Shown: positions 1 through 64,000 of the stretch, piece by piece | Layout of the letters: each line of letters begins with the position of its first letter | Position numbering within the stretch: the first letter of the stretch is position 1 | Source of the DNA: an uncultured Gammaproteobacteria bacterium | GTDB lineage: Bacteria; Pseudomonadota; Gammaproteobacteria; UBA6429; Thiohalophilaceae | Direction of reading: 5' to 3' | DNA length: 64,000 bases | NCBI GenBank assembly: GCA_913064945.1 | Contig: CAJYAN010000001.1 | Coordinates: 62,001-126,000 of the forward strand | Position numbers and translations under genes: made by a program | The notes under the pieces: model-generated | Seen by the model: the letters and a program-made list of their open reading frames with translations, nothing else | Databases searched by the model: none | Told to the model about the DNA's origin: nothing

Positions 1-65
1 GCCCGCCCTATGCGATTTTTGGAATTAATTCCTGTAAAACAAAACACCCGGAGTCCTGATAGAGT

Positions 66-674
66 ATGAGTGGCATGAGCTGGGATGAGCGTTATGCTGA
101 AACGGATTTTGCTTATGGTACGCAGCCAAATGGTTTTCTGCTTGAAGTCCTTGCGGAGATACCAAAGGGTAGGGTGTTGTGCCTTTGTGAAGGTGAAGGA
201 CGCAATGCCGTTTATCTGGCGGAGCAGGGTTATACCGTTACCGCGGTTGACGCTTCGAGCGTCGGTATGGCGAAGGCACAACGCCTGGCGACAGATCGAG
301 GCGTGAGTATTGAAACCATAGTTTCTGATCTGGGTGACTTTGTTATCCCAGCCAATACGTTTGATGCCGTCATCTCGATTTTTTGCCATATCCCCAAGCT
401 CCTGCGTGAAAAAGTCCATCAACAGGTCGTGCGGGGTTTGAAGAAAAATGGTGTATTGGTGCTGGAGGCCTATGTCCCCAGACAGCTGGAATTTGCCACC
501 GGAGGACCACCGACCGCAGAATTAATGATGGACCTGCAGAGTCTGAAGCTTGAGCTGCAAGGGCTTGAGCTGTTACATGCCGAAGAGAAGGTGCGTGACG
601 TGGTCGAAGGCAGGTATCACACCGGCCAGGGCGCAGTGGTGCAGATTGTCGCCAAAAAGTCGACGGCAGCCTGA
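66..674 (+). CDS. class I SAM-dependent methyltransferase (TehB-like)
   Basis: A 202-residue soluble protein with a Rossmann-type methyltransferase fold. Motif I is seen as LCLCEGEGRNAVYLA near residues 37–51 and the acidic end of strand beta2 as VTAVDASS near residue 58. The WDERYAETDFAYGTQPN start is typical of small TehB/UbiE-like methyltransferases. The substrate cannot be told from the sequence. An ATG at 66 sits 12 bases after a GGAG ribosome site; a second in-frame ATG at 75 is further away, so 66 is preferred. The stop overlaps the start of the next gene (TGATG), suggesting translational coupling. Confidence 0.85.
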   Translation: MSGMSWDERYAETDFAYGTQPNGFLLEVLAEIPKGRVLCLCEGEGRNAVYLAEQGYTVTAVDASSVGMAKAQRLATDRGVSIETIVSDLGDFVIPANTFDAVISIFCHIPKLLREKVHQQVVRGLKKNGVLVLEAYVPRQLEFATGGPPTAELMMDLQSLKLELQGLELLHAEEKVRDVVEGRYHTGQGAVVQIVAKKSTAA

Positions 675-2560
675 TGTTCCTCCAGCAGATGACGGCTGAA
701 AAATTCCGTACGTTTATGCGCTGGCTGACCGCTCTCCTGCTCTCCCTGTTCCTTGTTTATCCGGCGGGCGCGGCGAGTCTAAAGAATCAGTTACTCAATC
801 ATGCCTCCCCCTACCTGGCCATGCATGGACATGACCCCGTGCACTGGCAGGAATGGAATGCAGCGACGCTGGCGCGTGCCCGGCAAGAAAATAAAATGAT
901 CTATGTCTCCAGTGGTTACTTTTCCTGTCACTGGTGTCATGTGATGCAAAGAGAAAGTTACCGTGACCCCGTTATTGCCAAGCTCCTCAATGATAACTTT
1001 ATCCCGGTCAAGGTGGATCGGGAATTAAATTCTGCACTGGATGCCCGACTTATCGAATATGTCGAAAACACACAGGGATTTTCCGGCTGGCCCCTGAATG
1101 TCTTTATTACACCTGAGGGCTATCCCCTGGTGGGAATGGTCTATGTCCCACCGAAAAATTTTTTAAAAATTGTGACCAACCTTAAGCACGAGTGGCAAAA
1201 TAATCAGAAAGAATTAAAACAACTAGCGATTAATGTCAGCAGCGAAGTCAGCGGTGTTCAGGATATTCAGTCAACCCCGATTACCGCCGCACTTGTGAAG
1301 CAGAGTGAATCTGCACTTTTGCAGAAGGCCTTCAGCATGGCCGATGAGATGCAGGGGGGCTTCGGTGAGACCAGTAAGTTTCCTTCGGCCCCTCAGCTTA
1401 AAATTCTGCTAAAGGTGTACCAGCATAGTCGTGACGATCGTCTCTATCGGTTTCTCGTTCTGACTTTCGATCAAATGGCGAGCCAGGGATTGCGTGATCA
1501 TCTGGGGGGAGGCTTCTTTCGTTACGTGGTTGATCCTAATTGGCAGATCCCACACTTTGAAAAAATGCTCTATGACAACGCCCTGCTGGCCGCGCTGTAT
1601 CTACAGGCTGCGAAAGTACTGAAACATCCGCAGTACAGGGTAGTTGCCAGCGAGACACTGGATTTTATGCAGTCGCAGATGCGGTTAGCTTCTGGCGGTT
1701 TACTGACAAGTCTGTCTGCCATTGACGCCAAGGGAGTTGAGGGTGGTTATTATCTGTGGGATACAGATGAAATAAAAAAGATCCTGTCTAAAAAAGAATG
1801 GTCGTTGGTCAAAGTATACTGGGGCCTGCAAGGTGCTCCTGAGCTGGAACATGGCCATCACCTGGTAGAGGCCAACAGTGTGACGCAACTGGTACGTGAG
1901 ACCGGCTGGTCAAAACAGGACATTATCGGGCAGTTACAGAGCGCTAAAAAGAAACTATTGAAGCGTCGCCAGGGGCGTGGCTTACCGGAGGATCGAAAGG
2001 CGCTGGCCGCCTGGAATGGTCTGGCCCTGTCGGCCTATATTGCCGGTGCCAGGGAGGGCCTGATCGATATGACACAGGTGCGTCAGCTCAAGGACTATAT
2101 TGCAACAAACTTGTGGGATGGAAAAACGCTCTATCGGATGACGTCATCGGCAAAATATTCTGTCCCCGGTGATCTGGAAGACTACGCCTATGTTAGTCAG
2201 GCCCTGTTGGCGTGGGCCATCTGGCAAGGAGATGATCAAGACTGGCAGCGAGTGCAGACGCTGGTCGAACAGGCCTGGCATAAGTTTTATAGTAAACAGG
2301 GCTGGAAGCGATCAGAAACCAGTCTGCTCAAATATCACGAGGCGCAGACGTTAATAAGTGATGGCCCCATGCCATCACCCGCAGCGGTGCTGATTAAGAC
2401 CAGTCTTGCCCTGGCGCACTATCGCCACGATAAGGCCTTACAGGTGCAGGCGAAGGCGGCATTAAGTCTTGAGCATGAACAGTTGGTGGAAAATATCTAC
2501 TGGTACGCGAGTTACATGGATGCGTTGTATACTCAGCAGCAGTTCGCAGATTTAAAATAG
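674..2560 (+). CDS. secreted DUF255 / YyaL-type thioredoxin-fold protein
   Basis: A 628-residue protein of the DUF255 (YyaL / SPATA20-like) family. The N-terminus has a hydrophobic stretch ending in PAGAA (residues 15–33) that looks like a signal peptide, unusual for a family that is often cytoplasmic. The thioredoxin-like domain (about residues 35–190) carries CHWCHVM in place of the usual CxxC region, followed by an (alpha/alpha) barrel region with the FEKMLYDNALL motif near residue 296. The biochemical role of the family is unsettled. The gene overlaps the previous stop by one base. Its 3' end overlaps the convergent neighbour by 9 bp. Alternative starts exist at codons 6 and 15. Confidence 0.85.
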   Translation: MFLQQMTAEKFRTFMRWLTALLLSLFLVYPAGAASLKNQLLNHASPYLAMHGHDPVHWQEWNAATLARARQENKMIYVSSGYFSCHWCHVMQRESYRDPVIAKLLNDNFIPVKVDRELNSALDARLIEYVENTQGFSGWPLNVFITPEGYPLVGMVYVPPKNFLKIVTNLKHEWQNNQKELKQLAINVSSEVSGVQDIQSTPITAALVKQSESALLQKAFSMADEMQGGFGETSKFPSAPQLKILLKVYQHSRDDRLYRFLVLTFDQMASQGLRDHLGGGFFRYVVDPNWQIPHFEKMLYDNALLAALYLQAAKVLKHPQYRVVASETLDFMQSQMRLASGGLLTSLSAIDAKGVEGGYYLWDTDEIKKILSKKEWSLVKVYWGLQGAPELEHGHHLVEANSVTQLVRETGWSKQDIIGQLQSAKKKLLKRRQGRGLPEDRKALAAWNGLALSAYIAGAREGLIDMTQVRQLKDYIATNLWDGKTLYRMTSSAKYSVPGDLEDYAYVSQALLAWAIWQGDDQDWQRVQTLVEQAWHKFYSKQGWKRSETSLLKYHEAQTLISDGPMPSPAAVLIKTSLALAHYRHDKALQVQAKAALSLEHEQLVENIYWYASYMDALYTQQQFADLK

Positions 2561-4261
2561 TAGTTCTGGTGGACGTTGCATAATTTCAAATTCAAACTGG
2601 GCAAAGTCACGCGTCGCTAATCGCATGTTTGTCAGCCTGACATAAAACATGCGTTGTTTCATATTGATGGCCATGATGGTATTAATATCAAAAATTAATG
2701 CGGGTAATATCAAGCAGCGTGATTGTTTCAATGACACCTGACGCGGGATCATCAAGCCACGATAATATTCTGTACCTGCCCCGGTGCCGTTGACGGCCTT
2801 AATGCCGACTGGTACCGCGCCATTGGCAATATTCATCACGCCCAGTTGCAGCGAGCCATCGCCTTCGAGAGAGGGTTGGGTGCGTAACCAGCGAACGACA
2901 CCCAGCTGCCAGCGTACATGACGTTTATGGCTGGAACGATAAGCGGCAATCTGCCCTACCTTGGCGTGTCGTGGCGCACAGTGGTCGGTACAGGATAGGG
3001 CGATGCCAACCGGACTGATATTGCGCTGCCACCACGGATTGAGTGAAAAGGCCTGCTGGGCATGATGGCGATCGATTTCCAGGGCCTCGCGGTAGGCGAT
3101 GCTAAATGGCGTCGAGGTATCTTGCGGATGTAACTTTTCCTGGCTGTCTTTACGTAGTTTGAGCTCATCCATTTGCGGGCTAAACAAGGCACGGTCTGTC
3201 AGGTAGTAATGACAGGCATTCAATCCCAGAGCGACTTGAACGGAACCTTCGAGTGGAAATCGTTTGCTGCGTCTAACCAGTCGGGCATTGAGGGCATCAC
3301 CGAGACGCAATAACATGTCACGGTCGCCGCGTTCGATCAATGTTGCACCGTCTAATGATATCTCCTGCATATTCTGCCGCAAAATTTTCTGCAAATACTT
3401 ATCCAGTTGTGTCGACGCCTCGCTGATGTCGATCAAGATCCCCTGCTGCGGTGTATAGTCTATGTCCAGAGGAATATATTGAGGAGGGAGATCAGAGGCC
3501 TGGTCAATAATGTATTCACCCTGTGGTGAAGCGCCACCAAGGCGGTGAAATTCACAGTCGCTGGCCCAGCGTGCAATCAATTGATAAGTATTTTCTACCT
3601 CGGATTCCAGCAGGTGGTAGGGTTCGGTGAGCCGCAGCAGGACAATGCATTTGTATGCGAGTTCGATCGTATGCGGTATCGGTAACGGAGTATCAGGGTC
3701 AGTATCATCGATAGGTTGATCATGCAGGTGATGTTCTTCGGCGTAACGATAAAGCTGGTGTAGCTCGTGCCAGATATTTTCGATCTCGGGTTGATACAGG
3801 GCATAGCGTGATACGAGTTGTCTCGCGAGATACTTGGTTGCCAGATAAATGGACTCCTGCAGTATCCAGGGGGCAATTTTTTTACTACCCCCCTGCAGGT
3901 CAATTTCTGTAATAATTAGTTTATAGGCGACTGCCTGTGCGTCGAGCAATTGCTGTAGAGTCTGCGAGATTTGTAACTGGTGGCGGTTCAGCGGGATCGC
4001 GGTATTTTTCAAGCTTTGCCGCAGTTCGGTCGATAATTGTTTGCTCAGGGGCTGAAGTTCTTGGAGCCATTGAAAGCGCTCTTTGGCTGAATAATCGGCA
4101 TTATTCATGGCATGCAACTGTAATAATAGCTGGTTGGCCGCCGCCAGATGATTGGCCATGGGGAGTTTTTCTATCCACTGGCGTAACTGTTTACTACGCG
4201 TAAAGGGCTTACGCTGTTTAGTCGCATGTGAACCGGGCGGGCGAAAAGAAGGCAGAGGCAT
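2552..4261 (-). CDS. conserved hypothetical protein, PilZ-like (possible c-di-GMP receptor)
   Basis: A 569-residue protein without signal peptide or membrane segment. The long N-terminal part is alpha-helical and rich in Gln and Leu. The C-terminal third contains RRSKR (an RxxxR pattern) near residue 340 and, further on, an NIANGA segment that weakly recalls the D/NxSxxG motif of PilZ domains. The overall layout resembles the FimW-type PilZ proteins of pseudomonads, but I infer this from pattern only. Two c-di-GMP enzymes are encoded elsewhere in the window, which would fit a receptor role. It may equally be an unrelated helical-repeat protein. No convincing ribosome site is seen at the chosen ATG; codon 35 is another possible start. 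Confidence 0.6.
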   Translation of the reverse strand: MPLPSFRPPGSHATKQRKPFTRSKQLRQWIEKLPMANHLAAANQLLLQLHAMNNADYSAKERFQWLQELQPLSKQLSTELRQSLKNTAIPLNRHQLQISQTLQQLLDAQAVAYKLIITEIDLQGGSKKIAPWILQESIYLATKYLARQLVSRYALYQPEIENIWHELHQLYRYAEEHHLHDQPIDDTDPDTPLPIPHTIELAYKCIVLLRLTEPYHLLESEVENTYQLIARWASDCEFHRLGGASPQGEYIIDQASDLPPQYIPLDIDYTPQQGILIDISEASTQLDKYLQKILRQNMQEISLDGATLIERGDRDMLLRLGDALNARLVRRSKRFPLEGSVQVALGLNACHYYLTDRALFSPQMDELKLRKDSQEKLHPQDTSTPFSIAYREALEIDRHHAQQAFSLNPWWQRNISPVGIALSCTDHCAPRHAKVGQIAAYRSSHKRHVRWQLGVVRWLRTQPSLEGDGSLQLGVMNIANGAVPVGIKAVNGTGAGTEYYRGLMIPRQVSLKQSRCLILPALIFDINTIMAINMKQRMFYVRLTNMRLATRDFAQFEFEIMQRPPELLF

Positions 4262-4475
4262 AGCGGTATCGTACCAAAATCAAGACCTTATCACTAAGAA
4301 ATATCGAGCCTGGCAGGTCTGTAGCGCAGGGTATGGTTGAAAAGTTTTTTGTTGGAGAGCCTGTTTTTGTAAAGAAATAATGGAAATCAACGGGGACATT
4401 ATTTATAACTGGTGCTGGGAAATCCCCCGGCCATAAGATAATCATAATATACTAACAGAAGGTGGAGTGCAGTCC

Positions 4476-5318
4476 ATGATGAAAAAACAGGTATGTAAAT
4501 CGTTCATGGTATTGGTCGGAGTTTTGTTATCGCTGGGCTGGGGACTGGTTCAGGCTGAGGGTTTGGTTCTGACATCGCCGCCGCGTGAGTCTCCGGCGGC
4601 AGGTGAGAAATTGTATGGCCCCCTGGCCAAGGCACTAACCGGGTTGCTCGGGGTGACGGTAACCTATAAACATCCGGGTAACTGGTTAACGTATCAGCGC
4701 GAAATGCGAAACGATGCCTACGACATTGTCTTCGATGGGCCGCAGTTTATCGCCTGGCGTCAGGCGCATCTCAAAAATGAGGCAGTAGTAAAATTACAGG
4801 GGAGCCTGGAGTTTTTTCTGGTGTCGCACGTTGATGATAAAAGCGTGAATACCCTGGATGATTTGATCGGCAAACGAATTTGCGGTATTCCGCCGCCGAA
4901 TCTTGCAACCTTGACCGTTCTGGATAAATTCAGAAACCCGGTACGCCAACCGCTGATAAAGGGTGTCAAAGGGGGCATGCTAGGTGTGGCCAAGGCCTTC
5001 AAGGCGGGGCTGTGTCAGGCGGCCGTCTTTCGCGATACCTTTTATAAGAAAAAGCTCACGGATGCGGACCGCGCGACGATGAAGGTGCTGTATCAGAGCA
5101 AGCCGATACCGAATCAGGGCATTTCGGTGAGTCAGCGTATTAGTTCTGCGGATCGAAACAAGATTCGAGATTTTATCATGACCCCGGCGGGGATTAAGGT
5201 GACCGCTGCTATTGTCAAACGCTTTGGTGGTAAATTGGTAAAATCGTTCGTACCGACCAGTCGTACCGAATATGAAGGCTATAACAACTTGCTGGAAGGT
5301 GTTATTTTTGGCTGGTAA
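4476..5318 (+). CDS. PhnD-like periplasmic phosphate/phosphonate-type binding protein
   Basis: A 280-residue secreted substrate-binding protein. The signal peptide runs from MMKKQ to about VQAEG. The mature part has the PhnD/PtxB-type layout: SPPRESPAAGEKLYGPLAKAL at the start, YDIVFDGPQFIAWRQ near residue 85, and the LIGKRICGIPPPNLATL hinge near residue 135. No permease or ATPase gene lies next to it, so it may act as a free sensor or feed a distant transporter rather than phosphonate uptake. The start is set at ATG 4476, nine bases after the GAAGGTGGAG ribosome site; an in-frame GTG at 4467 overlaps that site and is unlikely. Confidence 0.8.
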   Translation: MMKKQVCKSFMVLVGVLLSLGWGLVQAEGLVLTSPPRESPAAGEKLYGPLAKALTGLLGVTVTYKHPGNWLTYQREMRNDAYDIVFDGPQFIAWRQAHLKNEAVVKLQGSLEFFLVSHVDDKSVNTLDDLIGKRICGIPPPNLATLTVLDKFRNPVRQPLIKGVKGGMLGVAKAFKAGLCQAAVFRDTFYKKKLTDADRATMKVLYQSKPIPNQGISVSQRISSADRNKIRDFIMTPAGIKVTAAIVKRFGGKLVKSFVPTSRTEYEGYNNLLEGVIFGW

Positions 5319-5356
5319 TGATTAGCCGGCTCGGTTAAAGCCATTTTCTAGCAAAA

Positions 5357-5385
5357 GAAAACGCCCCTGACGGGGCGTTTTTTAT
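5357..5385. terminator. bidirectional intrinsic terminator
   Basis: A perfect 7-bp GC stem (ACGCCCC / GGGGCGT) with a 4-base loop is flanked by A-rich sequence on the left and a run of T on the right. It can end transcription of the PhnD-like gene from the left and of rpoH from the right. Confidence 0.9.
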
Positions 5386-5414
5386 TGTGGCCGCTACTGG
5401 ATGCGGGTGAGGCC

Positions 5415-6260
5415 TTACATCAGTGCCTGCTTGAGTTTTTTCATGGCATTATTTTCCAGTTGGCGAATACGTTCTGCCGATATCTGATATTTATCCGCCA
5501 GGTCCTGCAGGGTGCTTTTGTTGTCGCTCAACCAGCGCTGTTCCATGATGTCACGACTGCGCTCATCTAATGTACGGATGGCCGCATGCAGACGTTCATT
5601 TTGTGCGCTGGCCCAGTTATCCGCCTCGAGTAACTGCGAGGGTTCATACCGACTATCCTGCAGGTAGGCCGCCGGTGCAGGGGCGTGATCATCATCGTCA
5701 CTGTCCTGGGCCTCGAAGGCAATATCATGTCCGGTCAGGCGCGATTCCATTTCCCGGACATCGACCTCGGAGACCCCCAGGTCTTTGGCCACTGCCTGGG
5801 TTTCGTCATGCGTAAACCAGCCAAGACGATTCTTGGAGCTACGTAGATTAAAAAACAGTTTGCGTTGCGCCTTGGTAGTGGCGACTTTCACGATACGCCA
5901 GTTACGCAGGACGAACTCATGTATTTCGGCGCGTATCCAGTAGACCGCAAATGAGACCAGACGTACACCGACGCTGGGGTCAAAGCGTTTGACGGCCTTC
6001 ATGAGGCCAATGCTACCTTCCTGGATCAGGTCAGCCTGTGACAGGCCATAACCACTGTAGCTGCGCGCAATGTGGGCAACAAACCTCAGGTGCGACAGGA
6101 TCAGGTGTCGAGCCGCCTCCAGGTCGTTGTGTTCTTTCAGACGGGTGGCCAGCTTAAATTCCTCTTCCGCGCTAAGCATTGGAATACGGCTGACGGCCTG
6201 GGTATAACTCTCCAGACTACCTGTCGGAATGCTAAGTTGCAGATCAAAGCCTTTGGTCAT
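5415..6260 (-). CDS. rpoH: RNA polymerase heat-shock sigma factor sigma-32
   Basis: A 281-residue sigma-70 family protein of RpoH length. Region 2 is seen as [19 protein letters not shown], followed by [20 protein letters not shown]. The RpoH box QRKLFFNLR near residue 133 distinguishes it from RpoD and RpoS. Region 4.2 ends with [18 protein letters not shown]. The ATG follows an AGGTGG ribosome site. A CIRCE-type inverted repeat lies 36–62 bp upstream of the start codon, suggesting direct repression by HrcA. The gene leads the conserved rpoH–ftsX–ftsE–ftsY neighbourhood of Gammaproteobacteria, here interrupted by a diguanylate cyclase gene. Confidence 0.97.
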
Positions 6261-6295
6261 AATGGTTCCACCTCTAATTTAAGCGTGCCCTAATA

Positions 6296-6322
6296 TTAGC
6301 ACTCGAAACGTTGGAGTGCCAA
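6296..6322 (-). promoter_or_regulatory. CIRCE operator (HrcA site) upstream of rpoH
   Basis: Read on the minus strand, the left arm is TTGGCACTC, the spacer is exactly 9 bases and the right arm is GAGTGCTAA. The consensus is TTAGCACTC–N9–GAGTGCTAA, so only one of 18 arm positions differs. It sits just upstream of rpoH and most likely overlaps its promoter or leader. Confidence 0.88.
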
Positions 6323-6376
6323 GTGCTGGAAAAGTTCAGCCGTAATATGGGGCTTAATTACTGATATAAATTAGGG

Positions 6377-7759
6377 TTAAGTGGTGGTGCTGGCCTGTCC
6401 GCTGGTCGAGCTGCCGTGCCACGGAGACTCTGTGGGGCCTTCCTCGGTGTAGACATAGACCCGGTTGCGACCGTTTTCCTTGGCGGCGTACAGGGCCTTG
6501 TCGGCCAGCGACATAAAGCGGGTCAGGGTGAGTCTGGGGTGATCCAGGCTACTGACCAGGCCGATACTGATGGTGATATCGATATTGGAAGGCCGTAGGT
6601 GTTCGATTTCGTAGCGTAGTGTCTCCGCTCGCGCCAGGGCCTTTTCGGCCGGACAATTGGCAAGCAGGACGCAGAATTCCTCGCCGCCAAAACGGACCAC
6701 CATGGCGTCGGCAAAGCTGCTATTGAGCTTGTCGCCCAGTTCTGCGAGTACATGGTCGCCGGTGATGTGACCCAGGGTGTCATTAATGCGCTTGAAATGA
6801 TCGATATCGATCAGCATGGCCCATACAGGCTGGTGCTGACTATCTTTGAGGTAATCTTCGCCATTATCGACCAGATAGCGTTTGCTGCGCACACCGGTCA
6901 GGCTATCTGTTGCAGCAATCCAGCGCATGGTTTCCGTCTGTTGCTTGAGGGCATCGTACTGGTGCTTGATCAGCATCAGGGCGCGGACCCGCGCCATCAT
7001 GACTTCTTCAATAATAGGCTTGGTGACAAAGTCATTGGCACCGGCGTGAAAGACTTCGATCTGGGTTTGCTGGTCGTCCGAGCTGGTCAGGACTAACACC
7101 GGTAGTTCCTGCTGAGTGTAGTGTAGCTTGGCCCGCATGGCGTGCAGCAGGTCGCCGCCGGTCATATCGCCCAGGAGGTAAAAATCGGTTATGACCAGAT
7201 CGATATTATCCAGACTATTGGCCTCGCGGTCATTGGCCTCCAGCAATTTATAGGCATCCTCGGCATTGGTCTTATGCGTCACCTTGAGCCCGTGCTTTTC
7301 GAGAATTTTACAGGTGACGGCGGCGGCCGTGGCGCTATCTTCGACAAACAGGATGTGGCCCGAGAGTCCGGAATTACGCTGAACAAAGGCCATAATGAAG
7401 CTGCCAAAGGCCTTATAGCCTAACGATTTGTCAAAATAGTCGGTGACCCCGGCGGCAAAACCCTCCCGCAGCAGGCGGGCATCGGCATCGCCGGACACCA
7501 CAATCACCGGCGTATAGTGATGGGTCTTGGAGCTGCGTACCGTGCGACTGAGCGCCAGGCCATCCATATCCGGTAGCATTAACGAAGTGGTAATCAGGTC
7601 GAACTTATCTTTGTCGAGCAGCGCCAGACCCTGTTGGCCGTTTTCCACCGCGACGACCTCGACATCATGGATTTCTTCGCGCAGCGTGCGCATCAGTAAG
7701 GCACGGGTTACTGACGAACCGTCGACGATCAGAATCCGGGTGATACGATTGTTAAACAT
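6377..7759 (-). CDS. PleD-like response regulator: REC–REC–GGDEF diguanylate cyclase
   Basis: A 460-residue cytoplasmic protein with two receiver domains (about 1–125 and 135–270) and a C-terminal GGDEF domain with an intact FGGEEF active-site loop near residue 388, so it should make c-di-GMP. The first receiver appears degenerate: the acidic pair reads VDGSS, and the usual phospho-acceptor position in DLITTSLMLP is Ser. The second receiver keeps EDS, the acceptor Asp in ITDFYLL and the Lys in VTKPI. No RxxD inhibitory site is seen ahead of GGEEF. A likely ribosome site (AAAGGG) precedes the ATG. It lies between rpoH and ftsX on the same strand. Confidence 0.92.
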   Translation of the reverse strand: MFNNRITRILIVDGSSVTRALLMRTLREEIHDVEVVAVENGQQGLALLDKDKFDLITTSLMLPDMDGLALSRTVRSSKTHHYTPVIVVSGDADARLLREGFAAGVTDYFDKSLGYKAFGSFIMAFVQRNSGLSGHILFVEDSATAAAVTCKILEKHGLKVTHKTNAEDAYKLLEANDREANSLDNIDLVITDFYLLGDMTGGDLLHAMRAKLHYTQQELPVLVLTSSDDQQTQIEVFHAGANDFVTKPIIEEVMMARVRALMLIKHQYDALKQQTETMRWIAATDSLTGVRSKRYLVDNGEDYLKDSQHQPVWAMLIDIDHFKRINDTLGHITGDHVLAELGDKLNSSFADAMVVRFGGEEFCVLLANCPAEKALARAETLRYEIEHLRPSNIDITISIGLVSSLDHPRLTLTRFMSLADKALYAAKENGRNRVYVYTEEGPTESPWHGSSTSGQASTTT

Positions 7760-7833
7760 GGGCCCTTTTACTTTGCTAAATAATGGAAATTGAATTAATT
7801 GTTATTATGAATACCAGTGTAACGGAAGTTGAC

Positions 7834-8820
7834 TCAGGTGGGTTCGATTTCACGCAGGTGTTTACCTACGGCCAGCCAGGAGCCCAGTAAGCCCAGGAGC
7901 GTACTTGCCATTAACAGGTTAACTATCGACCCCAGGCCCAGGTAACTTAACTTAAATGGGCTCTGATATAAGGCCGCGAGCTGGCCGACAGGGCCACTGA
8001 TAATGAGCAGTGCCACGGTAATGGCGATGACCGCGATAATGCCGCCCAGCAGCCCATACCAGACACCACTATAAAGAAAGGGGCGCCGGATGAAGGCGTC
8101 GGTACCCCCGATGAGCTTGATGACGACAATCTCGGCGCGCCGACTCTGGATCGCCAGGCGGATGGTGTTGCCAACCACCAGTAATACGGCCAGGCCCAAC
8201 AGGGCGGCAAGGATAACCACACCCTGGCGCACGATCGCCATAATGGCGTAGAGGCGCTTAATCCACTGCATGTCCAGCTGGGCAATATCGACCTCCGGAT
8301 AGGCCTTGAGCTTTGCCAGCAGCAAGCTGGTACTGGCCGGCGAGCGTGCCTTGTTGTTTGGCTGGATGACGAGGACGGCGGGCAGGGGGTTGTCCTGTAA
8401 TGCCTTCAGGGCATCGCCAAACCCGGATAGGGCCTTGAATTCGTTGAGGGCCTGCTGGCGACTGATGTAGTGCACGTCTTCGACTTCACCGAGTTTACGC
8501 AGACGATTGGCCAGGGTACGTGCCTGAAAGTCGGTCGTATCGGTTTTCAGGAACAGGGATATCTGCGTTGCCCCCTGCCAGCCACCGCTGAGTTGCTGAG
8601 CATTATCCAGCAAGACATGTAGTCCCGTAGGCAGGGCCAGGGCAATCCCGATTACGGCGGCGGTCATGAACGTGGCCACCGGGGTCCGACTCAGTTGTCC
8701 CAGGCTGGAGACCAGTACCTGGGCGTGGCGTAGCAAATAGGTCTTAACCGCCATGGACAGGCCATGCTGCCGGCCACTAATGGCCTCACGTCTGGGGAGG
8801 GGTTTGTTGCGGCGGAACAT
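7834..8820 (-). CDS. ftsX: cell division protein FtsX
   Basis: A 328-residue inner-membrane protein with the four-TM FtsX/MacB-like layout: one TM near residues 45–65, a periplasmic domain (about 70–195), then three TMs in the C-terminal part. With FtsE it forms an ABC-like complex that controls periplasmic peptidoglycan hydrolases at the septum. The start follows the ftsE stop by one base, so the two are translated together. The N-terminal basic extension (MFRRNKPLPRREA) is common in gammaproteobacterial FtsX. Confidence 0.95.
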   Translation of the reverse strand: MFRRNKPLPRREAISGRQHGLSMAVKTYLLRHAQVLVSSLGQLSRTPVATFMTAAVIGIALALPTGLHVLLDNAQQLSGGWQGATQISLFLKTDTTDFQARTLANRLRKLGEVEDVHYISRQQALNEFKALSGFGDALKALQDNPLPAVLVIQPNNKARSPASTSLLLAKLKAYPEVDIAQLDMQWIKRLYAIMAIVRQGVVILAALLGLAVLLVVGNTIRLAIQSRRAEIVVIKLIGGTDAFIRRPFLYSGVWYGLLGGIIAVIAITVALLIISGPVGQLAALYQSPFKLSYLGLGSIVNLLMASTLLGLLGSWLAVGKHLREIEPT

Positions 8821-8821
8821 A

Positions 8822-9487
8822 CTACGCCTCGCCGCCCTGAATGAGACGCCCCTGTTCCAGTACCAGGCGTCGATTCGACATGCGCTTGATCAGGTCAAGG
8901 TCATGGGTAGCGACCAGTACGGTGACGCCGACCTGGCTAAACTGCTCGAATATTTGCATGATCTCCCAGGACAGGTCGGGGTCGAGATTCCCGGTCGGCT
9001 CATCTGCCAATAACAGTGGCGGTTTGTTGACCACGGCGCGGGCAATGCCCACGCGTTGCTGTTCGCCACCCGAGAGGGTAATGGGATAACTTTTTTCCTT
9101 GTTCAGCAGGCTGACCTTATCCAGCGCCGCACGCACGCGACGTGCAATTTCGTTACTGGGGACCCCGGCGATGACCAGCGGCAGCGCGACATTGTCAAAC
9201 ACCGTGCGATCAAACAATAGCTGGTGATCCTGAAAAATGATGCCAATATTGCGCCGGTGATATGGGATCCGCCGTCGTGGCAGTTTGCTGAGATTTTGTC
9301 CATTGATAATGACCTGGCCACGACTGCTGCGCTCGATCAGGGTAACCAGTTTTAACAGGGTACTTTTACCGGCACCGGAGTGGCCGGTGAGGAAGGCCAT
9401 TTCTCCAGGCAATAGATGAAAATTGACGTTCGACAGGGCTTCCTGGCCGCCGGGGTAACGCTTGCTGACATCTGAAAATCTGATCAT
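8822..9487 (-). CDS. ftsE: cell division ATP-binding protein FtsE
   Basis: A 221-residue ABC ATPase. Walker A is GHSGAGKST near residue 35, the signature is [14 protein letters not shown] and Walker B is [13 protein letters not shown], followed by the H-loop in VATHDLDL. It pairs with FtsX immediately downstream and follows ftsY on the same strand, as in other Gammaproteobacteria. Confidence 0.97.
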
Positions 9488-9592
9488 AGAGATAGCGATT
9501 GTGTTCTATTTGTTTTTTTTACGACAGAAGGTCGACCGAGCGAAAGATAGTGTCTCTGTGTTCGGCTGTCATCCTTGCCGCGCAATCTAAGC

Positions 9593-10591
9593 TTATTCAG
9601 CACTATTTTGTACAAAGAGCGCCTGAACAAAGTCTTCCGCTTTAAACGGCCGCAGGTCATCAATCCCCTCACCGACGCCAATAAAGCGTATGGGTAGGCC
9701 CAGTTGATGGGCGATGGCAAAAATAATCCCGCCCTTGGCGGTGCCGTCCAGCTTGGTCAGGGTAATGCCGCTGACCCCGACGGCGGCCTGAAACTGCTTT
9801 GCCTGCACCAGGGCATTTTGACCGGTACCGGCATCAAGGACCAGCATCACCTCGTGCGGTGCCTCGCCATCCAGTTTCTGCACCACGCGTTTGACCTTTT
9901 TTAGTTCCTCCATCAGGTTGTCCTGCGTGTGCAGGCGACCGGCGGTATCGGCGATCAGGACATCGATGCCCCTGGCCCTGGCAGACTGCACGGCATCAAA
10001 AATCACCGAGGCGCTATCGGCACCGCTGTGCTGGGCAACCACCGGGATATCGTTGCGCTCACCCCAGGTCTGTAGCTGTTCTACGGCTGCAGCACGAAAG
10101 GTATCGCCGGCGGCCAGCATGACGCTATGGCCCTCCTGCTGAAAGCGTCGGGCAAGCTTGCCGATGGTCGTGGTCTTACCGGCACCATTTATCCCCACCA
10201 TCAAGATGACATAGGGTTGCTTATGGGTATCGATCTGCAGGGGGTGTTCGCTACGCATCAGCATGCTGGCCATATGAGCCTGCAGGCTTTGCAGCAGGGC
10301 CTGGGCATCTTTTAACTCATTGCGTGATACCTGCCGGGTAAGCTCATTAATAAGCGTGTTCGTGGCTTCGATGCCAACATCGGCAGTGAGCAGCAGGGTC
10401 TCAAGATCCTCCAGTAGCTCCGCGTCGATGCTCTTTTTGCCCAGTACCAGGTCACCGAGGCCCTCCGCCAATCCAGCACGGGTACGTTTCAGGCCATCTT
10501 TAAGGCGACTGAACAAACCGGTCCTGGTGGTGTCTGATGGTGCAGTATCGCGGGTGGATTTATTTTTGAAACCAAACATCGTAAGAACCAT
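9593..10591 (-). CDS. ftsY: signal recognition particle receptor FtsY
   Basis: A 332-residue SRP GTPase. The N-terminal part is shorter and less acidic than in E. coli FtsY. The NG domain shows the P-loop GINGAGKTTTIGKLA near residue 134, DTFRAAAVEQL, DTAGRLHTQDNLMEEL and TKLDGTAKGG. It docks the signal recognition particle at the inner membrane. Two closely spaced starts are possible, at 10591 (MVLTMFGF) and 10579 (MFGF). Neither has a strong ribosome site. Confidence 0.96.
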   Translation of the reverse strand: MVLTMFGFKNKSTRDTAPSDTTRTGLFSRLKDGLKRTRAGLAEGLGDLVLGKKSIDAELLEDLETLLLTADVGIEATNTLINELTRQVSRNELKDAQALLQSLQAHMASMLMRSEHPLQIDTHKQPYVILMVGINGAGKTTTIGKLARRFQQEGHSVMLAAGDTFRAAAVEQLQTWGERNDIPVVAQHSGADSASVIFDAVQSARARGIDVLIADTAGRLHTQDNLMEELKKVKRVVQKLDGEAPHEVMLVLDAGTGQNALVQAKQFQAAVGVSGITLTKLDGTAKGGIIFAIAHQLGLPIRFIGVGEGIDDLRPFKAEDFVQALFVQNSAE

Positions 10592-10689
10592 TAAAAGTGG
10601 GCTGCTAAACGGGTCGTTTGCCTGACCGTATGATTAGGCTATCCTACCATGTCGCAAATCACTGGGTCAGTAGTACAGCGGAGGAAACC

Positions 10690-12060
10690 TTGAACTTCTT
10701 AAAACATTTTGTCGCCCTGTTCCTGCTGGGGCTGGCGGCGACTTCGGTCCAGGCGGCCGCCAGTGTTCACGAGTATCGGCTGGCTAACGGCATGAAAGTC
10801 CTGGTCAAGCCGGACCACCGTGCCCCGGTGGTCGTGGCGCAGGTATGGTACAAGGTTGGTTCCAGCTATGAATGGAGCGGCCTGACCGGGGTTTCGCATG
10901 TGCTGGAACACATGATGTTCAATGGCACGAAAAAGCATGGCCGCGGCGAGTTCTCACGGATAATTGCCGAACAGGGTGGCCGCGAAAATGCCTTCACCAG
11001 CCGTGACTATACCGCCTATTTTCAACAGCTCGAAAAAAGTCGCCTGCCAATCAGCATGGAGCTGGAAGCGGATCGCATGCATAACCTGGTACTGGACCCG
11101 AAGATTTTTGCCAAAGAACTCAAGGTCGTCATGGAGGAACGTCGCACCCGTACGGATGATCAACCGCGCTCGCTTACCTACGAACAATTTTATGCCGCCG
11201 CCTTTACCAACAGTGGTTACCACAATCCCACCATTGGCTGGATGAATGACCTGGATACCCTGAACGTGGATGACCTGCGTGCCTGGTATAAAGAATGGTA
11301 CGCCCCCAATAACGCGACACTCGTTGTCGCCGGTGATGTCGACCCGGATGACGTCTATGCCATGGCAAAACGTTATTACGGTGATGTGCCAAAAGGCAAA
11401 GCCATTAACTTCAAGCCGCGCCAGGAATCCGAGCAGCACGGCGAGCGTCGCATTGTGGTTGCGGCACCGGCGAAATTACCGTTTATTTTGATGGGTTACA
11501 AAGTGCCGGTACTGGCCACCGCAAAGGATGAAAAAGAGGTCTATGCCCTCGATGTCCTGACGGGTGTGCTCGATGGTGGCAACAGTGCGCGCTTTGCGCG
11601 TGACCTGATTCGGGGTCGGCAACTGGCGGCATCCGCCGGGGCGTCTTATAGCATGTATGCCAGAATTAATGACCTGTTGATCCTGCAAGGTATCCCGGCC
11701 AATGGTCATACCATCCAGGAAATGGAGGCAGCCTTACGCGGGCATGTCGAAAGGCTTAAAACTGAACTGGTGGATGAAAAAGAATTACAGCGCATCAAGG
11801 CGCAGGTCATCGCCGCCAAAGTCTATGAAAAGGATTCAGTCTTCTACCAGGCCATGTCGCTGGGTATTCTGGAGTCAGTCGGCCTTGGCTGGCAGAAACA
11901 GGATGAGTATGTCGACAAGATCAAGGCGGTGACGGCCGAACAGGTGCGCGAGGTGGCCAGAAAATATTTGATTGATGATCATCTTACTGTGGCGACCTTA
12001 AAACCCCTACCGATTGATCCCAACAAGGCGCCGGTGATGCCTTTGCCTGAACGTCATTAA
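10690..12060 (+). CDS. periplasmic M16 zinc metallopeptidase (catalytic subunit type)
   Basis: A 456-residue secreted peptidase of the pitrilysin family. The inverted zinc motif HxxEH is present as HVLEHMMF near residue 75, with the distal Glu in the following helix (EEADRM-like region). The signal peptide runs from NFLKHFVALFLLGL to VQA. The start is taken as TTG 10690 because a GGAGG ribosome site lies about five bases before it and the signal peptide begins there; the longer reading frame upstream has no such support. It is followed 12 bp later by a second M16 gene lacking the zinc motif, the usual active/inactive pair. Confidence 0.9.
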   Translation: MNFLKHFVALFLLGLAATSVQAAASVHEYRLANGMKVLVKPDHRAPVVVAQVWYKVGSSYEWSGLTGVSHVLEHMMFNGTKKHGRGEFSRIIAEQGGRENAFTSRDYTAYFQQLEKSRLPISMELEADRMHNLVLDPKIFAKELKVVMEERRTRTDDQPRSLTYEQFYAAAFTNSGYHNPTIGWMNDLDTLNVDDLRAWYKEWYAPNNATLVVAGDVDPDDVYAMAKRYYGDVPKGKAINFKPRQESEQHGERRIVVAAPAKLPFILMGYKVPVLATAKDEKEVYALDVLTGVLDGGNSARFARDLIRGRQLAASAGASYSMYARINDLLILQGIPANGHTIQEMEAALRGHVERLKTELVDEKELQRIKAQVIAAKVYEKDSVFYQAMSLGILESVGLGWQKQDEYVDKIKAVTAEQVREVARKYLIDDHLTVATLKPLPIDPNKAPVMPLPERH

Positions 12061-12072
12061 GAGAAACGTCAC

Positions 12073-13437
12073 ATGAAGATTCCTACAAGTTATCGTCCAC
12101 TGATTATTTTGCTTATCGGTATTGCGCTGGTCACCGGCTATGCCTGGATGAGCGGTGACATGCACGAGCCGGTGAAGGTAAAGGGCCTGGCGATTAAAAG
12201 CTGGACCACGACGAACGGCGCGCGCGTCTATTATGTCCCCGCCACGAGCCTGCCCATGATCGATGTACGCGTCGTCTTCGATGCCGGGAGTGCCCGTGAT
12301 GGCAAACAGTTTGGTATCGCGCAGCTGACCAATGAATTACTCCCGGAAGGTGCCGGCGACTGGAACGCCCAGCAGTTGGCCGAACGTTTTGAAGATGTCG
12401 GCGCGGATTTTTCCAATGATGCCGAACGCGATATGGCGGTCATTAGTCTGCGTAGCCTGACAGAAAAGAAATGGCTCGATACAGCCCTGGAAACTATGGC
12501 GACGATAATTAGTCAACCTCGCTTTGATCAAAAAGATATTGACCGCGACCGTCAATTACAACTGGTTTCGATCGAGGAACAGCAGCAGTCCCCCGAGGCG
12601 ATTGCCGACAAACTGTTCTATAAAAATCTTTATGGTGACGATCACCCCTATGCCCATTCCAGCATGGGTAACAAGGCAACACTTACCAGTATTAAGCGCG
12701 AAGACCTGGTGGCCTTTCACAAACAATATTATGTCGGTAAAAATGCAGTGGTCGCCATCGTCGGTGACGTGGATGAGAAGCAGGCCCATCAGATCGCCGA
12801 ACAGGTCGTCGGGACTTTGCCTGCCGGTGAGACACCTGCGGCACTACCTGAACCCAAGCCACTGGCCAAGTCAGTCACGGTGAGACAGGTCTATCCCACG
12901 ACCCAGACACATCTGCTGGCGGGGGTTATTGGTCTGGAACGTGGAGACAAGGATTACTTTCCGCTCTATGTCGGTAATCACATCCTGGGCGGGAGTGGCT
13001 TTAGTTCGCGCATGATGGCTGAGATCCGCGAAAAGCGCGCCCTTGCCTATAGCGCGTATAGTTATTTCTTGCCGATGCATGTTCGAGGCCCATTCCAGAT
13101 GGGCGCGCAGACGCGAAATGATAAGGCGGAAGAAACTTTAAAACTGATGAAGCAGGAGCTGCGTACCTTCGTTGCTCAGGGCCCAACCGCAGACGAACTG
13201 GAGCACGCCAAGCGTAACATCACCGGGGGCTTTCCCCTGAAGTTGGCGAGTAATAAAAATATTGTGCAGTACCTGGCCATGATCGGCTTTTATAAACTGC
13301 CACTGAACTATCTGGACAAGTTTAATCAGCAGATCAATGCCGTCACGCTCAAACAGATAAAAGACGCCTTTAAGCGCCGTGTTGACCCGGATAAATTATT
13401 AACGGTGATTGTCGGCGCAGATGCGAAGCAACAATAA
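12073..13437 (+). CDS. M16 family peptidase-like protein (non-catalytic partner)
   Basis: A 454-residue M16 homologue. A single N-terminal hydrophobic stretch (residues 9–27) looks like a membrane anchor or uncleaved signal. The position of HxxEH reads LTNELLPEG, so zinc binding is lost, but the C-terminal substrate-binding R/Y pair is kept in REKRALAYSAYSYF near residue 318. In paired M16 proteins one subunit carries zinc and the other the R/Y motif; I infer that this protein and its upstream neighbour form such a heterodimer. Confidence 0.9.
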   Translation: MKIPTSYRPLIILLIGIALVTGYAWMSGDMHEPVKVKGLAIKSWTTTNGARVYYVPATSLPMIDVRVVFDAGSARDGKQFGIAQLTNELLPEGAGDWNAQQLAERFEDVGADFSNDAERDMAVISLRSLTEKKWLDTALETMATIISQPRFDQKDIDRDRQLQLVSIEEQQQSPEAIADKLFYKNLYGDDHPYAHSSMGNKATLTSIKREDLVAFHKQYYVGKNAVVAIVGDVDEKQAHQIAEQVVGTLPAGETPAALPEPKPLAKSVTVRQVYPTTQTHLLAGVIGLERGDKDYFPLYVGNHILGGSGFSSRMMAEIREKRALAYSAYSYFLPMHVRGPFQMGAQTRNDKAEETLKLMKQELRTFVAQGPTADELEHAKRNITGGFPLKLASNKNIVQYLAMIGFYKLPLNYLDKFNQQINAVTLKQIKDAFKRRVDPDKLLTVIVGADAKQQ

Positions 13438-13600
13438 GCGACAGACAACAGCATCAATCCTCGGGAGATGAACGCAGGGACCATCAAAGATAATGTGCGT
13501 TGCATCATTTTGGTGATCTCTGTGTTAGTGAATAATACTAGTCAGGATTTCTCCATGTCAGTATTGCTGTATAAACACTCAAGGTAAGCGTCTTTTCTCT

Positions 13601-14170
13601 ATGCCACACAAAAATGCCCAGCTTCGCATCATTGGCGGTCAGTGGCGCGGCCGTAAACTTGGGTTCGCAGACGAACCGGGTGTGCGACCGACGGCCGACC
13701 GCGTCCGCGAAACCCTGTTCAACTGGCTCATGCTCGACATCGAAGGCGCGCGTTGTCTGGACCTGTTTGCTGGTAGTGGTGCGCTGGGTTTAGAGGCCTT
13801 ATCCCGTGACGCCAGGGAAGTGGTGTTTGTCGATAGCAATCAAAAGGTTGTCAACACTATCAAGGCACAATTAAAAATTCTGGCAGCCGACAATGCACAG
13901 GTCATCCATAATTCCGCCGAGCGTTATTTGCAGACACAAAACAGCAACCCCTTTGACATAATTTTTCTTGACCCGCCTTTTCATAAAGAATTTCTGTTGC
14001 CGATCATCGGGCAGCTCGTTAAAGGCCGGTGGTTAAAGGCAGACACACTCATTTACATTGAAGCAGAGAAGGAACTGGGAGCACCGGAACTTCCGGCAGG
14101 CTGGGTGTATCACAAAAGTAAAACCGCCGGACAGGTGAGCTTTTATCTGGTCAAAAAAGACGACGAGTAG
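13601..14170 (+). CDS. rsmD: 16S rRNA (guanine-966-N2)-methyltransferase RsmD
   Basis: A 189-residue protein. It begins with LRIIGGQWRGRKL and has RPTADRVRETLFNWL, the SAM-binding motif CLDLFAGSGALGLEALSR near residue 47, and the catalytic DPPF motif within IIFLDPPFHKE near residue 125. It modifies the small ribosomal subunit RNA. Its place before coaD is conserved in Gammaproteobacteria. Confidence 0.96.
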   Translation: MPHKNAQLRIIGGQWRGRKLGFADEPGVRPTADRVRETLFNWLMLDIEGARCLDLFAGSGALGLEALSRDAREVVFVDSNQKVVNTIKAQLKILAADNAQVIHNSAERYLQTQNSNPFDIIFLDPPFHKEFLLPIIGQLVKGRWLKADTLIYIEAEKELGAPELPAGWVYHKSKTAGQVSFYLVKKDDE

Positions 14171-14394
14171 ATGTAGCTGAGCATTGCCTACCGTTGCCGA
14201 TTTACAAAATGTCTGTAAGTTGGTCTTCGCTGAAGGCACAGACCAGCTCGCGATCTGGAGCCACAATTAAATTACCCGAAGGCGCGGTGTTGATAGAAGA
14301 AAAACTGCGGTGATGTGCATTTTTGTTTAGACAAAAAGAATACGACGTTGTAGTTTTGAGGGGTGCTGGGTGTCGCCCGGTGACTTAGTATTAA

Positions 14395-17231
<2,837 letters not shown>

Positions 17232-17407
17232 GCGTCATTATAGTGGTTGCTGGCTGAACATGATTGGCATCACAAGATAGTATTGTCAGGGGCTTGTCAC
17301 ACATAGCTGGTTGCATATAATTTTGCCGCTTATGCTAACACAGCTGTTACTATAGGTTGCGGCATCAATAAAAAAGAACACGAAACCAAAAGGTAAAACT
17401 AATCGTT

Positions 17408-18358
17408 ATGAGTAAGGATACCCTGGTTCAGGTCGAACACATTAGTCGTTTCTACGGTCCTAACGCGGCCGTTAGCCAAGTCAGTTTTGAAGTGCAGCGC
17501 GGTGAAGTACTGGGATTCCTCGGTCCTAATGGCGCAGGCAAATCCACCACGATGCAAATGATCACCGGTAACCTGGCACCGAGCGCCGGACAAGTTCGTA
17601 TCTGTGGTATTGATTTGCTGGATCTACCCAGGGCCGCCAAGGCCGAGATTGGTTACCTGCCAGAACAGCCGCCCCTGTACCGTGATTTTACTGTGGATGA
17701 GTATCTGATCTTTTGTGCCCGTATCAACGGTATTAGCCGTGACAAAATTAAAACGGCTGTCACGCGATCCAAGGAACGTTGTGGCCTGACGGAGGTCAGT
17801 CATCGCTTGATCAATAATTTATCCAAGGGTTATCAACAACGCGTCGGGATCGCCCAGGCGATAATTCATTCGCCCGCCGTCGTGGTGCTGGATGAACCTA
17901 CCGTTGGCCTTGACCCCATTCAGATACGTGAAATACGCAGCCTGATTCGTGAGCTGGGGAATGAACACGGTGTCATTTTATCCACCCATATCCTGCCCGA
18001 GGTACAGATGACCTGTGATCGCGTGCAAATTATAAACAAAGGCAAACTGGTGTTTAGTGACGAGATCGAAAATCTCAACCAGCGAATGCAGTCATCGAGC
18101 CTGTTGTTAGGGCTGCATCGGCCGCCTGAAGGCAGTGAGCTGTCTGATATCGATGGTGTAAATACTGTCGAGACGCTGGAGGACAATCATTTTCGTGTCA
18201 TGCATGACATGGAGAATAGCCCGGCGGAAAAGATCGCTGAACTGGCGGTGCAAAAAGGCTGGGGACTGTTTGAACTGGCACCTGAACGTAAAACGCTGGA
18301 ACAGATCTTTGTCGATATCACCAGCAACGAAACCATGGTTGAGGAGAATGCGGCATGA
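17408..18358 (+). CDS. ABC transporter ATP-binding protein (GldA-like)
   Basis: A 316-residue ABC-2 type exporter ATPase. Walker A is GPNGAGKST near residue 39, the signature is LSKGYQQRVGIAQA and Walker B is VVVLDEPTVGLDP. A roughly 90-residue C-terminal extension is typical of DrrA/GldA-type ATPases. It begins a four-gene cassette with two overlapping or adjacent membrane genes and a DUF4340 gene. An AAGGT ribosome site precedes the ATG. Confidence 0.93.
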   Translation: MSKDTLVQVEHISRFYGPNAAVSQVSFEVQRGEVLGFLGPNGAGKSTTMQMITGNLAPSAGQVRICGIDLLDLPRAAKAEIGYLPEQPPLYRDFTVDEYLIFCARINGISRDKIKTAVTRSKERCGLTEVSHRLINNLSKGYQQRVGIAQAIIHSPAVVVLDEPTVGLDPIQIREIRSLIRELGNEHGVILSTHILPEVQMTCDRVQIINKGKLVFSDEIENLNQRMQSSSLLLGLHRPPEGSELSDIDGVNTVETLEDNHFRVMHDMENSPAEKIAELAVQKGWGLFELAPERKTLEQIFVDITSNETMVEENAA

Positions 18359-19119
18359 TGATGACTCTGCACATAATGCGCCGCGAATTGCGCGCCATGT
18401 TTTTATCGCCACTGGCGTGGACTATCCTTGCTGTGGTGCAATTTATTCTGGCCTACCTGTTTTTAACACAACTGAGTGAATTTATTCGTTATCAGCCTCA
18501 GCTGAAGTCATTGGCACAGTCGATTGGGGTTACCGATATTGTCATCAGCCCCATGTACGGCAGCGCGTCTTTTATTCTCATGCTGGTGGTGCCGCTGATT
18601 ACCATGCGCGTTATTAGTGAGGAGCGTCGGAATAAGAGCCTGGCATTATTATTTTCCGCGCCAGTGAGTATGACCGAGATTGTGCTGGGTAAATACCTGG
18701 GGGTGGTTGCCTTTCTGATGATTATGATTGGCATGGTCAGTATTATGCCGCTGTCACTCCTGTTTGCCGGACCGATTGATACAGGCCTGTTCCTATCCAC
18801 GCTGCTGGGGGTGATTTTGCTAGTTACCTCATTTGCCGCGGTGGGTGTCTATTTTTCCTCGTTGACCGTGCAGCCGACAGTAGCGGCAATCGCGACCTTT
18901 GGTATTCTGCTGCTGTTATGGATTATCGACTGGGCCGGCGGACGCGTTGCCGACCCCAATACCACCGGTGTATTAACCTATCTCTCTATGTTGCGGCACT
19001 TCGAGACCCTATCCAAGGGGGTATTTAATACCAGCGATGTCGCGTATTACCTGCTGTTTATTGGTGCCTTCCTGACATTGAGTGTGCGTCGTCTCGATGC
19101 CGACCGTTTGCAACACTAA
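18355..19119 (+). CDS. ABC-2 type permease (GldF-like)
   Basis: A 254-residue permease with about six membrane segments and the RVISEERRNKSLALLFSAP loop near residue 84 that marks this ABC-2 subfamily. It overlaps the ATPase gene by 4 bp (ATGA), so the two are translationally coupled. Together with the following GldG-like protein it matches the gliding-motility-type transporter seen widely in Proteobacteria that do not glide. The transported substrate is unknown. Confidence 0.92.
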   Translation: MMMTLHIMRRELRAMFLSPLAWTILAVVQFILAYLFLTQLSEFIRYQPQLKSLAQSIGVTDIVISPMYGSASFILMLVVPLITMRVISEERRNKSLALLFSAPVSMTEIVLGKYLGVVAFLMIMIGMVSIMPLSLLFAGPIDTGLFLSTLLGVILLVTSFAAVGVYFSSLTVQPTVAAIATFGILLLLWIIDWAGGRVADPNTTGVLTYLSMLRHFETLSKGVFNTSDVAYYLLFIGAFLTLSVRRLDADRLQH

Positions 19120-19140
19120 ATAAATTTAAGAAAATCGATT

Positions 19141-20547
19141 ATGGAAATTAATGACAAGACTCGTTTGAATCTGCGTATCCAGGGATTGATCTTTCTGATC
19201 CTGTTTATCAGCATCATCGGCATGCTGGCCTGGGTAACGAAACATTACAGTGTTGAGGCTGACTGGACCGCGACCGGACGTAATACCTTATCGACCGCCA
19301 GTATTAAACTCGCACAACGTCTGAAAGGCACGATGACGTTTACCGCCTTTGCGCGAAGTGGTGATTTGATCCCGGCACGCAAAAAAATTCGTGACCTGGT
19401 TGGCCGTTATCAGAAATACACCAATAAAATTAAACTGGAGTTTGTAGACCCGGAGACAAATCCTGACAAGACGCGGGAAATGGGTATTACGGTAGAAGGT
19501 GAAATGGTCGTCGAGTACCAGGGCCGTAGTGAACATATCAAGAATTCGACGGAAGAAAACATTACCAACACCATGCAGCGTCTAATGCGAAGTGGTGAAC
19601 GCAAGATCCTGTTTATTAGTGGCCACGGTGAACGCAATCCGTTAGGTCGCGCCAATCATGACCTGGGTCAGTTTACCCTGCACCTGAAGAAAAAAGGCAT
19701 CGAGGCAGATACCATATCGCTGACCGAGACCCCGTCGATCCCGGCAGATACCGCCGCCCTGGTGATTGCCAGTCCCCTGGTAAACTATTTGGATGGGGAA
19801 GTGAAACTCATCCGCGACTATGTCCGGAAGGGTGGCAACCTGTTATGGCTGCATGACCCGGGGAGTACACATAACCTGGATAAACTGGCGGATGATCTTG
19901 GTATCAAGTTTTACCCCGGCGTGGTGGTTGATCCGTCAACTCAGCTATTGGGTATTTCCGATCCGACGTTTTCGCTGGTCGTGAAATATCCGCATCACCC
20001 GATTACCAATGGCTTTAATCTGCTAACGCTGTTTCCGCGGGCGGCGGCTATTAATGATGCCTCGGTAACACCCGAGTGGACCAGGACGGAGATACTTCAG
20101 ACGGTGGCACGTAGCTGGTCTGAAACCGGTGTGCTCAAAGGTGCTATCCAGTTTGATAAGGGTAAGGATATTGCTGGCCCGCTGACCATTGGCCTGGCAC
20201 TCAGCCGTGATAAAAAAAATCCTGAGACGGAAAAAACCGGGACCGATACAGCAAAAACAAAAGCCAAAAAACCACCCCAGCAGCGAATTGTTGTAATTGG
20301 TGATGGAGACTTTCTGTCAAATACCTTTCTGGGCAACCAGGGAAATCAGGACCTGGGCTTTGCCATCATCAACTGGCTCAGCAATGATGATAGCTTTATT
20401 GATATTCCCGCGGCCACCGCACCGGATACCCAGCTCAATCTGGATCAGACGACCTGGTCAATTGTCGGACTGCTGTTTCTGATAGTTATCCCGGGCGGTC
20501 TGGTGATTGCCGGGGTGACGGTCTGGCTGAAACGACGTAAGCGCTAA
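19141..20547 (+). CDS. GldG-like membrane protein of ABC transporter
   Basis: A 468-residue protein with one TM near the N-terminus (residues 13–33), a large extracytoplasmic domain and a C-terminal TM (residues 440–461). The central part, with ILFISGHGERNPLG and RDYVRKGGNLLWLHDPG, is the ABC_transp_aux / GldG fold, related to IFT52-like sugar- or ligand-binding domains. The region around residues 360–380 is Lys- and Thr-rich and probably disordered. It is the auxiliary subunit of the transporter encoded just upstream. Confidence 0.9.
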   Translation: MEINDKTRLNLRIQGLIFLILFISIIGMLAWVTKHYSVEADWTATGRNTLSTASIKLAQRLKGTMTFTAFARSGDLIPARKKIRDLVGRYQKYTNKIKLEFVDPETNPDKTREMGITVEGEMVVEYQGRSEHIKNSTEENITNTMQRLMRSGERKILFISGHGERNPLGRANHDLGQFTLHLKKKGIEADTISLTETPSIPADTAALVIASPLVNYLDGEVKLIRDYVRKGGNLLWLHDPGSTHNLDKLADDLGIKFYPGVVVDPSTQLLGISDPTFSLVVKYPHHPITNGFNLLTLFPRAAAINDASVTPEWTRTEILQTVARSWSETGVLKGAIQFDKGKDIAGPLTIGLALSRDKKNPETEKTGTDTAKTKAKKPPQQRIVVIGDGDFLSNTFLGNQGNQDLGFAIINWLSNDDSFIDIPAATAPDTQLNLDQTTWSIVGLLFLIVIPGGLVIAGVTVWLKRRKR

Positions 20548-20549
20548 CC

Positions 20550-21461
20550 ATGAAATCACGTAATCTACTCAATCTGGTTTTGCTTGGTATCGTCGTGGTA
20601 CTGGTGCTGGTGGTGGTATTTGAGCCGGGCAAAAAACCCGAACAGCCGAAGCCAAAGCTGACAAGCTTAAATAAAGAATCCGTTAGCACGATTCAGATCA
20701 AACGCCTGGGTAAGAAAGATGTCGTGCTTGCAAAACAGCACGATGAGTGGCGTATGCTGGCACCCTATCAGTTACCGGCTAATAAATTTCGTCTGGATGC
20801 TATTCTAAGATTATTGGAGGCACCAAGTTATTCACAACACGATATACGCAAACTCGACAAGCAGACCTTTAAGCTCGATAAGCCGGAGATTACGCTTAGC
20901 TTTGACAATAAACTGTCGATGGCCTTTGGTGGGAGTGAGCCACTCAATCACCGCCGGTATGTTCAGGTGGGTAATACACTGAACTTGATCAGTGATAGTG
21001 TTTATTATTACCTTGCCGGTAAAACGACCTCACTGTTAAGTCTGCAATTACTACCTGCTAATGTCGCTATTAAGGCCATCTATTTGCCGAAACATAAACT
21101 GCAACTAAAAGCTGGCCGCTGGCAAATTGAGAATCAGCCAAAGGATATGGCCAGCGATGCGGTGACACAATTATTGAATAACTGGAAACTGGCCCAGGCC
21201 CTGGACGTGATACCTGCAAAAAATAAACCTGGCAAGGAAGTGATAAAGATATTTGTCGAAGGTCAGGAAGCCCCGATCGTGTTTTCAATTGTGAAGCGCA
21301 AACCGGATTTTGTCCTGTTACGTGAAGACAAGGGTGTGGAATATCAGCTGACCGAAGACAGTGCCGAAAGACTCCTGAACCTGGCGAAGGCTGAGCCCAC
21401 TGTCGAGCATGACATGAAAAAGACAGGGAAGGAAACCAAGCCCGTAACCGGAGCGAAGTAG
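20550..21461 (+). CDS. DUF4340 domain-containing membrane-anchored protein
   Basis: A 303-residue protein with an N-terminal membrane anchor (residues 5–25) followed by a Pro/Lys linker and DUF4340-type beta repeats (WRMLAPYQLPANKFRLDAILRLL region). DUF4340 proteins regularly follow gldG genes and presumably act with the transporter at the outer face of the inner membrane. The gene starts two bases after the gldG-like stop. The C-terminus is Lys/Thr-rich. Confidence 0.88.
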   Translation: MKSRNLLNLVLLGIVVVLVLVVVFEPGKKPEQPKPKLTSLNKESVSTIQIKRLGKKDVVLAKQHDEWRMLAPYQLPANKFRLDAILRLLEAPSYSQHDIRKLDKQTFKLDKPEITLSFDNKLSMAFGGSEPLNHRRYVQVGNTLNLISDSVYYYLAGKTTSLLSLQLLPANVAIKAIYLPKHKLQLKAGRWQIENQPKDMASDAVTQLLNNWKLAQALDVIPAKNKPGKEVIKIFVEGQEAPIVFSIVKRKPDFVLLREDKGVEYQLTEDSAERLLNLAKAEPTVEHDMKKTGKETKPVTGAK

Positions 21462-21468
21462 TAAGGGT

Positions 21469-21960
21469 TTAATGGCGGCGAATAACCAGGCGCAAATAAC
21501 CCAACGCGACATAATCATTGATCTGCGCGGGTCCTTCGGCGGCAACGTCGACATAGTCCGGAAAGTCTTCCGCATTTAATCCCCGCCAGCCAGCATAGGT
21601 CCCACAGACATGAAGCTGTACATGATTGTCTGCTAACAACGAGCGCACGGCCTGATGTTCTTTTGACTCTGTTGATTGATTTTTGCGTGTCAGGGCAAAT
21701 TGTTCCCGGCCATGGGTGACAATGGCAATAGGCAGCTCTTTAAAACGTTGACGCAATTGTTTTATGTACGACTGTGATCGGGGAAGTGCCCAGCTTAAAC
21801 CCTTATCGTCTTTGGTGACGATTTCAATCACGACACCTTCAGGTGCCTCGGATAAGGCCAAAATATTTTTCAGTGTGTATTCTTCTTTTCCCGCCGCGAG
21901 TATCGGCAGGCAGCATAATACGAGGAGGAACCACCGGAACCGCGAACGCATGTATAACAT
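21469..21960 (-). CDS. secreted DsrE-like protein
   Basis: A 163-residue protein with a signal peptide (about residues 1–24, ending LAAGK). The mature part follows the DsrE/DsrF-like fold: a VVIEIVTKDDKG strand, a FKELPIAIVTHG strand and, near residue 117, HVCGTYAGWRGLNAEDFPDYV, with the Cys at the position used in DsrE-type sulfurtransferases. It lies three bases after moaA on the same strand, so both are probably co-transcribed. A role in periplasmic sulfur handling is inferred only. Confidence 0.75.
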   Translation of the reverse strand: MLYMRSRFRWFLLVLCCLPILAAGKEEYTLKNILALSEAPEGVVIEIVTKDDKGLSWALPRSQSYIKQLRQRFKELPIAIVTHGREQFALTRKNQSTESKEHQAVRSLLADNHVQLHVCGTYAGWRGLNAEDFPDYVDVAAEGPAQINDYVALGYLRLVIRRH

Positions 21961-21963
21961 CGG

Positions 21964-22941
21964 TTAGCCCCCTGTCATGGACATAAAGCGCACGACCTGT
22001 TGCGGATTTTCGTTAAAGTGATGGCGTTCTGGTTTCTGGGAAATCGCGTCCTGTATATGTGCCTTGAGCTGATTATCGGAGATGCCACTTCGCAGCAGGC
22101 CCCGTAGGGGATACTCATCATTTTGTCCCAGGCAGAGGTGTAGTGTGCCATCCACACTCAGGCGCACACGATTACAGGTTTCACAAAAGTGTTGCGACAT
22201 AGGGGTAATAAATCCGATTCGCAGATCGGTACCGGCGACGCGCATATAACGTGCCGGACCGCCACCGGGCATGGTGCTGGGGATGAGGGAGTAACGCTGT
22301 GCCAGGCGTTTTTTAATCACCTGAAGATCAACAAACTGTTGCTGGGCAATAAGTCCCGGTTCACCCATGGGCATGGTTTCGATAAAGCGCAGGGTAAAGT
22401 CATGCGCGAGACAAAATTCAACCATGTCTTCAACTTCATCTTCGTTGGTGTCTTTCATGACGACCATGTTGATCTTGACCGGTTGCAGTCCGGCGACCTT
22501 GGCCGCCATCAGGCCGGCCAGAGTTTTTTCAATCTTACCGCCGGTGATGGCCTTGTAACGTTCTGCGCGCAGGGTATCGAGGCTGACGTTAATGCGTGAA
22601 ATTCCTGCATCTGCCAGGGGCTGGGCCAGCTTTTCCAGCCGGGTGGCGTTGGTGCTGAGTGACAGGTCGTCCAGCATGGGTAAAGCAGCCAGGCGAGAAA
22701 TGAGCTCGGGCAGGCCGTGTCGAACCAGTGGCTCGCCACCGGTGATACGTACGCGATGGGTACCCAGCTCACTAAAGGCGCGGATTATGCGTTCGATCTC
22801 CTCAAAAGTGAGCCACTCCGCCGGCTCCTGAAAATCCTTAAAGCCTTTGGGTAAGCAATACTGGCAACGCAGGTCACAACGATCCGTGACAGACAGGCGC
22901 AGGTATTCAATCGGACGTTGGTAGGAATCAATCAATGGCAT
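21964..22941 (-). CDS. moaA: GTP 3',8-cyclase (molybdenum cofactor biosynthesis)
   Basis: A 325-residue radical-SAM enzyme. The N-terminal cluster motif is CDLRCQYC near residue 21, the C-terminal cluster has CETCNRVRLSVDG and a further Cys in LHLCLGQ, and the protein ends in MTGG, the double-Gly tail needed by MoaA. It starts molybdopterin synthesis. The start is placed at ATG 22941 (MPLIDSYQRP), since 23 further residues of the open frame have no family counterpart. Two large molybdopterin enzymes are encoded within 18 kb, which gives context for a nearby cofactor gene. Confidence 0.95.
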   Translation of the reverse strand: MPLIDSYQRPIEYLRLSVTDRCDLRCQYCLPKGFKDFQEPAEWLTFEEIERIIRAFSELGTHRVRITGGEPLVRHGLPELISRLAALPMLDDLSLSTNATRLEKLAQPLADAGISRINVSLDTLRAERYKAITGGKIEKTLAGLMAAKVAGLQPVKINMVVMKDTNEDEVEDMVEFCLAHDFTLRFIETMPMGEPGLIAQQQFVDLQVIKKRLAQRYSLIPSTMPGGGPARYMRVAGTDLRIGFITPMSQHFCETCNRVRLSVDGTLHLCLGQNDEYPLRGLLRSGISDNQLKAHIQDAISQKPERHHFNENPQQVVRFMSMTGG

Positions 22942-23039
22942 TTTTTCAGATAAATATCCAGTTATGAAGTATCGGCTTATTATATAAGGTATAGACCATG
23001 GATGGGGCAAATATTAGCCCTATATAAAAAATGGTTTAT

Positions 23040-23690
23040 TAGCGGTCCGCGACGCCGGATTGATGAAATCACACGTGAATAGCATGGGGAAGGTGAATCA
23101 CCGCTCGAGCAGCATAAAAGCGCCAGTCATGAGGTCTGTTGCTGAGTGATAGGTGCCGACTTCAGATACTGAAGTTTGCATTGGACTCAGATCCGTAGCA
23201 CTCGGCGCAAGACTGGAACGCTACGGGAAAAAACGGCCTGTGCTGTCCGGCTGAGACTGATAGCGACATGAAACGCCGAAGTGAGAAAATTTGAAAGCAG
23301 GATCACCAGGAGATGGCGTATGTTGGCCGCAACGTAACGTCTGCCCTGCGAAGCGATTTTGGCTTAGGCACACGCGAAAGGCCATTGCTAGTGTGAGACA
23401 ACATTCACCATGGCTTCATACTTTGAGTCTGTAGTGGTGACGTTGGATTGACCACGAACCGAACTTAATACCATCCTATGATGTGCAACATGCCGTTGTT
23501 AATTTATCGTCTAAGGGAGTGCTGTATCGCATAGCCTCCCGGATAATTCACGTATCGCTGCAAGATGGTATCTTAATCGATGCATGATTGTACAGGGAGA
23601 TCCAAAGCGACGAATGCATGTCATGAATCCAGCGTCGCTGAAAATATCAACCAAGCTAGTTCAAGTTACGCCAACAAAATAATTCATAGT
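23040..23690. other. long non-coding stretch with several hairpins (structured RNA or intron relic?)
   Basis: No coding frame is convincing here. Perfect or near-perfect stems are seen at 23159–23175 (ACTTCAG/CTGAAGT), 23193–23226 (CCGTAGC/GCTACGG), 23434–23455 (GTGGT/ACCAC) and 23515–23540 (GGGAG–GCT / AGC–CTCCC). The density of such elements suggests a structured RNA. Some segments remind me of the 5' domain of group II introns, but I could not identify domain V or a reverse transcriptase. The rest of the 22942–23978 gap holds AT-rich sequence and the FNR-type box. Confidence 0.35.
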
Positions 23691-23804
23691 CTATTAAAGC
23701 ATTAACTCAAACACGCGATAGTGTATCCAGCTGTTAGCCATCGTGAAGTATCAAACTCTTACGACAGTCAATATTTTTACCGCAAAAAAATAACTGATGA
23801 TGAC

Positions 23805-23818
23805 TTGATGTAGATCAT
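23805..23818. promoter_or_regulatory. FNR/ANR-type box
   Basis: The sequence TTGAT–GTAG–ATCAT matches the FNR consensus TTGAT–N4–ATCAA at nine of ten arm positions. It lies about 160 bp before the proposed start of the cytochrome gene that opens the NapA-like cluster, and would place the cluster under low-oxygen control. Confidence 0.65.
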
Positions 23819-23978
23819 GGTCGATAAACAGGTTTCAGTTATATTTAAGGTGAGGGTAGGGTTGGTTTAATTGTCGATAATGATAATAAGTCGCATTTGT
23901 TATACAGCGGGGAGAGTAGCGCAGTTTAGCTTCTCAAATGTTGATAATAAAGCATTACGGGGAAAAGGAGTGAGGGCC

Positions 23979-24695
23979 GTGTTAAAGAGAAACCCCTTTA
24001 TCTATTTGTTTGGCTTAATACTTCTGTTAGCAGGGTGTGTAAAACAGGACAAGGCCAACAGTGTTGCCGATCCAGTAAAGTCAAAATCAAAAGTTATAAT
24101 CAAAGCAGTAAATCCTAAGGCTGACCAGAAGCTTGTCAGTGCTGGAAAAGTGATTTACGAGCAAAACTGTATTTTTTGTCACCAGGCAGATGCGATTGGC
24201 AAACCTGGATTTGCCCCCTCACTGACAAACCAGGAATTTCTCAGCGTGGCCTCAGATTATTTTCTGAAGTCTACGATTCGTGACGGGCGTGTTGGTACGG
24301 GTATGCCACCCTTTGCTCACCTGGGTAAGGCGGATATCGAAGGGTTGGTAGCATATTTACGGAGTCATGCCAAGCTGCCGAATATTTCCGCTCGGGTTGA
24401 TGCAGAGCCGCATACCCAGGGTGACGGGCGACTCGGACAGGTGTGGTTTGAAGAAATTTGCGCCTCCTGTCATGGGCCACAGGGTGATGGCTACAGTGCG
24501 GGTGGTACCGGTACGGCCATTGGCAAGATTGGCTTTCTCGGTAAGGCAAGTGATGGATTTATTCGTGAGACCATCAAAAATGGCCGTTCCAATACGCGTA
24601 TGCGTGGCTTTAGTGGGCCTGCGGCGATGGCGGCTCTTTCGGCGCGTGATATTGATGACATCATCGCCTACTTACGTACCGTTCCAAGCAAATAA
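23979..24695 (+). CDS. di-haem cytochrome c lipoprotein
   Basis: A 238-residue protein. The N-terminus is a lipoprotein signal (LIYL-type hydrophobic run ending in the lipobox LLAGC). Two class I cytochrome c domains follow, with haem sites CIFCH (near residue 62) and CASCH (near residue 162), and likely Met ligands in GTGMPPFAHL and TRMRGF. GTG 23979 is chosen because AAGGAG lies eight bases upstream and the lipoprotein signal begins there; the open frame continues upstream without a ribosome site. As first gene of the cluster and membrane-tethered in the periplasm, it is the likely electron partner of the following molybdoenzyme, in the place NapB would take in a classic Nap system. Confidence 0.9.
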   Translation: MLKRNPFIYLFGLILLLAGCVKQDKANSVADPVKSKSKVIIKAVNPKADQKLVSAGKVIYEQNCIFCHQADAIGKPGFAPSLTNQEFLSVASDYFLKSTIRDGRVGTGMPPFAHLGKADIEGLVAYLRSHAKLPNISARVDAEPHTQGDGRLGQVWFEEICASCHGPQGDGYSAGGTGTAIGKIGFLGKASDGFIRETIKNGRSNTRMRGFSGPAAMAALSARDIDDIIAYLRTVPSK

Positions 24696-24709
24696 TAAGG
24701 GGAAGATCC

Positions 24710-27406
24710 ATGAAACGTTTTAAGATGTCACGACGCGATTTTCTCAAATCCAGTAGTTTTATTACCTCCACAGCGGCAGGCGCGGGTCTGTTTGTAGCCG
24801 ACAACCCGGAGCTGGAAGCTGCAACATCGAATGAAGAGGTGACGGGGCGCAAGACTGCGATCGCCCAGTGCCCGTATTGCGGCGTGGGTTGCGGTACGAT
24901 CATCCAGGCTGAGAATGGCAAAATTGTCTCCATGCGCCCAGACAAGGATCACCCGACCAATTATGGTCTGCAATGTATTAAGGGACTGACGGCAGCCGAG
25001 CCAATTTATGTGGATCGCATGGCAGGTGACAGTTATGTCCGCAAGGATGTCTGGGAAGAATGGAATAAACCTAATCACGGTGACCTGACTTATACCAGTA
25101 AAACCAAAGGTTCGTTTGATGAGGAACATTTTGTGCGTGTCCCGTATGAGAAGGCATCAAACATGGTCGCACATAAGATTGCCTACATTGTGAAAAAATA
25201 TACCGGTAATTCCATTGGATTATATGGCTCCGGTCAATTGACTGTAGAAGGGCAATATTTAGAAAACCTGTTTATGAAAGGTGTATTGGGATCAAACACT
25301 ATTGAGGCCAATGCGCGGATGTGCATGACATCAGCCGTAACGGGTTATTTTGCAACATTGGGTTCCGATACACCGCCATTGGCTTATGAAGATATTGAAC
25401 TGTGCGACATGATTATGCATTTTGGGCATAACGCCCGCGAGTCACATCCTATAATTTTCTGGCGTGCGGCAGATCATAAACGCAATAAAGATATCCCCAC
25501 TGTGGTGGTTGATCCACGATATACCGGTACCGCCAAAGGCTATGAGGACATTAATCCGGGGAACTCAGTGCATGTGCCTATCCTGAATGGCGATATTAGT
25601 TTTCTCAATGCCATCGCCCATGTATTACTAAAAGATCATCAGGATGTGATTGACTGGGAGTTCGTCAAGACCCATACCACTGGTTGGGAAAAATATACTC
25701 AGGGAGTGTTGCGGGATTACAGTCCAGAACAGGTACAGGATCGTATGGGTGGACCCAACCATGATGTTTCTCCAGCCTTAATCCGTAGGGTCGCAGGAAT
25801 GTTTGCTGACGCAACACGCAAACGTCTTGCACGTAGTAAGGCTAAACATAGTAGCGAGGGTTATGGTGGGGTCATTATTATGTGGGGTATCGGTTATAAC
25901 CAGCATATCCATGGTCAGAACAATACGATTTCGATAATTAACTTGTTGACGCTGACAGGCAATCTCGCCAAGCCAGGCTGCGGACCATTCTCAATGACAG
26001 GTCAGCCCAATGCGATGGGTGAACGTTTCACGGGCGGCCTCACAGGTCGACTGCCTTTTAATCAGCCGCTTAATAATGTAAAGCATCGCAAATGGATTGC
26101 CAAAAGTTGGCGAGTGCCGGAGAAAAATCTTATTCAGGCGATGAATGCCAGAAACCCCGGTATGGCAATTGGCATGATGGAGCGTGCTCAGAAGGGTGAT
26201 GTCAAAGCAATGTTTTTTGTCTATGCGACACATATCGACCTTCCGGATCAGCACAATCTTGTTCGCCCAGCATTAATGAAGACATTCAATGTGGTGCAGG
26301 AAATATATCGGCACGCCCCAAACAATCTGTTTGCAGACGTCATATTCCCTGCAGCGACATGGGGTGAAGTGAATGGCGTTTATATTAGTTCGGAGCGTCG
26401 CATCAATCGAGTCGAAAAGGCCGCCGAGCCCCCAGCCGGTTGTCGTCCGGATATGGATATGGTCATTGATAAGGGCAAAGAGATTGCACAGCTGTTGGGG
26501 CTTGATGCAGACAAGATATTTCCATGGAAGAAAGGCAAGGATGGCTTCTATGATGGCGAGGATATTTTTCGCGATATGATCGCTGCCTCGGCGGGCACAG
26601 ATACTGACCTGACGGGTATGCTGGAAGTTGAGAAACTGGATAATAAGACACCGTATCAACAGTTGCATGACTTACGTGGTATACAGTGGCCGGCACCGAC
26701 GTATGAAATCGCCAAAGCTGGTGGTAGTAAGCGACGTTTTATGATGCAGGAGGGTCAGTGGAAGAATCGACCCTATGGTTATTTCCGCACCAAGGATGGC
26801 AAGGTGCACATGAAGCTCTGTCTGCAGGACTATAGCCAGCGTGAGGCAATTACCAAAAAACTCATGGAGTTTGGCGCGAAAGAAGGTGTCTATACCATTG
26901 ATAATATTCCGCTGCTAAAACAGGCGCGGGATATGGGCTTAACGCCTGACCTGCCGGACGAAGCCGCGCGCGGTGTGGCATGGGACAAGATTGCCAAGGA
27001 TAAATATCCCTACTGGCTTGGTCTGGGTGTGGTGTATGAACATTTTCATACCGCCAAGACGATTCGCAGTCCAACCACACGTCGCCTAGTACCGGAAATG
27101 TATGTGGAAATGCATCCCGAAGATGCCCGTGAGCTGGGTATTAAAGATGGTGATAAGGTGAAACTCGTGACACGTCGCGGTGAATTTGAAGCCAGGGCGC
27201 AAGTGGGCACGCATAGTCTGGTCAAGCCGGCGCGCAATTCAGTCGCGCGAGGCTATATGTTTAGCCCGTGGAATTTGTCGGTCGCGGACAGTGCCGATCC
27301 TAAAAAGAACAAGTGGCTGGTGAATGGTGTCTCCAGTCGTGTCTGGGATGTCGTCTCCGGCCAGGTAGACTTTAAGAAACTGGCCTGTCGCGTGGAGAAG
27401 GTATAG
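24710..27406 (+). CDS. NapA-like periplasmic molybdopterin oxidoreductase, catalytic subunit
   Basis: An 898-residue protein with a Tat signal (SRRDFLKSS near residue 5). The [4Fe-4S] ligands are CPYCGVGC followed after 27 residues by CIKG, whose Lys is the electron-transfer Lys of NapA/FdhF enzymes. The putative Mo ligand Cys is in ANARMCMTSAV near residue 206, matching the NapA pattern. The C-terminal molybdopterin-dinucleotide domain starts around MYVEMHPEDARELG. It differs from true NapA in having long insertions (for example residues 105–145 and 590–700) and in lacking napB, napC and napD neighbours. It may reduce or oxidise a substrate other than nitrate. A strong ribosome site (AAGGGGAAG) precedes the ATG. 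Confidence 0.9.
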   Translation: MKRFKMSRRDFLKSSSFITSTAAGAGLFVADNPELEAATSNEEVTGRKTAIAQCPYCGVGCGTIIQAENGKIVSMRPDKDHPTNYGLQCIKGLTAAEPIYVDRMAGDSYVRKDVWEEWNKPNHGDLTYTSKTKGSFDEEHFVRVPYEKASNMVAHKIAYIVKKYTGNSIGLYGSGQLTVEGQYLENLFMKGVLGSNTIEANARMCMTSAVTGYFATLGSDTPPLAYEDIELCDMIMHFGHNARESHPIIFWRAADHKRNKDIPTVVVDPRYTGTAKGYEDINPGNSVHVPILNGDISFLNAIAHVLLKDHQDVIDWEFVKTHTTGWEKYTQGVLRDYSPEQVQDRMGGPNHDVSPALIRRVAGMFADATRKRLARSKAKHSSEGYGGVIIMWGIGYNQHIHGQNNTISIINLLTLTGNLAKPGCGPFSMTGQPNAMGERFTGGLTGRLPFNQPLNNVKHRKWIAKSWRVPEKNLIQAMNARNPGMAIGMMERAQKGDVKAMFFVYATHIDLPDQHNLVRPALMKTFNVVQEIYRHAPNNLFADVIFPAATWGEVNGVYISSERRINRVEKAAEPPAGCRPDMDMVIDKGKEIAQLLGLDADKIFPWKKGKDGFYDGEDIFRDMIAASAGTDTDLTGMLEVEKLDNKTPYQQLHDLRGIQWPAPTYEIAKAGGSKRRFMMQEGQWKNRPYGYFRTKDGKVHMKLCLQDYSQREAITKKLMEFGAKEGVYTIDNIPLLKQARDMGLTPDLPDEAARGVAWDKIAKDKYPYWLGLGVVYEHFHTAKTIRSPTTRRLVPEMYVEMHPEDARELGIKDGDKVKLVTRRGEFEARAQVGTHSLVKPARNSVARGYMFSPWNLSVADSADPKKNKWLVNGVSSRVWDVVSGQVDFKKLACRVEKV

Positions 27407-27483
27407 ATAAGCAGGTACGAGTATCGGGGAATAGAGTCAGTTGTATCCTCGATACCTGTCACTCGAACCTGGTGACTATTTAA

Positions 27484-28068
27484 ATGAAACGTCGCACATT
27501 TATACAGGCAATGATCAGCGTGGGCACGAGCAGCCTACTGGCTGAAAACAGTCGTGCGGAACATAATAAGGTCTCCTTGCGTTTTCTACGGCCACCGGCG
27601 GCGTTGGCTGAAGACGAATTTTTATCGCGCTGTATTCGCTGTGGTAAATGTGGCGAGGTCTGCCCCAATCGCTGTATCCAGTATTTTGACCTGGAGAACG
27701 GTCTGTCCTCTATGGACACGCCCTATATTATCCCGCGCGATAAGGGCTGCATTCTATGCATGAAGTGTGGTGAGGCCTGCCCCTCCGGTGCGATACCGCC
27801 GGTTGCCAGGGAGATGCACACGATCCTGGATAACGTACACATGGGCAAGGCGGTTGTTAATGAAGAGCTGTGTCTGTCGTTCCAGGGTAAGACCTGTGGC
27901 GTGTGCTATCGCGCCTGCCCGTTGCAGGATGTCGCCATTCGCGTTGGAAGACTGGAGCAACCCCACGTGTTAAAGGACTGTGTCGGTTGTGGTCTATGTG
28001 AGCGCGCCTGTATTCAGATACCGCAGGCGATACGCATTATTCCTGATTATGAAAGAGCAAAGACGTGA
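27484..28068 (+). CDS. NapG-like Tat-exported polyferredoxin (first copy)
   Basis: A 194-residue protein with a Tat-like start (KRRTFIQ) and four [4Fe-4S] motifs: CIRCGKCGEVCP, CILCMKCGEACP, CGVCYRACP (with the preceding CLSFQGKTC) and CVGCGLCERAC. This is the NapG/MauM pattern. In Nap systems NapG sits on the periplasmic side and passes electrons from NapH to the catalytic subunit. It overlaps the following napH-like gene by 4 bp. A second napG-like gene follows after napH. Confidence 0.9.
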   Translation: MKRRTFIQAMISVGTSSLLAENSRAEHNKVSLRFLRPPAALAEDEFLSRCIRCGKCGEVCPNRCIQYFDLENGLSSMDTPYIIPRDKGCILCMKCGEACPSGAIPPVAREMHTILDNVHMGKAVVNEELCLSFQGKTCGVCYRACPLQDVAIRVGRLEQPHVLKDCVGCGLCERACIQIPQAIRIIPDYERAKT

Positions 28069-29045
28069 GCTGGACGCTAATACAACGACATTTAAATAAA
28101 CTACGTTGGCTGGTTTTAAGTCTGGTCTTTAGCATGTTAATACTCCTGCCTTTTCTGCACCTGTATCAAACGTATGCAGCGGCACACGCCTATGACCTGT
28201 TGTCTCCAATGGAAAAGACGATCTCGGATAGTATGGAATGGTTGACCAAACCCTTTATCAAAGACCCGGCTACCGATCTTAATCAAGTAAAGGGTACGAC
28301 CTGGTCAGCAACGTTATTTGGGGTAAAGGTCAGTGACCCTTTGGCGGTGGTAGGACATGTCGCCGCAGACAAGCAAATCTATATTCCATTCCTCGTCACG
28401 GCGTTAATACCAATTATATTAACGATGGTATTAGGGCGTGTCTTCTGTGGCTGGATCTGCCCGGCAACCTTGTTGTATGAACTAAATGATAATCTGGCCG
28501 CCTGGTTACGCAAGGCCGGTCTGCCGGTGAGTCGACACAAACTGGATACACGTCTCAAGTACCTAGTATTGATCATGGGGATTATTATTTCTGCACTCAG
28601 CGGCATCACGTCCTTTGCTGCGATGTATCCCCCGGCGATCATCGGGCGTGAAATATACTATGCTATCGCCTTGAGTGGTTTTGGCGCAGGTATGGTATTT
28701 TTTCTGCTGACCCTGCTGTTTGATCTTATGGTGACGCGGCGTGGTTTTTGTCGTTATGTCTGTCCAGGTGGTGCGCTCTATTCTTTGCTGGGTAGATTTC
28801 GCCTGTTGCGTATCAAGCGGGACGTGACACAGTGTAACGACTGTGCCAAGTGTAATGTCGTTTGCCAGTTTGGGCTGGATCCCTTGCGTGATGATTTTTC
28901 GCAGGAGTGCAATAACTGTACTGCCTGTATTGCCGTGTGTCCGACGGATGCGCTTTCATTTACGCTGAATATAAAAGATCAGGCATTTCAGGGCGCGGGT
29001 CACATGGGACATTTGCACCGCAAGAAAGAGTCTGAAAGCGAATGA
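28065..29045 (+). CDS. NapH-like membrane polyferredoxin (first copy)
   Basis: A 326-residue protein with about four membrane segments, the double motif FCGWICPATLL and FCRYVCPGGALYSLLGR (CxxxCP, typical of NapH/NosR/CcoG), and two C-terminal [4Fe-4S] motifs, CNDCAKCNVVC and CNNCTACIAVCP, on the cytoplasmic side. NapH is thought to oxidise quinol and pass electrons to NapG. It starts at GTG overlapping the previous stop (GTGA) and overlaps the next gene by ATGA, so the three genes are tightly coupled. Confidence 0.9.
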   Translation: MSWTLIQRHLNKLRWLVLSLVFSMLILLPFLHLYQTYAAAHAYDLLSPMEKTISDSMEWLTKPFIKDPATDLNQVKGTTWSATLFGVKVSDPLAVVGHVAADKQIYIPFLVTALIPIILTMVLGRVFCGWICPATLLYELNDNLAAWLRKAGLPVSRHKLDTRLKYLVLIMGIIISALSGITSFAAMYPPAIIGREIYYAIALSGFGAGMVFFLLTLLFDLMVTRRGFCRYVCPGGALYSLLGRFRLLRIKRDVTQCNDCAKCNVVCQFGLDPLRDDFSQECNNCTACIAVCPTDALSFTLNIKDQAFQGAGHMGHLHRKKESESE

Positions 29046-29698
29046 AACGTCGCAGCTTTATACAGCAACTGACACTGGGAGTCGGAGTGCTGGGCTTTAC
29101 GGCAATGCCGTTTTGGTTATCGCGATTATTGACACCCAGGGCGAATGCCGAAGCCCATCGACATATTCCCTTGCCCGGTGCGAAACGTAGTCGGGCAGCT
29201 TTTCTACAGGCCTGTATGGGTTGTGGTCTCTGTGGCGAGGTATGTCCACCACGTTGTATCAAGTTTCATAAAGACGATGCAGGCAAGGCCGCCAACACAC
29301 CCTATATTGATCCGGAACACAAAGGCTGCATTTTATGCGGTGACTGTATGAACGTTTGTCCGACCGAGGCACTTAACGTTATACCAATCAAAAATGTGGA
29401 TATGGGCGTAGCACAGATTGATCGGGCGGCCTGTTATCCGTGGGTAGACCAGGGCATCTGCGGTGCCTGTGTGAGTGTCTGTCCCCTTGGCGATACGGCG
29501 ATTGATTTTACCTTTGGTAATTTTTATCGTCCGGCAGTCAAAGATGGGTGTGTTGGTTGCGGCCAGTGTGTCGAGGTCTGCCCCGAGCCGAGCCTGCCTA
29601 TACGAATTGTGGAACGGAGCGAAGGCAAGGTGGCACGACATGGTGTTGGTTTTCGTCAGCTGGACAAATGGCAGGACGGTCAACGGTTAAAATATTGA
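29042..29698 (+). CDS. NapG-like Tat-exported polyferredoxin (second copy)
   Basis: A 218-residue protein with a clear Tat signal (KRRSFIQ followed by a hydrophobic run) and four [4Fe-4S] motifs: CMGCGLCGEVCP, CILCGDCMNVCP, CGACVSVCP (with CYPWVDQGIC) and CVGCGQCVEVCP. It is closer to standard NapG length than the first copy. The two copies flank one napH-like gene, an arrangement not found in the usual nap operons I know. I infer that they form a branched or extended electron path to the molybdoenzyme. Confidence 0.9.
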   Translation: MKRRSFIQQLTLGVGVLGFTAMPFWLSRLLTPRANAEAHRHIPLPGAKRSRAAFLQACMGCGLCGEVCPPRCIKFHKDDAGKAANTPYIDPEHKGCILCGDCMNVCPTEALNVIPIKNVDMGVAQIDRAACYPWVDQGICGACVSVCPLGDTAIDFTFGNFYRPAVKDGCVGCGQCVEVCPEPSLPIRIVERSEGKVARHGVGFRQLDKWQDGQRLKY

Positions 29699-29770
29699 AA
29701 TCTCATCTACAGTGTTCACGGAGGGACACAGAAAACATGATGAGTTCATACTGTCAGGTTGGTATTTTAT

Positions 29771-30388
29771 ATGTGCAAAGGTCTTGGCTTAAAGAGTAAA
29801 GATAAAAAATCATATAGAGTGATGTTTTGCATTATATTTCTCTGTTATTTACCGTCAGCAAGTGCACATCATGTCCTGGGTCGACCTGCCTATAGCCTGA
29901 ACGAAGAATCCAATACGCCACCGAGTAAGCAGGTAGAGACACAGGTGGGGAAGTATGCCATCACTTACATGGCCTTCCCGGCCTTCCCGAAGGCAAATGA
30001 GACGGGCCGGGTTAACTTATACGCTTCGCGGATTGATAATGGACATGTGTTTAGAGGCAAGGTCACTTTTAAGGTCAGAGACGACAGTTGGTTTGCATCT
30101 AATGAGGAGACACTGGGCGTGCAACAGATTGATGACGGTGTCTATCGGCAGGGATTTGTTTTTAAAGCGACAGGGGATTATATCATTACCGCTGAATTTG
30201 AATCCGATGGTGAGCCGTATATCATTGACTTTCCCCTGCGGATTGGCAAACCATTTCCCATCGGTCCCCTAGGCCTGAGCGTGGCCGCCATTTCACTAAT
30301 ACTGATTGTCGTGAACATTATACAACGTCGACGTATGCAGCGCCTGCAGGCACAACGGCATCATGCCAAACCGCAAGATAGTCAGTAA
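29771..30388 (+). CDS. FixH/YtkA-like membrane-anchored periplasmic protein
   Basis: A protein of about 205 residues: a basic N-terminus, a hydrophobic signal (VMFCIIFLCYLPSASA), a beta-rich YtkA/FixH-like domain (GKVTFKVRDDSWFAS and TGDYIITAEFES), and a C-terminal TM (LGLSVAAISLILIVVNII) with a basic tail. If the signal is cut after SASA, the mature protein begins His-His, recalling copper histidine-brace proteins; this is speculative. ATG 29771 is the most plausible start; GTG 29819 or ATG 29822 would give a shorter signal. It overlaps the next gene, a CcoG/NapH-like polyferredoxin, by one base, echoing the ccoG–fixH pairing of oxidase-assembly loci. Confidence 0.72.
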   Translation: MCKGLGLKSKDKKSYRVMFCIIFLCYLPSASAHHVLGRPAYSLNEESNTPPSKQVETQVGKYAITYMAFPAFPKANETGRVNLYASRIDNGHVFRGKVTFKVRDDSWFASNEETLGVQQIDDGVYRQGFVFKATGDYIITAEFESDGEPYIIDFPLRIGKPFPIGPLGLSVAAISLILIVVNIIQRRRMQRLQAQRHHAKPQDSQ

Positions 30389-31977
30389 TGAATAAACTGG
30401 CCGGCGTCGACTGGAGTCATCTAGTCTGTAAGTCGCCAGGCTTTATGGTGCATCCGGGAATGCCGCCAGGATGGGTAGTATTTATCCTGTTGTCATTATT
30501 CGTCATTATCGTGGCGGCCTGGCGCAACTCACTGCTGAGTGTGCAACAGGGACCCGCGGGGCGGTATTTTGCATTTCCTGCACCGATCAGTAAATGGTTG
30601 ACGCGACGGGTGATCAGTCCCTGGTTACTGGTAGTGCTACGCCTCATCACTGCCAGTATTTTTTTGTTAGTCATTGTTGCCGGCCTGTTTGGTAATCCCA
30701 TCCCGGAACGCAATCTCGCCACAGAACTGACCTGGACGCTGTGGTGGACGGGATTGATTATTGCCATTATTTTTAGTGGCTCGGCCTGGTGTGCTATCTG
30801 TCCTTGGGATGCGATTGCGACCTGGTTGGTGAGACGTCGCTTATGGCAACGTAGTCCAGAGACGGCGAGTCTCAATATGCGTGTGCCGAAAATATTGCGA
30901 AGTGTCTGGCCTGCCTTGTTAATGTTTATTGGCCTTACCTGGTTAGAACTTGGTTTTGGTGTGACGCGAAGCCCCTATGCTACGGCAGTGCTGGCGCTGG
31001 TAATTGTCGTCCTGACGACGGTGTCGTTGGCGATGTATGAACGTAAGGCATTTTGTCGCTACTTTTGCTCTGTCGGTCGCACGATTGGCTTTTATTCCGA
31101 ATTGTCACCCGTTGCACTGCGCCCTGTCGACTCACAGGTCTGTGCCGATTGTAAGACGCTGGAGTGTTATCACGGTTCAGAAAATATTGAACCCTGCCCG
31201 ACGCATCTGGTTATGGGGCGCATTACACAAAACACCTATTGCACCTCCTGTGGTGCCTGTAGCCAGAGCTGTCCCTCTCAGAACATCAACTGGCAATGGC
31301 GTCATGTGGGTAGTGAGGCGATACAGACGGCGCGACCACACTGGGATGAAGGCTGGTTTATACTCGGCCTAGTGGCGTTGACCAGCTTTCATGGCATCAC
31401 GATGTTACCCATATGGGAAAAATGGATTCGACATTTCGCCGAGCAGATTAACGACTCGGGACAACTGCTATGGAGTTTCTCGGTGGGGATGGGTGTTATA
31501 TTGCTGTTCCCCATTCTTATTTTTATGTTGCTGGTAAAGATAAACCAGCGTTTGAACTTTAGAGAGCTGGAATTCAAGCGACTCTTTTCCAGTCTGGCCA
31601 TAGCGACCCTGCCGCTGGCCTTTACCTATCACATTGCACATAACCTGACGCATCTGTTTCGTGAGAGTCGTGGCATGCTGAGTGTGTTCGCCAATCCACT
31701 GGGGATTGGTCGCCTGCCGTTGTCCAGTGCAGAGATGCATTTGCGGCATGTACAGCCACTTATTCCGCAGAATCTGATCTATGCACTCCAGGCGGGACTG
31801 ATCGTGTTTGGCTTCTGGCTGGCCACCAGGATTTTGGCGTTTCGCCTTCAAGGTCTTGTTGAAAGAACACAGCGGCCTCGTTTTGCCATACAGTGGCCGA
31901 TACTGGTATTTATAACGCTTATGAGCCTGTTGAATCTCTGGTTGCTAATGCAGCCTATGATGATGCGAATGAAATAA
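30388..31977 (+). CDS. NapH/CcoG-like membrane polyferredoxin (second, larger copy)
   Basis: A 529-residue protein with about nine or ten membrane segments. It has the CxxxC(P) pair WCAICPWDAIATWL (near residue 132) and FCRYFCSVGRTIGF (near residue 222), then a cytoplasmic Cys-rich part with CADCKTLECYHG, EPCPTH and CTSCGACSQSCP. This matches the NosR C-terminal / NapH / CcoG superfamily with an extra C-terminal multi-TM region (His-containing YHIAHNLTHLF). It probably moves electrons across the membrane or to or from quinone. It is the second NapH-type protein of the cluster. Confidence 0.85.
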   Translation: MNKLAGVDWSHLVCKSPGFMVHPGMPPGWVVFILLSLFVIIVAAWRNSLLSVQQGPAGRYFAFPAPISKWLTRRVISPWLLVVLRLITASIFLLVIVAGLFGNPIPERNLATELTWTLWWTGLIIAIIFSGSAWCAICPWDAIATWLVRRRLWQRSPETASLNMRVPKILRSVWPALLMFIGLTWLELGFGVTRSPYATAVLALVIVVLTTVSLAMYERKAFCRYFCSVGRTIGFYSELSPVALRPVDSQVCADCKTLECYHGSENIEPCPTHLVMGRITQNTYCTSCGACSQSCPSQNINWQWRHVGSEAIQTARPHWDEGWFILGLVALTSFHGITMLPIWEKWIRHFAEQINDSGQLLWSFSVGMGVILLFPILIFMLLVKINQRLNFRELEFKRLFSSLAIATLPLAFTYHIAHNLTHLFRESRGMLSVFANPLGIGRLPLSSAEMHLRHVQPLIPQNLIYALQAGLIVFGFWLATRILAFRLQGLVERTQRPRFAIQWPILVFITLMSLLNLWLLMQPMMMRMK

Positions 31978-32112
31978 TAAAGTAGAAGGTCGACGTATGT
32001 TACAAACGACTGACAATAGACGACGCCAAACTTCGGGTTGTCGGGGCGAGATGCCAGAAAGTGCAGGTGTGGCGTGTCGAAAAGGCATGAAGCAGGGTAC
32101 AGGCTGGTAAAT

Positions 32113-32706
32113 ATGGATCGTCGTGCATTTTTCAAACACTTTGGCCGCAGGGTTTCAGAAAAGGCGATTGAGCATATGGACCAACGCGTGGAAAAAAAGG
32201 CATCACACTGGATACGCCCGCCGTATGCCATCGCTGAACTGGAGTTTCTGCTGGCTTGTACCCGCTGTGATAAATGTATCGAGGCCTGCCCGCACGAGGT
32301 CGTCTTTCCACTACCCGCCAGACGCGGCGGGGATGTGGTGCATACCCCGGCGATGGATCTGCTCAATCACGGTTGTCATCTCTGTAGCGATTGGCCGTGC
32401 GTAAGCGTGTGTGCGTCCCAGGCGCTGAAGCTTCCGCTGTCAGAAAATAATGAAAGGAATGCCCTGCCAAAACTGGCGATTGCGGTGATTGAAACAGGGA
32501 CTTGCCTGCCGTATCAGGGGCCAGACTGTGGCGCCTGTGAGACGTCTTGTCCAGTACCGGGTGCTCTTGAGTGGCATGATTTTAAACCGTACATCAATAT
32601 CGGTTTATGTACGGGATGCGCCTTATGTAGAGAAGCCTGTGTCCTTGAGGACAAAGCAATAAGGATACACTCCTTAAATCATATTCAGCGAGAGAGCCAG
32701 ACCTAG
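32113..32706 (+). CDS. NapF-like cytoplasmic polyferredoxin
   Basis: A protein of about 197 residues. The start DRRAFFKHFGRR resembles NapF, with an RR pair but no hydrophobic export segment, so a cytoplasmic location is likely. Four Cys motifs follow: CTRCDKCIEACPH, CHLCSDWPCVSVC, CGACETSCP and CTGCALCREAC. NapF assists maturation of NapA before export in known systems. I place the start at ATG 32113; the open frame begins earlier but the upstream residues have no family support. It is the last gene of the cluster; the next gene is on the opposite strand. Confidence 0.85.
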   Translation: MDRRAFFKHFGRRVSEKAIEHMDQRVEKKASHWIRPPYAIAELEFLLACTRCDKCIEACPHEVVFPLPARRGGDVVHTPAMDLLNHGCHLCSDWPCVSVCASQALKLPLSENNERNALPKLAIAVIETGTCLPYQGPDCGACETSCPVPGALEWHDFKPYINIGLCTGCALCREACVLEDKAIRIHSLNHIQRESQT

Positions 32707-32937
32707 ACCGGCGGCAATTTGGCGAAATAATACAGGCGTGAGATCAGTCAATGCGGCAATGACGAATCGAGTTCAGTGGTGAGAGTGGACTAAATTTTCC
32801 GGGCTAAGGTTACAGATGTATGATTTGGAAGACATCCGGATTACGACAGAAAGCGTATTTCAGAGTGTACACTTTCGGTTGCAGGTATTTAAATGGATAT
32901 TATATGAAAATGGTGTGTCAGTTCCCGGCGCTATGGC

Positions 32938-35900
32938 TCAGATCCTCCAGTCAAACTTTTCAATCGGGATGGGTTTAGAGATCGCGTAGCCCTGTGCATA
33001 ATCAACACCAATGGTATAAAGAAAATCCATGATCTCGGGTTTCTCAACGAATTCTGCAATCGTCTTCAGGTTCATGACTTTGGCAACCTGGGTAATTGCC
33101 TGAACCATGGACCGATCTATCGGGTCATCGATAATATCTTTAACAAAGTTACCATCAATTTTTAGAAAGTCGACTGGTAGATTTTTCAAGTAGCTAAAGG
33201 ATGACATACCGCTACCGAAATCATCCAGTGAAAAGCGGCAGCCATTCTTTTTGAGTTCATTGATTATGACGCTGGCGCGGGACATGTTGGCAACCGCTGC
33301 CGTTTCTGTGATTTCAAAACAGATTTTTTCTGAAGGTAGATTGTACTCATTGAACAAACCGGTTAAAAAGCTGGAGAAGTTCGGATCGCCAATGGTCTGT
33401 CCGGACAAATTGATCGCGCACAAGTCAAGATTATGTAAAAACGGCTTGTTTTGCGCCAGCCAATCAAAGGTATTTTTTAATACCCAGCGATCAACAAAGG
33501 TCATGAGATTGTAGCGTTCTGCCGCTGGAATGAAGGCTCCTGGGGGAATAGGGATACGGGGATTATCACGCATGGTGAGGAGTACTTCAAAATGGTGATT
33601 GGTCGAATGCGATGCGACTGGGACAATTTTCTGTATATTTAACATGAAGCCATTACTGTCCAGGGCCTCATGTATCCTTGAGACCCACTCCATTTCGCCG
33701 TAACGTTTGGCAACATCAAAGTCATCATCTCTGTAGATATGAATACGGTTGCGGCCGGACTCTTTGGCAATGTAACAGGCGGTATCGGCGGCGCTGAGCG
33801 CCTGGGTAATATCCTGCGTATTACGGTTGATCGTGACTACACCAATGCTGGCGCCAATAGCAAAGGATTTTTGATCCCAGGTAAAACGGTAATCATTAAT
33901 GAGTTCCTGAATGGCGGCGATATTTTTAATTGCAGGTTCAAGTTCACAATGTAAAAAGAGAATGCCAAATTCATCACCACCGAGACGTGCGAGGGTGTCG
34001 CCCTGTCGAATCTTATCCTGCAGCAAACTCGCCAGTTGTCTCAGTAATTCGTCGCCGGCAATATGGCCGCAGGTATCGTTGACGACTTTAAACTGATCCA
34101 GATCGATGTAGCATACTACGTGCTCTGATCGTTCGATCTGGATACTGTAAATGGCCTGTTGCAAGCGTTGTTCAAATTCATGTCGGTTAATCAGGCCGGT
34201 GAGGGTGTCGTGGCTGGCGAGATAGTCTACCTTGCGCGAAATAGTCCGTTCGTGGGTAATATCTCTAAAAACCAGAACCGCGCCCGCGTTGCTATTGGCT
34301 GCTTCAATTGGGCTACAGGATAATTGTGCTGGAAAGGCAGTATCATTCTTGCGCCACATGACCTGATTATCACCCTGGTAGGTCTGATTTTGCTTAATGG
34401 CACGATAGATGAAACTGTATTTTACCTGAAAAGCGGATTTGTCCTCATAGCTATGTTGTAATAAATCATGGATATTTTTACCGTAGACTTCCTCGCCTTT
34501 CCAGCCGGTCATTTTTTCGGCAGCGCTGTTCATAAAAGTGCATAACAAATCTTTGTCGACAGCAATAATACCCTCGCTGGTGGAGTCGATCAGGGTCAGA
34601 ATGTTGGTGTTGAGATTTTCGGATTGTTTCTGTATAGATTTTGTTTGTTCACGCAGGCGGTGCGTATGAATGGCAATGGCGATTTCATGACAGACACTTT
34701 GCAGTAAATCGGCAGTTCCACGAAGATAACTCGAGCCCACGCTAGTGTGGCCCGTGAGAAAGACCCCGAGGATCTCACCCTGTATCTTTAATGGCAGCGC
34801 AATAAGCCGTTTCAGGTGTAGCCGTTCGAGTTCATTATCCCGATAAGTGATGGCATTCTCGAGGTCTTCTATAATGATCTTTGTACCTTTCTGGGCAACC
34901 TGATTGATTGGCAGATTCGCAAGATAGGGCATTGTAAAAAGGCCCTTACTCAGATAGTCACCATTATGTGCAAGACATATAAGCTGCTCTCGAGCGGGCT
35001 CATCGACAAATATCCAGGCCTCATTATCAAGGCTGACAGATTTGGCGATATCGAATAACTGACTTAGCACCGCATTAACATGGCTGGTATCGTCGAGCTG
35101 ACGCAATAAATTATTATTAACGGCCAGGATGTGATCCCGGGTATTGAGTGACTGGATAAGTTGGTTATGGCGGTGCGTCAGCATACCGAGTTCATCGGTG
35201 GATTTCGCCTCGAATAGCGATGTCGTTGTCTCGCCGGTCTCAGGATGGCTGACCAACGTTTCCAGAGGGTGCAGTGACTGGTGAAAGCTTTTGACGAATA
35301 ACAGGCTACAGGCTATCACGAGAAATTCCAGACTGAGCCAGACGATAACGGTTTCCAGTGTGAAGTAGCCGGTCTTGGTCCAGTAATACTGCACTATCAT
35401 GGTTTCGGTTAATAATGGTGTCAGCCCGCCGATCAGGAAAACTTTTGTACGTAACCGGAAAATGGGTCTGTTTTGAATGAGAGGAGCAAAGTATTTACCA
35501 AACAGGTCAAATATCGTAATGAATACAGGTAGTCCTACGAGAATGGCGAGTATTAATGCTACCAGCTGAAGGCGTAGCCAGTCGACCAGCCCGGGTTGGT
35601 AATCGCTATACAACATTGCGCTAAAGATTACGGCGTAAGGGGCGATTAATAAATAGCCAAGAAGCAGTCCCCAGAAATGTCGTGAAAAGTATTGCAGTCG
35701 CCGCAGGGCCCGTTGTGTGTCCTCTCCAATGGCGGCATCGAGGTAAGTGCTCAGTGGCTGGATATAGCGCCGAAAATACAGGATTGCAATGACTAGTGTC
35801 GTGATGACGCTGCCGGGTAACAGGGGGGTGCTGAGAATTGACCAGAGCTGTTGAGAATTCAGGAGCTCAAAATAGTAAAGCAAGATAAAACCTGTCACTG

Positions 35901-35985
35901 GCGTCAGCAGCCAGGTCAGGCTAATGAGCCAGCTAAAACGTCGTAGAAATCGCTTGCCGCTCATAGATGAGGTGTGCCGTAACAT
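32938..35985 (-). CDS. membrane GAF–PAS–GGDEF–EAL signalling protein
   Basis: A protein of about 1015 residues. The N-terminal part has about six membrane segments, then a HAMP-like linker (LFEAKSTDELGMLTHRHNQL), a GAF domain (about residues 300–440), a PAS domain (ILTLIDSTSEGIIAVD onwards), and a GGDEF domain with RLGGDEFGILF and an RQGD inhibitory site just before it. The EAL domain has EVL in place of EAL but keeps FEITET, LDDFGSGMSSF and LKIDG, so phosphodiesterase activity is possible. ATG 35985 is preferred to TTG 36009; ATG 35964 is also possible. The sensed signal is unknown. A bidirectional terminator lies upstream of its start region. Confidence 0.9.
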   Translation of the reverse strand: MLRHTSSMSGKRFLRRFSWLISLTWLLTPVTGFILLYYFELLNSQQLWSILSTPLLPGSVITTLVIAILYFRRYIQPLSTYLDAAIGEDTQRALRRLQYFSRHFWGLLLGYLLIAPYAVIFSAMLYSDYQPGLVDWLRLQLVALILAILVGLPVFITIFDLFGKYFAPLIQNRPIFRLRTKVFLIGGLTPLLTETMIVQYYWTKTGYFTLETVIVWLSLEFLVIACSLLFVKSFHQSLHPLETLVSHPETGETTTSLFEAKSTDELGMLTHRHNQLIQSLNTRDHILAVNNNLLRQLDDTSHVNAVLSQLFDIAKSVSLDNEAWIFVDEPAREQLICLAHNGDYLSKGLFTMPYLANLPINQVAQKGTKIIIEDLENAITYRDNELERLHLKRLIALPLKIQGEILGVFLTGHTSVGSSYLRGTADLLQSVCHEIAIAIHTHRLREQTKSIQKQSENLNTNILTLIDSTSEGIIAVDKDLLCTFMNSAAEKMTGWKGEEVYGKNIHDLLQHSYEDKSAFQVKYSFIYRAIKQNQTYQGDNQVMWRKNDTAFPAQLSCSPIEAANSNAGAVLVFRDITHERTISRKVDYLASHDTLTGLINRHEFEQRLQQAIYSIQIERSEHVVCYIDLDQFKVVNDTCGHIAGDELLRQLASLLQDKIRQGDTLARLGGDEFGILFLHCELEPAIKNIAAIQELINDYRFTWDQKSFAIGASIGVVTINRNTQDITQALSAADTACYIAKESGRNRIHIYRDDDFDVAKRYGEMEWVSRIHEALDSNGFMLNIQKIVPVASHSTNHHFEVLLTMRDNPRIPIPPGAFIPAAERYNLMTFVDRWVLKNTFDWLAQNKPFLHNLDLCAINLSGQTIGDPNFSSFLTGLFNEYNLPSEKICFEITETAAVANMSRASVIINELKKNGCRFSLDDFGSGMSSFSYLKNLPVDFLKIDGNFVKDIIDDPIDRSMVQAITQVAKVMNLKTIAEFVEKPEIMDFLYTIGVDYAQGYAISKPIPIEKFDWRI

Positions 35986-36105
35986 GGGTGGGAGCGGGGA
36001 TCCTCTCAATTTGCTCTAGTTATAACGGCTATTCGAATATTACCTATAGTCTATTAGAAATATATAATATTTCGTCGGCGATGGGTTTACTTTTTCGTTC
36101 AGGTA

Positions 36106-36136
36106 ATAAAAAAGGTGCCCTCGGCACCTTTTTTAT
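36106..36136. terminator. bidirectional intrinsic terminator
   Basis: The stem AAAGGTGCC / GGCACCTTT with a 3-base loop is flanked by A-rich and T-rich runs. On the minus strand it ends the dsrC-like gene, whose stop lies 27 bp away, and separates it from the GGDEF–EAL gene. Confidence 0.88.
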
Positions 36137-36162
36137 TTAACCCGAGGGTTTTGTTGAGAATT

Positions 36163-36498
36163 TTAACTACAGCCTTTGGGGCGGGGTAGTCCGGCGATCT
36201 TGTTGGCACACTTAATCAATCCGGTGGGAAACAGCGAGTAGATGTATTTTTGGCTGCTGCGATCGGCGCCAAAACGGTCTTTCATTATCTTGGAGAACTG
36301 ACGTGGTTCACAGACCGAGCCATTGTCCTGAAAGTATTCACGCGCCGTCCTGATAATGTCCCAGTGCTCTTCGGTGAGTGGATCAATGCGTTCGTTTTTA
36401 CCAATCTCAACAGCGAGTTCCTCGCTCCACTCGTCGAGATTCTCCAGCCAGCCGGCTTCGCTTAATTGGATGGTCTTACCATTTACCTGTGCTTCCAT
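36163..36498 (-). CDS. DsrC/TusE-family sulfur carrier paralogue
   Basis: A 111-residue protein of the DsrC/TusE/RspA family: LTEEHWDIIRTAREYF in the middle and LFPTG followed by KIAGLPRPKGCS at the end. The penultimate Cys (the persulfide-carrying position) is kept. The second Cys of true DsrC, 11 residues earlier, is replaced by Asn; another Cys stands two residues further upstream (IKCANKIAG), and a third is at CEPRQF. So it is neither a standard DsrC nor a simple TusE. It lies upstream of, on the same strand as, nothing else, and just downstream of soeABC, suggesting a link with sulfite oxidation or regulation. Confidence 0.88.
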   Translation of the reverse strand: MEAQVNGKTIQLSEAGWLENLDEWSEELAVEIGKNERIDPLTEEHWDIIRTAREYFQDNGSVCEPRQFSKIMKDRFGADRSSQKYIYSLFPTGLIKCANKIAGLPRPKGCS

Positions 36499-36570
36499 AA
36501 TATCTGCCTCAATCTTTAATGCTTAATACCTGACCAATTATATCAGGATCTATATTATTATCCACTGATA

Positions 36571-37548
36571 CTAGATGGTCTGATAATACAAATTTTGCGG
36601 GTGGTTGGCCTGGGCAAAGAAGAACCAGCGCTCGGCAAGCAGGCCAATATACTGGACCACAAAGGCGGCGATCAGAATGCCGCTATTGTGCTTGTCCATA
36701 CCGACCCAGAGCAGGATAAAGGGCACCACAAATGCCAGTAGCAGGAAGCTCCATTTCATCGTTTTGAGGAAGGTGGCCGTCGCATGGTGGAAAAAGTCAC
36801 GCGTATTCACCGAGCCGCCCATAAAGCCCATCGCCTTTTGCTGGATCTTGGTATGGCGTACGCCAATGGCGGTCTGGATCGTCGACTTGGCCTTGATGCG
36901 ACTGTTACGCACTAAGGAGGCACTGCGAGTAATAAAGCCGGCGGCGATAATAATCATGCTCCAGATGGCATAAAATCTCATCAGCTCCGGGGCGCTGATA
37001 TTGGCAAAGGCCGTGGCCAGGGTAAAGCCCGATGCCGTACCCAGTAAAATATAATTGATGACGGTTAATGGGCTATGCCACTCCTGCAGGAATTTCAGGC
37101 AGGCGTAAATCATGCCGGTACAGATGAACAGGGCAAAAGTCGTCAGCATGCCGAGGGTACCGATGATCAGGGTCAGCTGCAGGCGAGCCCCGGCCTTGGT
37201 CGTGAACAGGACCGTGTCCCATTCAAACCAGTGCATGAGACTATAGAAAAATACCAGGCCCATCATAATGGGTAGCACAATGACTTCACGCGACAGCCAT
37301 GAGGTACGCCACTGTGTCGCCGCACGCCAGGCGCGTTCGGGGCGACCGAGATGGAAAAAGGACGCGACCAGACCGCCAACTAAAAACAACAGGGCCAGCA
37401 TGGCACCGGTACCATAAAAGTGTGCACTATCCTGGGTGGGCAGCAGCTCAACGGCGGAATAACTCTGGCCGGTAAATAGTGCCAGGAACATGCCCTGACC
37501 AACGCCGATCAAGGTCGTTAGAAAAATGACTGAAAAAGCGGGATTCAT
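36571..37548 (-). CDS. soeC: sulfite dehydrogenase membrane subunit SoeC
   Basis: A 325-residue DmsC/NrfD-type membrane protein with about eight membrane segments (for example VIFLTTLIGVGQGMFLALF near the start). It anchors the SoeAB complex at the cytoplasmic face of the inner membrane and passes electrons to quinone. It is the last gene of the soeA–soeB–soeC order; the 118-bp gap after soeB is free of other genes. Family assignment rests on fold and operon; DmsC-like subunits of other enzymes look similar. Confidence 0.87.
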   Translation of the reverse strand: MNPAFSVIFLTTLIGVGQGMFLALFTGQSYSAVELLPTQDSAHFYGTGAMLALLFLVGGLVASFFHLGRPERAWRAATQWRTSWLSREVIVLPIMMGLVFFYSLMHWFEWDTVLFTTKAGARLQLTLIIGTLGMLTTFALFICTGMIYACLKFLQEWHSPLTVINYILLGTASGFTLATAFANISAPELMRFYAIWSMIIIAAGFITRSASLVRNSRIKAKSTIQTAIGVRHTKIQQKAMGFMGGSVNTRDFFHHATATFLKTMKWSFLLLAFVVPFILLWVGMDKHNSGILIAAFVVQYIGLLAERWFFFAQANHPQNLYYQTI

Positions 37549-37666
37549 ACGACTAATTCTCCAAAAATATTATTTAACGCCAGCACGCGGTGACAGAGCA
37601 TAAATAAAATGCATTATTCATTATTATGGTTTCCTTTGCCTTGTAGCGCCTTTGCGTTGAAAAAAA

Positions 37667-38398
37667 CTACCAGGAAGTGCTGTCGTCAAGTGTTGGTGTC
37701 TTGACTGGCGCACTTGGACCGCGCTGTTCTTTATTCAACGGATTATCCGCACGCTGTAATTCATCTTCATGAATATGCATACGTGTCTTGCGGCGTGGTA
37801 GATAGTGATTCGAAGGCATCGTGCCCCATTCCGGCATGAGCGGGTAGCCGCCTTCTTCACGAATCGCGACCGAGACTTCTGATTCCGGGTCATGCACGTC
37901 ACCATAGAGGCGGGCACTGGTCGGGCAGGCCAGGACACAGGCGGGTTTGCGCTCGCTCTCCGGTAGCGTTTCGTCATAAAGCCGATCCACGCACAGAGTA
38001 CATTTTTTCATAACCTGTTGCTGCTCATCGATTTCCCGCACGCCGTAAGGGCAGGCCCAGGAGCAATAACGACAACCAATACACTTGTCGTAGTCGACCA
38101 GGACAATACCATCTTCCTTGCGCTTGTAGCTGGCGCCGGTTGGACAGACCGGAACGCAAGGCGGGTCCTCGCAGTGCAGGCAGCTCTTCGGAAAGTGCAG
38201 GGTTTCGGTATTGGGAAATTCACCGATTTCATAGGTCTGCACACGGTTAAAAAAAGTCCCGGTAGGGTCTTTGGCATAAGGGTTTTCATCGGTCATAAAA
38301 CCGGCCGGGCCAGAGGTGTTCCACTCCTTGCAGCTGGTGACACAGGCGTGACAACCGACACAAACATTCAGATCAATAACAAGGGCTAATTGAGTCAT
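37667..38398 (-). CDS. soeB: sulfite dehydrogenase iron–sulfur subunit SoeB
   Basis: A 243-residue ferredoxin-like subunit with four [4Fe-4S] clusters: CVGCHACVTSCKEWN, CLHCEDPPCVPVCP, CIGCRYCSWACPYG and CTLCVDRLYDE with a later CVLACP. No export signal is present, in line with a cytoplasmic enzyme. It starts directly after the soeA stop with no spacer. Confidence 0.9.
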   Translation of the reverse strand: MTQLALVIDLNVCVGCHACVTSCKEWNTSGPAGFMTDENPYAKDPTGTFFNRVQTYEIGEFPNTETLHFPKSCLHCEDPPCVPVCPTGASYKRKEDGIVLVDYDKCIGCRYCSWACPYGVREIDEQQQVMKKCTLCVDRLYDETLPESERKPACVLACPTSARLYGDVHDPESEVSVAIREEGGYPLMPEWGTMPSNHYLPRRKTRMHIHEDELQRADNPLNKEQRGPSAPVKTPTLDDSTSW

Positions 38399-41305
38399 TT
38401 ACTTGGCTCCCTTGGTTAAGCGGCCGGCAAAAAAGTTCAGCCATTTACTCGTGGTTTTGCCGGTACCCGGCATCGCCGGCATGGCATCAAACTGTGGATA
38501 GGACATTTTTGGATCCGCGTCATCGGCTTTGTAGATACGCACTCGCACGTCATACCAGCCCGCCTGTCCGGTCAATGGATCTGAATTGGATATGTGCTCG
38601 CCAGCATCATGGGCAGGCAGCTCTTCAGCAATCAGATGGTTGAGTAAAAAGCCCTGTTGAGATTCATTGGCATCATTACTCAGGCGCCAGGCACCCTTGG
38701 CCTTACCGATGGCATTCCAGGTCCAGATGGTACCTGGCTCCACGGCCTCGGTGTAACGACACAGACAGCGGACTTTGCCGTGCATGGATTCGGCCCACAT
38801 CCAGCCACCATCTTCAATACCGGACGTGCGGGCAGTCTCGGGATGCACATGCATAAAGTTGTAAGTGTGGATCTGACGCAACCAGGCATTTTGTGAGTCC
38901 CAGGAGTGATACATGGCCATGGGGCGTTGGGTCAGGGCATTGAGTGGATATTTATGCTTGTCGGTCAGTTGTGACTCCAGTGGCTCATAGTAGAACGGCA
39001 GCGGATCAAAATACAGTTCGACACGTTTGCGCAGGTGATCCGGTGGCTGCTTGCCTTCGGTCTTGCCCTGGGCGGCGAGACGAAACTTCATCAAAATTTC
39101 TGAGTAGATATGAATATTAATTGGCTCGGCATAACGCGCCAGATTGTGTTCCTGGGCCCATTTCAGATAACCGCGATTCCAGTTACGCATGTACTGATAG
39201 GACTTGGGCAGTTCCATGTGGAAGACGCAGTTGTTCTTTTCATACATTTTCCACTGATCGGGATTCGGTTCACCCTTCATGGATTTCTCACCACCCTTGC
39301 CACGCCAGCCAGCGAGGAAGCCGATCCCGGAACCGGGGGCGGTTTCGTAGTTGACGACAAAATCGGGGTAGTCACGAAATTTGCGTTCACCCTTATCAGT
39401 AGTAAACGCAGGTAACTTCATACGGGAGCCGAGTTCGATGAGGACTTCCTGGAAGGGCTTACAGTCACCGGTCGGTGGCACGACCGGGATGCGTACAGAA
39501 TCCACCGGGCCATCGTATTCAGAGATCGGGCGGTCCAGCATGGACATGACATCGTGGCGTTCCAGGTAGGTGGTATCCGGCAGTACCAGGTCGGCGAAGG
39601 CGGCCATTTCTGACTGGAAGGCATCGGCGACAATAATGAACGGGATCTTGTATTCACCATTTTCATTTTTGTCGTTGAGCATCTTGCGCACGTCAGAGGT
39701 ATTCATCGACGAGTTCCAGGCCATGTTGGCCATGAAAATCAGTAAGGTATCGATTTCATAAGGGTCGCCGCGCCAGGCATTGGTGATGACGTTGTGCATC
39801 AGGCCGTGGGCCGACAGCGGATGCTCCCAGGAGAAGGCCTTGTCGATACGCACCGGCTGACCTTTGTCGTCGACAAACAGATCGTTGGGGTCAGCAGGCC
39901 AGCCCAGGGGCATGCCATTGAGCGGTGTGTTTGGTTGCACATCTTCCGGGCCCTTGCCAGTCTTGGCACAGGGGGGAATCGGCCGTGGGAAAGGGGCCTT
40001 ATGCCGGAAGCCACCGGGACGGTCAATGGTGCCGAGTACGGTCATCAGGATCGACATCGCACGAATGGTCTGAAAGCCATTGGAGTGTGCCGCCGTACCA
40101 CGCATGGAGTGGAAGGCCACCGGATTGCCGGTGACGGTGTCGTGGTCCTTACCCCAGGCATCGGTCCAGGCGATGGGTAATTCAATTTTCTCATCACGGG
40201 CGGTGATACCCATTTCATAGGCGAGACGTTTGATGTTCTTGGCCGGGATACCCGTAATGCCTTCCGCCCATTCCGGCGTGTACTGCTCAACACGTTCCGC
40301 CAGCAACTGGAAAGAAGTCTTGGCCTTGCGACCGTCGGCCAGGGTAAATTCGCCACCGAGAAGGTACGGGTCCGTGCCTTCATCTCTCGCATGCACGGCT
40401 TTATCCTGATTGCGGTCCCACCAGACATGGTCCTGCGGATCAAAGCAGTCAGGGTCACGAGGGATATCGGTACGCACGAACAGGCCAAAGTCGTCACTGG
40501 CCTCATCGGTGCTAACCAACTCGGCCGAGTTGGTGTATTGGACAAGGAAGTCACGGTCATACAGACCGGTTTTGATTAACTCGTGGATTAGCGCCAGCAT
40601 TAGCGCGCCATCGGTCCCCGGTTTGATCGGCACCCATTCATCGGCAATGGCCGAGTAACCGGTACGCACGGGATTAATGGAAATAAAGCGGCCACCGTTG
40701 CGCTTGAACTTGGAGATCGCGGCCTTCATCGGATTGGAATGATGGTCCTCGGCGGTGCCGATCATGACAAACAGCTTGGCGCGGTCCAGGTCAGGGCCAC
40801 CAAATTCCCAGAAGGAGCCACCGATGGTGTAGATCATACCGGAGGCCATGTTGACGGAGCAAAAGCCACCGTGAGCGGCATAGTTAGGCGTGCCATACTG
40901 TTTGGCGAACAGACCGGTCAGGGCCTGCATCTGGTCACGGCCGGTGAACAGGGCAAATTTTTTCGGGTCCGTGGTGCGCAGGTGTTCGAGGCGATCCTGC
41001 ATAATCTGGAAGGCCTCGTCCCAGCTGATCTCATCATACTGAGCATCGCCTCGTTCGCTACCTTCTTTACGCTTGAGTGGTTTCGTCAGGCGCGCTGGAG
41101 AATACTGTTTCATGATGCCGGAGGCACCCTTGGCGCAAATGATGCCCTTGTTTAGCGGGTGATCAGGATTGCCCTGAATATAGCGGATCTCACCATCACG
41201 CAGAGTGACACGAATACCACAACGACAGGCGCACATGTAGCATGTGGTATTCTTGGTTTCAATGCGACCTTCAGGGGCCTTGATCGGGTCATGGACAACA
41301 GACAT
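38399..41305 (-). CDS. soeA: sulfite dehydrogenase molybdopterin subunit SoeA
   Basis: A 968-residue molybdopterin oxidoreductase of the PsrA/PhsA/SoeA group. The N-terminal [4Fe-4S] motif is CYMCACRCGIRV with the fourth Cys in GIICAKG. There is no Tat signal, which separates SoeA from the periplasmic thiosulfate and polysulfide reductases. With SoeB and SoeC it oxidises cytoplasmic sulfite to sulfate and feeds electrons to quinone. Its neighbours sat and aprMBA encode the alternative APS route, supporting the assignment. Confidence 0.92.
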   Translation of the reverse strand: MSVVHDPIKAPEGRIETKNTTCYMCACRCGIRVTLRDGEIRYIQGNPDHPLNKGIICAKGASGIMKQYSPARLTKPLKRKEGSERGDAQYDEISWDEAFQIMQDRLEHLRTTDPKKFALFTGRDQMQALTGLFAKQYGTPNYAAHGGFCSVNMASGMIYTIGGSFWEFGGPDLDRAKLFVMIGTAEDHHSNPMKAAISKFKRNGGRFISINPVRTGYSAIADEWVPIKPGTDGALMLALIHELIKTGLYDRDFLVQYTNSAELVSTDEASDDFGLFVRTDIPRDPDCFDPQDHVWWDRNQDKAVHARDEGTDPYLLGGEFTLADGRKAKTSFQLLAERVEQYTPEWAEGITGIPAKNIKRLAYEMGITARDEKIELPIAWTDAWGKDHDTVTGNPVAFHSMRGTAAHSNGFQTIRAMSILMTVLGTIDRPGGFRHKAPFPRPIPPCAKTGKGPEDVQPNTPLNGMPLGWPADPNDLFVDDKGQPVRIDKAFSWEHPLSAHGLMHNVITNAWRGDPYEIDTLLIFMANMAWNSSMNTSDVRKMLNDKNENGEYKIPFIIVADAFQSEMAAFADLVLPDTTYLERHDVMSMLDRPISEYDGPVDSVRIPVVPPTGDCKPFQEVLIELGSRMKLPAFTTDKGERKFRDYPDFVVNYETAPGSGIGFLAGWRGKGGEKSMKGEPNPDQWKMYEKNNCVFHMELPKSYQYMRNWNRGYLKWAQEHNLARYAEPINIHIYSEILMKFRLAAQGKTEGKQPPDHLRKRVELYFDPLPFYYEPLESQLTDKHKYPLNALTQRPMAMYHSWDSQNAWLRQIHTYNFMHVHPETARTSGIEDGGWMWAESMHGKVRCLCRYTEAVEPGTIWTWNAIGKAKGAWRLSNDANESQQGFLLNHLIAEELPAHDAGEHISNSDPLTGQAGWYDVRVRIYKADDADPKMSYPQFDAMPAMPGTGKTTSKWLNFFAGRLTKGAK

Positions 41306-42043
41306 AGTAAACCTTCTTTTTTGGGCAAGCGCGCGATTATAGGGATCGCATGCTGCGTGGACTAATCAGCATTACTAAGCATATTATAAATTCATTATAT
41401 ACTAAAATAATTTGCTTTGACCTTATCCAGATATACTGGCTTGGCCTGTCGACAGGGCAAAATTAAAAAACCCTACTAACCATTTGTTTTTATGAATATT
41501 TTAAGATGCCGACAGCGATGGGGCAACTATAGTCGATCGGCAGCAGATTTGAACCCCGGATCATGCGAGATTGAGGAAATAAAATACCTTTATACGTTGG
41601 TTTCGATGCTGGTGCTAAGTCGGCGCACAGTCATTAGTCGCAAGCGGTGTCCGCCAATTATCAGATACATAAGTAAGTATAAACGCCCTGGGACACCTGC
41701 CGATGAATCATGGCCATGACGTCACGACGGGTAGCGTGCCAAGCAAGGGGGGAGGGGTTCAAGGTGGGCTAAACAGGGCGTACCTCATCATTATCCGTGT
41801 GCGTGAGTAGAGTCAGTCGTGGGCCGAGGCGATGAGAAACTATCCCTGTCTTTAATCTATGCCCATATAAATATCCCTATTATTCTGTCCCTCCCAGTGT
41901 GTTGTATAGTTGCTCCCCATTTGATGTTCGCCTGCCAGGATGACGGAATACGGGGCAGGCCGAATGAGACGAATTCAGAGTTTTATGCAATTTAAATAAT
42001 AGATAGCGGCCAACATGGGCGCTCAACCGTGAGGATAGTAAGG
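41306..42043. other. intergenic region between divergent soeA and sat
   Basis: A 738-bp stretch without a convincing gene. It must hold the promoters of soeCBA and sat. It is AT-rich next to soeA. A hairpin-forming segment (TGCCGA/TCGGCA arms) lies around 41506–41543. Short open frames here lack ribosome sites and recognisable products. A GGGGTTCAAATC-like element on the minus strand around 41550 resembles a tRNA T-loop but no tRNA fold follows. Confidence 0.5.
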
Positions 42044-43234
42044 ATGATTAAACCGATTGGCTCCGATGAGCTTATGCCACGTTTCGTTTACGATGATGCG
42101 GAGCACGACAAACTGAGTAAAGAAGCAGAAGGTCTGCCTTCGGTCGTCATCAGCTCTGCCGCTGCCGGTAATGCAGTCATGATGGGTGGTGGTTATTTCA
42201 CGCCCCTCACCGGTTATATGAACATCGCCGACGCGATGGGTTGTGCCGAAAATATGAAGACCACCGACGGCAAATTTTTCCCGGTGCCGGTGCTGAACCT
42301 GGTCGAAGATGCCTCCGCTATTCAGGGCGCGAAACGCATCGCCCTGCGTGACCCCAACGTTGAGGGCAACCCGGTCATTGCTATTCAGGATGTTGCGGCC
42401 ATTGAAGAAGTCTCTGACGCGCAGATGAAGACCATGACGGATAAGGTCTATCGCACGGACGATACGGATCACCCCGGCGTCAAGGCCTTTAACAGTGTTG
42501 GCCGTTTTGCGATCTCTGGTCCTATCCAGGTCCTCAATTTCAGCTATTTCAGTACCGAATTCCCGGACACCTTCCGTACCGCCGTGGAAATCCGTAATGA
42601 AATTATGGAGCGTGGCTGGAAGAAGATTGTGGCCTTCCAGACCCGTAACCCCATGCATCTGGCCCATGAAGAGCTGTGCCACATGGCGATGGATCGTCTT
42701 GGCTGTGATGGGCTGGTCATTCACATGCTGCTGGGCAAACTGAAAAAGGGCGATATTCCAGCGCCGGTTCGTGATGCCGCCATTCGTAAAATGGTTGAGC
42801 TGTACTTCCCGGCTAATAGCGCCATGGTCACCGGCTATGGCTTTGACATGCTCTATGCCGGCCCCCGTGAGGCCGTGTTGCACGCCTATTTCCGCCAGAA
42901 CATGGGTGCCACGCACTTTATCATCGGTCGTGACCATGCGGGTGTCGGCGATTACTACGGTGCCTTTGATGCCCAGACTATCTTCGACGAGGAAGTCCCG
43001 GCGGGTGCCATGGATATCGAGATCTTCAAGGCCGACCACACCGCCTGGTCAAAGAAGCTCAATAAGGTCGTCATGATGTGTGAGGCCCCTGACCACGAAA
43101 AAGATGACTTTGTACTGCTGTCCGGTACCAAGGTCCGTGAAATGCTCGGTAATGGCATTGCGCCACCGAAGGAGTTTTCGCGTCCGGAGGTGGCCCAGAT
43201 CCTGATCGATTACTACCAGAGTCTGGAGAGTTAA
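42044..43234 (+). CDS. sat: dissimilatory ATP sulfurylase
   Basis: A 396-residue homo-oligomeric ATP sulfurylase. The nucleotide-binding motif is FQTRNPMHLAHEELC near residue 204 and the second is GRDHAGVGDYYGAFDA near residue 300. In sulfur oxidisers it works in reverse, making ATP and sulfate from APS and pyrophosphate. ATG 42044 has GAGG and AAGG stretches upstream; the open frame starts five codons earlier but without support. It lies upstream of aprMBA, the source of APS. Confidence 0.95.
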   Translation: MIKPIGSDELMPRFVYDDAEHDKLSKEAEGLPSVVISSAAAGNAVMMGGGYFTPLTGYMNIADAMGCAENMKTTDGKFFPVPVLNLVEDASAIQGAKRIALRDPNVEGNPVIAIQDVAAIEEVSDAQMKTMTDKVYRTDDTDHPGVKAFNSVGRFAISGPIQVLNFSYFSTEFPDTFRTAVEIRNEIMERGWKKIVAFQTRNPMHLAHEELCHMAMDRLGCDGLVIHMLLGKLKKGDIPAPVRDAAIRKMVELYFPANSAMVTGYGFDMLYAGPREAVLHAYFRQNMGATHFIIGRDHAGVGDYYGAFDAQTIFDEEVPAGAMDIEIFKADHTAWSKKLNKVVMMCEAPDHEKDDFVLLSGTKVREMLGNGIAPPKEFSRPEVAQILIDYYQSLES

Positions 43235-43854
43235 GGCGGCAGCGGGCAAGTTAACGGCTTTTAAGCCCTTCTGAAAATCGCCCGACTGAGGTTATTCGGC
43301 GGGCGCATTTTTAAATTTGATAGTAGAAGCTGCCTTATTGATTTATTCAATAGGCCATTAATTTTTTTTGATATCCATGGGTTTAGCCTTGATAAAGATA
43401 AGGATCTTCAAGGTTTTAAATGAGTTACATCAATTTTTCTGGTGTGCCATTATTTAGTATAAAAGCGATTTATGCTGGTTAATTTAATTCTATGGCTATT
43501 AAGAGGAAAAAGGGCTTTATTCAGAGGGCAAAACTCGTTAACTTTACGCACCTAAAAATATATGTGCATATTAGGCAATAAATAAGGCCTAAATACATAT
43601 ATAACAGTGCTTTGGGGATGGAATCAGGCAGTTTCATATGTACTACCCGACCGCTTTCTCAAGAACACAAGCTTCTTGTCTTTTGTTCTACAAAAAACAA
43701 GATACTGGATAGTTTTAACAAGTTAGTAACAACACTTAGCGTATCGATATTAAACAGGTTTGTTTACTGTAAAAAATCATTGATTAGATGCAGAAAACAG
43801 AATGAATAATAATCGCTAAAATTAAATTTTACCTTTTAAGGAGTCAGCTTCATC
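43235..43854. other. intergenic region between sat and aprM
   Basis: A 620-bp stretch. It begins with a hairpin terminator for sat and continues AT-rich towards aprM. A GAACACAAG / CTTTTGTTC inverted repeat lies at 43663–43688, about 165 bp before aprM, and could belong to its leader or an operator. No gene is convincing; a 65-codon open frame at 43612 lacks a good ribosome site. aprM itself has an AAGGAG site. Confidence 0.5.
43279..43313 (+). terminator. putative intrinsic terminator after sat
   Basis: The stem CGCCCG / CGGGCG around a 15-base interior is followed by ATTTTTAAATTT. It is 45 bp after the sat stop. The loop is long, so efficiency is uncertain. Confidence 0.6.
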
Positions 43855-44706
43855 ATGATTACCAGCAACCCCTTCTCAGCACTTACGGCATTGATATCTC
43901 CCGAGGTCATGCAAGGCTACATTATTTTAATGGCGATCTTTGTGTTTCTGGGCACAGTGCTTGATATGATGCATAAAAAGAGTGCTAAGTATTTTTTCGA
44001 GTATGCGAAAAAAGCGAAGCAAAATGCCAAGCGCTCAGTAGGTAGTGGCGAAAAAGTCGGTATCGCTGTTGCGACCGTCGCCAATGAAGTACTGACTTCG
44101 GGTGAATTCTGCAATGTTAAGCGTAGACTTTCTCACCTTTTAACCATGTATGGTTGCGTTATTTTTATCGTGACATCCGCCATGATGATCTTTGGTGCCA
44201 ACACTGCATCCGGAACATTGCCAATGTTGTGGCATCTGGGGGCCTTGATGCTGTGCCTCGGCGGCTACTGGTTCTGGTTCTTTATTCGCGTTGACGTCGC
44301 CGCAGAAGGTACCAAATGGTATCACCTGGTGAAGGCAGATATTTTTATTGTGTCGCTTTTCACAACCGCAACCTTCGCTCTGATCTGGTCTTATCTACAG
44401 TCTAAAGGTGGTGCAGTTGGTGATATGAGTGGAACCACCTTGTTCTTCGTATTATTCATCATTTCTAACACAACGCTTTTTGCCAGCGTCTTCTGGTCCA
44501 AGTTTGCGCACATGTTTTTCAAACCTGCTGCCGCATTTCAGAAACGTGTTGCTAAGGCGGATGGTTCTAATCTGAATCTGCCTGCTGATTTTGATCTTAC
44601 TGATCCTGCTGTGCAGGCGAAGTTCCCGGATATCCCAGAGTATATGGGCAAGAACCCGGCTTATATGGGTCCTGGTATCAGACGTGAGTCACCAAATCAC
44701 TACTAG
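43855..44706 (+). CDS. aprM: APS reductase-associated membrane anchor AprM
   Basis: A 283-residue protein with about five membrane segments, for example GYIILMAIFVFLGTVL (residue 21 on) and MYGCVIFIVTSAMMIFG. It lies directly before aprB and aprA and fits the AprM type found in sulfur oxidisers that lack qmoABC at this locus. AprM is thought to link AprBA to the membrane quinone pool. The C-terminal tail (PDIPEYMGKNPAYMGPG) is cytoplasmic and conserved-looking. Assignment rests on context and topology. Confidence 0.87.
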   Translation: MITSNPFSALTALISPEVMQGYIILMAIFVFLGTVLDMMHKKSAKYFFEYAKKAKQNAKRSVGSGEKVGIAVATVANEVLTSGEFCNVKRRLSHLLTMYGCVIFIVTSAMMIFGANTASGTLPMLWHLGALMLCLGGYWFWFFIRVDVAAEGTKWYHLVKADIFIVSLFTTATFALIWSYLQSKGGAVGDMSGTTLFFVLFIISNTTLFASVFWSKFAHMFFKPAAAFQKRVAKADGSNLNLPADFDLTDPAVQAKFPDIPEYMGKNPAYMGPGIRRESPNHY

Positions 44707-44748
44707 CATTGACTTACATAACAATTATTTAAGGAAAGAGAGAATATT

Positions 44749-45231
44749 ATGCCAACATTTGTATATATGACTCGTTGTGATGGTTGTGGACAGTGCGTAG
44801 ATATCTGCCCATCTGACATCATGCACATCGATAAGGGCCTTCGTCGTGCTTATAACATTGAACCTAACATGTGCTGGGAATGTTATTCCTGTGTAAAAGC
44901 CTGTCCCCACCACGCAATTGACGTTCGCGGTTACGCGGATTTCGCACCACTGGGTCACTCAGTGCGCGTACACCGTGATGAAGAAAAAGGCACGATTGCG
45001 TGGCGCATCAAGTTCCGCAATGGCAAAAAAGATATGGAGCTTTTAGCGCCAATCACAACCAAGCCCTGGGGAACCTGTATTCCACAGCTATCTGAAGCCG
45101 CTGCACCCGCCAACGATATGCGTAATAGTCAGCTTCTGTTCAACGAGCCTAAGTATGTGCGTATGGATGAGGGTGGTTTACATACGCTTGAATCTAATGG
45201 CTTGGAAATCAAAGAAGGGGTGCAATACTAA
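44749..45231 (+). CDS. aprB: adenylylsulfate reductase beta subunit
   Basis: A 160-residue iron–sulfur subunit with two [4Fe-4S] clusters: CDGCGQCVDICP near residue 10 and CWECYSCVKACPHHAIDVRGYAD. The C-terminal tail wraps AprA in known structures. Ribosome site AAGGAAAGAGAG. The stop overlaps the aprA start by one base. Confidence 0.97.
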   Translation: MPTFVYMTRCDGCGQCVDICPSDIMHIDKGLRRAYNIEPNMCWECYSCVKACPHHAIDVRGYADFAPLGHSVRVHRDEEKGTIAWRIKFRNGKKDMELLAPITTKPWGTCIPQLSEAAAPANDMRNSQLLFNEPKYVRMDEGGLHTLESNGLEIKEGVQY

Positions 45232-47114
45232 TGGGCTACAAGACAATTATTGAAGACGATATCGACATCCTGGTAGCAGGTGCGGGCCTTGGTGGTACCG
45301 GTGCTGCCTTCGAAGCCAGATATTGGGGCAAAGACAAAAAGATCGTTATTGCAGAAAAAGCCAACATCGATCGTTCTGGTGCGGTAGCCCAGGGTCTATA
45401 CGCAATCAACTGTTACATGGGTACTCGCTTTGGTGAGAATAACCCGGAAGATCACGTACGCTATGCACGTATCGACTTGATGGGCATGGTACGTGAAGAT
45501 TTGGCCTTTGATATGGCGCGTCACGTTGACTCGGCTGTTCACCAGTTCGAAGAATGGGGTCTGCCTATCATGCGTAACACCAAGACTGGCGCCTACCTGC
45601 GCGAAGGTCGCTGGCAGATCATGATTCACGGTGAATCATATAAGCCAATCGTTGCGGAAGCTGCTAAGAAGTCTGCTGACAAAGTATTCAACCGCGTTTG
45701 TGTCACGCATCTGCTGATGGATGAATCCAAAGAAAACCGCGTCGCCGGTGCTGTTGGTTTCAACGTCCGTACTGGTAACTACCACGTCTTCAAGTCGAAG
45801 ACGGTTATCTGTGGTGCTGGTGGTGCTTCTAACATCTTTAAACCACGTTCAGTTGGTGAAGGTGCCGGTCGTGTATGGTATGCACCATGGTCATCGGGTT
45901 CTGCCTATGGTCTGATGATCGAAGCCGGCGCGAAAATGACTCAGATGGAAAACCGTATCGTACTGGCTCGATTCAAAGATGGTTACGGTCCTGTCGGTGC
46001 GTACTTCCTGCATCTGAAAACTTACACTCAGAATGCTTACGGCGAAGAGTACGAATCAAAATGGTTCCCTGCTCTGCAGGAAATGGTTGGTAAAGAATAC
46101 CTGGACCCGGAAGTGTCTCATCGCACACACCGTCCAATCCCAACCTGTCTACGTAACCACGCCATCATCAATGAGGTGAATGCAGGTCGTGGTCCTATCC
46201 ACATGGTTACCATGGAAGCTTTCCAGGATCCTCATCTTGAGGAAATTGGCTGGCATAACTTCCTGGGTATGACCGTTGGTCAGGCAGTACTGTGGGCGGC
46301 AACTGACGTTGATCCTAAGTATGAAAACCCGGAGCTGACCACTTCTGAGCCATATGTAATGGGTTCACATGCTACCGGTTGTGGTGCATGGTGTTCAGGT
46401 CCTGAGGATGTATCACCAGATGAATACTTCTGGGGTTATAACCGTATGACGACGATTGAAGGCCTGTTTGGTGCCGGTGATGCCGTTGGTGGTACACCAC
46501 ACGCATTCTCTTCGGGTTCCTTCACTGAAGGTCGTCTGGCGGCTAAAGCGGCCTGTAAATATATCGACGATGGTAAAGCTGCAGGCATTCGTGTCACTGA
46601 CGCGCAGATTAACCGTCGTAGAGAAGAAATCTACAAGCCAATGGAAACTTACCGTGTCTACAGTAATGAAGTAGTTGCCGGATCGGTTAATCCTAACTTC
46701 ATCAACCCACGTCAGGGTTTAGATCGTCTGCAGAAATTGATGGATGAGTATTGTGGTGGTTTCGGTGTGAACTACATGACCAACGACAAGCTCCTGCACA
46801 TCGGTCTGAAGAAGATGGCGATTCTGGGTGAAGATCTGGACATGGTTGCTGCCTCAGATGTACACGAACTGTTGCGTGCCTGGGAACTGAAACATCGTTT
46901 CCTGACTTCTGAGAGTGTTTTCCAGCATACATTATTCCGTAAGGAAACACGCTGGCCGGGTTATTACTACCGTGGTGACGCGATGAAGCTGGATGATGCG
47001 AACTGGCATGTACTAACGGTTTCTCGCCGTGATCCCAAGACGGGTGAGTACACCATGGAAAAGGCACCTCTGTATCACCTGGTCGGTGATGTAGAGAAAA
47101 AACCAGCCGAGTAA
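45231..47114 (+). CDS. aprA: adenylylsulfate reductase alpha subunit (FAD)
   Basis: A 627-residue flavoprotein. The FAD-binding start is ILVAGAGLGGTGAAFEA near residue 11, with RSGAVAQGLYAINCYMG after it, and the substrate-site region includes RFKDGYGPVGAYFLHLKT and GSHATGCGAWCSGP. It converts sulfite and AMP to APS in sulfur oxidisers. Codon use is even and there is no sign of transfer. Two hairpins follow the gene. Confidence 0.98.
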   Translation: MGYKTIIEDDIDILVAGAGLGGTGAAFEARYWGKDKKIVIAEKANIDRSGAVAQGLYAINCYMGTRFGENNPEDHVRYARIDLMGMVREDLAFDMARHVDSAVHQFEEWGLPIMRNTKTGAYLREGRWQIMIHGESYKPIVAEAAKKSADKVFNRVCVTHLLMDESKENRVAGAVGFNVRTGNYHVFKSKTVICGAGGASNIFKPRSVGEGAGRVWYAPWSSGSAYGLMIEAGAKMTQMENRIVLARFKDGYGPVGAYFLHLKTYTQNAYGEEYESKWFPALQEMVGKEYLDPEVSHRTHRPIPTCLRNHAIINEVNAGRGPIHMVTMEAFQDPHLEEIGWHNFLGMTVGQAVLWAATDVDPKYENPELTTSEPYVMGSHATGCGAWCSGPEDVSPDEYFWGYNRMTTIEGLFGAGDAVGGTPHAFSSGSFTEGRLAAKAACKYIDDGKAAGIRVTDAQINRRREEIYKPMETYRVYSNEVVAGSVNPNFINPRQGLDRLQKLMDEYCGGFGVNYMTNDKLLHIGLKKMAILGEDLDMVAASDVHELLRAWELKHRFLTSESVFQHTLFRKETRWPGYYYRGDAMKLDDANWHVLTVSRRDPKTGEYTMEKAPLYHLVGDVEKKPAE

Positions 47115-47126
47115 TCAGCAAATTAG

Positions 47127-47156
47127 GGTTTGCCCCATGAATTAATGGGGCAAACC
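47127..47156 (+). other. strong hairpin just after aprA
   Basis: A perfect 12-bp stem (GGTTTGCCCCAT with its complement, 6-base loop) starts 12 bp after the aprA stop. It lacks a T-run, so it may protect the 3' end of the apr mRNA or attenuate, rather than terminate. Confidence 0.6.
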
Positions 47157-47175
47157 ACTTAAAGATGTTTGCTCT

Positions 47176-47215
47176 TAAAAAGGGACTGACATGTTAAATG
47201 TTGGTCCTTTTTTTA
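47176..47215 (+). terminator. intrinsic terminator of the apr operon
   Basis: The stem built from AAAAAGGGACTGACAT and ATGTTGGTCCTTTTTTT contains two G–T pairs and one bulge, and ends in a run of seven T. It closes the aprMBA transcript. Confidence 0.82.
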
Positions 47216-47285
47216 TCTTATGACTTGAATATCGAGTCAAAGATTAATATTAAAAAGCAATTATGTTTTTTAATGGAGTTTCTAA

Positions 47286-47636
47286 ATGAATATAATTGAA
47301 AAAACAGATGAAGAGATTTTAGAGCACGCTAACCCGATGTGGGCAGATCTGGTGAAGTACTCAAATGAAGGCAACTACGGCGCCTTTACTCGAAATTTTT
47401 CCAGTAGTTTTATGCAGGGTGCAAACGAAGTTGAAATGGGCAAGCAGTTTGCGAGAAGTGATTTAGCAAAAAATCTGTCAGAAGATTATAGCTACCTCGG
47501 CATGATTCGCCGTGGTGAATATGTGACGGTTTTATATAAAGTCATTAATAAAAAAACCAAGGCTGAATGGCTGGGTCGGCTAGTGCTTGGCTATGAAAAA
47601 GAAAAGGTTAGAATTTTTGGTGCGACGTTATTTTAA
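47286..47636 (+). CDS. small conserved-looking protein of unknown function
   Basis: A 116-residue soluble protein that I do not recognise. It has a GGAG ribosome site seven bases before ATG. The sequence is mixed alpha/beta, with WADLVKYSNEGNYGAFTRNF near the start and GMIRRGEYVTVLYKVINKKTKAEWLGRLVLGY in the second half, which could be an NTF2-like or cystatin-like sheet. No Cys or metal motif is present. It begins a run of small genes after the apr terminator, so it is probably not part of the apr transcript. Confidence 0.75.
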   Translation: MNIIEKTDEEILEHANPMWADLVKYSNEGNYGAFTRNFSSSFMQGANEVEMGKQFARSDLAKNLSEDYSYLGMIRRGEYVTVLYKVINKKTKAEWLGRLVLGYEKEKVRIFGATLF

Positions 47637-47668
47637 GACGATGTCAGTAAAAAACAGGTTTAAGCAAA

Positions 47669-48178
47669 ATGTCAGATATAATTGAAGACGAAAAATTCGT
47701 TGAGCTGAGTTATAAGGTCGTCGATGACAAGACAGGAGATGTCCTTGTCACAGTGGATTATCCCCTGGGTTATGTCCATGGTGTGAACGATGTGATGGCG
47801 GAAGAAGTAACAAAACATCTCTATGGTAAGAAGGTTGGGGATGTTATTGAAGTGCCCATCGATACAACACTGCTGTATGGTGAAAGAGATGAATCTCTGG
47901 TATTTACCGATAGTATCGAAAATGTCCCACAGGAATTTCACGAAATCGGTATGACCATCACCATGGAAAATGAAAAGGGTGAACCGAAGAATTTTATCGT
48001 CACTCGGTTCGATGATAAAACCCTCACCGTTGATGGTAACAACCCACTTTGCGGCCGGGATGTAACGTTTGTGCTGGAAGTTCTGTCGATCCGTGAAGCC
48101 ACCGAAGAAGAAATCGAACTAGGTGGCGCGGTTGATGCGGACCCGGACATCAATGACATACTTGCGCGTGCAGAATGA
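47669..48178 (+). CDS. SlyD-like FKBP-type peptidyl-prolyl isomerase
   Basis: A 169-residue protein. FKBP core with insert-in-flap (IF) domain in SlyD order: VELSYKVVDDKTGDVL at the start, LGYVHGVNDVMAEEVTKHLYGKK, the flap region YGERDES, then VDGNNPLCGRDVTFVLEVL. The C-terminus lacks the His/Cys-rich metal-binding tail of SlyD, so it is a SlpA/SlyD-like folding helper. The next gene starts within a few bases on the same strand. Confidence 0.88.
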   Translation: MSDIIEDEKFVELSYKVVDDKTGDVLVTVDYPLGYVHGVNDVMAEEVTKHLYGKKVGDVIEVPIDTTLLYGERDESLVFTDSIENVPQEFHEIGMTITMENEKGEPKNFIVTRFDDKTLTVDGNNPLCGRDVTFVLEVLSIREATEEEIELGGAVDADPDINDILARAE

Positions 48179-48188
48179 ACGACTCTCA

Positions 48189-49217
48189 ATGAATTATTCC
48201 AAGCCATATATCTTATACCCTGTGAATCGTTCGCTGGAACGTGCTATCGCAGGGTCTCTTGGTCTACTGAATGAAGAAGTGCTGGCACTCGCCACCCCTG
48301 ACAGAACAGTGCCGGTCGCCGATAATTTTCTTTATACACGTGGTAATTTTGAACAGCATAGTTTCAGTGCAAATGTGTTCGAACATTTACGTGATGCGCT
48401 CGAGGCGTCACTGACGGATGAGTTGCGTCATCAGGAGCCATTCGCCTGGGCCGATACGCAGAATCGACTGGGTAATATTCTTGCCGCCATCGGACAACAA
48501 CAGCACGACGCTGAGATATTCCAGAAGGCCATCGAGTGTTTCACGCTTGCGCTGGAAATCTATAGGCAGGAAAGCGAACCACTGGAATGGGCCGCGACGA
48601 AGGTGAATCTGGCGACGGCCCTGCAAGCCCTGGGTCGACTGGAAGCAGAGACAAAAGTTTTGAATGAGGCAGTGGATGCCTATACGGCCGCGTTACTGGT
48701 CTATACGAAGAAAGATACACCGGATGAATGGAAGCTGATCATGCTTCAGCTGGGCATGACCCTGCACACCTTCGGCACGCTCCTGAAAGGTAATCGTACT
48801 TTTCAGAAAGCGGTCGTGGCCTACAAAAATGTCATCTCCGAGCTGGATGCCGACAATTACCCGGTTGAACTGGCCGCGGCACATAATAATTGCGGTGCGG
48901 TGCTGCATAACCTGGCAGAGTCGGAAGCGAATCCCGAGCGCTTTGAAGAGGCAGCTAGATCCTATGAGACAGGCTGGAAAGTCTGTATGGAGCAGCAACG
49001 CCCTGTCCACCTGTCAGTACTCTGCAGGGTTAACAAGGTAACGGTACGAAACAAACTGGCCGCAATAACCAATGATGCTGTACTGGCCGAAGACGTTGCC
49101 GATGAGTTTGAAGTCATTATGGAGTGCTTCCCGCATGCTTTACAGCCACTGTGCGTAAAACACTGTGAAGCAGAACGGCAGAAAGCACTGTCACTAATGG
49201 GGGCAATCAGCGATTAG
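48189..49217 (+). CDS. TPR-repeat protein
   Basis: A 342-residue protein with several tetratricopeptide-like repeats from about residue 70, e.g. NRLGNILAAIGQQ, FQKAIECFTLALEIYRQ, NLATALQALG and AVDAYTAALLVYTKK. It has no signal peptide. It probably binds another protein. ATG 48189 is chosen because it is the first start after the previous stop; an open frame from 48123 overlaps the SlyD-like gene. Its function is unknown. Confidence 0.78.
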   Translation: MNYSKPYILYPVNRSLERAIAGSLGLLNEEVLALATPDRTVPVADNFLYTRGNFEQHSFSANVFEHLRDALEASLTDELRHQEPFAWADTQNRLGNILAAIGQQQHDAEIFQKAIECFTLALEIYRQESEPLEWAATKVNLATALQALGRLEAETKVLNEAVDAYTAALLVYTKKDTPDEWKLIMLQLGMTLHTFGTLLKGNRTFQKAVVAYKNVISELDADNYPVELAAAHNNCGAVLHNLAESEANPERFEEAARSYETGWKVCMEQQRPVHLSVLCRVNKVTVRNKLAAITNDAVLAEDVADEFEVIMECFPHALQPLCVKHCEAERQKALSLMGAISD

Positions 49218-49235
49218 CAGCGGAGCAGGCGTGCG

Positions 49236-49664
49236 CTAGATTCGCTCGGAGAGTTCGTAGTCGACATTAATAAATGCGCCAATCTCGGAACAGAATTTGA
49301 TGACGCGTGCACCAAAACCGACATCCGGCGAGGTCTCATGCCTGTCGATCGACAGCGTTAGGACGACGCCGATTCTTGGCGAGAGGTTATGGCTTTTACA
49401 GACGTCGATAATTTTTTGTTTTGCAGGCTCTATTTTTTTTAGGATGTCATCATCGATGAGTTTGTAAATATCCAGATCCTGGCTTGCGGAGGTTATTGTC
49501 TGTGTCGAGAATTCCCAAGAGCTGATAACAGGCTTGTCCAGGCTACTGTTAACACCGGCATCATTTGTGGTGGTGGGCTGTAGACCGAGAATGCCGGTAA
49601 TTTCATCAGGATTAAAGTGATAGCCAACGAGAGCGAAATACGCCCGTCCTTTATTTGGTGCCAA
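49236..49664 (-). CDS. DUF4279-like protein
   Basis: A 142-residue soluble protein. The start (RAYFALVGYHFNPDEITGILGLQPT) matches the DUF4279 pattern in which a strand is followed by a helix and an LGLxPT turn. WEFSTQ and VLTLSIDRHETSPDVGF complete the sheet. No known activity. It is convergent with the TPR gene, 18 bp away. Confidence 0.78.
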   Translation of the reverse strand: MAPNKGRAYFALVGYHFNPDEITGILGLQPTTTNDAGVNSSLDKPVISSWEFSTQTITSASQDLDIYKLIDDDILKKIEPAKQKIIDVCKSHNLSPRIGVVLTLSIDRHETSPDVGFGARVIKFCSEIGAFINVDYELSERI

Positions 49665-49890
49665 AATCGTTACCTCGTGAAAATATTGTCAATACAGCCG
49701 TCGATTATAGCGTCTAGGACAAATATTTACTGATTAACTTTTTTTAGGGTTTAAGACGATCTATTTATTATATTTTTTTCTAAAAAGATGTGAAAATTCA
49801 TTATAAGACGTGTGCCATGATTCGATTGACATGCAGTAATAAGTAATATTTATATAGATATCAATTTATTAAAGTAAAGGATATAGCAGT

Positions 49891-50307
49891 TTGTCAGCGG
49901 GAGCAGAACAGGCACAAAAAAAACGTGACCCCAATAATCCGTGTCTGTTTTGTACGGACCCACGAGGGCTATCTCTGGATAACGAACTAGCGTTTAGTGC
50001 GCGTGATACCTATGCGGTGAGCCCAGGCCATACGCTGGTTATCCCGAAGCGTCATGTGGCCAGTTTTTTCGACCTGACGCCGGATGAAATCACTGCCTGT
50101 ATGGAGCTGATAGGCGAGGAGCGTAGGCTGCTGGATGAAGAATTCAGCCCGGATGGCTATAATATCGGTGTCAACATTGGACCGGCGGCCGGGCAGAGTA
50201 TTTACCACGTCCATATTCATATTATTCCCCGTTACAGGGGAGATGTAGAGAACCCCCAGGGGGGCGTGCGGCATGTTATTGCAAAGAATGCACATTACAC
50301 GCGATAG
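49891..50307 (+). CDS. HIT family hydrolase
   Basis: A 138-residue histidine-triad protein. The triad HVHIHII is near residue 108, with an N-terminal CLFC pair that may bind zinc. Proteins of this type cleave dinucleoside polyphosphates or nucleoside phosphoramidates. The start is a TTG at 49891 with AAAGG about ten bases upstream; the first possible ATG is far inside the domain. Confidence 0.88.
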   Translation: MSAGAEQAQKKRDPNNPCLFCTDPRGLSLDNELAFSARDTYAVSPGHTLVIPKRHVASFFDLTPDEITACMELIGEERRLLDEEFSPDGYNIGVNIGPAAGQSIYHVHIHIIPRYRGDVENPQGGVRHVIAKNAHYTR

Positions 50308-50393
50308 ATAGTATAATTTCGTCAGTTTAGGTGGGAGGGGCTGACAACGCAGTTGAAATTCCTCCCCGTATTAACCAGTGAGGAGAGTTAATT

Positions 50394-50558
50394 ATGAGTG
50401 GTGCACCTTTTACCCGTCCTAAGGTTCCCGAAGGCAAAACGGATTATGTAACGACGACACAGAAAGAAATTGTTCCTGGACAGTTTTTTGTCGGCTATGA
50501 AACCACCTGGAAATCATTCCAGAAGGAAGTCCCGTACAGTACGCCCAAGAAGCCTTAA
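50394..50558 (+). CDS. small 54-residue protein of unknown function
   Basis: A short frame with a strong GAGGAGAG ribosome site, an ATG at 50394 and a TAA at 50558. It is followed 14 bp later by a hairpin terminator. The product is basic and soluble (ends KEVPYSTPKKP), with no membrane segment. It is likely a real gene because of the ribosome site and terminator on either side. I do not recognise it. Confidence 0.65.
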   Translation: MSGAPFTRPKVPEGKTDYVTTTQKEIVPGQFFVGYETTWKSFQKEVPYSTPKKP

Positions 50559-50572
50559 GGCAATCTAATCAG

Positions 50573-50606
50573 CCGCGTGAGCAATCCAGGCTCACGCGGT
50601 TTATTC
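50573..50606 (+). terminator. intrinsic terminator after the small gene
   Basis: A perfect 10-bp stem (CCGCGTGAGC and complement) with a 7-base loop is followed by TTTATT. It lies between convergent genes. Confidence 0.78.
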
Positions 50607-50693
50607 TATTCAAATCAGCTGCCAATCCCTGGCAGAACCGTACTCCCATCTTATTGAAACGGCCAAGGCCGGGCTTAAGTGCGGCTGAGCACT

Positions 50694-52703
50694 TTAGACC
50701 GTCCAGCCATATTGTTGAGCACGCTGCTGTGCCAGGCGGGGAATATCGGTGGCAACAAAATGCTGGTGTAGTACCTGGACACCAAGCATATGGTTGATTA
50801 CTGCATCCAGCTGTACCTGTGTTGCCGTTGGAGTCGCATCGTCCTCGTGCAGGTCAAACAGCGCCCTGACGCCCGTCCTGTCGAGCAGACCGGTATCTTC
50901 GATAGCTGTGTCTGACAGATACTCGTCAGCCAAACCCTTCATCGCCGCCCACTTCTTCGGATCGGTGTGTGCGGGTGGTGCCATAAAGGCAAATTTTTCC
51001 CGTTCATATAAGACCTTAGGTAGCACGCCTTTCATGGCTTCACGCAGGACATATTTTTCGGTACGGCCCTTAATACGCATCGAGGGAGGAAGTTGTGTGG
51101 CATATTCAGCCAGATGGTGATCGAGGAACGGTGGCCGGGCCTCCATAGAGTTGGCCATATCGACGCGGTCACCACCCCAGGTGAGTATCTGGCCTTCGAG
51201 CATGGTCTTGATCCAGACATATTGCGCCTTATCTAGAGGATGTCGACCCGCGAGCATATCGCCATCCAGTGCCTCGGCAATAGCGGTTCCAGGCAGATAG
51301 CCTTTCACCTGATGTTGTAAATCTGTATGCATTAGACCTGCACTATGTGCGGATGCCGCCAGCCAGGGCTGTAGACAGCTGGGCGTAAAGCCAATCAGGC
51401 GATCCAGTGCCGGGTCATGGATTTCGTTCTCGGCCAGCATGGCACCTTTGAAAAGTTTGTTACCTTCGGCGAGTATGGACTCCCATTCGGCACGCTCAGT
51501 GCTGGACAGGCTATCCATGCCATGCAGGAACATATCACGACGAAATGCCGGGTAGCCGCCAAACAGTTCATCCGAACCTTCCCCGGTGACAACGACTTTA
51601 TAGCCCGCCTTGTTGACATGCCGACTCATTAACAACTTGGCGACACCAAGCGTATTGTAAATAGTGCGTTCGGTATGCCACAGAGTTTCAACAAAATTGT
51701 CGTACAGGTGATCCGCATTGAGCAACATGACGTCATGGTCGGCACCGACGGATTCGGCCATCTCGGTGGCAATCGGCGTCTCATCATAATCACTATCATC
51801 AAAGCCAATAGTAAATGCCTTGACAGGCGATTGTTGACTGGCTGAGGCCATTCCCAGGGTAGAACAGGAGTCAATACCGCCAGACAGATAACAGGCAACA
51901 GGCACGTCGGCCTCCAGTCGTAACTGTGTCGCATTTAATAATTGCTCTCTGACACCTTCGACATATTCCTGTTCGTCTCTCTCCGTACGTTCTGTCTGTA
52001 ATGGAAAATCCATGTCCCAATACTTCTGTTCTGAAATTTTAAACTTGCCGTGATGACGTTCAATGATCAGTGCATAGCCGGGTTTGATCTGTTGAATGCC
52101 ATCAAAGGCTGTAGTCCCAGGGACAATAGTTTGCATGAGCTGATGGTAGATGCCTTGCGCGTTAAACTGACGGGGGACCTCGGGGTGAGCAAATAATACT
52201 TTGAGTTCGGAGCCAAAAATGATGCTGCCGTGACTCTGAGTCCAGTAGAGTGGTTTGACGCCAAAACGATCACGTACCAGCATGAGACGGTCTTTCTTTC
52301 TATCGTATAATGCAAAGGCAAACTCACCACGTAAATAGGGCAGCATGTCTTCAAGCCCATAGCGTGGATAAAGATGCAGTATCATCTCGGAATCACTCTT
52401 GGTCGCAAAGCGTGCGCCATCAAGGGTAAGCTCAGCACGGATACGCTTGTAGTCGTAAAACTCACCATTGTGGGCGAGTAATAACTGCTTATCGGCGGAG
52501 ATAAAAGGTTGACGACTACGCTGCTCATTGAGATCGATAATGGATAATCGGGCATGACTGAAACCCACAGCGCGGTCTTTTAGTATCTGGTAACCAAAAC
52601 CATCGGGGCCACGATGATATTGAATCGCCGCCATATTGACCAGCAACTGGGGATCAATTGGTTTGGATGGATCAGAATGAAATATGCCTGCTATACCACA
52701 CAT
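50694..52703 (-). CDS. asparagine synthetase-like glutamine amidotransferase
   Basis: A 669-residue class II glutamine amidotransferase. The N-terminal nucleophile Cys is in MCGIAGIFHSD and the synthetase domain has the PP-loop in ACYLSGGIDSC near residue 268 and VVTGEGSDELFGGYP. Homologues make asparagine or attach an amide in secondary pathways (e.g. the AsnO-type enzymes of osmolyte synthesis). It follows the carbamoyltransferase gene by 121 bp on the same strand, so it may belong to that pathway rather than to plain asparagine synthesis. The gene symbol is left open for this reason. Confidence 0.9.
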   Translation of the reverse strand: MCGIAGIFHSDPSKPIDPQLLVNMAAIQYHRGPDGFGYQILKDRAVGFSHARLSIIDLNEQRSRQPFISADKQLLLAHNGEFYDYKRIRAELTLDGARFATKSDSEMILHLYPRYGLEDMLPYLRGEFAFALYDRKKDRLMLVRDRFGVKPLYWTQSHGSIIFGSELKVLFAHPEVPRQFNAQGIYHQLMQTIVPGTTAFDGIQQIKPGYALIIERHHGKFKISEQKYWDMDFPLQTERTERDEQEYVEGVREQLLNATQLRLEADVPVACYLSGGIDSCSTLGMASASQQSPVKAFTIGFDDSDYDETPIATEMAESVGADHDVMLLNADHLYDNFVETLWHTERTIYNTLGVAKLLMSRHVNKAGYKVVVTGEGSDELFGGYPAFRRDMFLHGMDSLSSTERAEWESILAEGNKLFKGAMLAENEIHDPALDRLIGFTPSCLQPWLAASAHSAGLMHTDLQHQVKGYLPGTAIAEALDGDMLAGRHPLDKAQYVWIKTMLEGQILTWGGDRVDMANSMEARPPFLDHHLAEYATQLPPSMRIKGRTEKYVLREAMKGVLPKVLYEREKFAFMAPPAHTDPKKWAAMKGLADEYLSDTAIEDTGLLDRTGVRALFDLHEDDATPTATQVQLDAVINHMLGVQVLHQHFVATDIPRLAQQRAQQYGWTV

Positions 52704-52824
52704 GAATAAAATACCTTTGGTTGCAAAACGTTTCGCCTGACACTCTATTGCCGCGTCAGACGGCGTAACTAACTATGAAATTATAGGATGATTTTGACAC
52801 CGCCTGAGGGTGTAATAAGAAGTA

Positions 52825-53898
52825 CTAAAATAACCAGACATAACAGGTCAATAATGCCATGCGGATAAAGACTGCACCTCTTGCCTGATCAAAGTACCAA
52901 TTGTGTTCGGTCTTATCGAGTTCGGTTGATAATTCTTCTCCACGTGCAAGGGGATGAAGAATAATGGCATTCTTTTTCAGTTTAGAATGGCCATCGAGTT
53001 TGTAGTCAAGACCATGCTCTTCATAACCATCACCTACCCAGGCAATGGCATTAATATAGACAATATCCAGATTGGGTAACTCATCGTCCAGGTCTGCACT
53101 GACACGGATATTCAGACCACGTTCTTCCAGTTCTTCTCGCTGACCTGTGGAAAAGATGGTAGGGGCATTACTGATAATAACGACTTCTTGCCAGGCATCT
53201 GGGAATAGCGATAGGAAGAGCAATAGACTACGTACGGTTCGCATACGATCCGGTACGCCAATAATACCGATGCGTACTTTCTGTTCCGGCTTAATGACAT
53301 ATTCGATAAGACCTTTACGCCATTTAAAAATGGCATACATATCGGCCAGGGCCTGCGTCGGATGCTCATCGATGCCATTGCCAGCATTAATGATTGGGAT
53401 ACGCAAGGCCTCCATCATTTCATAAATGGCTTTCTCATTCGTATCACGCAGGACGACAAGGTCACCATATCCACTGAGCATTTCACCGACATCGTGGTAG
53501 GACTCGCCTTTCGCAATTCCTGTTGTGCCCAGGTCAGTGATTGACATAATGTCACCACCAAGACGATGCCAGGCACTTTCAAAAGACAGGCGTGTGCGTG
53601 TGCTAGGTTCATAAAAGGCGCTAATCAGGATCTTGCCGGTCAGTGGTCGCTGCACGGGGATAGGATTCATTTCATATTTTGCTGCCAGACGACACAATTG
53701 AACCACCATGTCGCGATTAAACTGACGTGCAGAGACTATCGACTGATTCGCCAGTTCCAGTAAGGGGCTGGGTTTCTCCTTGATATAACTGAGTAACGCT
53801 TCTGCCCGATCGGTGTGAGGGTTGGTTACATCGGGCACCAGTGGTTGTGTCTGTAATTCAGAATCAGATACCTCGTTGTCGATTGATTTATCTACCAC
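52825..53898 (-). CDS. aspartate carbamoyltransferase-like protein with altered amino-acid site
   Basis: A 357-residue member of the aspartate/ornithine carbamoyltransferase family with a 60-residue N-terminal extension. Carbamoyl-phosphate site residues are kept: STRTRLSFE, AKGES (loop Lys), HPTQ and RTVRSL. The regions that bind aspartate in PyrB differ: the TRxQ motif reads INAIAWVG, and HPLPRVDEI reads HPLARGEEL. So the acceptor is probably not aspartate. GTG 53898 overlaps the end of a 40-codon membrane gene, with AAAGGT as ribosome site. It sits in an operon with a symporter and two amide/ureido hydrolases. Confidence 0.88.
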   Translation of the reverse strand: MVDKSIDNEVSDSELQTQPLVPDVTNPHTDRAEALLSYIKEKPSPLLELANQSIVSARQFNRDMVVQLCRLAAKYEMNPIPVQRPLTGKILISAFYEPSTRTRLSFESAWHRLGGDIMSITDLGTTGIAKGESYHDVGEMLSGYGDLVVLRDTNEKAIYEMMEALRIPIINAGNGIDEHPTQALADMYAIFKWRKGLIEYVIKPEQKVRIGIIGVPDRMRTVRSLLLFLSLFPDAWQEVVIISNAPTIFSTGQREELEERGLNIRVSADLDDELPNLDIVYINAIAWVGDGYEEHGLDYKLDGHSKLKKNAIILHPLARGEELSTELDKTEHNWYFDQARGAVFIRMALLTCYVWLF

Positions 53899-54014
53899 AA
53901 TCTTTTACCTTTCCAGTCTTTAATAAAGAGTCCTAACAGGATCACAAGTGAACACACCGTAATAAATAGCGCGACGCTCACCAGCGTTGATAAAAATCCT
54001 ACCGAGGCCATCAT
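53892..54014 (-). CDS. 40-residue single-span membrane peptide
   Basis: A short gene between the symporter and the carbamoyltransferase. It starts at ATG 54014, overlapping the symporter stop (ATGA), and ends at TAG 53892, overlapping the next start by 7 bases. The peptide has a hydrophobic core from about residue 6 to 31 and a basic tail (KDWKGKRLW), so it should span the membrane once with the C-terminus inside. The exact overlaps on both sides argue that it is a true gene; it may be a small subunit or regulator of the symporter. Confidence 0.75.
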   Translation of the reverse strand: MMASVGFLSTLVSVALFITVCSLVILLGLFIKDWKGKRLW

Positions 54015-55447
54015 ATTGTTGTCCTTTTCTGATTCAATAATTGCCAGTCAAAATTGTCGGGTCTCCACCACATCCCGGTGATGACGATCACCATAGACAC
54101 TGCCGCGCCAACCAGCGCAGCCACATAAAAACCAATCATAAAATAACTAATCAAACCACAGGCAGTGCCGAGCACCATACCTAAAGCGGCAGCGGTCGAA
54201 TTGGCCCGTGGAGAATAGAGTCCGCTAATAATCGGCCAGATAGCGCTTGCGACGAAAGGTCCCATAAAATATAGCAGGCTTGCCAGAGTTGTCAGCCGGG
54301 GCAGACACAAAAGCCAGGTGACCAACCCCAATGCGACGATGACAATCTTTGCCACCTTATGTAAATGTGCTTCACTCGCCTGAGGAAAGAGGTGTCCACG
54401 GTAGATATCCTGGGTAATAAAGTCGCCCGTCGCCGCCAGCAGGGAATCAAGACTTGAGGCCAGGGCGGCGAACACGATGATAAAGACCAGGATGGCGCCA
54501 CTGACGCCGAGCAGTTTCGCGGCAACCATGGGGCCGACCATATCCGCCGCCGGTACGTTGAGTCCAATCGCCGGTGTTGTCAGGGCGACAAACCCCGCCA
54601 CGATGGGGATCGGAATCCACATCAGTCCTGCGGTCATATACGCGGGGAAACCAACGCCCTCGCGAAAGGCAAATGCACGGGACCACCAGACATTGGAGTG
54701 AAAAATCTCGCCAACGCCAAAAAGTAGATTATTAAATAGAAACATAATCGCCGCCGGCATTAACAAATTGAGAAGTTCGGGACGCTCCTGTTTTAACGCC
54801 GTGTGCATGTCCGAAAATCCGATCTTATCAATTGATAGCCAGGCCAGAATAATCATGCCAACCAGAATAATGATCGTCTGAATAAAATCCGTGCCGATGA
54901 CGGCGCGCAGGCCTCCGAGCAGGGTATAGATGACACATAGAGCCAAGATGACGGTCATACCGATATGATAGGAAATCCCGGTCAGCGCATTGATCAGGAC
55001 ACCACCGGCCATGCCAAGACTGATCAGCCAGCCAAAGGCATAGCACAGAGAAATCACCAGGAAGATTCGCCATGCCAGCTTGCCGTAGCGCAGACGAATA
55101 AAATCCCCGCTGGTATAGCCGTGTGGCAGGAGTTTACGTATTCGACGCGCCATTGGCGCAAACAGCATCAGACCAACGGAACCCAGTGAGTAACCCACCA
55201 TGCCCCAGATACCAAGTTGAAAGGCCAGTTGCGGCGCCGCCATGGTGGTATTGCTGGTGACCCAGGTCGCCATGGCGGTGGCGATGCCAAGAGCCATACC
55301 GACATTGCGTCCAGCGAGCATATACTCATCAAGCTGTTTCGCCCTGCGCCCCCAGTACCAGCCGAGAAATATCCACATGACACTGAAAATTCCCAGGATC
55401 ATCCAGCCGGTATCGGCGTCCAGGATTGCACTGTTTACCGGATTCAT
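54011..55447 (-). CDS. sodium:solute symporter (SLC5/SSS family)
   Basis: A 478-residue membrane protein with about 12–13 segments. The SSS pattern is seen in AGRNVGMALGIATAMATWV near residue 45, GGLRAVIGTDFIQTIIILVGM near residue 177 and the ASSLDSLLAATGDFITQDIYRG segment near residue 330. It imports an organic solute with Na+. The neighbours suggest a ureido or carbamoyl compound, but the substrate is not readable from the sequence. It overlaps the isochorismatase gene by 4 bp at its start and the small membrane gene by 4 bp at its end. Confidence 0.92.
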   Translation of the reverse strand: MNPVNSAILDADTGWMILGIFSVMWIFLGWYWGRRAKQLDEYMLAGRNVGMALGIATAMATWVTSNTTMAAPQLAFQLGIWGMVGYSLGSVGLMLFAPMARRIRKLLPHGYTSGDFIRLRYGKLAWRIFLVISLCYAFGWLISLGMAGGVLINALTGISYHIGMTVILALCVIYTLLGGLRAVIGTDFIQTIIILVGMIILAWLSIDKIGFSDMHTALKQERPELLNLLMPAAIMFLFNNLLFGVGEIFHSNVWWSRAFAFREGVGFPAYMTAGLMWIPIPIVAGFVALTTPAIGLNVPAADMVGPMVAAKLLGVSGAILVFIIVFAALASSLDSLLAATGDFITQDIYRGHLFPQASEAHLHKVAKIVIVALGLVTWLLCLPRLTTLASLLYFMGPFVASAIWPIISGLYSPRANSTAAALGMVLGTACGLISYFMIGFYVAALVGAAVSMVIVITGMWWRPDNFDWQLLNQKRTTI

Positions 55448-56193
55448 TGACTGACGACCTCTTTGATTTCATTAATAGCGTCCTCAGTGTGCATGACACG
55501 TGCATAGCGGTCTTTGATCGTACTCAAGGTGGCATTATGTAATTCCGGTGTGACGGTGGCACAGGCGTCATTGATTAATGTGGTATAAAAACCAAGATCA
55601 CAGGCGTCACGAACCGTTGTTGAGACGCACTCATTTGTATAAACACCAGCAACAAATAACCCGGTAATACCCATGTTGCGTAACAGATACTCAAGATTTG
55701 TCGCATTGAACACACCGCTGGCCGTTTTATTGATAACCAGCTCATCACCTTTTGGAGCGACGGCCTCGAGGAACTCGGCTTCCTTGGAACCCGGTGGCGC
55801 GTGCAGGCCAAGTCGCTTGTGTCCAGGACTTCGTTCTCGACCATCACGGGTCATGGACATAATGCGTGTATGAATCACTTCCAGTTTACAATCACGAAAG
55901 GCCTGTTGTAGACGGGCAACGTTCGGTAACACAATATGGTCAAGACGTTTGAAGTAATACTCCTGCGCTTCGACAGGCACACCGGATTTCGCCACGTCGG
56001 CAAATACACCATAACCGGGTGCGGCATCGAGATACTGGATATCAATTACTAATAACGCCGTGTGGTGTTGCTCGAGGGATCGCTTGACCTCGGGGATTTC
56101 AACGACCGATTCCCGGTAGCTTTCCTCCAGTGGGTCAACATTCAGAAATTCAGGATCCAGCCCTTGTAAGTCCGTTTTTTTATAATCGTTCAT
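55444..56193 (-). CDS. isochorismatase-family cysteine hydrolase
   Basis: A 249-residue hydrolase. The triad is visible: Asp in LLVIDIQYLDA, Lys in VINKTASGVFNAT and Cys in YTNECVSTTVRDA. Members of this group include ureidoacrylate and biuret amidohydrolases and N-carbamoylsarcosine amidase, fitting the neighbouring carbamoyl enzymes. The N-terminal 45 residues are an extension. ATG 56193 overlaps the stop of the upstream M20 gene by one base; a TTG one codon earlier is also possible. Confidence 0.9.
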   Translation of the reverse strand: MNDYKKTDLQGLDPEFLNVDPLEESYRESVVEIPEVKRSLEQHHTALLVIDIQYLDAAPGYGVFADVAKSGVPVEAQEYYFKRLDHIVLPNVARLQQAFRDCKLEVIHTRIMSMTRDGRERSPGHKRLGLHAPPGSKEAEFLEAVAPKGDELVINKTASGVFNATNLEYLLRNMGITGLFVAGVYTNECVSTTVRDACDLGFYTTLINDACATVTPELHNATLSTIKDRYARVMHTEDAINEIKEVVSQ

Positions 56194-57437
56194 CAAGATT
56201 CATTTGCCAGTTTAATGAGTGTGTTTAGCAGGACATTGGCGCCTTTTTCAATATCCTCCCAGGAGGTCCATTCGGCGGGTGAATGACTGCGCCCGGCCAT
56301 CGACGGGACAAAAACCATTGCCGTTCGAGCTATCCTTGCCATCATCATACTGTCATGCGCCGCACCGCTGTGTAGCTGCATAACCGGGTAACCAAAATCT
56401 CGACTGACGGCCTTTATTATCTCAACAATGCCACTATCGCATTTTGCCGCTTCGAGTCGACTCACCTCTTCATATTCAAACATCAGATTACGTCGGCGTG
56501 CGATGGCTGATATGGTTCGGCGCAAGGCACTTGCGGCATCGACAAGGATCTCCATATTAGTGTCACGTAGATCCAGCGAAAACTCGACACGACCGGGGAC
56601 AACATTGGCGGCCCCTGGAAAGCAATTGACATAACCGATGGTTGCGGTACTACGGGGACTACCATTCTCTTCCAGGATACGAGGCAAGGCGGAGGCTACC
56701 TCGGTAAAGCCCTGCAGTGGATCCTTGCGCATGTTCATTGGCGTCGTACCGGCATGGTTGGCTTCGCCGATCAGACGGGCATTCCAGCGTAATAAGCCCG
56801 AGATAGCATCGACCGCACCGATACTCATCTGTTGTTGCTCAAGTACCGGGCCCTGCTCAATGTGTAATTCCACAAAGGCATGAATACTTTCCGGCGTTCG
56901 TTTAGCACGCAGGATATTGATGGCCGGCATTCCCATCTCCGCCATGGTGGCGGTGAGTGTCTTACCCTCCAGATCGTGTGCGTTGTGGATCCACTCCGGT
57001 GTCAGCATTCCGCATATGGCCTGTGACCCCAGCATACCGCCAAAACGGCCTTCCTCATCGGTAAAGGCCACACTTTCCAGTGAATGAGCAATGGGAATAT
57101 TCTGTTCTTTAATACTACGCAGGCATTCAAGCCCGGCCATAACACCTAGTGCGCCATCGAGATGACCGGCCCCAGGCACGGTATCCAGATGTGAACCGGT
57201 CATTACGGTAGTGGTCGCGGTAGCGGCGGGCAGGCGTGCCTGTATATTTGCTGCGGCATCGATATCATATTCAAGACCGGCATCCATGATGCGTTGCTTT
57301 AACCACTGACGCGCCAGCAGGTCATTCTCAGATAAGGCCATGCGATACAGACCATGATCCTCTTCACTGCGGCCAATCTCTGCCAGTGTTTCAATATCCT
57401 GTTGCAGTCTTGAAAAGTTTACTTTGTACATTGTCAT
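56193..57437 (-). CDS. M20-type Zn amidohydrolase (allantoate amidohydrolase / N-carbamoyl amino acid hydrolase family)
   Basis: A 414-residue enzyme of the HyuC/AllC/beta-ureidopropionase group. Metal-binding motifs are TGSHLDTVPGAGHLDGALGV near residue 82, FTDEEGRFGG near residue 127, ELHIEQGPVLE near residue 191 and a final His region HSPAEWTSW. These enzymes hydrolyse N-carbamoyl groups, releasing ammonia and CO2, or open ureides. It follows the FN3 protein gene by three bases and overlaps the next gene. Confidence 0.92.
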   Translation of the reverse strand: MTMYKVNFSRLQQDIETLAEIGRSEEDHGLYRMALSENDLLARQWLKQRIMDAGLEYDIDAAANIQARLPAATATTTVMTGSHLDTVPGAGHLDGALGVMAGLECLRSIKEQNIPIAHSLESVAFTDEEGRFGGMLGSQAICGMLTPEWIHNAHDLEGKTLTATMAEMGMPAINILRAKRTPESIHAFVELHIEQGPVLEQQQMSIGAVDAISGLLRWNARLIGEANHAGTTPMNMRKDPLQGFTEVASALPRILEENGSPRSTATIGYVNCFPGAANVVPGRVEFSLDLRDTNMEILVDAASALRRTISAIARRRNLMFEYEEVSRLEAAKCDSGIVEIIKAVSRDFGYPVMQLHSGAAHDSMMMARIARTAMVFVPSMAGRSHSPAEWTSWEDIEKGANVLLNTLIKLANES

Positions 57438-57440
57438 GAC

Positions 57441-57941
57441 TTATGTCTCGTCAAGACTTCTTGATCTACTAATGACAAAAAATAATGTCAGGAAAAAAAC
57501 CAGGGCACCGATGGTAAAAAATCCAAAGGCCTTTAGCAGTGAATGGTGCCGCACTTCAACCATAACGGGATGACTCCAGGACCTGTTCAGGTTATTGGGG
57601 TTGATGATACGTACGCGATAATAATAACGTCCATCAGGTTTGCCGCTAATCACACTGGCAAGGTCCGGACCACGATAGAGGCTACGGCGATCTGAAAATT
57701 CAGGGTTAGTGGCTTGTTGTAATTCATATTGCAGAATTTTATCGGAGGCTCCGTCAATCCCCGGTCGCCATGACAGTTGATAATAACCGGCGGTTGCCAG
57801 TGTGGTATCCGTTGTCAGTACCGGTAAAACGGGCTTTGCAGATAGTAATAGCGGCATGCCAGAAACAAGAAATACGGCAGCGGCGATTACAGATTTGCGA
57901 TGGTCGCCCAACCATCCTAGGCTTTGCGCGAAAAATAACAT
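57441..57941 (-). CDS. fibronectin type III-like membrane protein
   Basis: A 166-residue protein: an N-terminal hydrophobic segment (about residues 16–35, signal or anchor), an extracytoplasmic FN3-like beta domain (YYQLSWRPGIDG onwards to WSHPVMVEVRHH) and a C-terminal TM (AFGFFTIGALVFFLTLFFVI). It heads the operon of hydrolases, symporter and carbamoyltransferase. FN3 domains in such places often bind polymers or proteins, but its role here is unknown. Confidence 0.78.
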   Translation of the reverse strand: MLFFAQSLGWLGDHRKSVIAAAVFLVSGMPLLLSAKPVLPVLTTDTTLATAGYYQLSWRPGIDGASDKILQYELQQATNPEFSDRRSLYRGPDLASVISGKPDGRYYYRVRIINPNNLNRSWSHPVMVEVRHHSLLKAFGFFTIGALVFFLTLFFVISRSRSLDET

Positions 57942-58257
57942 TTAAATCAATAGTAGCTTTTAGGCTCACCTTAACATCTCTACAAAGCGCTTTCAAATGA
58001 GCACTGGCTGTCAGCCCCTTGAAGGTCTCTTCGCCAGGTGACACATAAGCACCACATTAATGCGTGAATGCGCTGGCGTTGACACCTCCCATGAGCCTTT
58101 TGATTATGCGAATAATGTAGAAATGACAAATGGCAATACTACGGTCATGCCCGGCAGATTAGCAGAGAAAACAGATCGGTCGCAGGCGCGTGACAAACAA
58201 GACACAGAGGGAGGTGTCTAATTATATTGCGACGCGGGATTATCGATTGGCCCTAGA
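57942..58257. other. intergenic region upstream of the carbamoyl operon
   Basis: A 316-bp stretch between two minus-strand units. It must hold the promoter of the operon beginning at 57941. I see no gene, no clear operator and no strong terminator after the chemoreceptor's neighbour. Confidence 0.4.
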
Positions 58258-59922
58258 CTAGATCCGGAAACGAGCCACAACCTGCTGTAATTGCTCACCC
58301 ATGGTCGCGAGGTCATGACAGGCGGCCAGCATACTGCTGGCCTGTTGCTCGCTCTCTTCGGAGACCTGATGGATGTTGACGACACTACGGTTAAGCTCAT
58401 TGGCGACCGATGACTGTTCCTCCGAGGCGGTGGCAATGTGGGTGTTCATATCACGAATAGTGGCGACCGAGCGGGTAATGGCATCCAGCGATTCGCCAGC
58501 ATGACCTGCCTGTTCCACGGTGTGGTGGGCGCGATCGCGGCTCTGGCCCATGGCGTCTTCGGCCTCGTTGGCGCCGGACTGCAGGGAGCCGATCATCTGT
58601 TCTATCTCCTGGGTCGACTGCTGGGTGCGCTGGGCGAGGGTACGCACCTCGTCGGCGACCACGGCAAAGCCACGGCCCTGTTCTCCGGCACGGGCCGCCT
58701 CAATGGCGGCATTGAGGGCCAGCAGATTGGTCTGTTCAGCGATACCCTTGATGACATCGAGGACACTGCCAATGTTCTGACTCTCACCCTTGAGGCGACT
58801 AATGACCTGAGCCGAGCGTTCGACATCACCGGCCAGGGTCTTGATGGCATCGATGGTCTGCATGACCACGGTACGGCCCTGGGCGGATTCCTGGTCGGCC
58901 TGATCCGCGGCGCGCGCGGCTTCATTGGCACTATTGGCAACCTCCTGCACGGTCGCCGCCATTTGGTTAATGGCCGTGGCGACCTGCTCGGTTTCATTGC
59001 GCTGGCGACTCACCATCTCGCTGGCGTGTTGTGACGACATGGTGAGTTCTTCACTCGATGAGGAGAGCTGGGTTGATGAAGCAGCCACCTGGGAAATAAT
59101 CCCCTGCAAGTTGCTAATAAAACGGTTAAAGGCCCGGGCCAGCTGCCCCATTTCATCGTGACTGTTTTCCTCCAACCGCACCGTCAGGTCACCCTCGCCC
59201 TCGGCGATCGCCTCGACATGTCGGATGAGTTGTTGCATGGGTCTGGAGATCAGTATCGGAAAGACCAGAGCAAGAAAGGCACACAGGACAATGGCAATCA
59301 CCAGCAGGATGGTCATATTAAGATTGGCTGAGGCGGCTTTTATATCGCTACTATTACTGATGACGTCGATTTGCTTGAGCATTTGTTCACTGAGGTTGTC
59401 AATGACGCCACGCATGGCGTTAAAGGCCTTGGCGCTACTGCCAAAACTCATTTCAATTGAGGTATTACGCCCCGAGCGGGTATTACTGGCGCGTTGCCTC
59501 ACCACCTCATTAGTCTGCGCTTCCCATTGATCGCGTAATTTTTCATAGTTCTTAAATAACGGCAGCATGCCCAAAGATTTGGCAAAGCCGCTGGTGTTGG
59601 CAATTTGTATAAACTTGCCAATTCGCTCACGTGCCTGTTGCACATTTTCATGGTGGGAGGCGGTCAGTTTTTTAAAGTTGTCGCTCTCGACATCGACAAA
59701 GATCATGCTGCGCTCAGCGACCAGGGCCTGATAGAGATCGCGATCCGCCTGTAAAAGATAATTGAGTGCCGCAATATCATTACTGGCGACATTGTGCGTG
59801 GTCTGGCTGAGGTCCTTGATGATCATCATGGCGCTAATCGCCATAAAAAGAATCAGCGCGGCCAGCAGTCCCAGGGGTAGCATTAACTTATAGCGAAAAG
59901 TGAGATTGTTAAACCAGGACAT
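58258..59922 (-). CDS. methyl-accepting chemotaxis protein
   Basis: A 554-residue chemoreceptor: TM1 (residues 13–33), a helical-bundle periplasmic domain (about 35–205), TM2 (about 206–228), HAMP and a signalling domain with the hairpin tip [19 protein letters not shown]-type motif (seen as [20 protein letters not shown]) near residue 400. It reports to CheA/CheW. Ligand unknown. The gene before it on the same strand encodes a secreted Cache-like protein that could present a ligand. Confidence 0.95.
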
Positions 59923-59990
59923 GAATGGTTCCTTATTCAGTTATTGACTGGTGGGCCGGTGAGGTCACCACCGATATTCATACCCGCCAG

Positions 59991-60554
59991 TTATTTGCCT
60001 AACTCATCAAGATTGATGCCGACGGTAAGCGCGCCAATCGCCTTACCGGCATGCATCACCGGTACCGACACCTGCACCAGATAAGCCTGACTGCTCTTGT
60101 CGAACTTGACCTTGCCGATATCCACGCCACCGACACCACCGTTATAGGCCTTGGTGAATTTGGCTTCGTCACCCTGCCAGTAGTCGGAGGTTTTGTTGCT
60201 CATGGCGACATTGGCCCCCTGATGGTCCATCAAAAACAGCTCCAGAAAATATGGCTTACTGCTCTCCAGCCTTTTGAGTTCCGTCGCGGCGGCATTACTT
60301 GCCAGCTTCTTCATGAAGTCATCCATACCGGTGGTCTTCATCCAAACGGCATCTCTGGCCTTAATCTCATTCAGGCTCATGGCTTTGGCATTTTGTGCCT
60401 TGACGGCATCGACCAGGATGGGGTTGCTGCCCCAGGCCTTTAGGGTAGGTAGCAGGTCATGTACGGCCTGCGGTACCTTTTCCTCGGCCTGGGCGGTTGT
60501 GAACAGAGGCAAAAAACATAAGGCAGTGGTGAGCAGTATTTTGCTGAGTGACAT
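59991..60554 (-). CDS. secreted Cache-like sensory protein
   Basis: A 187-residue protein with a signal peptide (MSLSKILLTTALCFLPLF to TAQA). The mature part has a single Cache/PAS-like fold, with FLELFLMDHQGANVAMSNKTSDYWQGDE and VSVPVMHAGKAIGALTVGIN. Normally such a domain is fused to a receptor; here it is free in the periplasm, 68 bp before a chemoreceptor gene on the same strand. ATG 60554 is chosen for its GGAG site nine bases upstream and the signal peptide; the longer frame has no support. Confidence 0.85.
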   Translation of the reverse strand: MSLSKILLTTALCFLPLFTTAQAEEKVPQAVHDLLPTLKAWGSNPILVDAVKAQNAKAMSLNEIKARDAVWMKTTGMDDFMKKLASNAAATELKRLESSKPYFLELFLMDHQGANVAMSNKTSDYWQGDEAKFTKAYNGGVGGVDIGKVKFDKSSQAYLVQVSVPVMHAGKAIGALTVGINLDELGK

Positions 60555-61003
60555 GCTTCGTATCTCCACGCTATTGTTGCGGATTGATGAGCGCGCCTGC
60601 GTTAGACGTGTCATCCACACGCAAGCCACATTTAAAGTAAGTAATGAAGTGGAATATCAGGGCGAGATTTTACTGCCCCCACATCGTTGCATAAATTATC
60701 GGATAAGGGCGTAATAACTTGAATATAGTGAGCACCATCAGACGCCACAGATGTTTATCTGACAGGTAAAAAACAGGGGTTTACTGATGACCGCTGAAAG
60801 TAAACAAGATTGACGGAAGTTGCTTTGCACCGTGAGACAAATAGCAAGATTACTTACAAATATTGTGCAAGTGGATTGTTAGACACAACAGATGTTAGTG
60901 CAGTTCGAGGGTGGCGGGATGATGAGGTCTTGTGATGCGGATAGGCACAGTGATCACACCGTGGAAAAATAGCCGTTGGAAAAGGCGGTCTGGATGTTTA
61001 CGT
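60555..61003. other. intergenic region
   Basis: A stretch of about 450 bp before the terminator at 61004. It should hold the promoter for the Cache-like gene. I see no gene and no further recognisable element. Confidence 0.4.
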
Positions 61004-61037
61004 GTAAAAAAAGCGCGCCCGTGGGCGCGCTTTTCCT
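61004..61037 (-). terminator. intrinsic terminator
   Basis: The stem AAGCGCGCC / GGCGCGCTT with a 4-base loop is followed, on the minus strand, by a T-rich run. It lies 20 bp after the stop of the minus-strand gene at 61059. Confidence 0.88.
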
Positions 61038-61058
61038 GACCTTGTCGGCGTGGTTAAA

Positions 61059-61505
61059 TTAAGCCGCCTGTTCCTTTGCCAGACGTGCCTTGTCGGCCTC
61101 TTCCGCCGAGTAAGCGGCACCCGACCAGAGCATGTCATAGGCCAGCTCCTCATTACCGTTTTCACAGCATTCGAGCACTTTCTGGAAGAGGGGCTGAAAG
61201 GTCGTCGATTTATGCGACGCCTCATGCTCGGCAAAGCTGTTCCAGAAAGTAATGATCAAGGCCTCTTTGCCCTTCAGGGGGCTCTCGACCGCCTGGCCGA
61301 TGGTTGAGCCTTCATTCGAGACATTACCGCTGTTGAGGCAGACAAAGCCGCCAACAAAGCCTGTTGTGGAGTGATAGGTTTTGACGTTTTCACAGAGAAA
61401 TGCCACGCGTTCCTGTAAATCATCCAGGCTGTACTCAGGCTTGAGAATGACTCGATTGACAGTAACCACACCATCATGAGGGAAATTATGAATTAGATTT
61501 GCCAT
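61059..61505 (-). CDS. alpha/beta-barrel (ABM-like) protein of unknown function
   Basis: A 148-residue soluble protein with strong ribosome site AGGAGG. The layout (VVTVNRVILKPEYSLDDL, STTGFVGGFVCLNS, EALIITFWNSFAEHEASHKS) resembles dimeric alpha/beta-barrel proteins of the antibiotic-biosynthesis-monooxygenase type. The Ala/Lys-rich tail is probably disordered. No cofactor motif is evident, so the function is open. It is a single-gene unit ending at its own terminator. Confidence 0.75.
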   Translation of the reverse strand: MANLIHNFPHDGVVTVNRVILKPEYSLDDLQERVAFLCENVKTYHSTTGFVGGFVCLNSGNVSNEGSTIGQAVESPLKGKEALIITFWNSFAEHEASHKSTTFQPLFQKVLECCENGNEELAYDMLWSGAAYSAEEADKARLAKEQAA

Positions 61506-61579
61506 GTGAACCTCCTATTAGTAGTTAGTTATTTACTAATATAGTACATAGATACGAAAAATCAATGGCAGATATAAAA

Positions 61580-63256
61580 TTACTTATGGCATGGTTTATC
61601 CGCATCTCTGGGCAGCTCGAAGTAAAAGGCGCTCCCCTGACCGGGGGTACTGTCGAAGCCGATTCGGCCCCGGTGTTTTTCGACAATGCTTTTGGAAATG
61701 GCCAGCCCCAGTCCGCTGCCGCCATATTGGCGCTGGTCGGTGGCATCCGCCTGGGTGAATTTATCAAATACCCTGGCCTCGAACTCCGGTGAAATACCGG
61801 TGCCGTGATCGAAGACGGTGACGCGCAGATACTCGTCGACGCCTGTCAGCTCGATATCGATATCGGCCCCGGCGGGTGAAAATTTGGCGGCATTGGAGAG
61901 CAGGTTGCTCATGACCTGGGCAATACGTGCCGGGTCGAGCTTTGCCCAATAGTCACCCTGAGGGGCGTGAAAGTGATAGTGGACGTCGTAGCTATCGGCA
62001 TAGGCAGCGTTGTCCTCGATTGAGCGCAAGACCAGGGCAGCAAGGTCGGTATCCAGAAACTGAAAGCCGAGCATACCGGACTCGATTTTATTGATGTCGA
62101 GGATATCGTTGATTAAGAGTAACAGGCGGTCACTGTTATGCTGGGCAATAGTCAGTAGCTCCTGCTGTTTGCCTTCTACGTTGCCGACAGCACCTCCCAG
62201 TATCAGCCCCAGGGAACCACGGATTGAGGTAAGCGGGGTGCGCAGCTCATGACTTACCGTCGAGACAAATTCATCCTTGATTTTATCGAGCCGCCTGCGT
62301 TCGGTGATATCCCGCACAATGGCAACATAACGCGGTGGTTCATTTTGCGGATGAATGTATTGCAGAAAAATTTCAACCGGGATATGCCTCCCTGATTTAT
62401 GTCGATGCTGTGTTTCGAAGGTCGTCGAGCTTAGCTCATCATTGATCAAGGGTTCCAGGAGCTGTCGGAATTCTGCTTCGGAGTATTCCGGTTTTATATC
62501 ATAGGCATGCATCTGCAGGAGTTCGTCGCGGCGATAACCGATTTGATCGATGGCCCCCTGATTGACATAAAAAAACTGCAGGCTGTCGGGGTAAAACATA
62601 AACACACAGTCGAGGGTTTGATCCAGTGTGGACTTAAAGTGCGCCAGTGCCTGTTCGTGCCGGACCGCTTCACGGCGTAATGTGATGTTTTGCAGGTTGT
62701 TGAGATAGAAATTGCGTGTGCTTGACAGCAGTATGAGCAGATACAGGGTGACCATGATGCCCATGGCGTCGGCGAGCGGGTTATGTAGATGCAAATACTG
62801 ATAAATGAGTGGGCCTAGCGCCGGTACAATAAAGACGACGGTATTGGGCCAGTAGCTTGAAAGCGTCGTGACCGCACCGGCCGTCATACCGGCGATGACA
62901 AAGGCGATGAAGACCTGATGCGCAATGCTCTCGGCAGGGAACAGCACCAGCGCGGCACTGCCCCAGGCGCAGCCGGTAGCAAGACTGCCAAAGGTAAACA
63001 GGTTACTCCAGCGTTGAGTGCTATCACTATCAGTAGAAAATCTTGAGGACCGAAAACTGAGATAGAGCACCAGTCTTGCTATAGTGATGAGGACCAGCGC
63101 CATGAACCAGTACCGGGCCGTATTGCCGGTCGTGACGGGCTCAAGCAGATAGTAGAGTAAACCGGCATTCACCAGTGTAATGAGCAGCGCAAATGGCATG
63201 CCAGCAAAGGATTGCTGGACCTGTTCCTGTCGAATGAGAGATGGCGTTTGATACAT
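61580..63256 (-). CDS. membrane PAS-domain sensor histidine kinase
   Basis: A 558-residue kinase: about five or six membrane segments (residues 20–180), a PAS domain (LDQTLDCVFMFYPDSLQFFY onwards) with PAC segment, HisKA with phospho-acceptor His in FVSTVSHELRTPLTSIRGSL near residue 340, and HATPase_c with NLLSNAAKF, FDHGTGISPE and GGSGLGLAI. There is no attached receiver. The tandem-receiver protein encoded 29 bp upstream is the likely partner. Confidence 0.94.
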   Translation of the reverse strand: MYQTPSLIRQEQVQQSFAGMPFALLITLVNAGLLYYLLEPVTTGNTARYWFMALVLITIARLVLYLSFRSSRFSTDSDSTQRWSNLFTFGSLATGCAWGSAALVLFPAESIAHQVFIAFVIAGMTAGAVTTLSSYWPNTVVFIVPALGPLIYQYLHLHNPLADAMGIMVTLYLLILLSSTRNFYLNNLQNITLRREAVRHEQALAHFKSTLDQTLDCVFMFYPDSLQFFYVNQGAIDQIGYRRDELLQMHAYDIKPEYSEAEFRQLLEPLINDELSSTTFETQHRHKSGRHIPVEIFLQYIHPQNEPPRYVAIVRDITERRRLDKIKDEFVSTVSHELRTPLTSIRGSLGLILGGAVGNVEGKQQELLTIAQHNSDRLLLLINDILDINKIESGMLGFQFLDTDLAALVLRSIEDNAAYADSYDVHYHFHAPQGDYWAKLDPARIAQVMSNLLSNAAKFSPAGADIDIELTGVDEYLRVTVFDHGTGISPEFEARVFDKFTQADATDQRQYGGSGLGLAISKSIVEKHRGRIGFDSTPGQGSAFYFELPRDADKPCHK

Positions 63257-63284
63257 TTTGAATGAGCTTGTCAGAGAAACGGTA

Positions 63285-64000
63285 TCAGTTGCCGAGTAGT
63301 TGCTTGAGTGTCGCTAACAACTCAGCATTAGTCGTTTGTGATTTCAGGAGAATGCTGTTGACATGCTCAATATCATCTCTGGAAACGGGATTAGCGGAAT
63401 AAATGACGACCTGAGGTTTCTTGGGGCAGCGTTTAATATCCGCCAGCAGGTCGAGACCGCTGCCATCAGGGAGTGCCACATCCAGCAGGACAAGATCAAA
63501 GGTGAATTTTTCCAGTACTTGTCTTGCTTCCGTCAGGCTTGAGGCGATAGTCAATTGGGCCTGATGCTGAATGATGTGCGCCACGACCTGTTGCAGGTCC
63601 GCGTCATCCTCGACATAGAGCATTTTGGGTAAGGCAGACGTCTGGGTTGCGCGTACAAGGGCACGCTGCAGGTCAGATTGATCGAAGGGTTTGGTTAACC
63701 AGTCGACGATCTCAACCGCGCCACCGCTTAATTCCTGTCGGGCTTCGTCGGCCCTGACGGAAATGACAATTATTGGCAGCGCAGCGTACTGCGGCTTCTG
63801 ACGTAGTTGCTTGAGAAAGCTGATGCCATCCTGTCCGGGCAGGGCAATATCCAGCGTGACGGCGGCAAAGGTCTGTACCTGTAGTATTTCCCAGGCGTGT
63901 TCAGCGCAGTCGGTGATCTGTGGGTAGTAGCCCATATGGGAGATTTGTAGTGCAAGCAGACTGGCAATATCCTTGTCGTCTTCAATGATCAGGATGTCAC
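63285..64000 (-). CDS. tandem-receiver response regulator (5' end outside window)
   Basis: At least 238 residues; the frame stays open to the window edge, so the start lies beyond 64000. The first receiver is nearly complete: its acidic pocket IIEDDKDIA is read at the very edge, the acceptor Asp is in VTLDIALPGQDG and the Lys in WLTKPFDQSD. The second has MLYVEDDADL, LVLLDVALPDGSG and ILLKSQ. No output domain follows, so it probably passes phosphate on or acts through protein contact. It directly precedes the histidine kinase gene. Confidence 0.9.
   Translation of the reverse strand, partial: DILIIEDDKDIASLLALQISHMGYYPQITDCAEHAWEILQVQTFAAVTLDIALPGQDGISFLKQLRQKPQYAALPIIVISVRADEARQELSGGAVEIVDWLTKPFDQSDLQRALVRATQTSALPKMLYVEDDADLQQVVAHIIQHQAQLTIASSLTEARQVLEKFTFDLVLLDVALPDGSGLDLLADIKRCPKKPQVVIYSANPVSRDDIEHVNSILLKSQTTNAELLATLKQLLGN

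Follow-up and report, generated by a model that had tools for sequence, protein, structure and literature searches.

The eight-gene cluster described here very probably encodes an anaerobic reductase of some kind. Our favoured reading, held with moderate confidence from sequence comparisons, is that the enzyme is a periplasmic reductase for anaerobic respiration, most likely with nitrate as its substrate, which belongs to a lineage separate from NapA, NasA and NarG. The cluster occupies positions 23979-32706 of a stretch of 64,000 nt (the window) of contig CAJYAN010000001.1 (assembly GCA_913064945.1) from an uncultured member of the Gammaproteobacteria (Thiohalophilaceae). Its catalytic subunit, A, was followed in a class sample of 369 genomes, 24 of which hold the A family (three of these copies being pieces; these are the cluster genomes below), and in the best 80 of 166 relatives from a scan of named genomes, which together with the window make up 81 loci.

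Gene layout and conservation of the cluster

The original prediction had claimed an eight-gene cluster, and all eight genes were found at their place as open reading frames running in one direction (Table 1). They had been called largely overlapping, which holds at G1/H1, H1/G2 and X/H2 but not at A/G1, G2/X and H2/G3. The front gene, cyt, had been read as a di-haem class I cytochrome c lipoprotein. Its position and its haems were borne out, exactly two CxxCH motifs being present in 75 of 77 family members, and a lipobox was seen in the window; in the Photobacterium copies, however, none was seen (both by eye). The description of the last gene as F-like did not hold up: G3 scored 104 bits with the NapG model versus 63 bits with the NapF model, both below cut-off. 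X had been called FixH-like, but a Pfam search up to E = 1 matched no family, and a comparison with solved structures returned only two chance-level chains up to E = 5. These results do not support a relation of X to FixH.

Table 1. Features of the cluster and its surroundings in the window
Feature	Position	Strand	Remarks
moaA, molybdenum cofactor synthesis	21964..23010	-	near the cluster in 9/81 loci including the window (best 80 of 166 relatives)
FNR-type box, TTGATGTAGATCAT	23805..23818	+	putative; one mismatch to TTGAT-N4-ATCAA; 160 bp before the cyt gene
cyt, di-haem class I cytochrome c with lipobox	23979..24695	+	GTG start; two CxxCH
A, Tat-type molybdenum reductase, NapA/NasA-like, 898 aa	24710..27406	+	proposed nitrate reductase
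G1, NapG-like ferredoxin, RR start, 194 aa	27484..28068	+	NapG model 133 bits, cut-off 269
H1, NapH-like membrane polyferredoxin	28065..29045	+	GTG start; NapH model 157 bits, cut-off 234; proposed quinol dehydrogenase
G2, NapG-like ferredoxin, RR start, 218 aa	29042..29698	+	NapG model 91 bits, cut-off 269
X, secreted protein	29822..30388	+	start chosen at 29822; conserved HHVLGRP.YsL.e.SnTPps near mature end and C-terminal membrane helix (both by eye)
H2, membrane iron-sulfur protein, distant NapH type, 529 aa	30388..31977	+	napH_ model 33 bits, cut-off 213
Gap, 135 bp	31978..32112	+	NapC-type gene of genome G132 absent here (locus comparison)
G3, NapG-type ferredoxin, 197 aa	32113..32706	+	start MDRRAFFKH; NapG model 104 bits, cut-off 269

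Among the 81 loci (the window and the best 80 of 166 relatives) A is present in 81, cyt in 79, G1 in 77, H1 in 71, X in 61, G3 in 52, a NapC-type gene in 51, G2 in 48 and H2 in 43; these are counts in which frame picking can miss overlapping genes and in which many contigs end inside the cluster. The order cyt to A is kept in 79 of the 81 loci. A gene-order search, suggested together with the original prediction, recovered the same eight genes in order in 28 of the best 80 of 166 relatives, and thus in 29 of 81 loci with the window included, many contigs being cut. This indicates that the cluster is no chance grouping. H2 and G2 are not universal, since X is followed directly by G3 in 14 loci and 12 loci with H1, X and G3 have no G2 (again within the window and the best 80 of 166). 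The catalytic subunit is better conserved than its partners, with a median identity among the best 80 of 166 relatives of 80% for A versus 53-66% for the partners.

According to their records, the best 80 of 166 relatives comprise 57 Gammaproteobacteria, 16 Alphaproteobacteria, one member each of two other classes and five without a class. Photobacterium indicum, P. profundum and a Parabeggiatoa are among them. Plasmid records matched A in 278 cases, none at 60% identity or above, and a plasmid DNA search gave only pieces of 51-55 bp in 8 records. A scan for promoters and terminators gave no more matches than shuffled sequence did. In locus L094 a second G2-H1 pair, in reverse orientation, immediately precedes the cluster (L094:6996-8704), and in the window a protein of 1023 aa with GGDEF-type letters (by eye) faces the cluster end (32938-36009).

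Family placement and active site of the catalytic subunit

A begins with the twin-arginine start SRRDFLK, has an N-terminal four-Cys motif and carries the Cys that serves as molybdenum ligand (motifs by eye). This agrees with the earlier description of a Tat-exported molybdoenzyme with NapA-type [4Fe-4S] and Cys ligands. Of the 25 NCBIfam models listed for A, none reached its cut-off. The top score came from the formate dehydrogenase alpha model TIGR01591 (337 bits, cut-off 666), and the NapA models TIGR01706 and NF010055 gave 312 bits (cut-off 930.55) and 329 bits (cut-off 904). By TIGR01706 the A copies of all 24 cluster genomes scored 226-255 bits, below the cut-off. If nitrate is indeed the substrate, this is a periplasmic nitrate-reductase lineage of which 24 of 24 copies lie below the NapA model cut-off, and surveys based on such cut-offs would consequently undercount nitrate respiration.

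In the class sample the copy of the window is joined by 23 others at 78-86% identity, and the next matches reach at most 39% (E 1e-60). Throughout the best 80 of 166 relatives the identity of A is 78-87%. Outside the family, the best matches in the class sample share 38-39% with parts of A and belong to the NasA clade. When 39 proteins, a set from which TtrA and SrdA are absent, were placed in a tree, the A family came out as a single clade (100/100) whose stem measures about 1.8 changes per column; its position next to the NapA clade had moderate support (89/87). The NasA rows made up a separate clade (99/98), and the formate dehydrogenases and a group of NasA-like enzymes of 726 aa were also separate. 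Joining the family to classical NapA alone was rejected (AU p = 3e-6), which rules out that A is nested in NapA; a tree with the A family and NasA as one group was not rejected (p = 0.19). As judged from sequence, A is a sharply bounded clade outside NapA, with a probable place beside either NapA or NasA.

In common with NasA and NarB, A has a Gln-Arg motif with NasA spacing, and its best outside matches are of the NasA clade. NasA, in contrast, has neither a Tat-type start nor G, H or cyt partners. Two plasmid copies of NasA sit together with nirB. A survey of the MopB/DMSO reductase superfamily with over 47,000 relatives placed NapA and NasA near the cytoplasmic formate dehydrogenases, their positions being unsure, and the available part of that survey names no family with the partner set of the A cluster (PMC10100899).

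The roles of the molybdenum-ligand Cys and of the Met, Gln and Arg in the active site are known from the NapA literature. Cys205, Met206, T430, Q432 and R439 of A were invariant in 14 aligned rows (eight of the family, four of the NasA clade, one of the 726 aa type and one NapA). The same active-site letters occur in five NapA or nap-operon rows, including E. coli NapA, and are absent from four formate dehydrogenase rows. The nitrate-type letters thus count against an acceptor other than nitrate, a reading in which the cluster would keep its layout and its role in anaerobic respiration but reduce, for example, another oxyanion or an N-oxide. This reading is rather unlikely in our judgement, and it draws on two features of A. 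One is the length of the stem, about 1.8 changes per column, that separates its clade from NapA. The other concerns H240, R243, R534 and H535, which do not vary among 21 family members and are replaced by other residues in NapA and NasA, differences which could mean another substrate. Equally doubtful is its wider form, a widespread marine respiration that does not use nitrate, is under FNR control, runs on a NapA-like A with a ferredoxin, polyferredoxin and di-haem chain of its own and has been hidden among look-alikes. If an acceptor other than nitrate were true, a common marine respiration would so far have gone unrecognized (habitats according to record titles).

The score of TIGR01591 bears on another alternative, namely that the cluster works in the oxidizing direction, with A oxidizing a periplasmic formate-like or sulfur-like substrate and with an oxidase or the quinone pool receiving the electrons by way of the G and H proteins or the cytochrome. 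That a formate dehydrogenase model ranks first (337 bits, cut-off 666, versus 329 for NapA) is in its favour, as are a structural match and the presence of sulfur-oxidation genes in the window. An AlphaFold model of A made with NasA and NapA rows reached pLDDT 71 and pTM 0.73, residues 202-205 and 431-445 being below 50 (a model from close relatives only had pLDDT 46). Foldseek gave Desulfovibrio NapA as the closest solved fold, and in VIA-align formate dehydrogenase 1 (Z 36.6, rmsd 4.0, 615 aligned) and NapA 2jio (Z 36.0, rmsd 3.9, 632 aligned) tied. A thus resembles the formate dehydrogenases (FdhF, FdnG and two others) in overall fold and in its top score. The signature of these enzymes is Cys or Sec followed by His, together with an RGQNN-type Arg. 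Directly after the molybdenum ligand A has Met, a feature of NapA and NasA too, whereas the four formate dehydrogenase rows have His at that place. Cys-Met and TGQPN were found in 11 family rows, from which both the formate dehydrogenase His and the Arg of RGQNN/RGHSN were absent. On its motif and its separate clade the identification of A as a formate dehydrogenase is rejected, and the missing His and Arg argue against the oxidizing direction, which is improbable.

Electron partners and regulation

Like the nap operons (napFDAGHBC of E. coli; napD-G-H-C-A-like in Selenomonas), the cluster combines an enzyme with a Tat-type start, a four-Cys motif, Mo-Cys-Met and a Gln/Arg motif with NapG- and NapH-like partners and, in 51 of the best 80 of 166 relatives, with a NapC-type cytochrome. 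It differs from them in that A falls outside the NapA clade and exceeds E. coli NapA in length by 70 aa, in that a class I di-haem cytochrome is present instead of NapB, and in having X together with as many as three proteins of the G type and two of the H type. The view of the original prediction that this is a distinct module apart from the nap operons was therefore supported: A is outside NapA and below all 25 NCBIfam cut-offs, and its different set of partners is largely kept. No description of this eight-gene set was found in the available part of the open-access literature.

The absence of NapB and NapC had been part of the same prediction. For NapB it was upheld, a blastp search with E. 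coli NapB finding none in the window. Among the 81 loci (window and best 80 of 166) E. coli NapB matched in one, L093, which holds a true nap operon. E. coli NapD gave no blastp match in the 81 loci, a weak test because none was found even beside the true nap operon of L093. In this locus the canonical nap operon (NapF-, A-, G-, H- and NapB-like; L093:123-6614) adjoins the cluster in divergent orientation. The claim on NapC holds for the whole source genome, where no match to PF03264 was obtained at E 1e-10, but not for the relatives. A NapC/NirT-type gene lies at one end of the cluster or inside it in 51 of the best 80 of 166, so that NapC belongs to the system in most relatives, and five CxxCH motifs are present in 49 of 50 long NapC-type proteins. 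In genome G132 this gene is found between H2 and G3 (G132:C1:2924371-2924868), where the window has 135 bp. The missing NapC is, on this comparison, apparently a feature of the source genome and not of the system.

NapC-type and NapH-type proteins usually take their electrons from quinol. In the proposed mechanism quinol would be oxidized at H1, or at NapC where present, and the G proteins and the di-haem cytochrome would carry the electrons to the [4Fe-4S] cluster of A, from which they would reach the molybdenum. The cytochrome would stand in for NapB and pass electrons directly to A. As the source genome is without NapC, the H/G route or a putative bc1-to-cytochrome route would have to serve there. 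Genes for a Rieske protein and cytochrome b (in L094 c1 as well) follow the cluster in two loci (L094:15331-17818 and L108:15580-17429, by eye), which would suit a route of the latter type. A protein of the DUF255/thioredoxin type was seen beside the cluster in six loci (L087:6551-8905, L126:17880-20288, L118:16215-18350, L107, L075 and L085), and both proteins that were tested have a DsbD N-terminal domain. In the window a protein of this type is found at 674-2560, 21 kb from the cluster.

The FNR consensus is TTGAT-N4-ATCAA. FNR-type boxes with at most one mismatch were searched for from -350 to +60 of the first cluster gene in 63 loci (among the best 80 of 166 and the window, which is included) that have the cyt gene and enough upstream sequence, with 403 other gene starts of the same loci as controls. 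They were present in 31 of 63 loci versus 26 of 403 controls (Fisher p = 7e-16, an optimistic value because related loci are not independent). An exact box occurs in 13 of the 63 loci, and three decoy patterns were found upstream of the cluster in 1, 2 and 0 of the 63. Across the window 8 such matches were counted versus 3.0 expected, the box at 23805 being one. FNR-like genes lie in the flanks of 8 of 81 loci (window and best 80 of 166), and one of two FNR proteins tested against NCBIfam was over the cut-off. FNR-type regulators would switch the cluster on in the absence of oxygen. The boxes, together with the NapC and NapH types in the cluster, also argue against the oxidizing direction discussed above and disfavour the word oxidative, which the original prediction had offered as an option. 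In L112 and L113 the neighbours of the cluster include a NarL that passes its cut-off and a NarX/Q-like sensor that does not, and L085 has a weaker NarX/Q-NarL pair. These neighbours, in two loci or in three if L085 is counted, count against an acceptor other than nitrate.

Proposed nitrate reduction and genomic context

In the favoured reading the molybdenum of A would reduce nitrate to nitrite in the periplasm. The evidence on the substrate is indirect; it consists of the active-site letters, the FNR boxes, the NarX/Q-NarL neighbours and the haem-d1 genomes without Nar and Nap described below, and it leans towards nitrate. The suggestion of the original prediction that the substrate may not be nitrate keeps some probability. 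Nitrite could then be reduced by NirBD, which is encoded on another contig of the source genome; NirS, NirK, NarG and NapA were not found in this genome over the limits used, and none of the 24 cluster genomes has a NirK over its cut-off.

With fragments counted, NarG was found in four and NapA in six of the 24 cluster genomes, one or the other in nine. Neither was found in 15, some of which are incomplete. Because nine of the 24 also hold NarG or NapA, the cluster does not simply replace Nar or Nap. That six cluster genomes already have NapA and four NarG lends some weight to the alternative of another acceptor. The nine genomes with another respiratory nitrate reductase, and the lack of nirS and nirK in the source genome, would also fit a module for redox balancing or signalling that contributes little to growth and is kept beside other nitrate reductases. 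This explanation is very improbable, as A is under very strong constraint (78-87% identity in the best 80 of 166 relatives) and is served by a dedicated multi-gene electron chain.

Scored by PF02239, haem d1 genes were present in 10 of the 24 cluster genomes versus 63 of 345 cluster-free genomes (p = 0.013), or in 9 of 24 (p = 0.03) when G335, with a single d1 match of NirN size, is left out. Among the haem-d1 genomes, six of 10 with the cluster are without both NarG and NapA versus 12 of 63 without the cluster (p = 0.012); leaving out G335 this becomes 6/9 versus 12/63 (p = 0.006). With genomes at least 90% complete only, the difference is not significant (3/7 versus 11/58, p = 0.16), and two of the six genomes, G132 and G341, share one genus. 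This pattern of d1 genomes without Nar and Nap is a further point against an acceptor other than nitrate and for the nitrate reading.

G132, presumed to be the environmental sulfur oxidizer Sulfuriflexus mobilis and consisting of one contig of 3,111,340 bp, is one of these six. It holds five PF00384 enzymes, which are A, two NasA-like enzymes (frames of 893 and 730 aa) and two that were taken as NuoG and SoeA from size and sequence. In the 39-protein tree the 893 aa frame falls in the NasA clade and the 730 aa frame is of the 726 aa type. Given these five enzymes, the A cluster is the best candidate if G132 grows on nitrate. For S. mobilis aks1 (AP018725) anaerobic growth is listed in the available part of the source (PMC6397845). 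This presumed cultured holder of the cluster makes either reading, nitrate or another acceptor, testable.

The 726 aa type was represented in the tree also by proteins of four other cluster genomes, G132, G080, G250 and G245. This NasA-like enzyme could be the nitrate reductase of the source genome and of relatives such as G132 and G080. On contig C13 of the source genome (L046:4917-11771) nirB, nirD, the 726 aa NasA-like molybdoenzyme and a fused DmsB/DmsC-type partner of 604 aa stand in a row, and this block is perhaps a quinol-linked cytoplasmic nitrate reductase.

As far as the available parts of the sources go, a related bacterium with nap (PMC10993476) and others with nar (PMC11427306) have been reported, and Shewanella is a known case of a genome with two Nap systems (PMC6308320). 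P. profundum 3TCK has expanded nitrate-respiration genes, including napABCEG and a cytochrome c553, whose overlap with the A cluster is not evident from the accessible part of the report (PMC4019646).

Further along the window, at 36163-47114, lie a DsrC/TusE-type gene, a PhsA-like molybdoenzyme accompanied by its B and membrane subunits, Sat and AprA. In our reading the PhsA-like block is SoeABC-like, and from these sulfur genes the source organism looks like a sulfur oxidizer. Sat was also seen near the cluster in L048, L049 and L051, and Soe-like neighbours in L049 and L053 (by eye).
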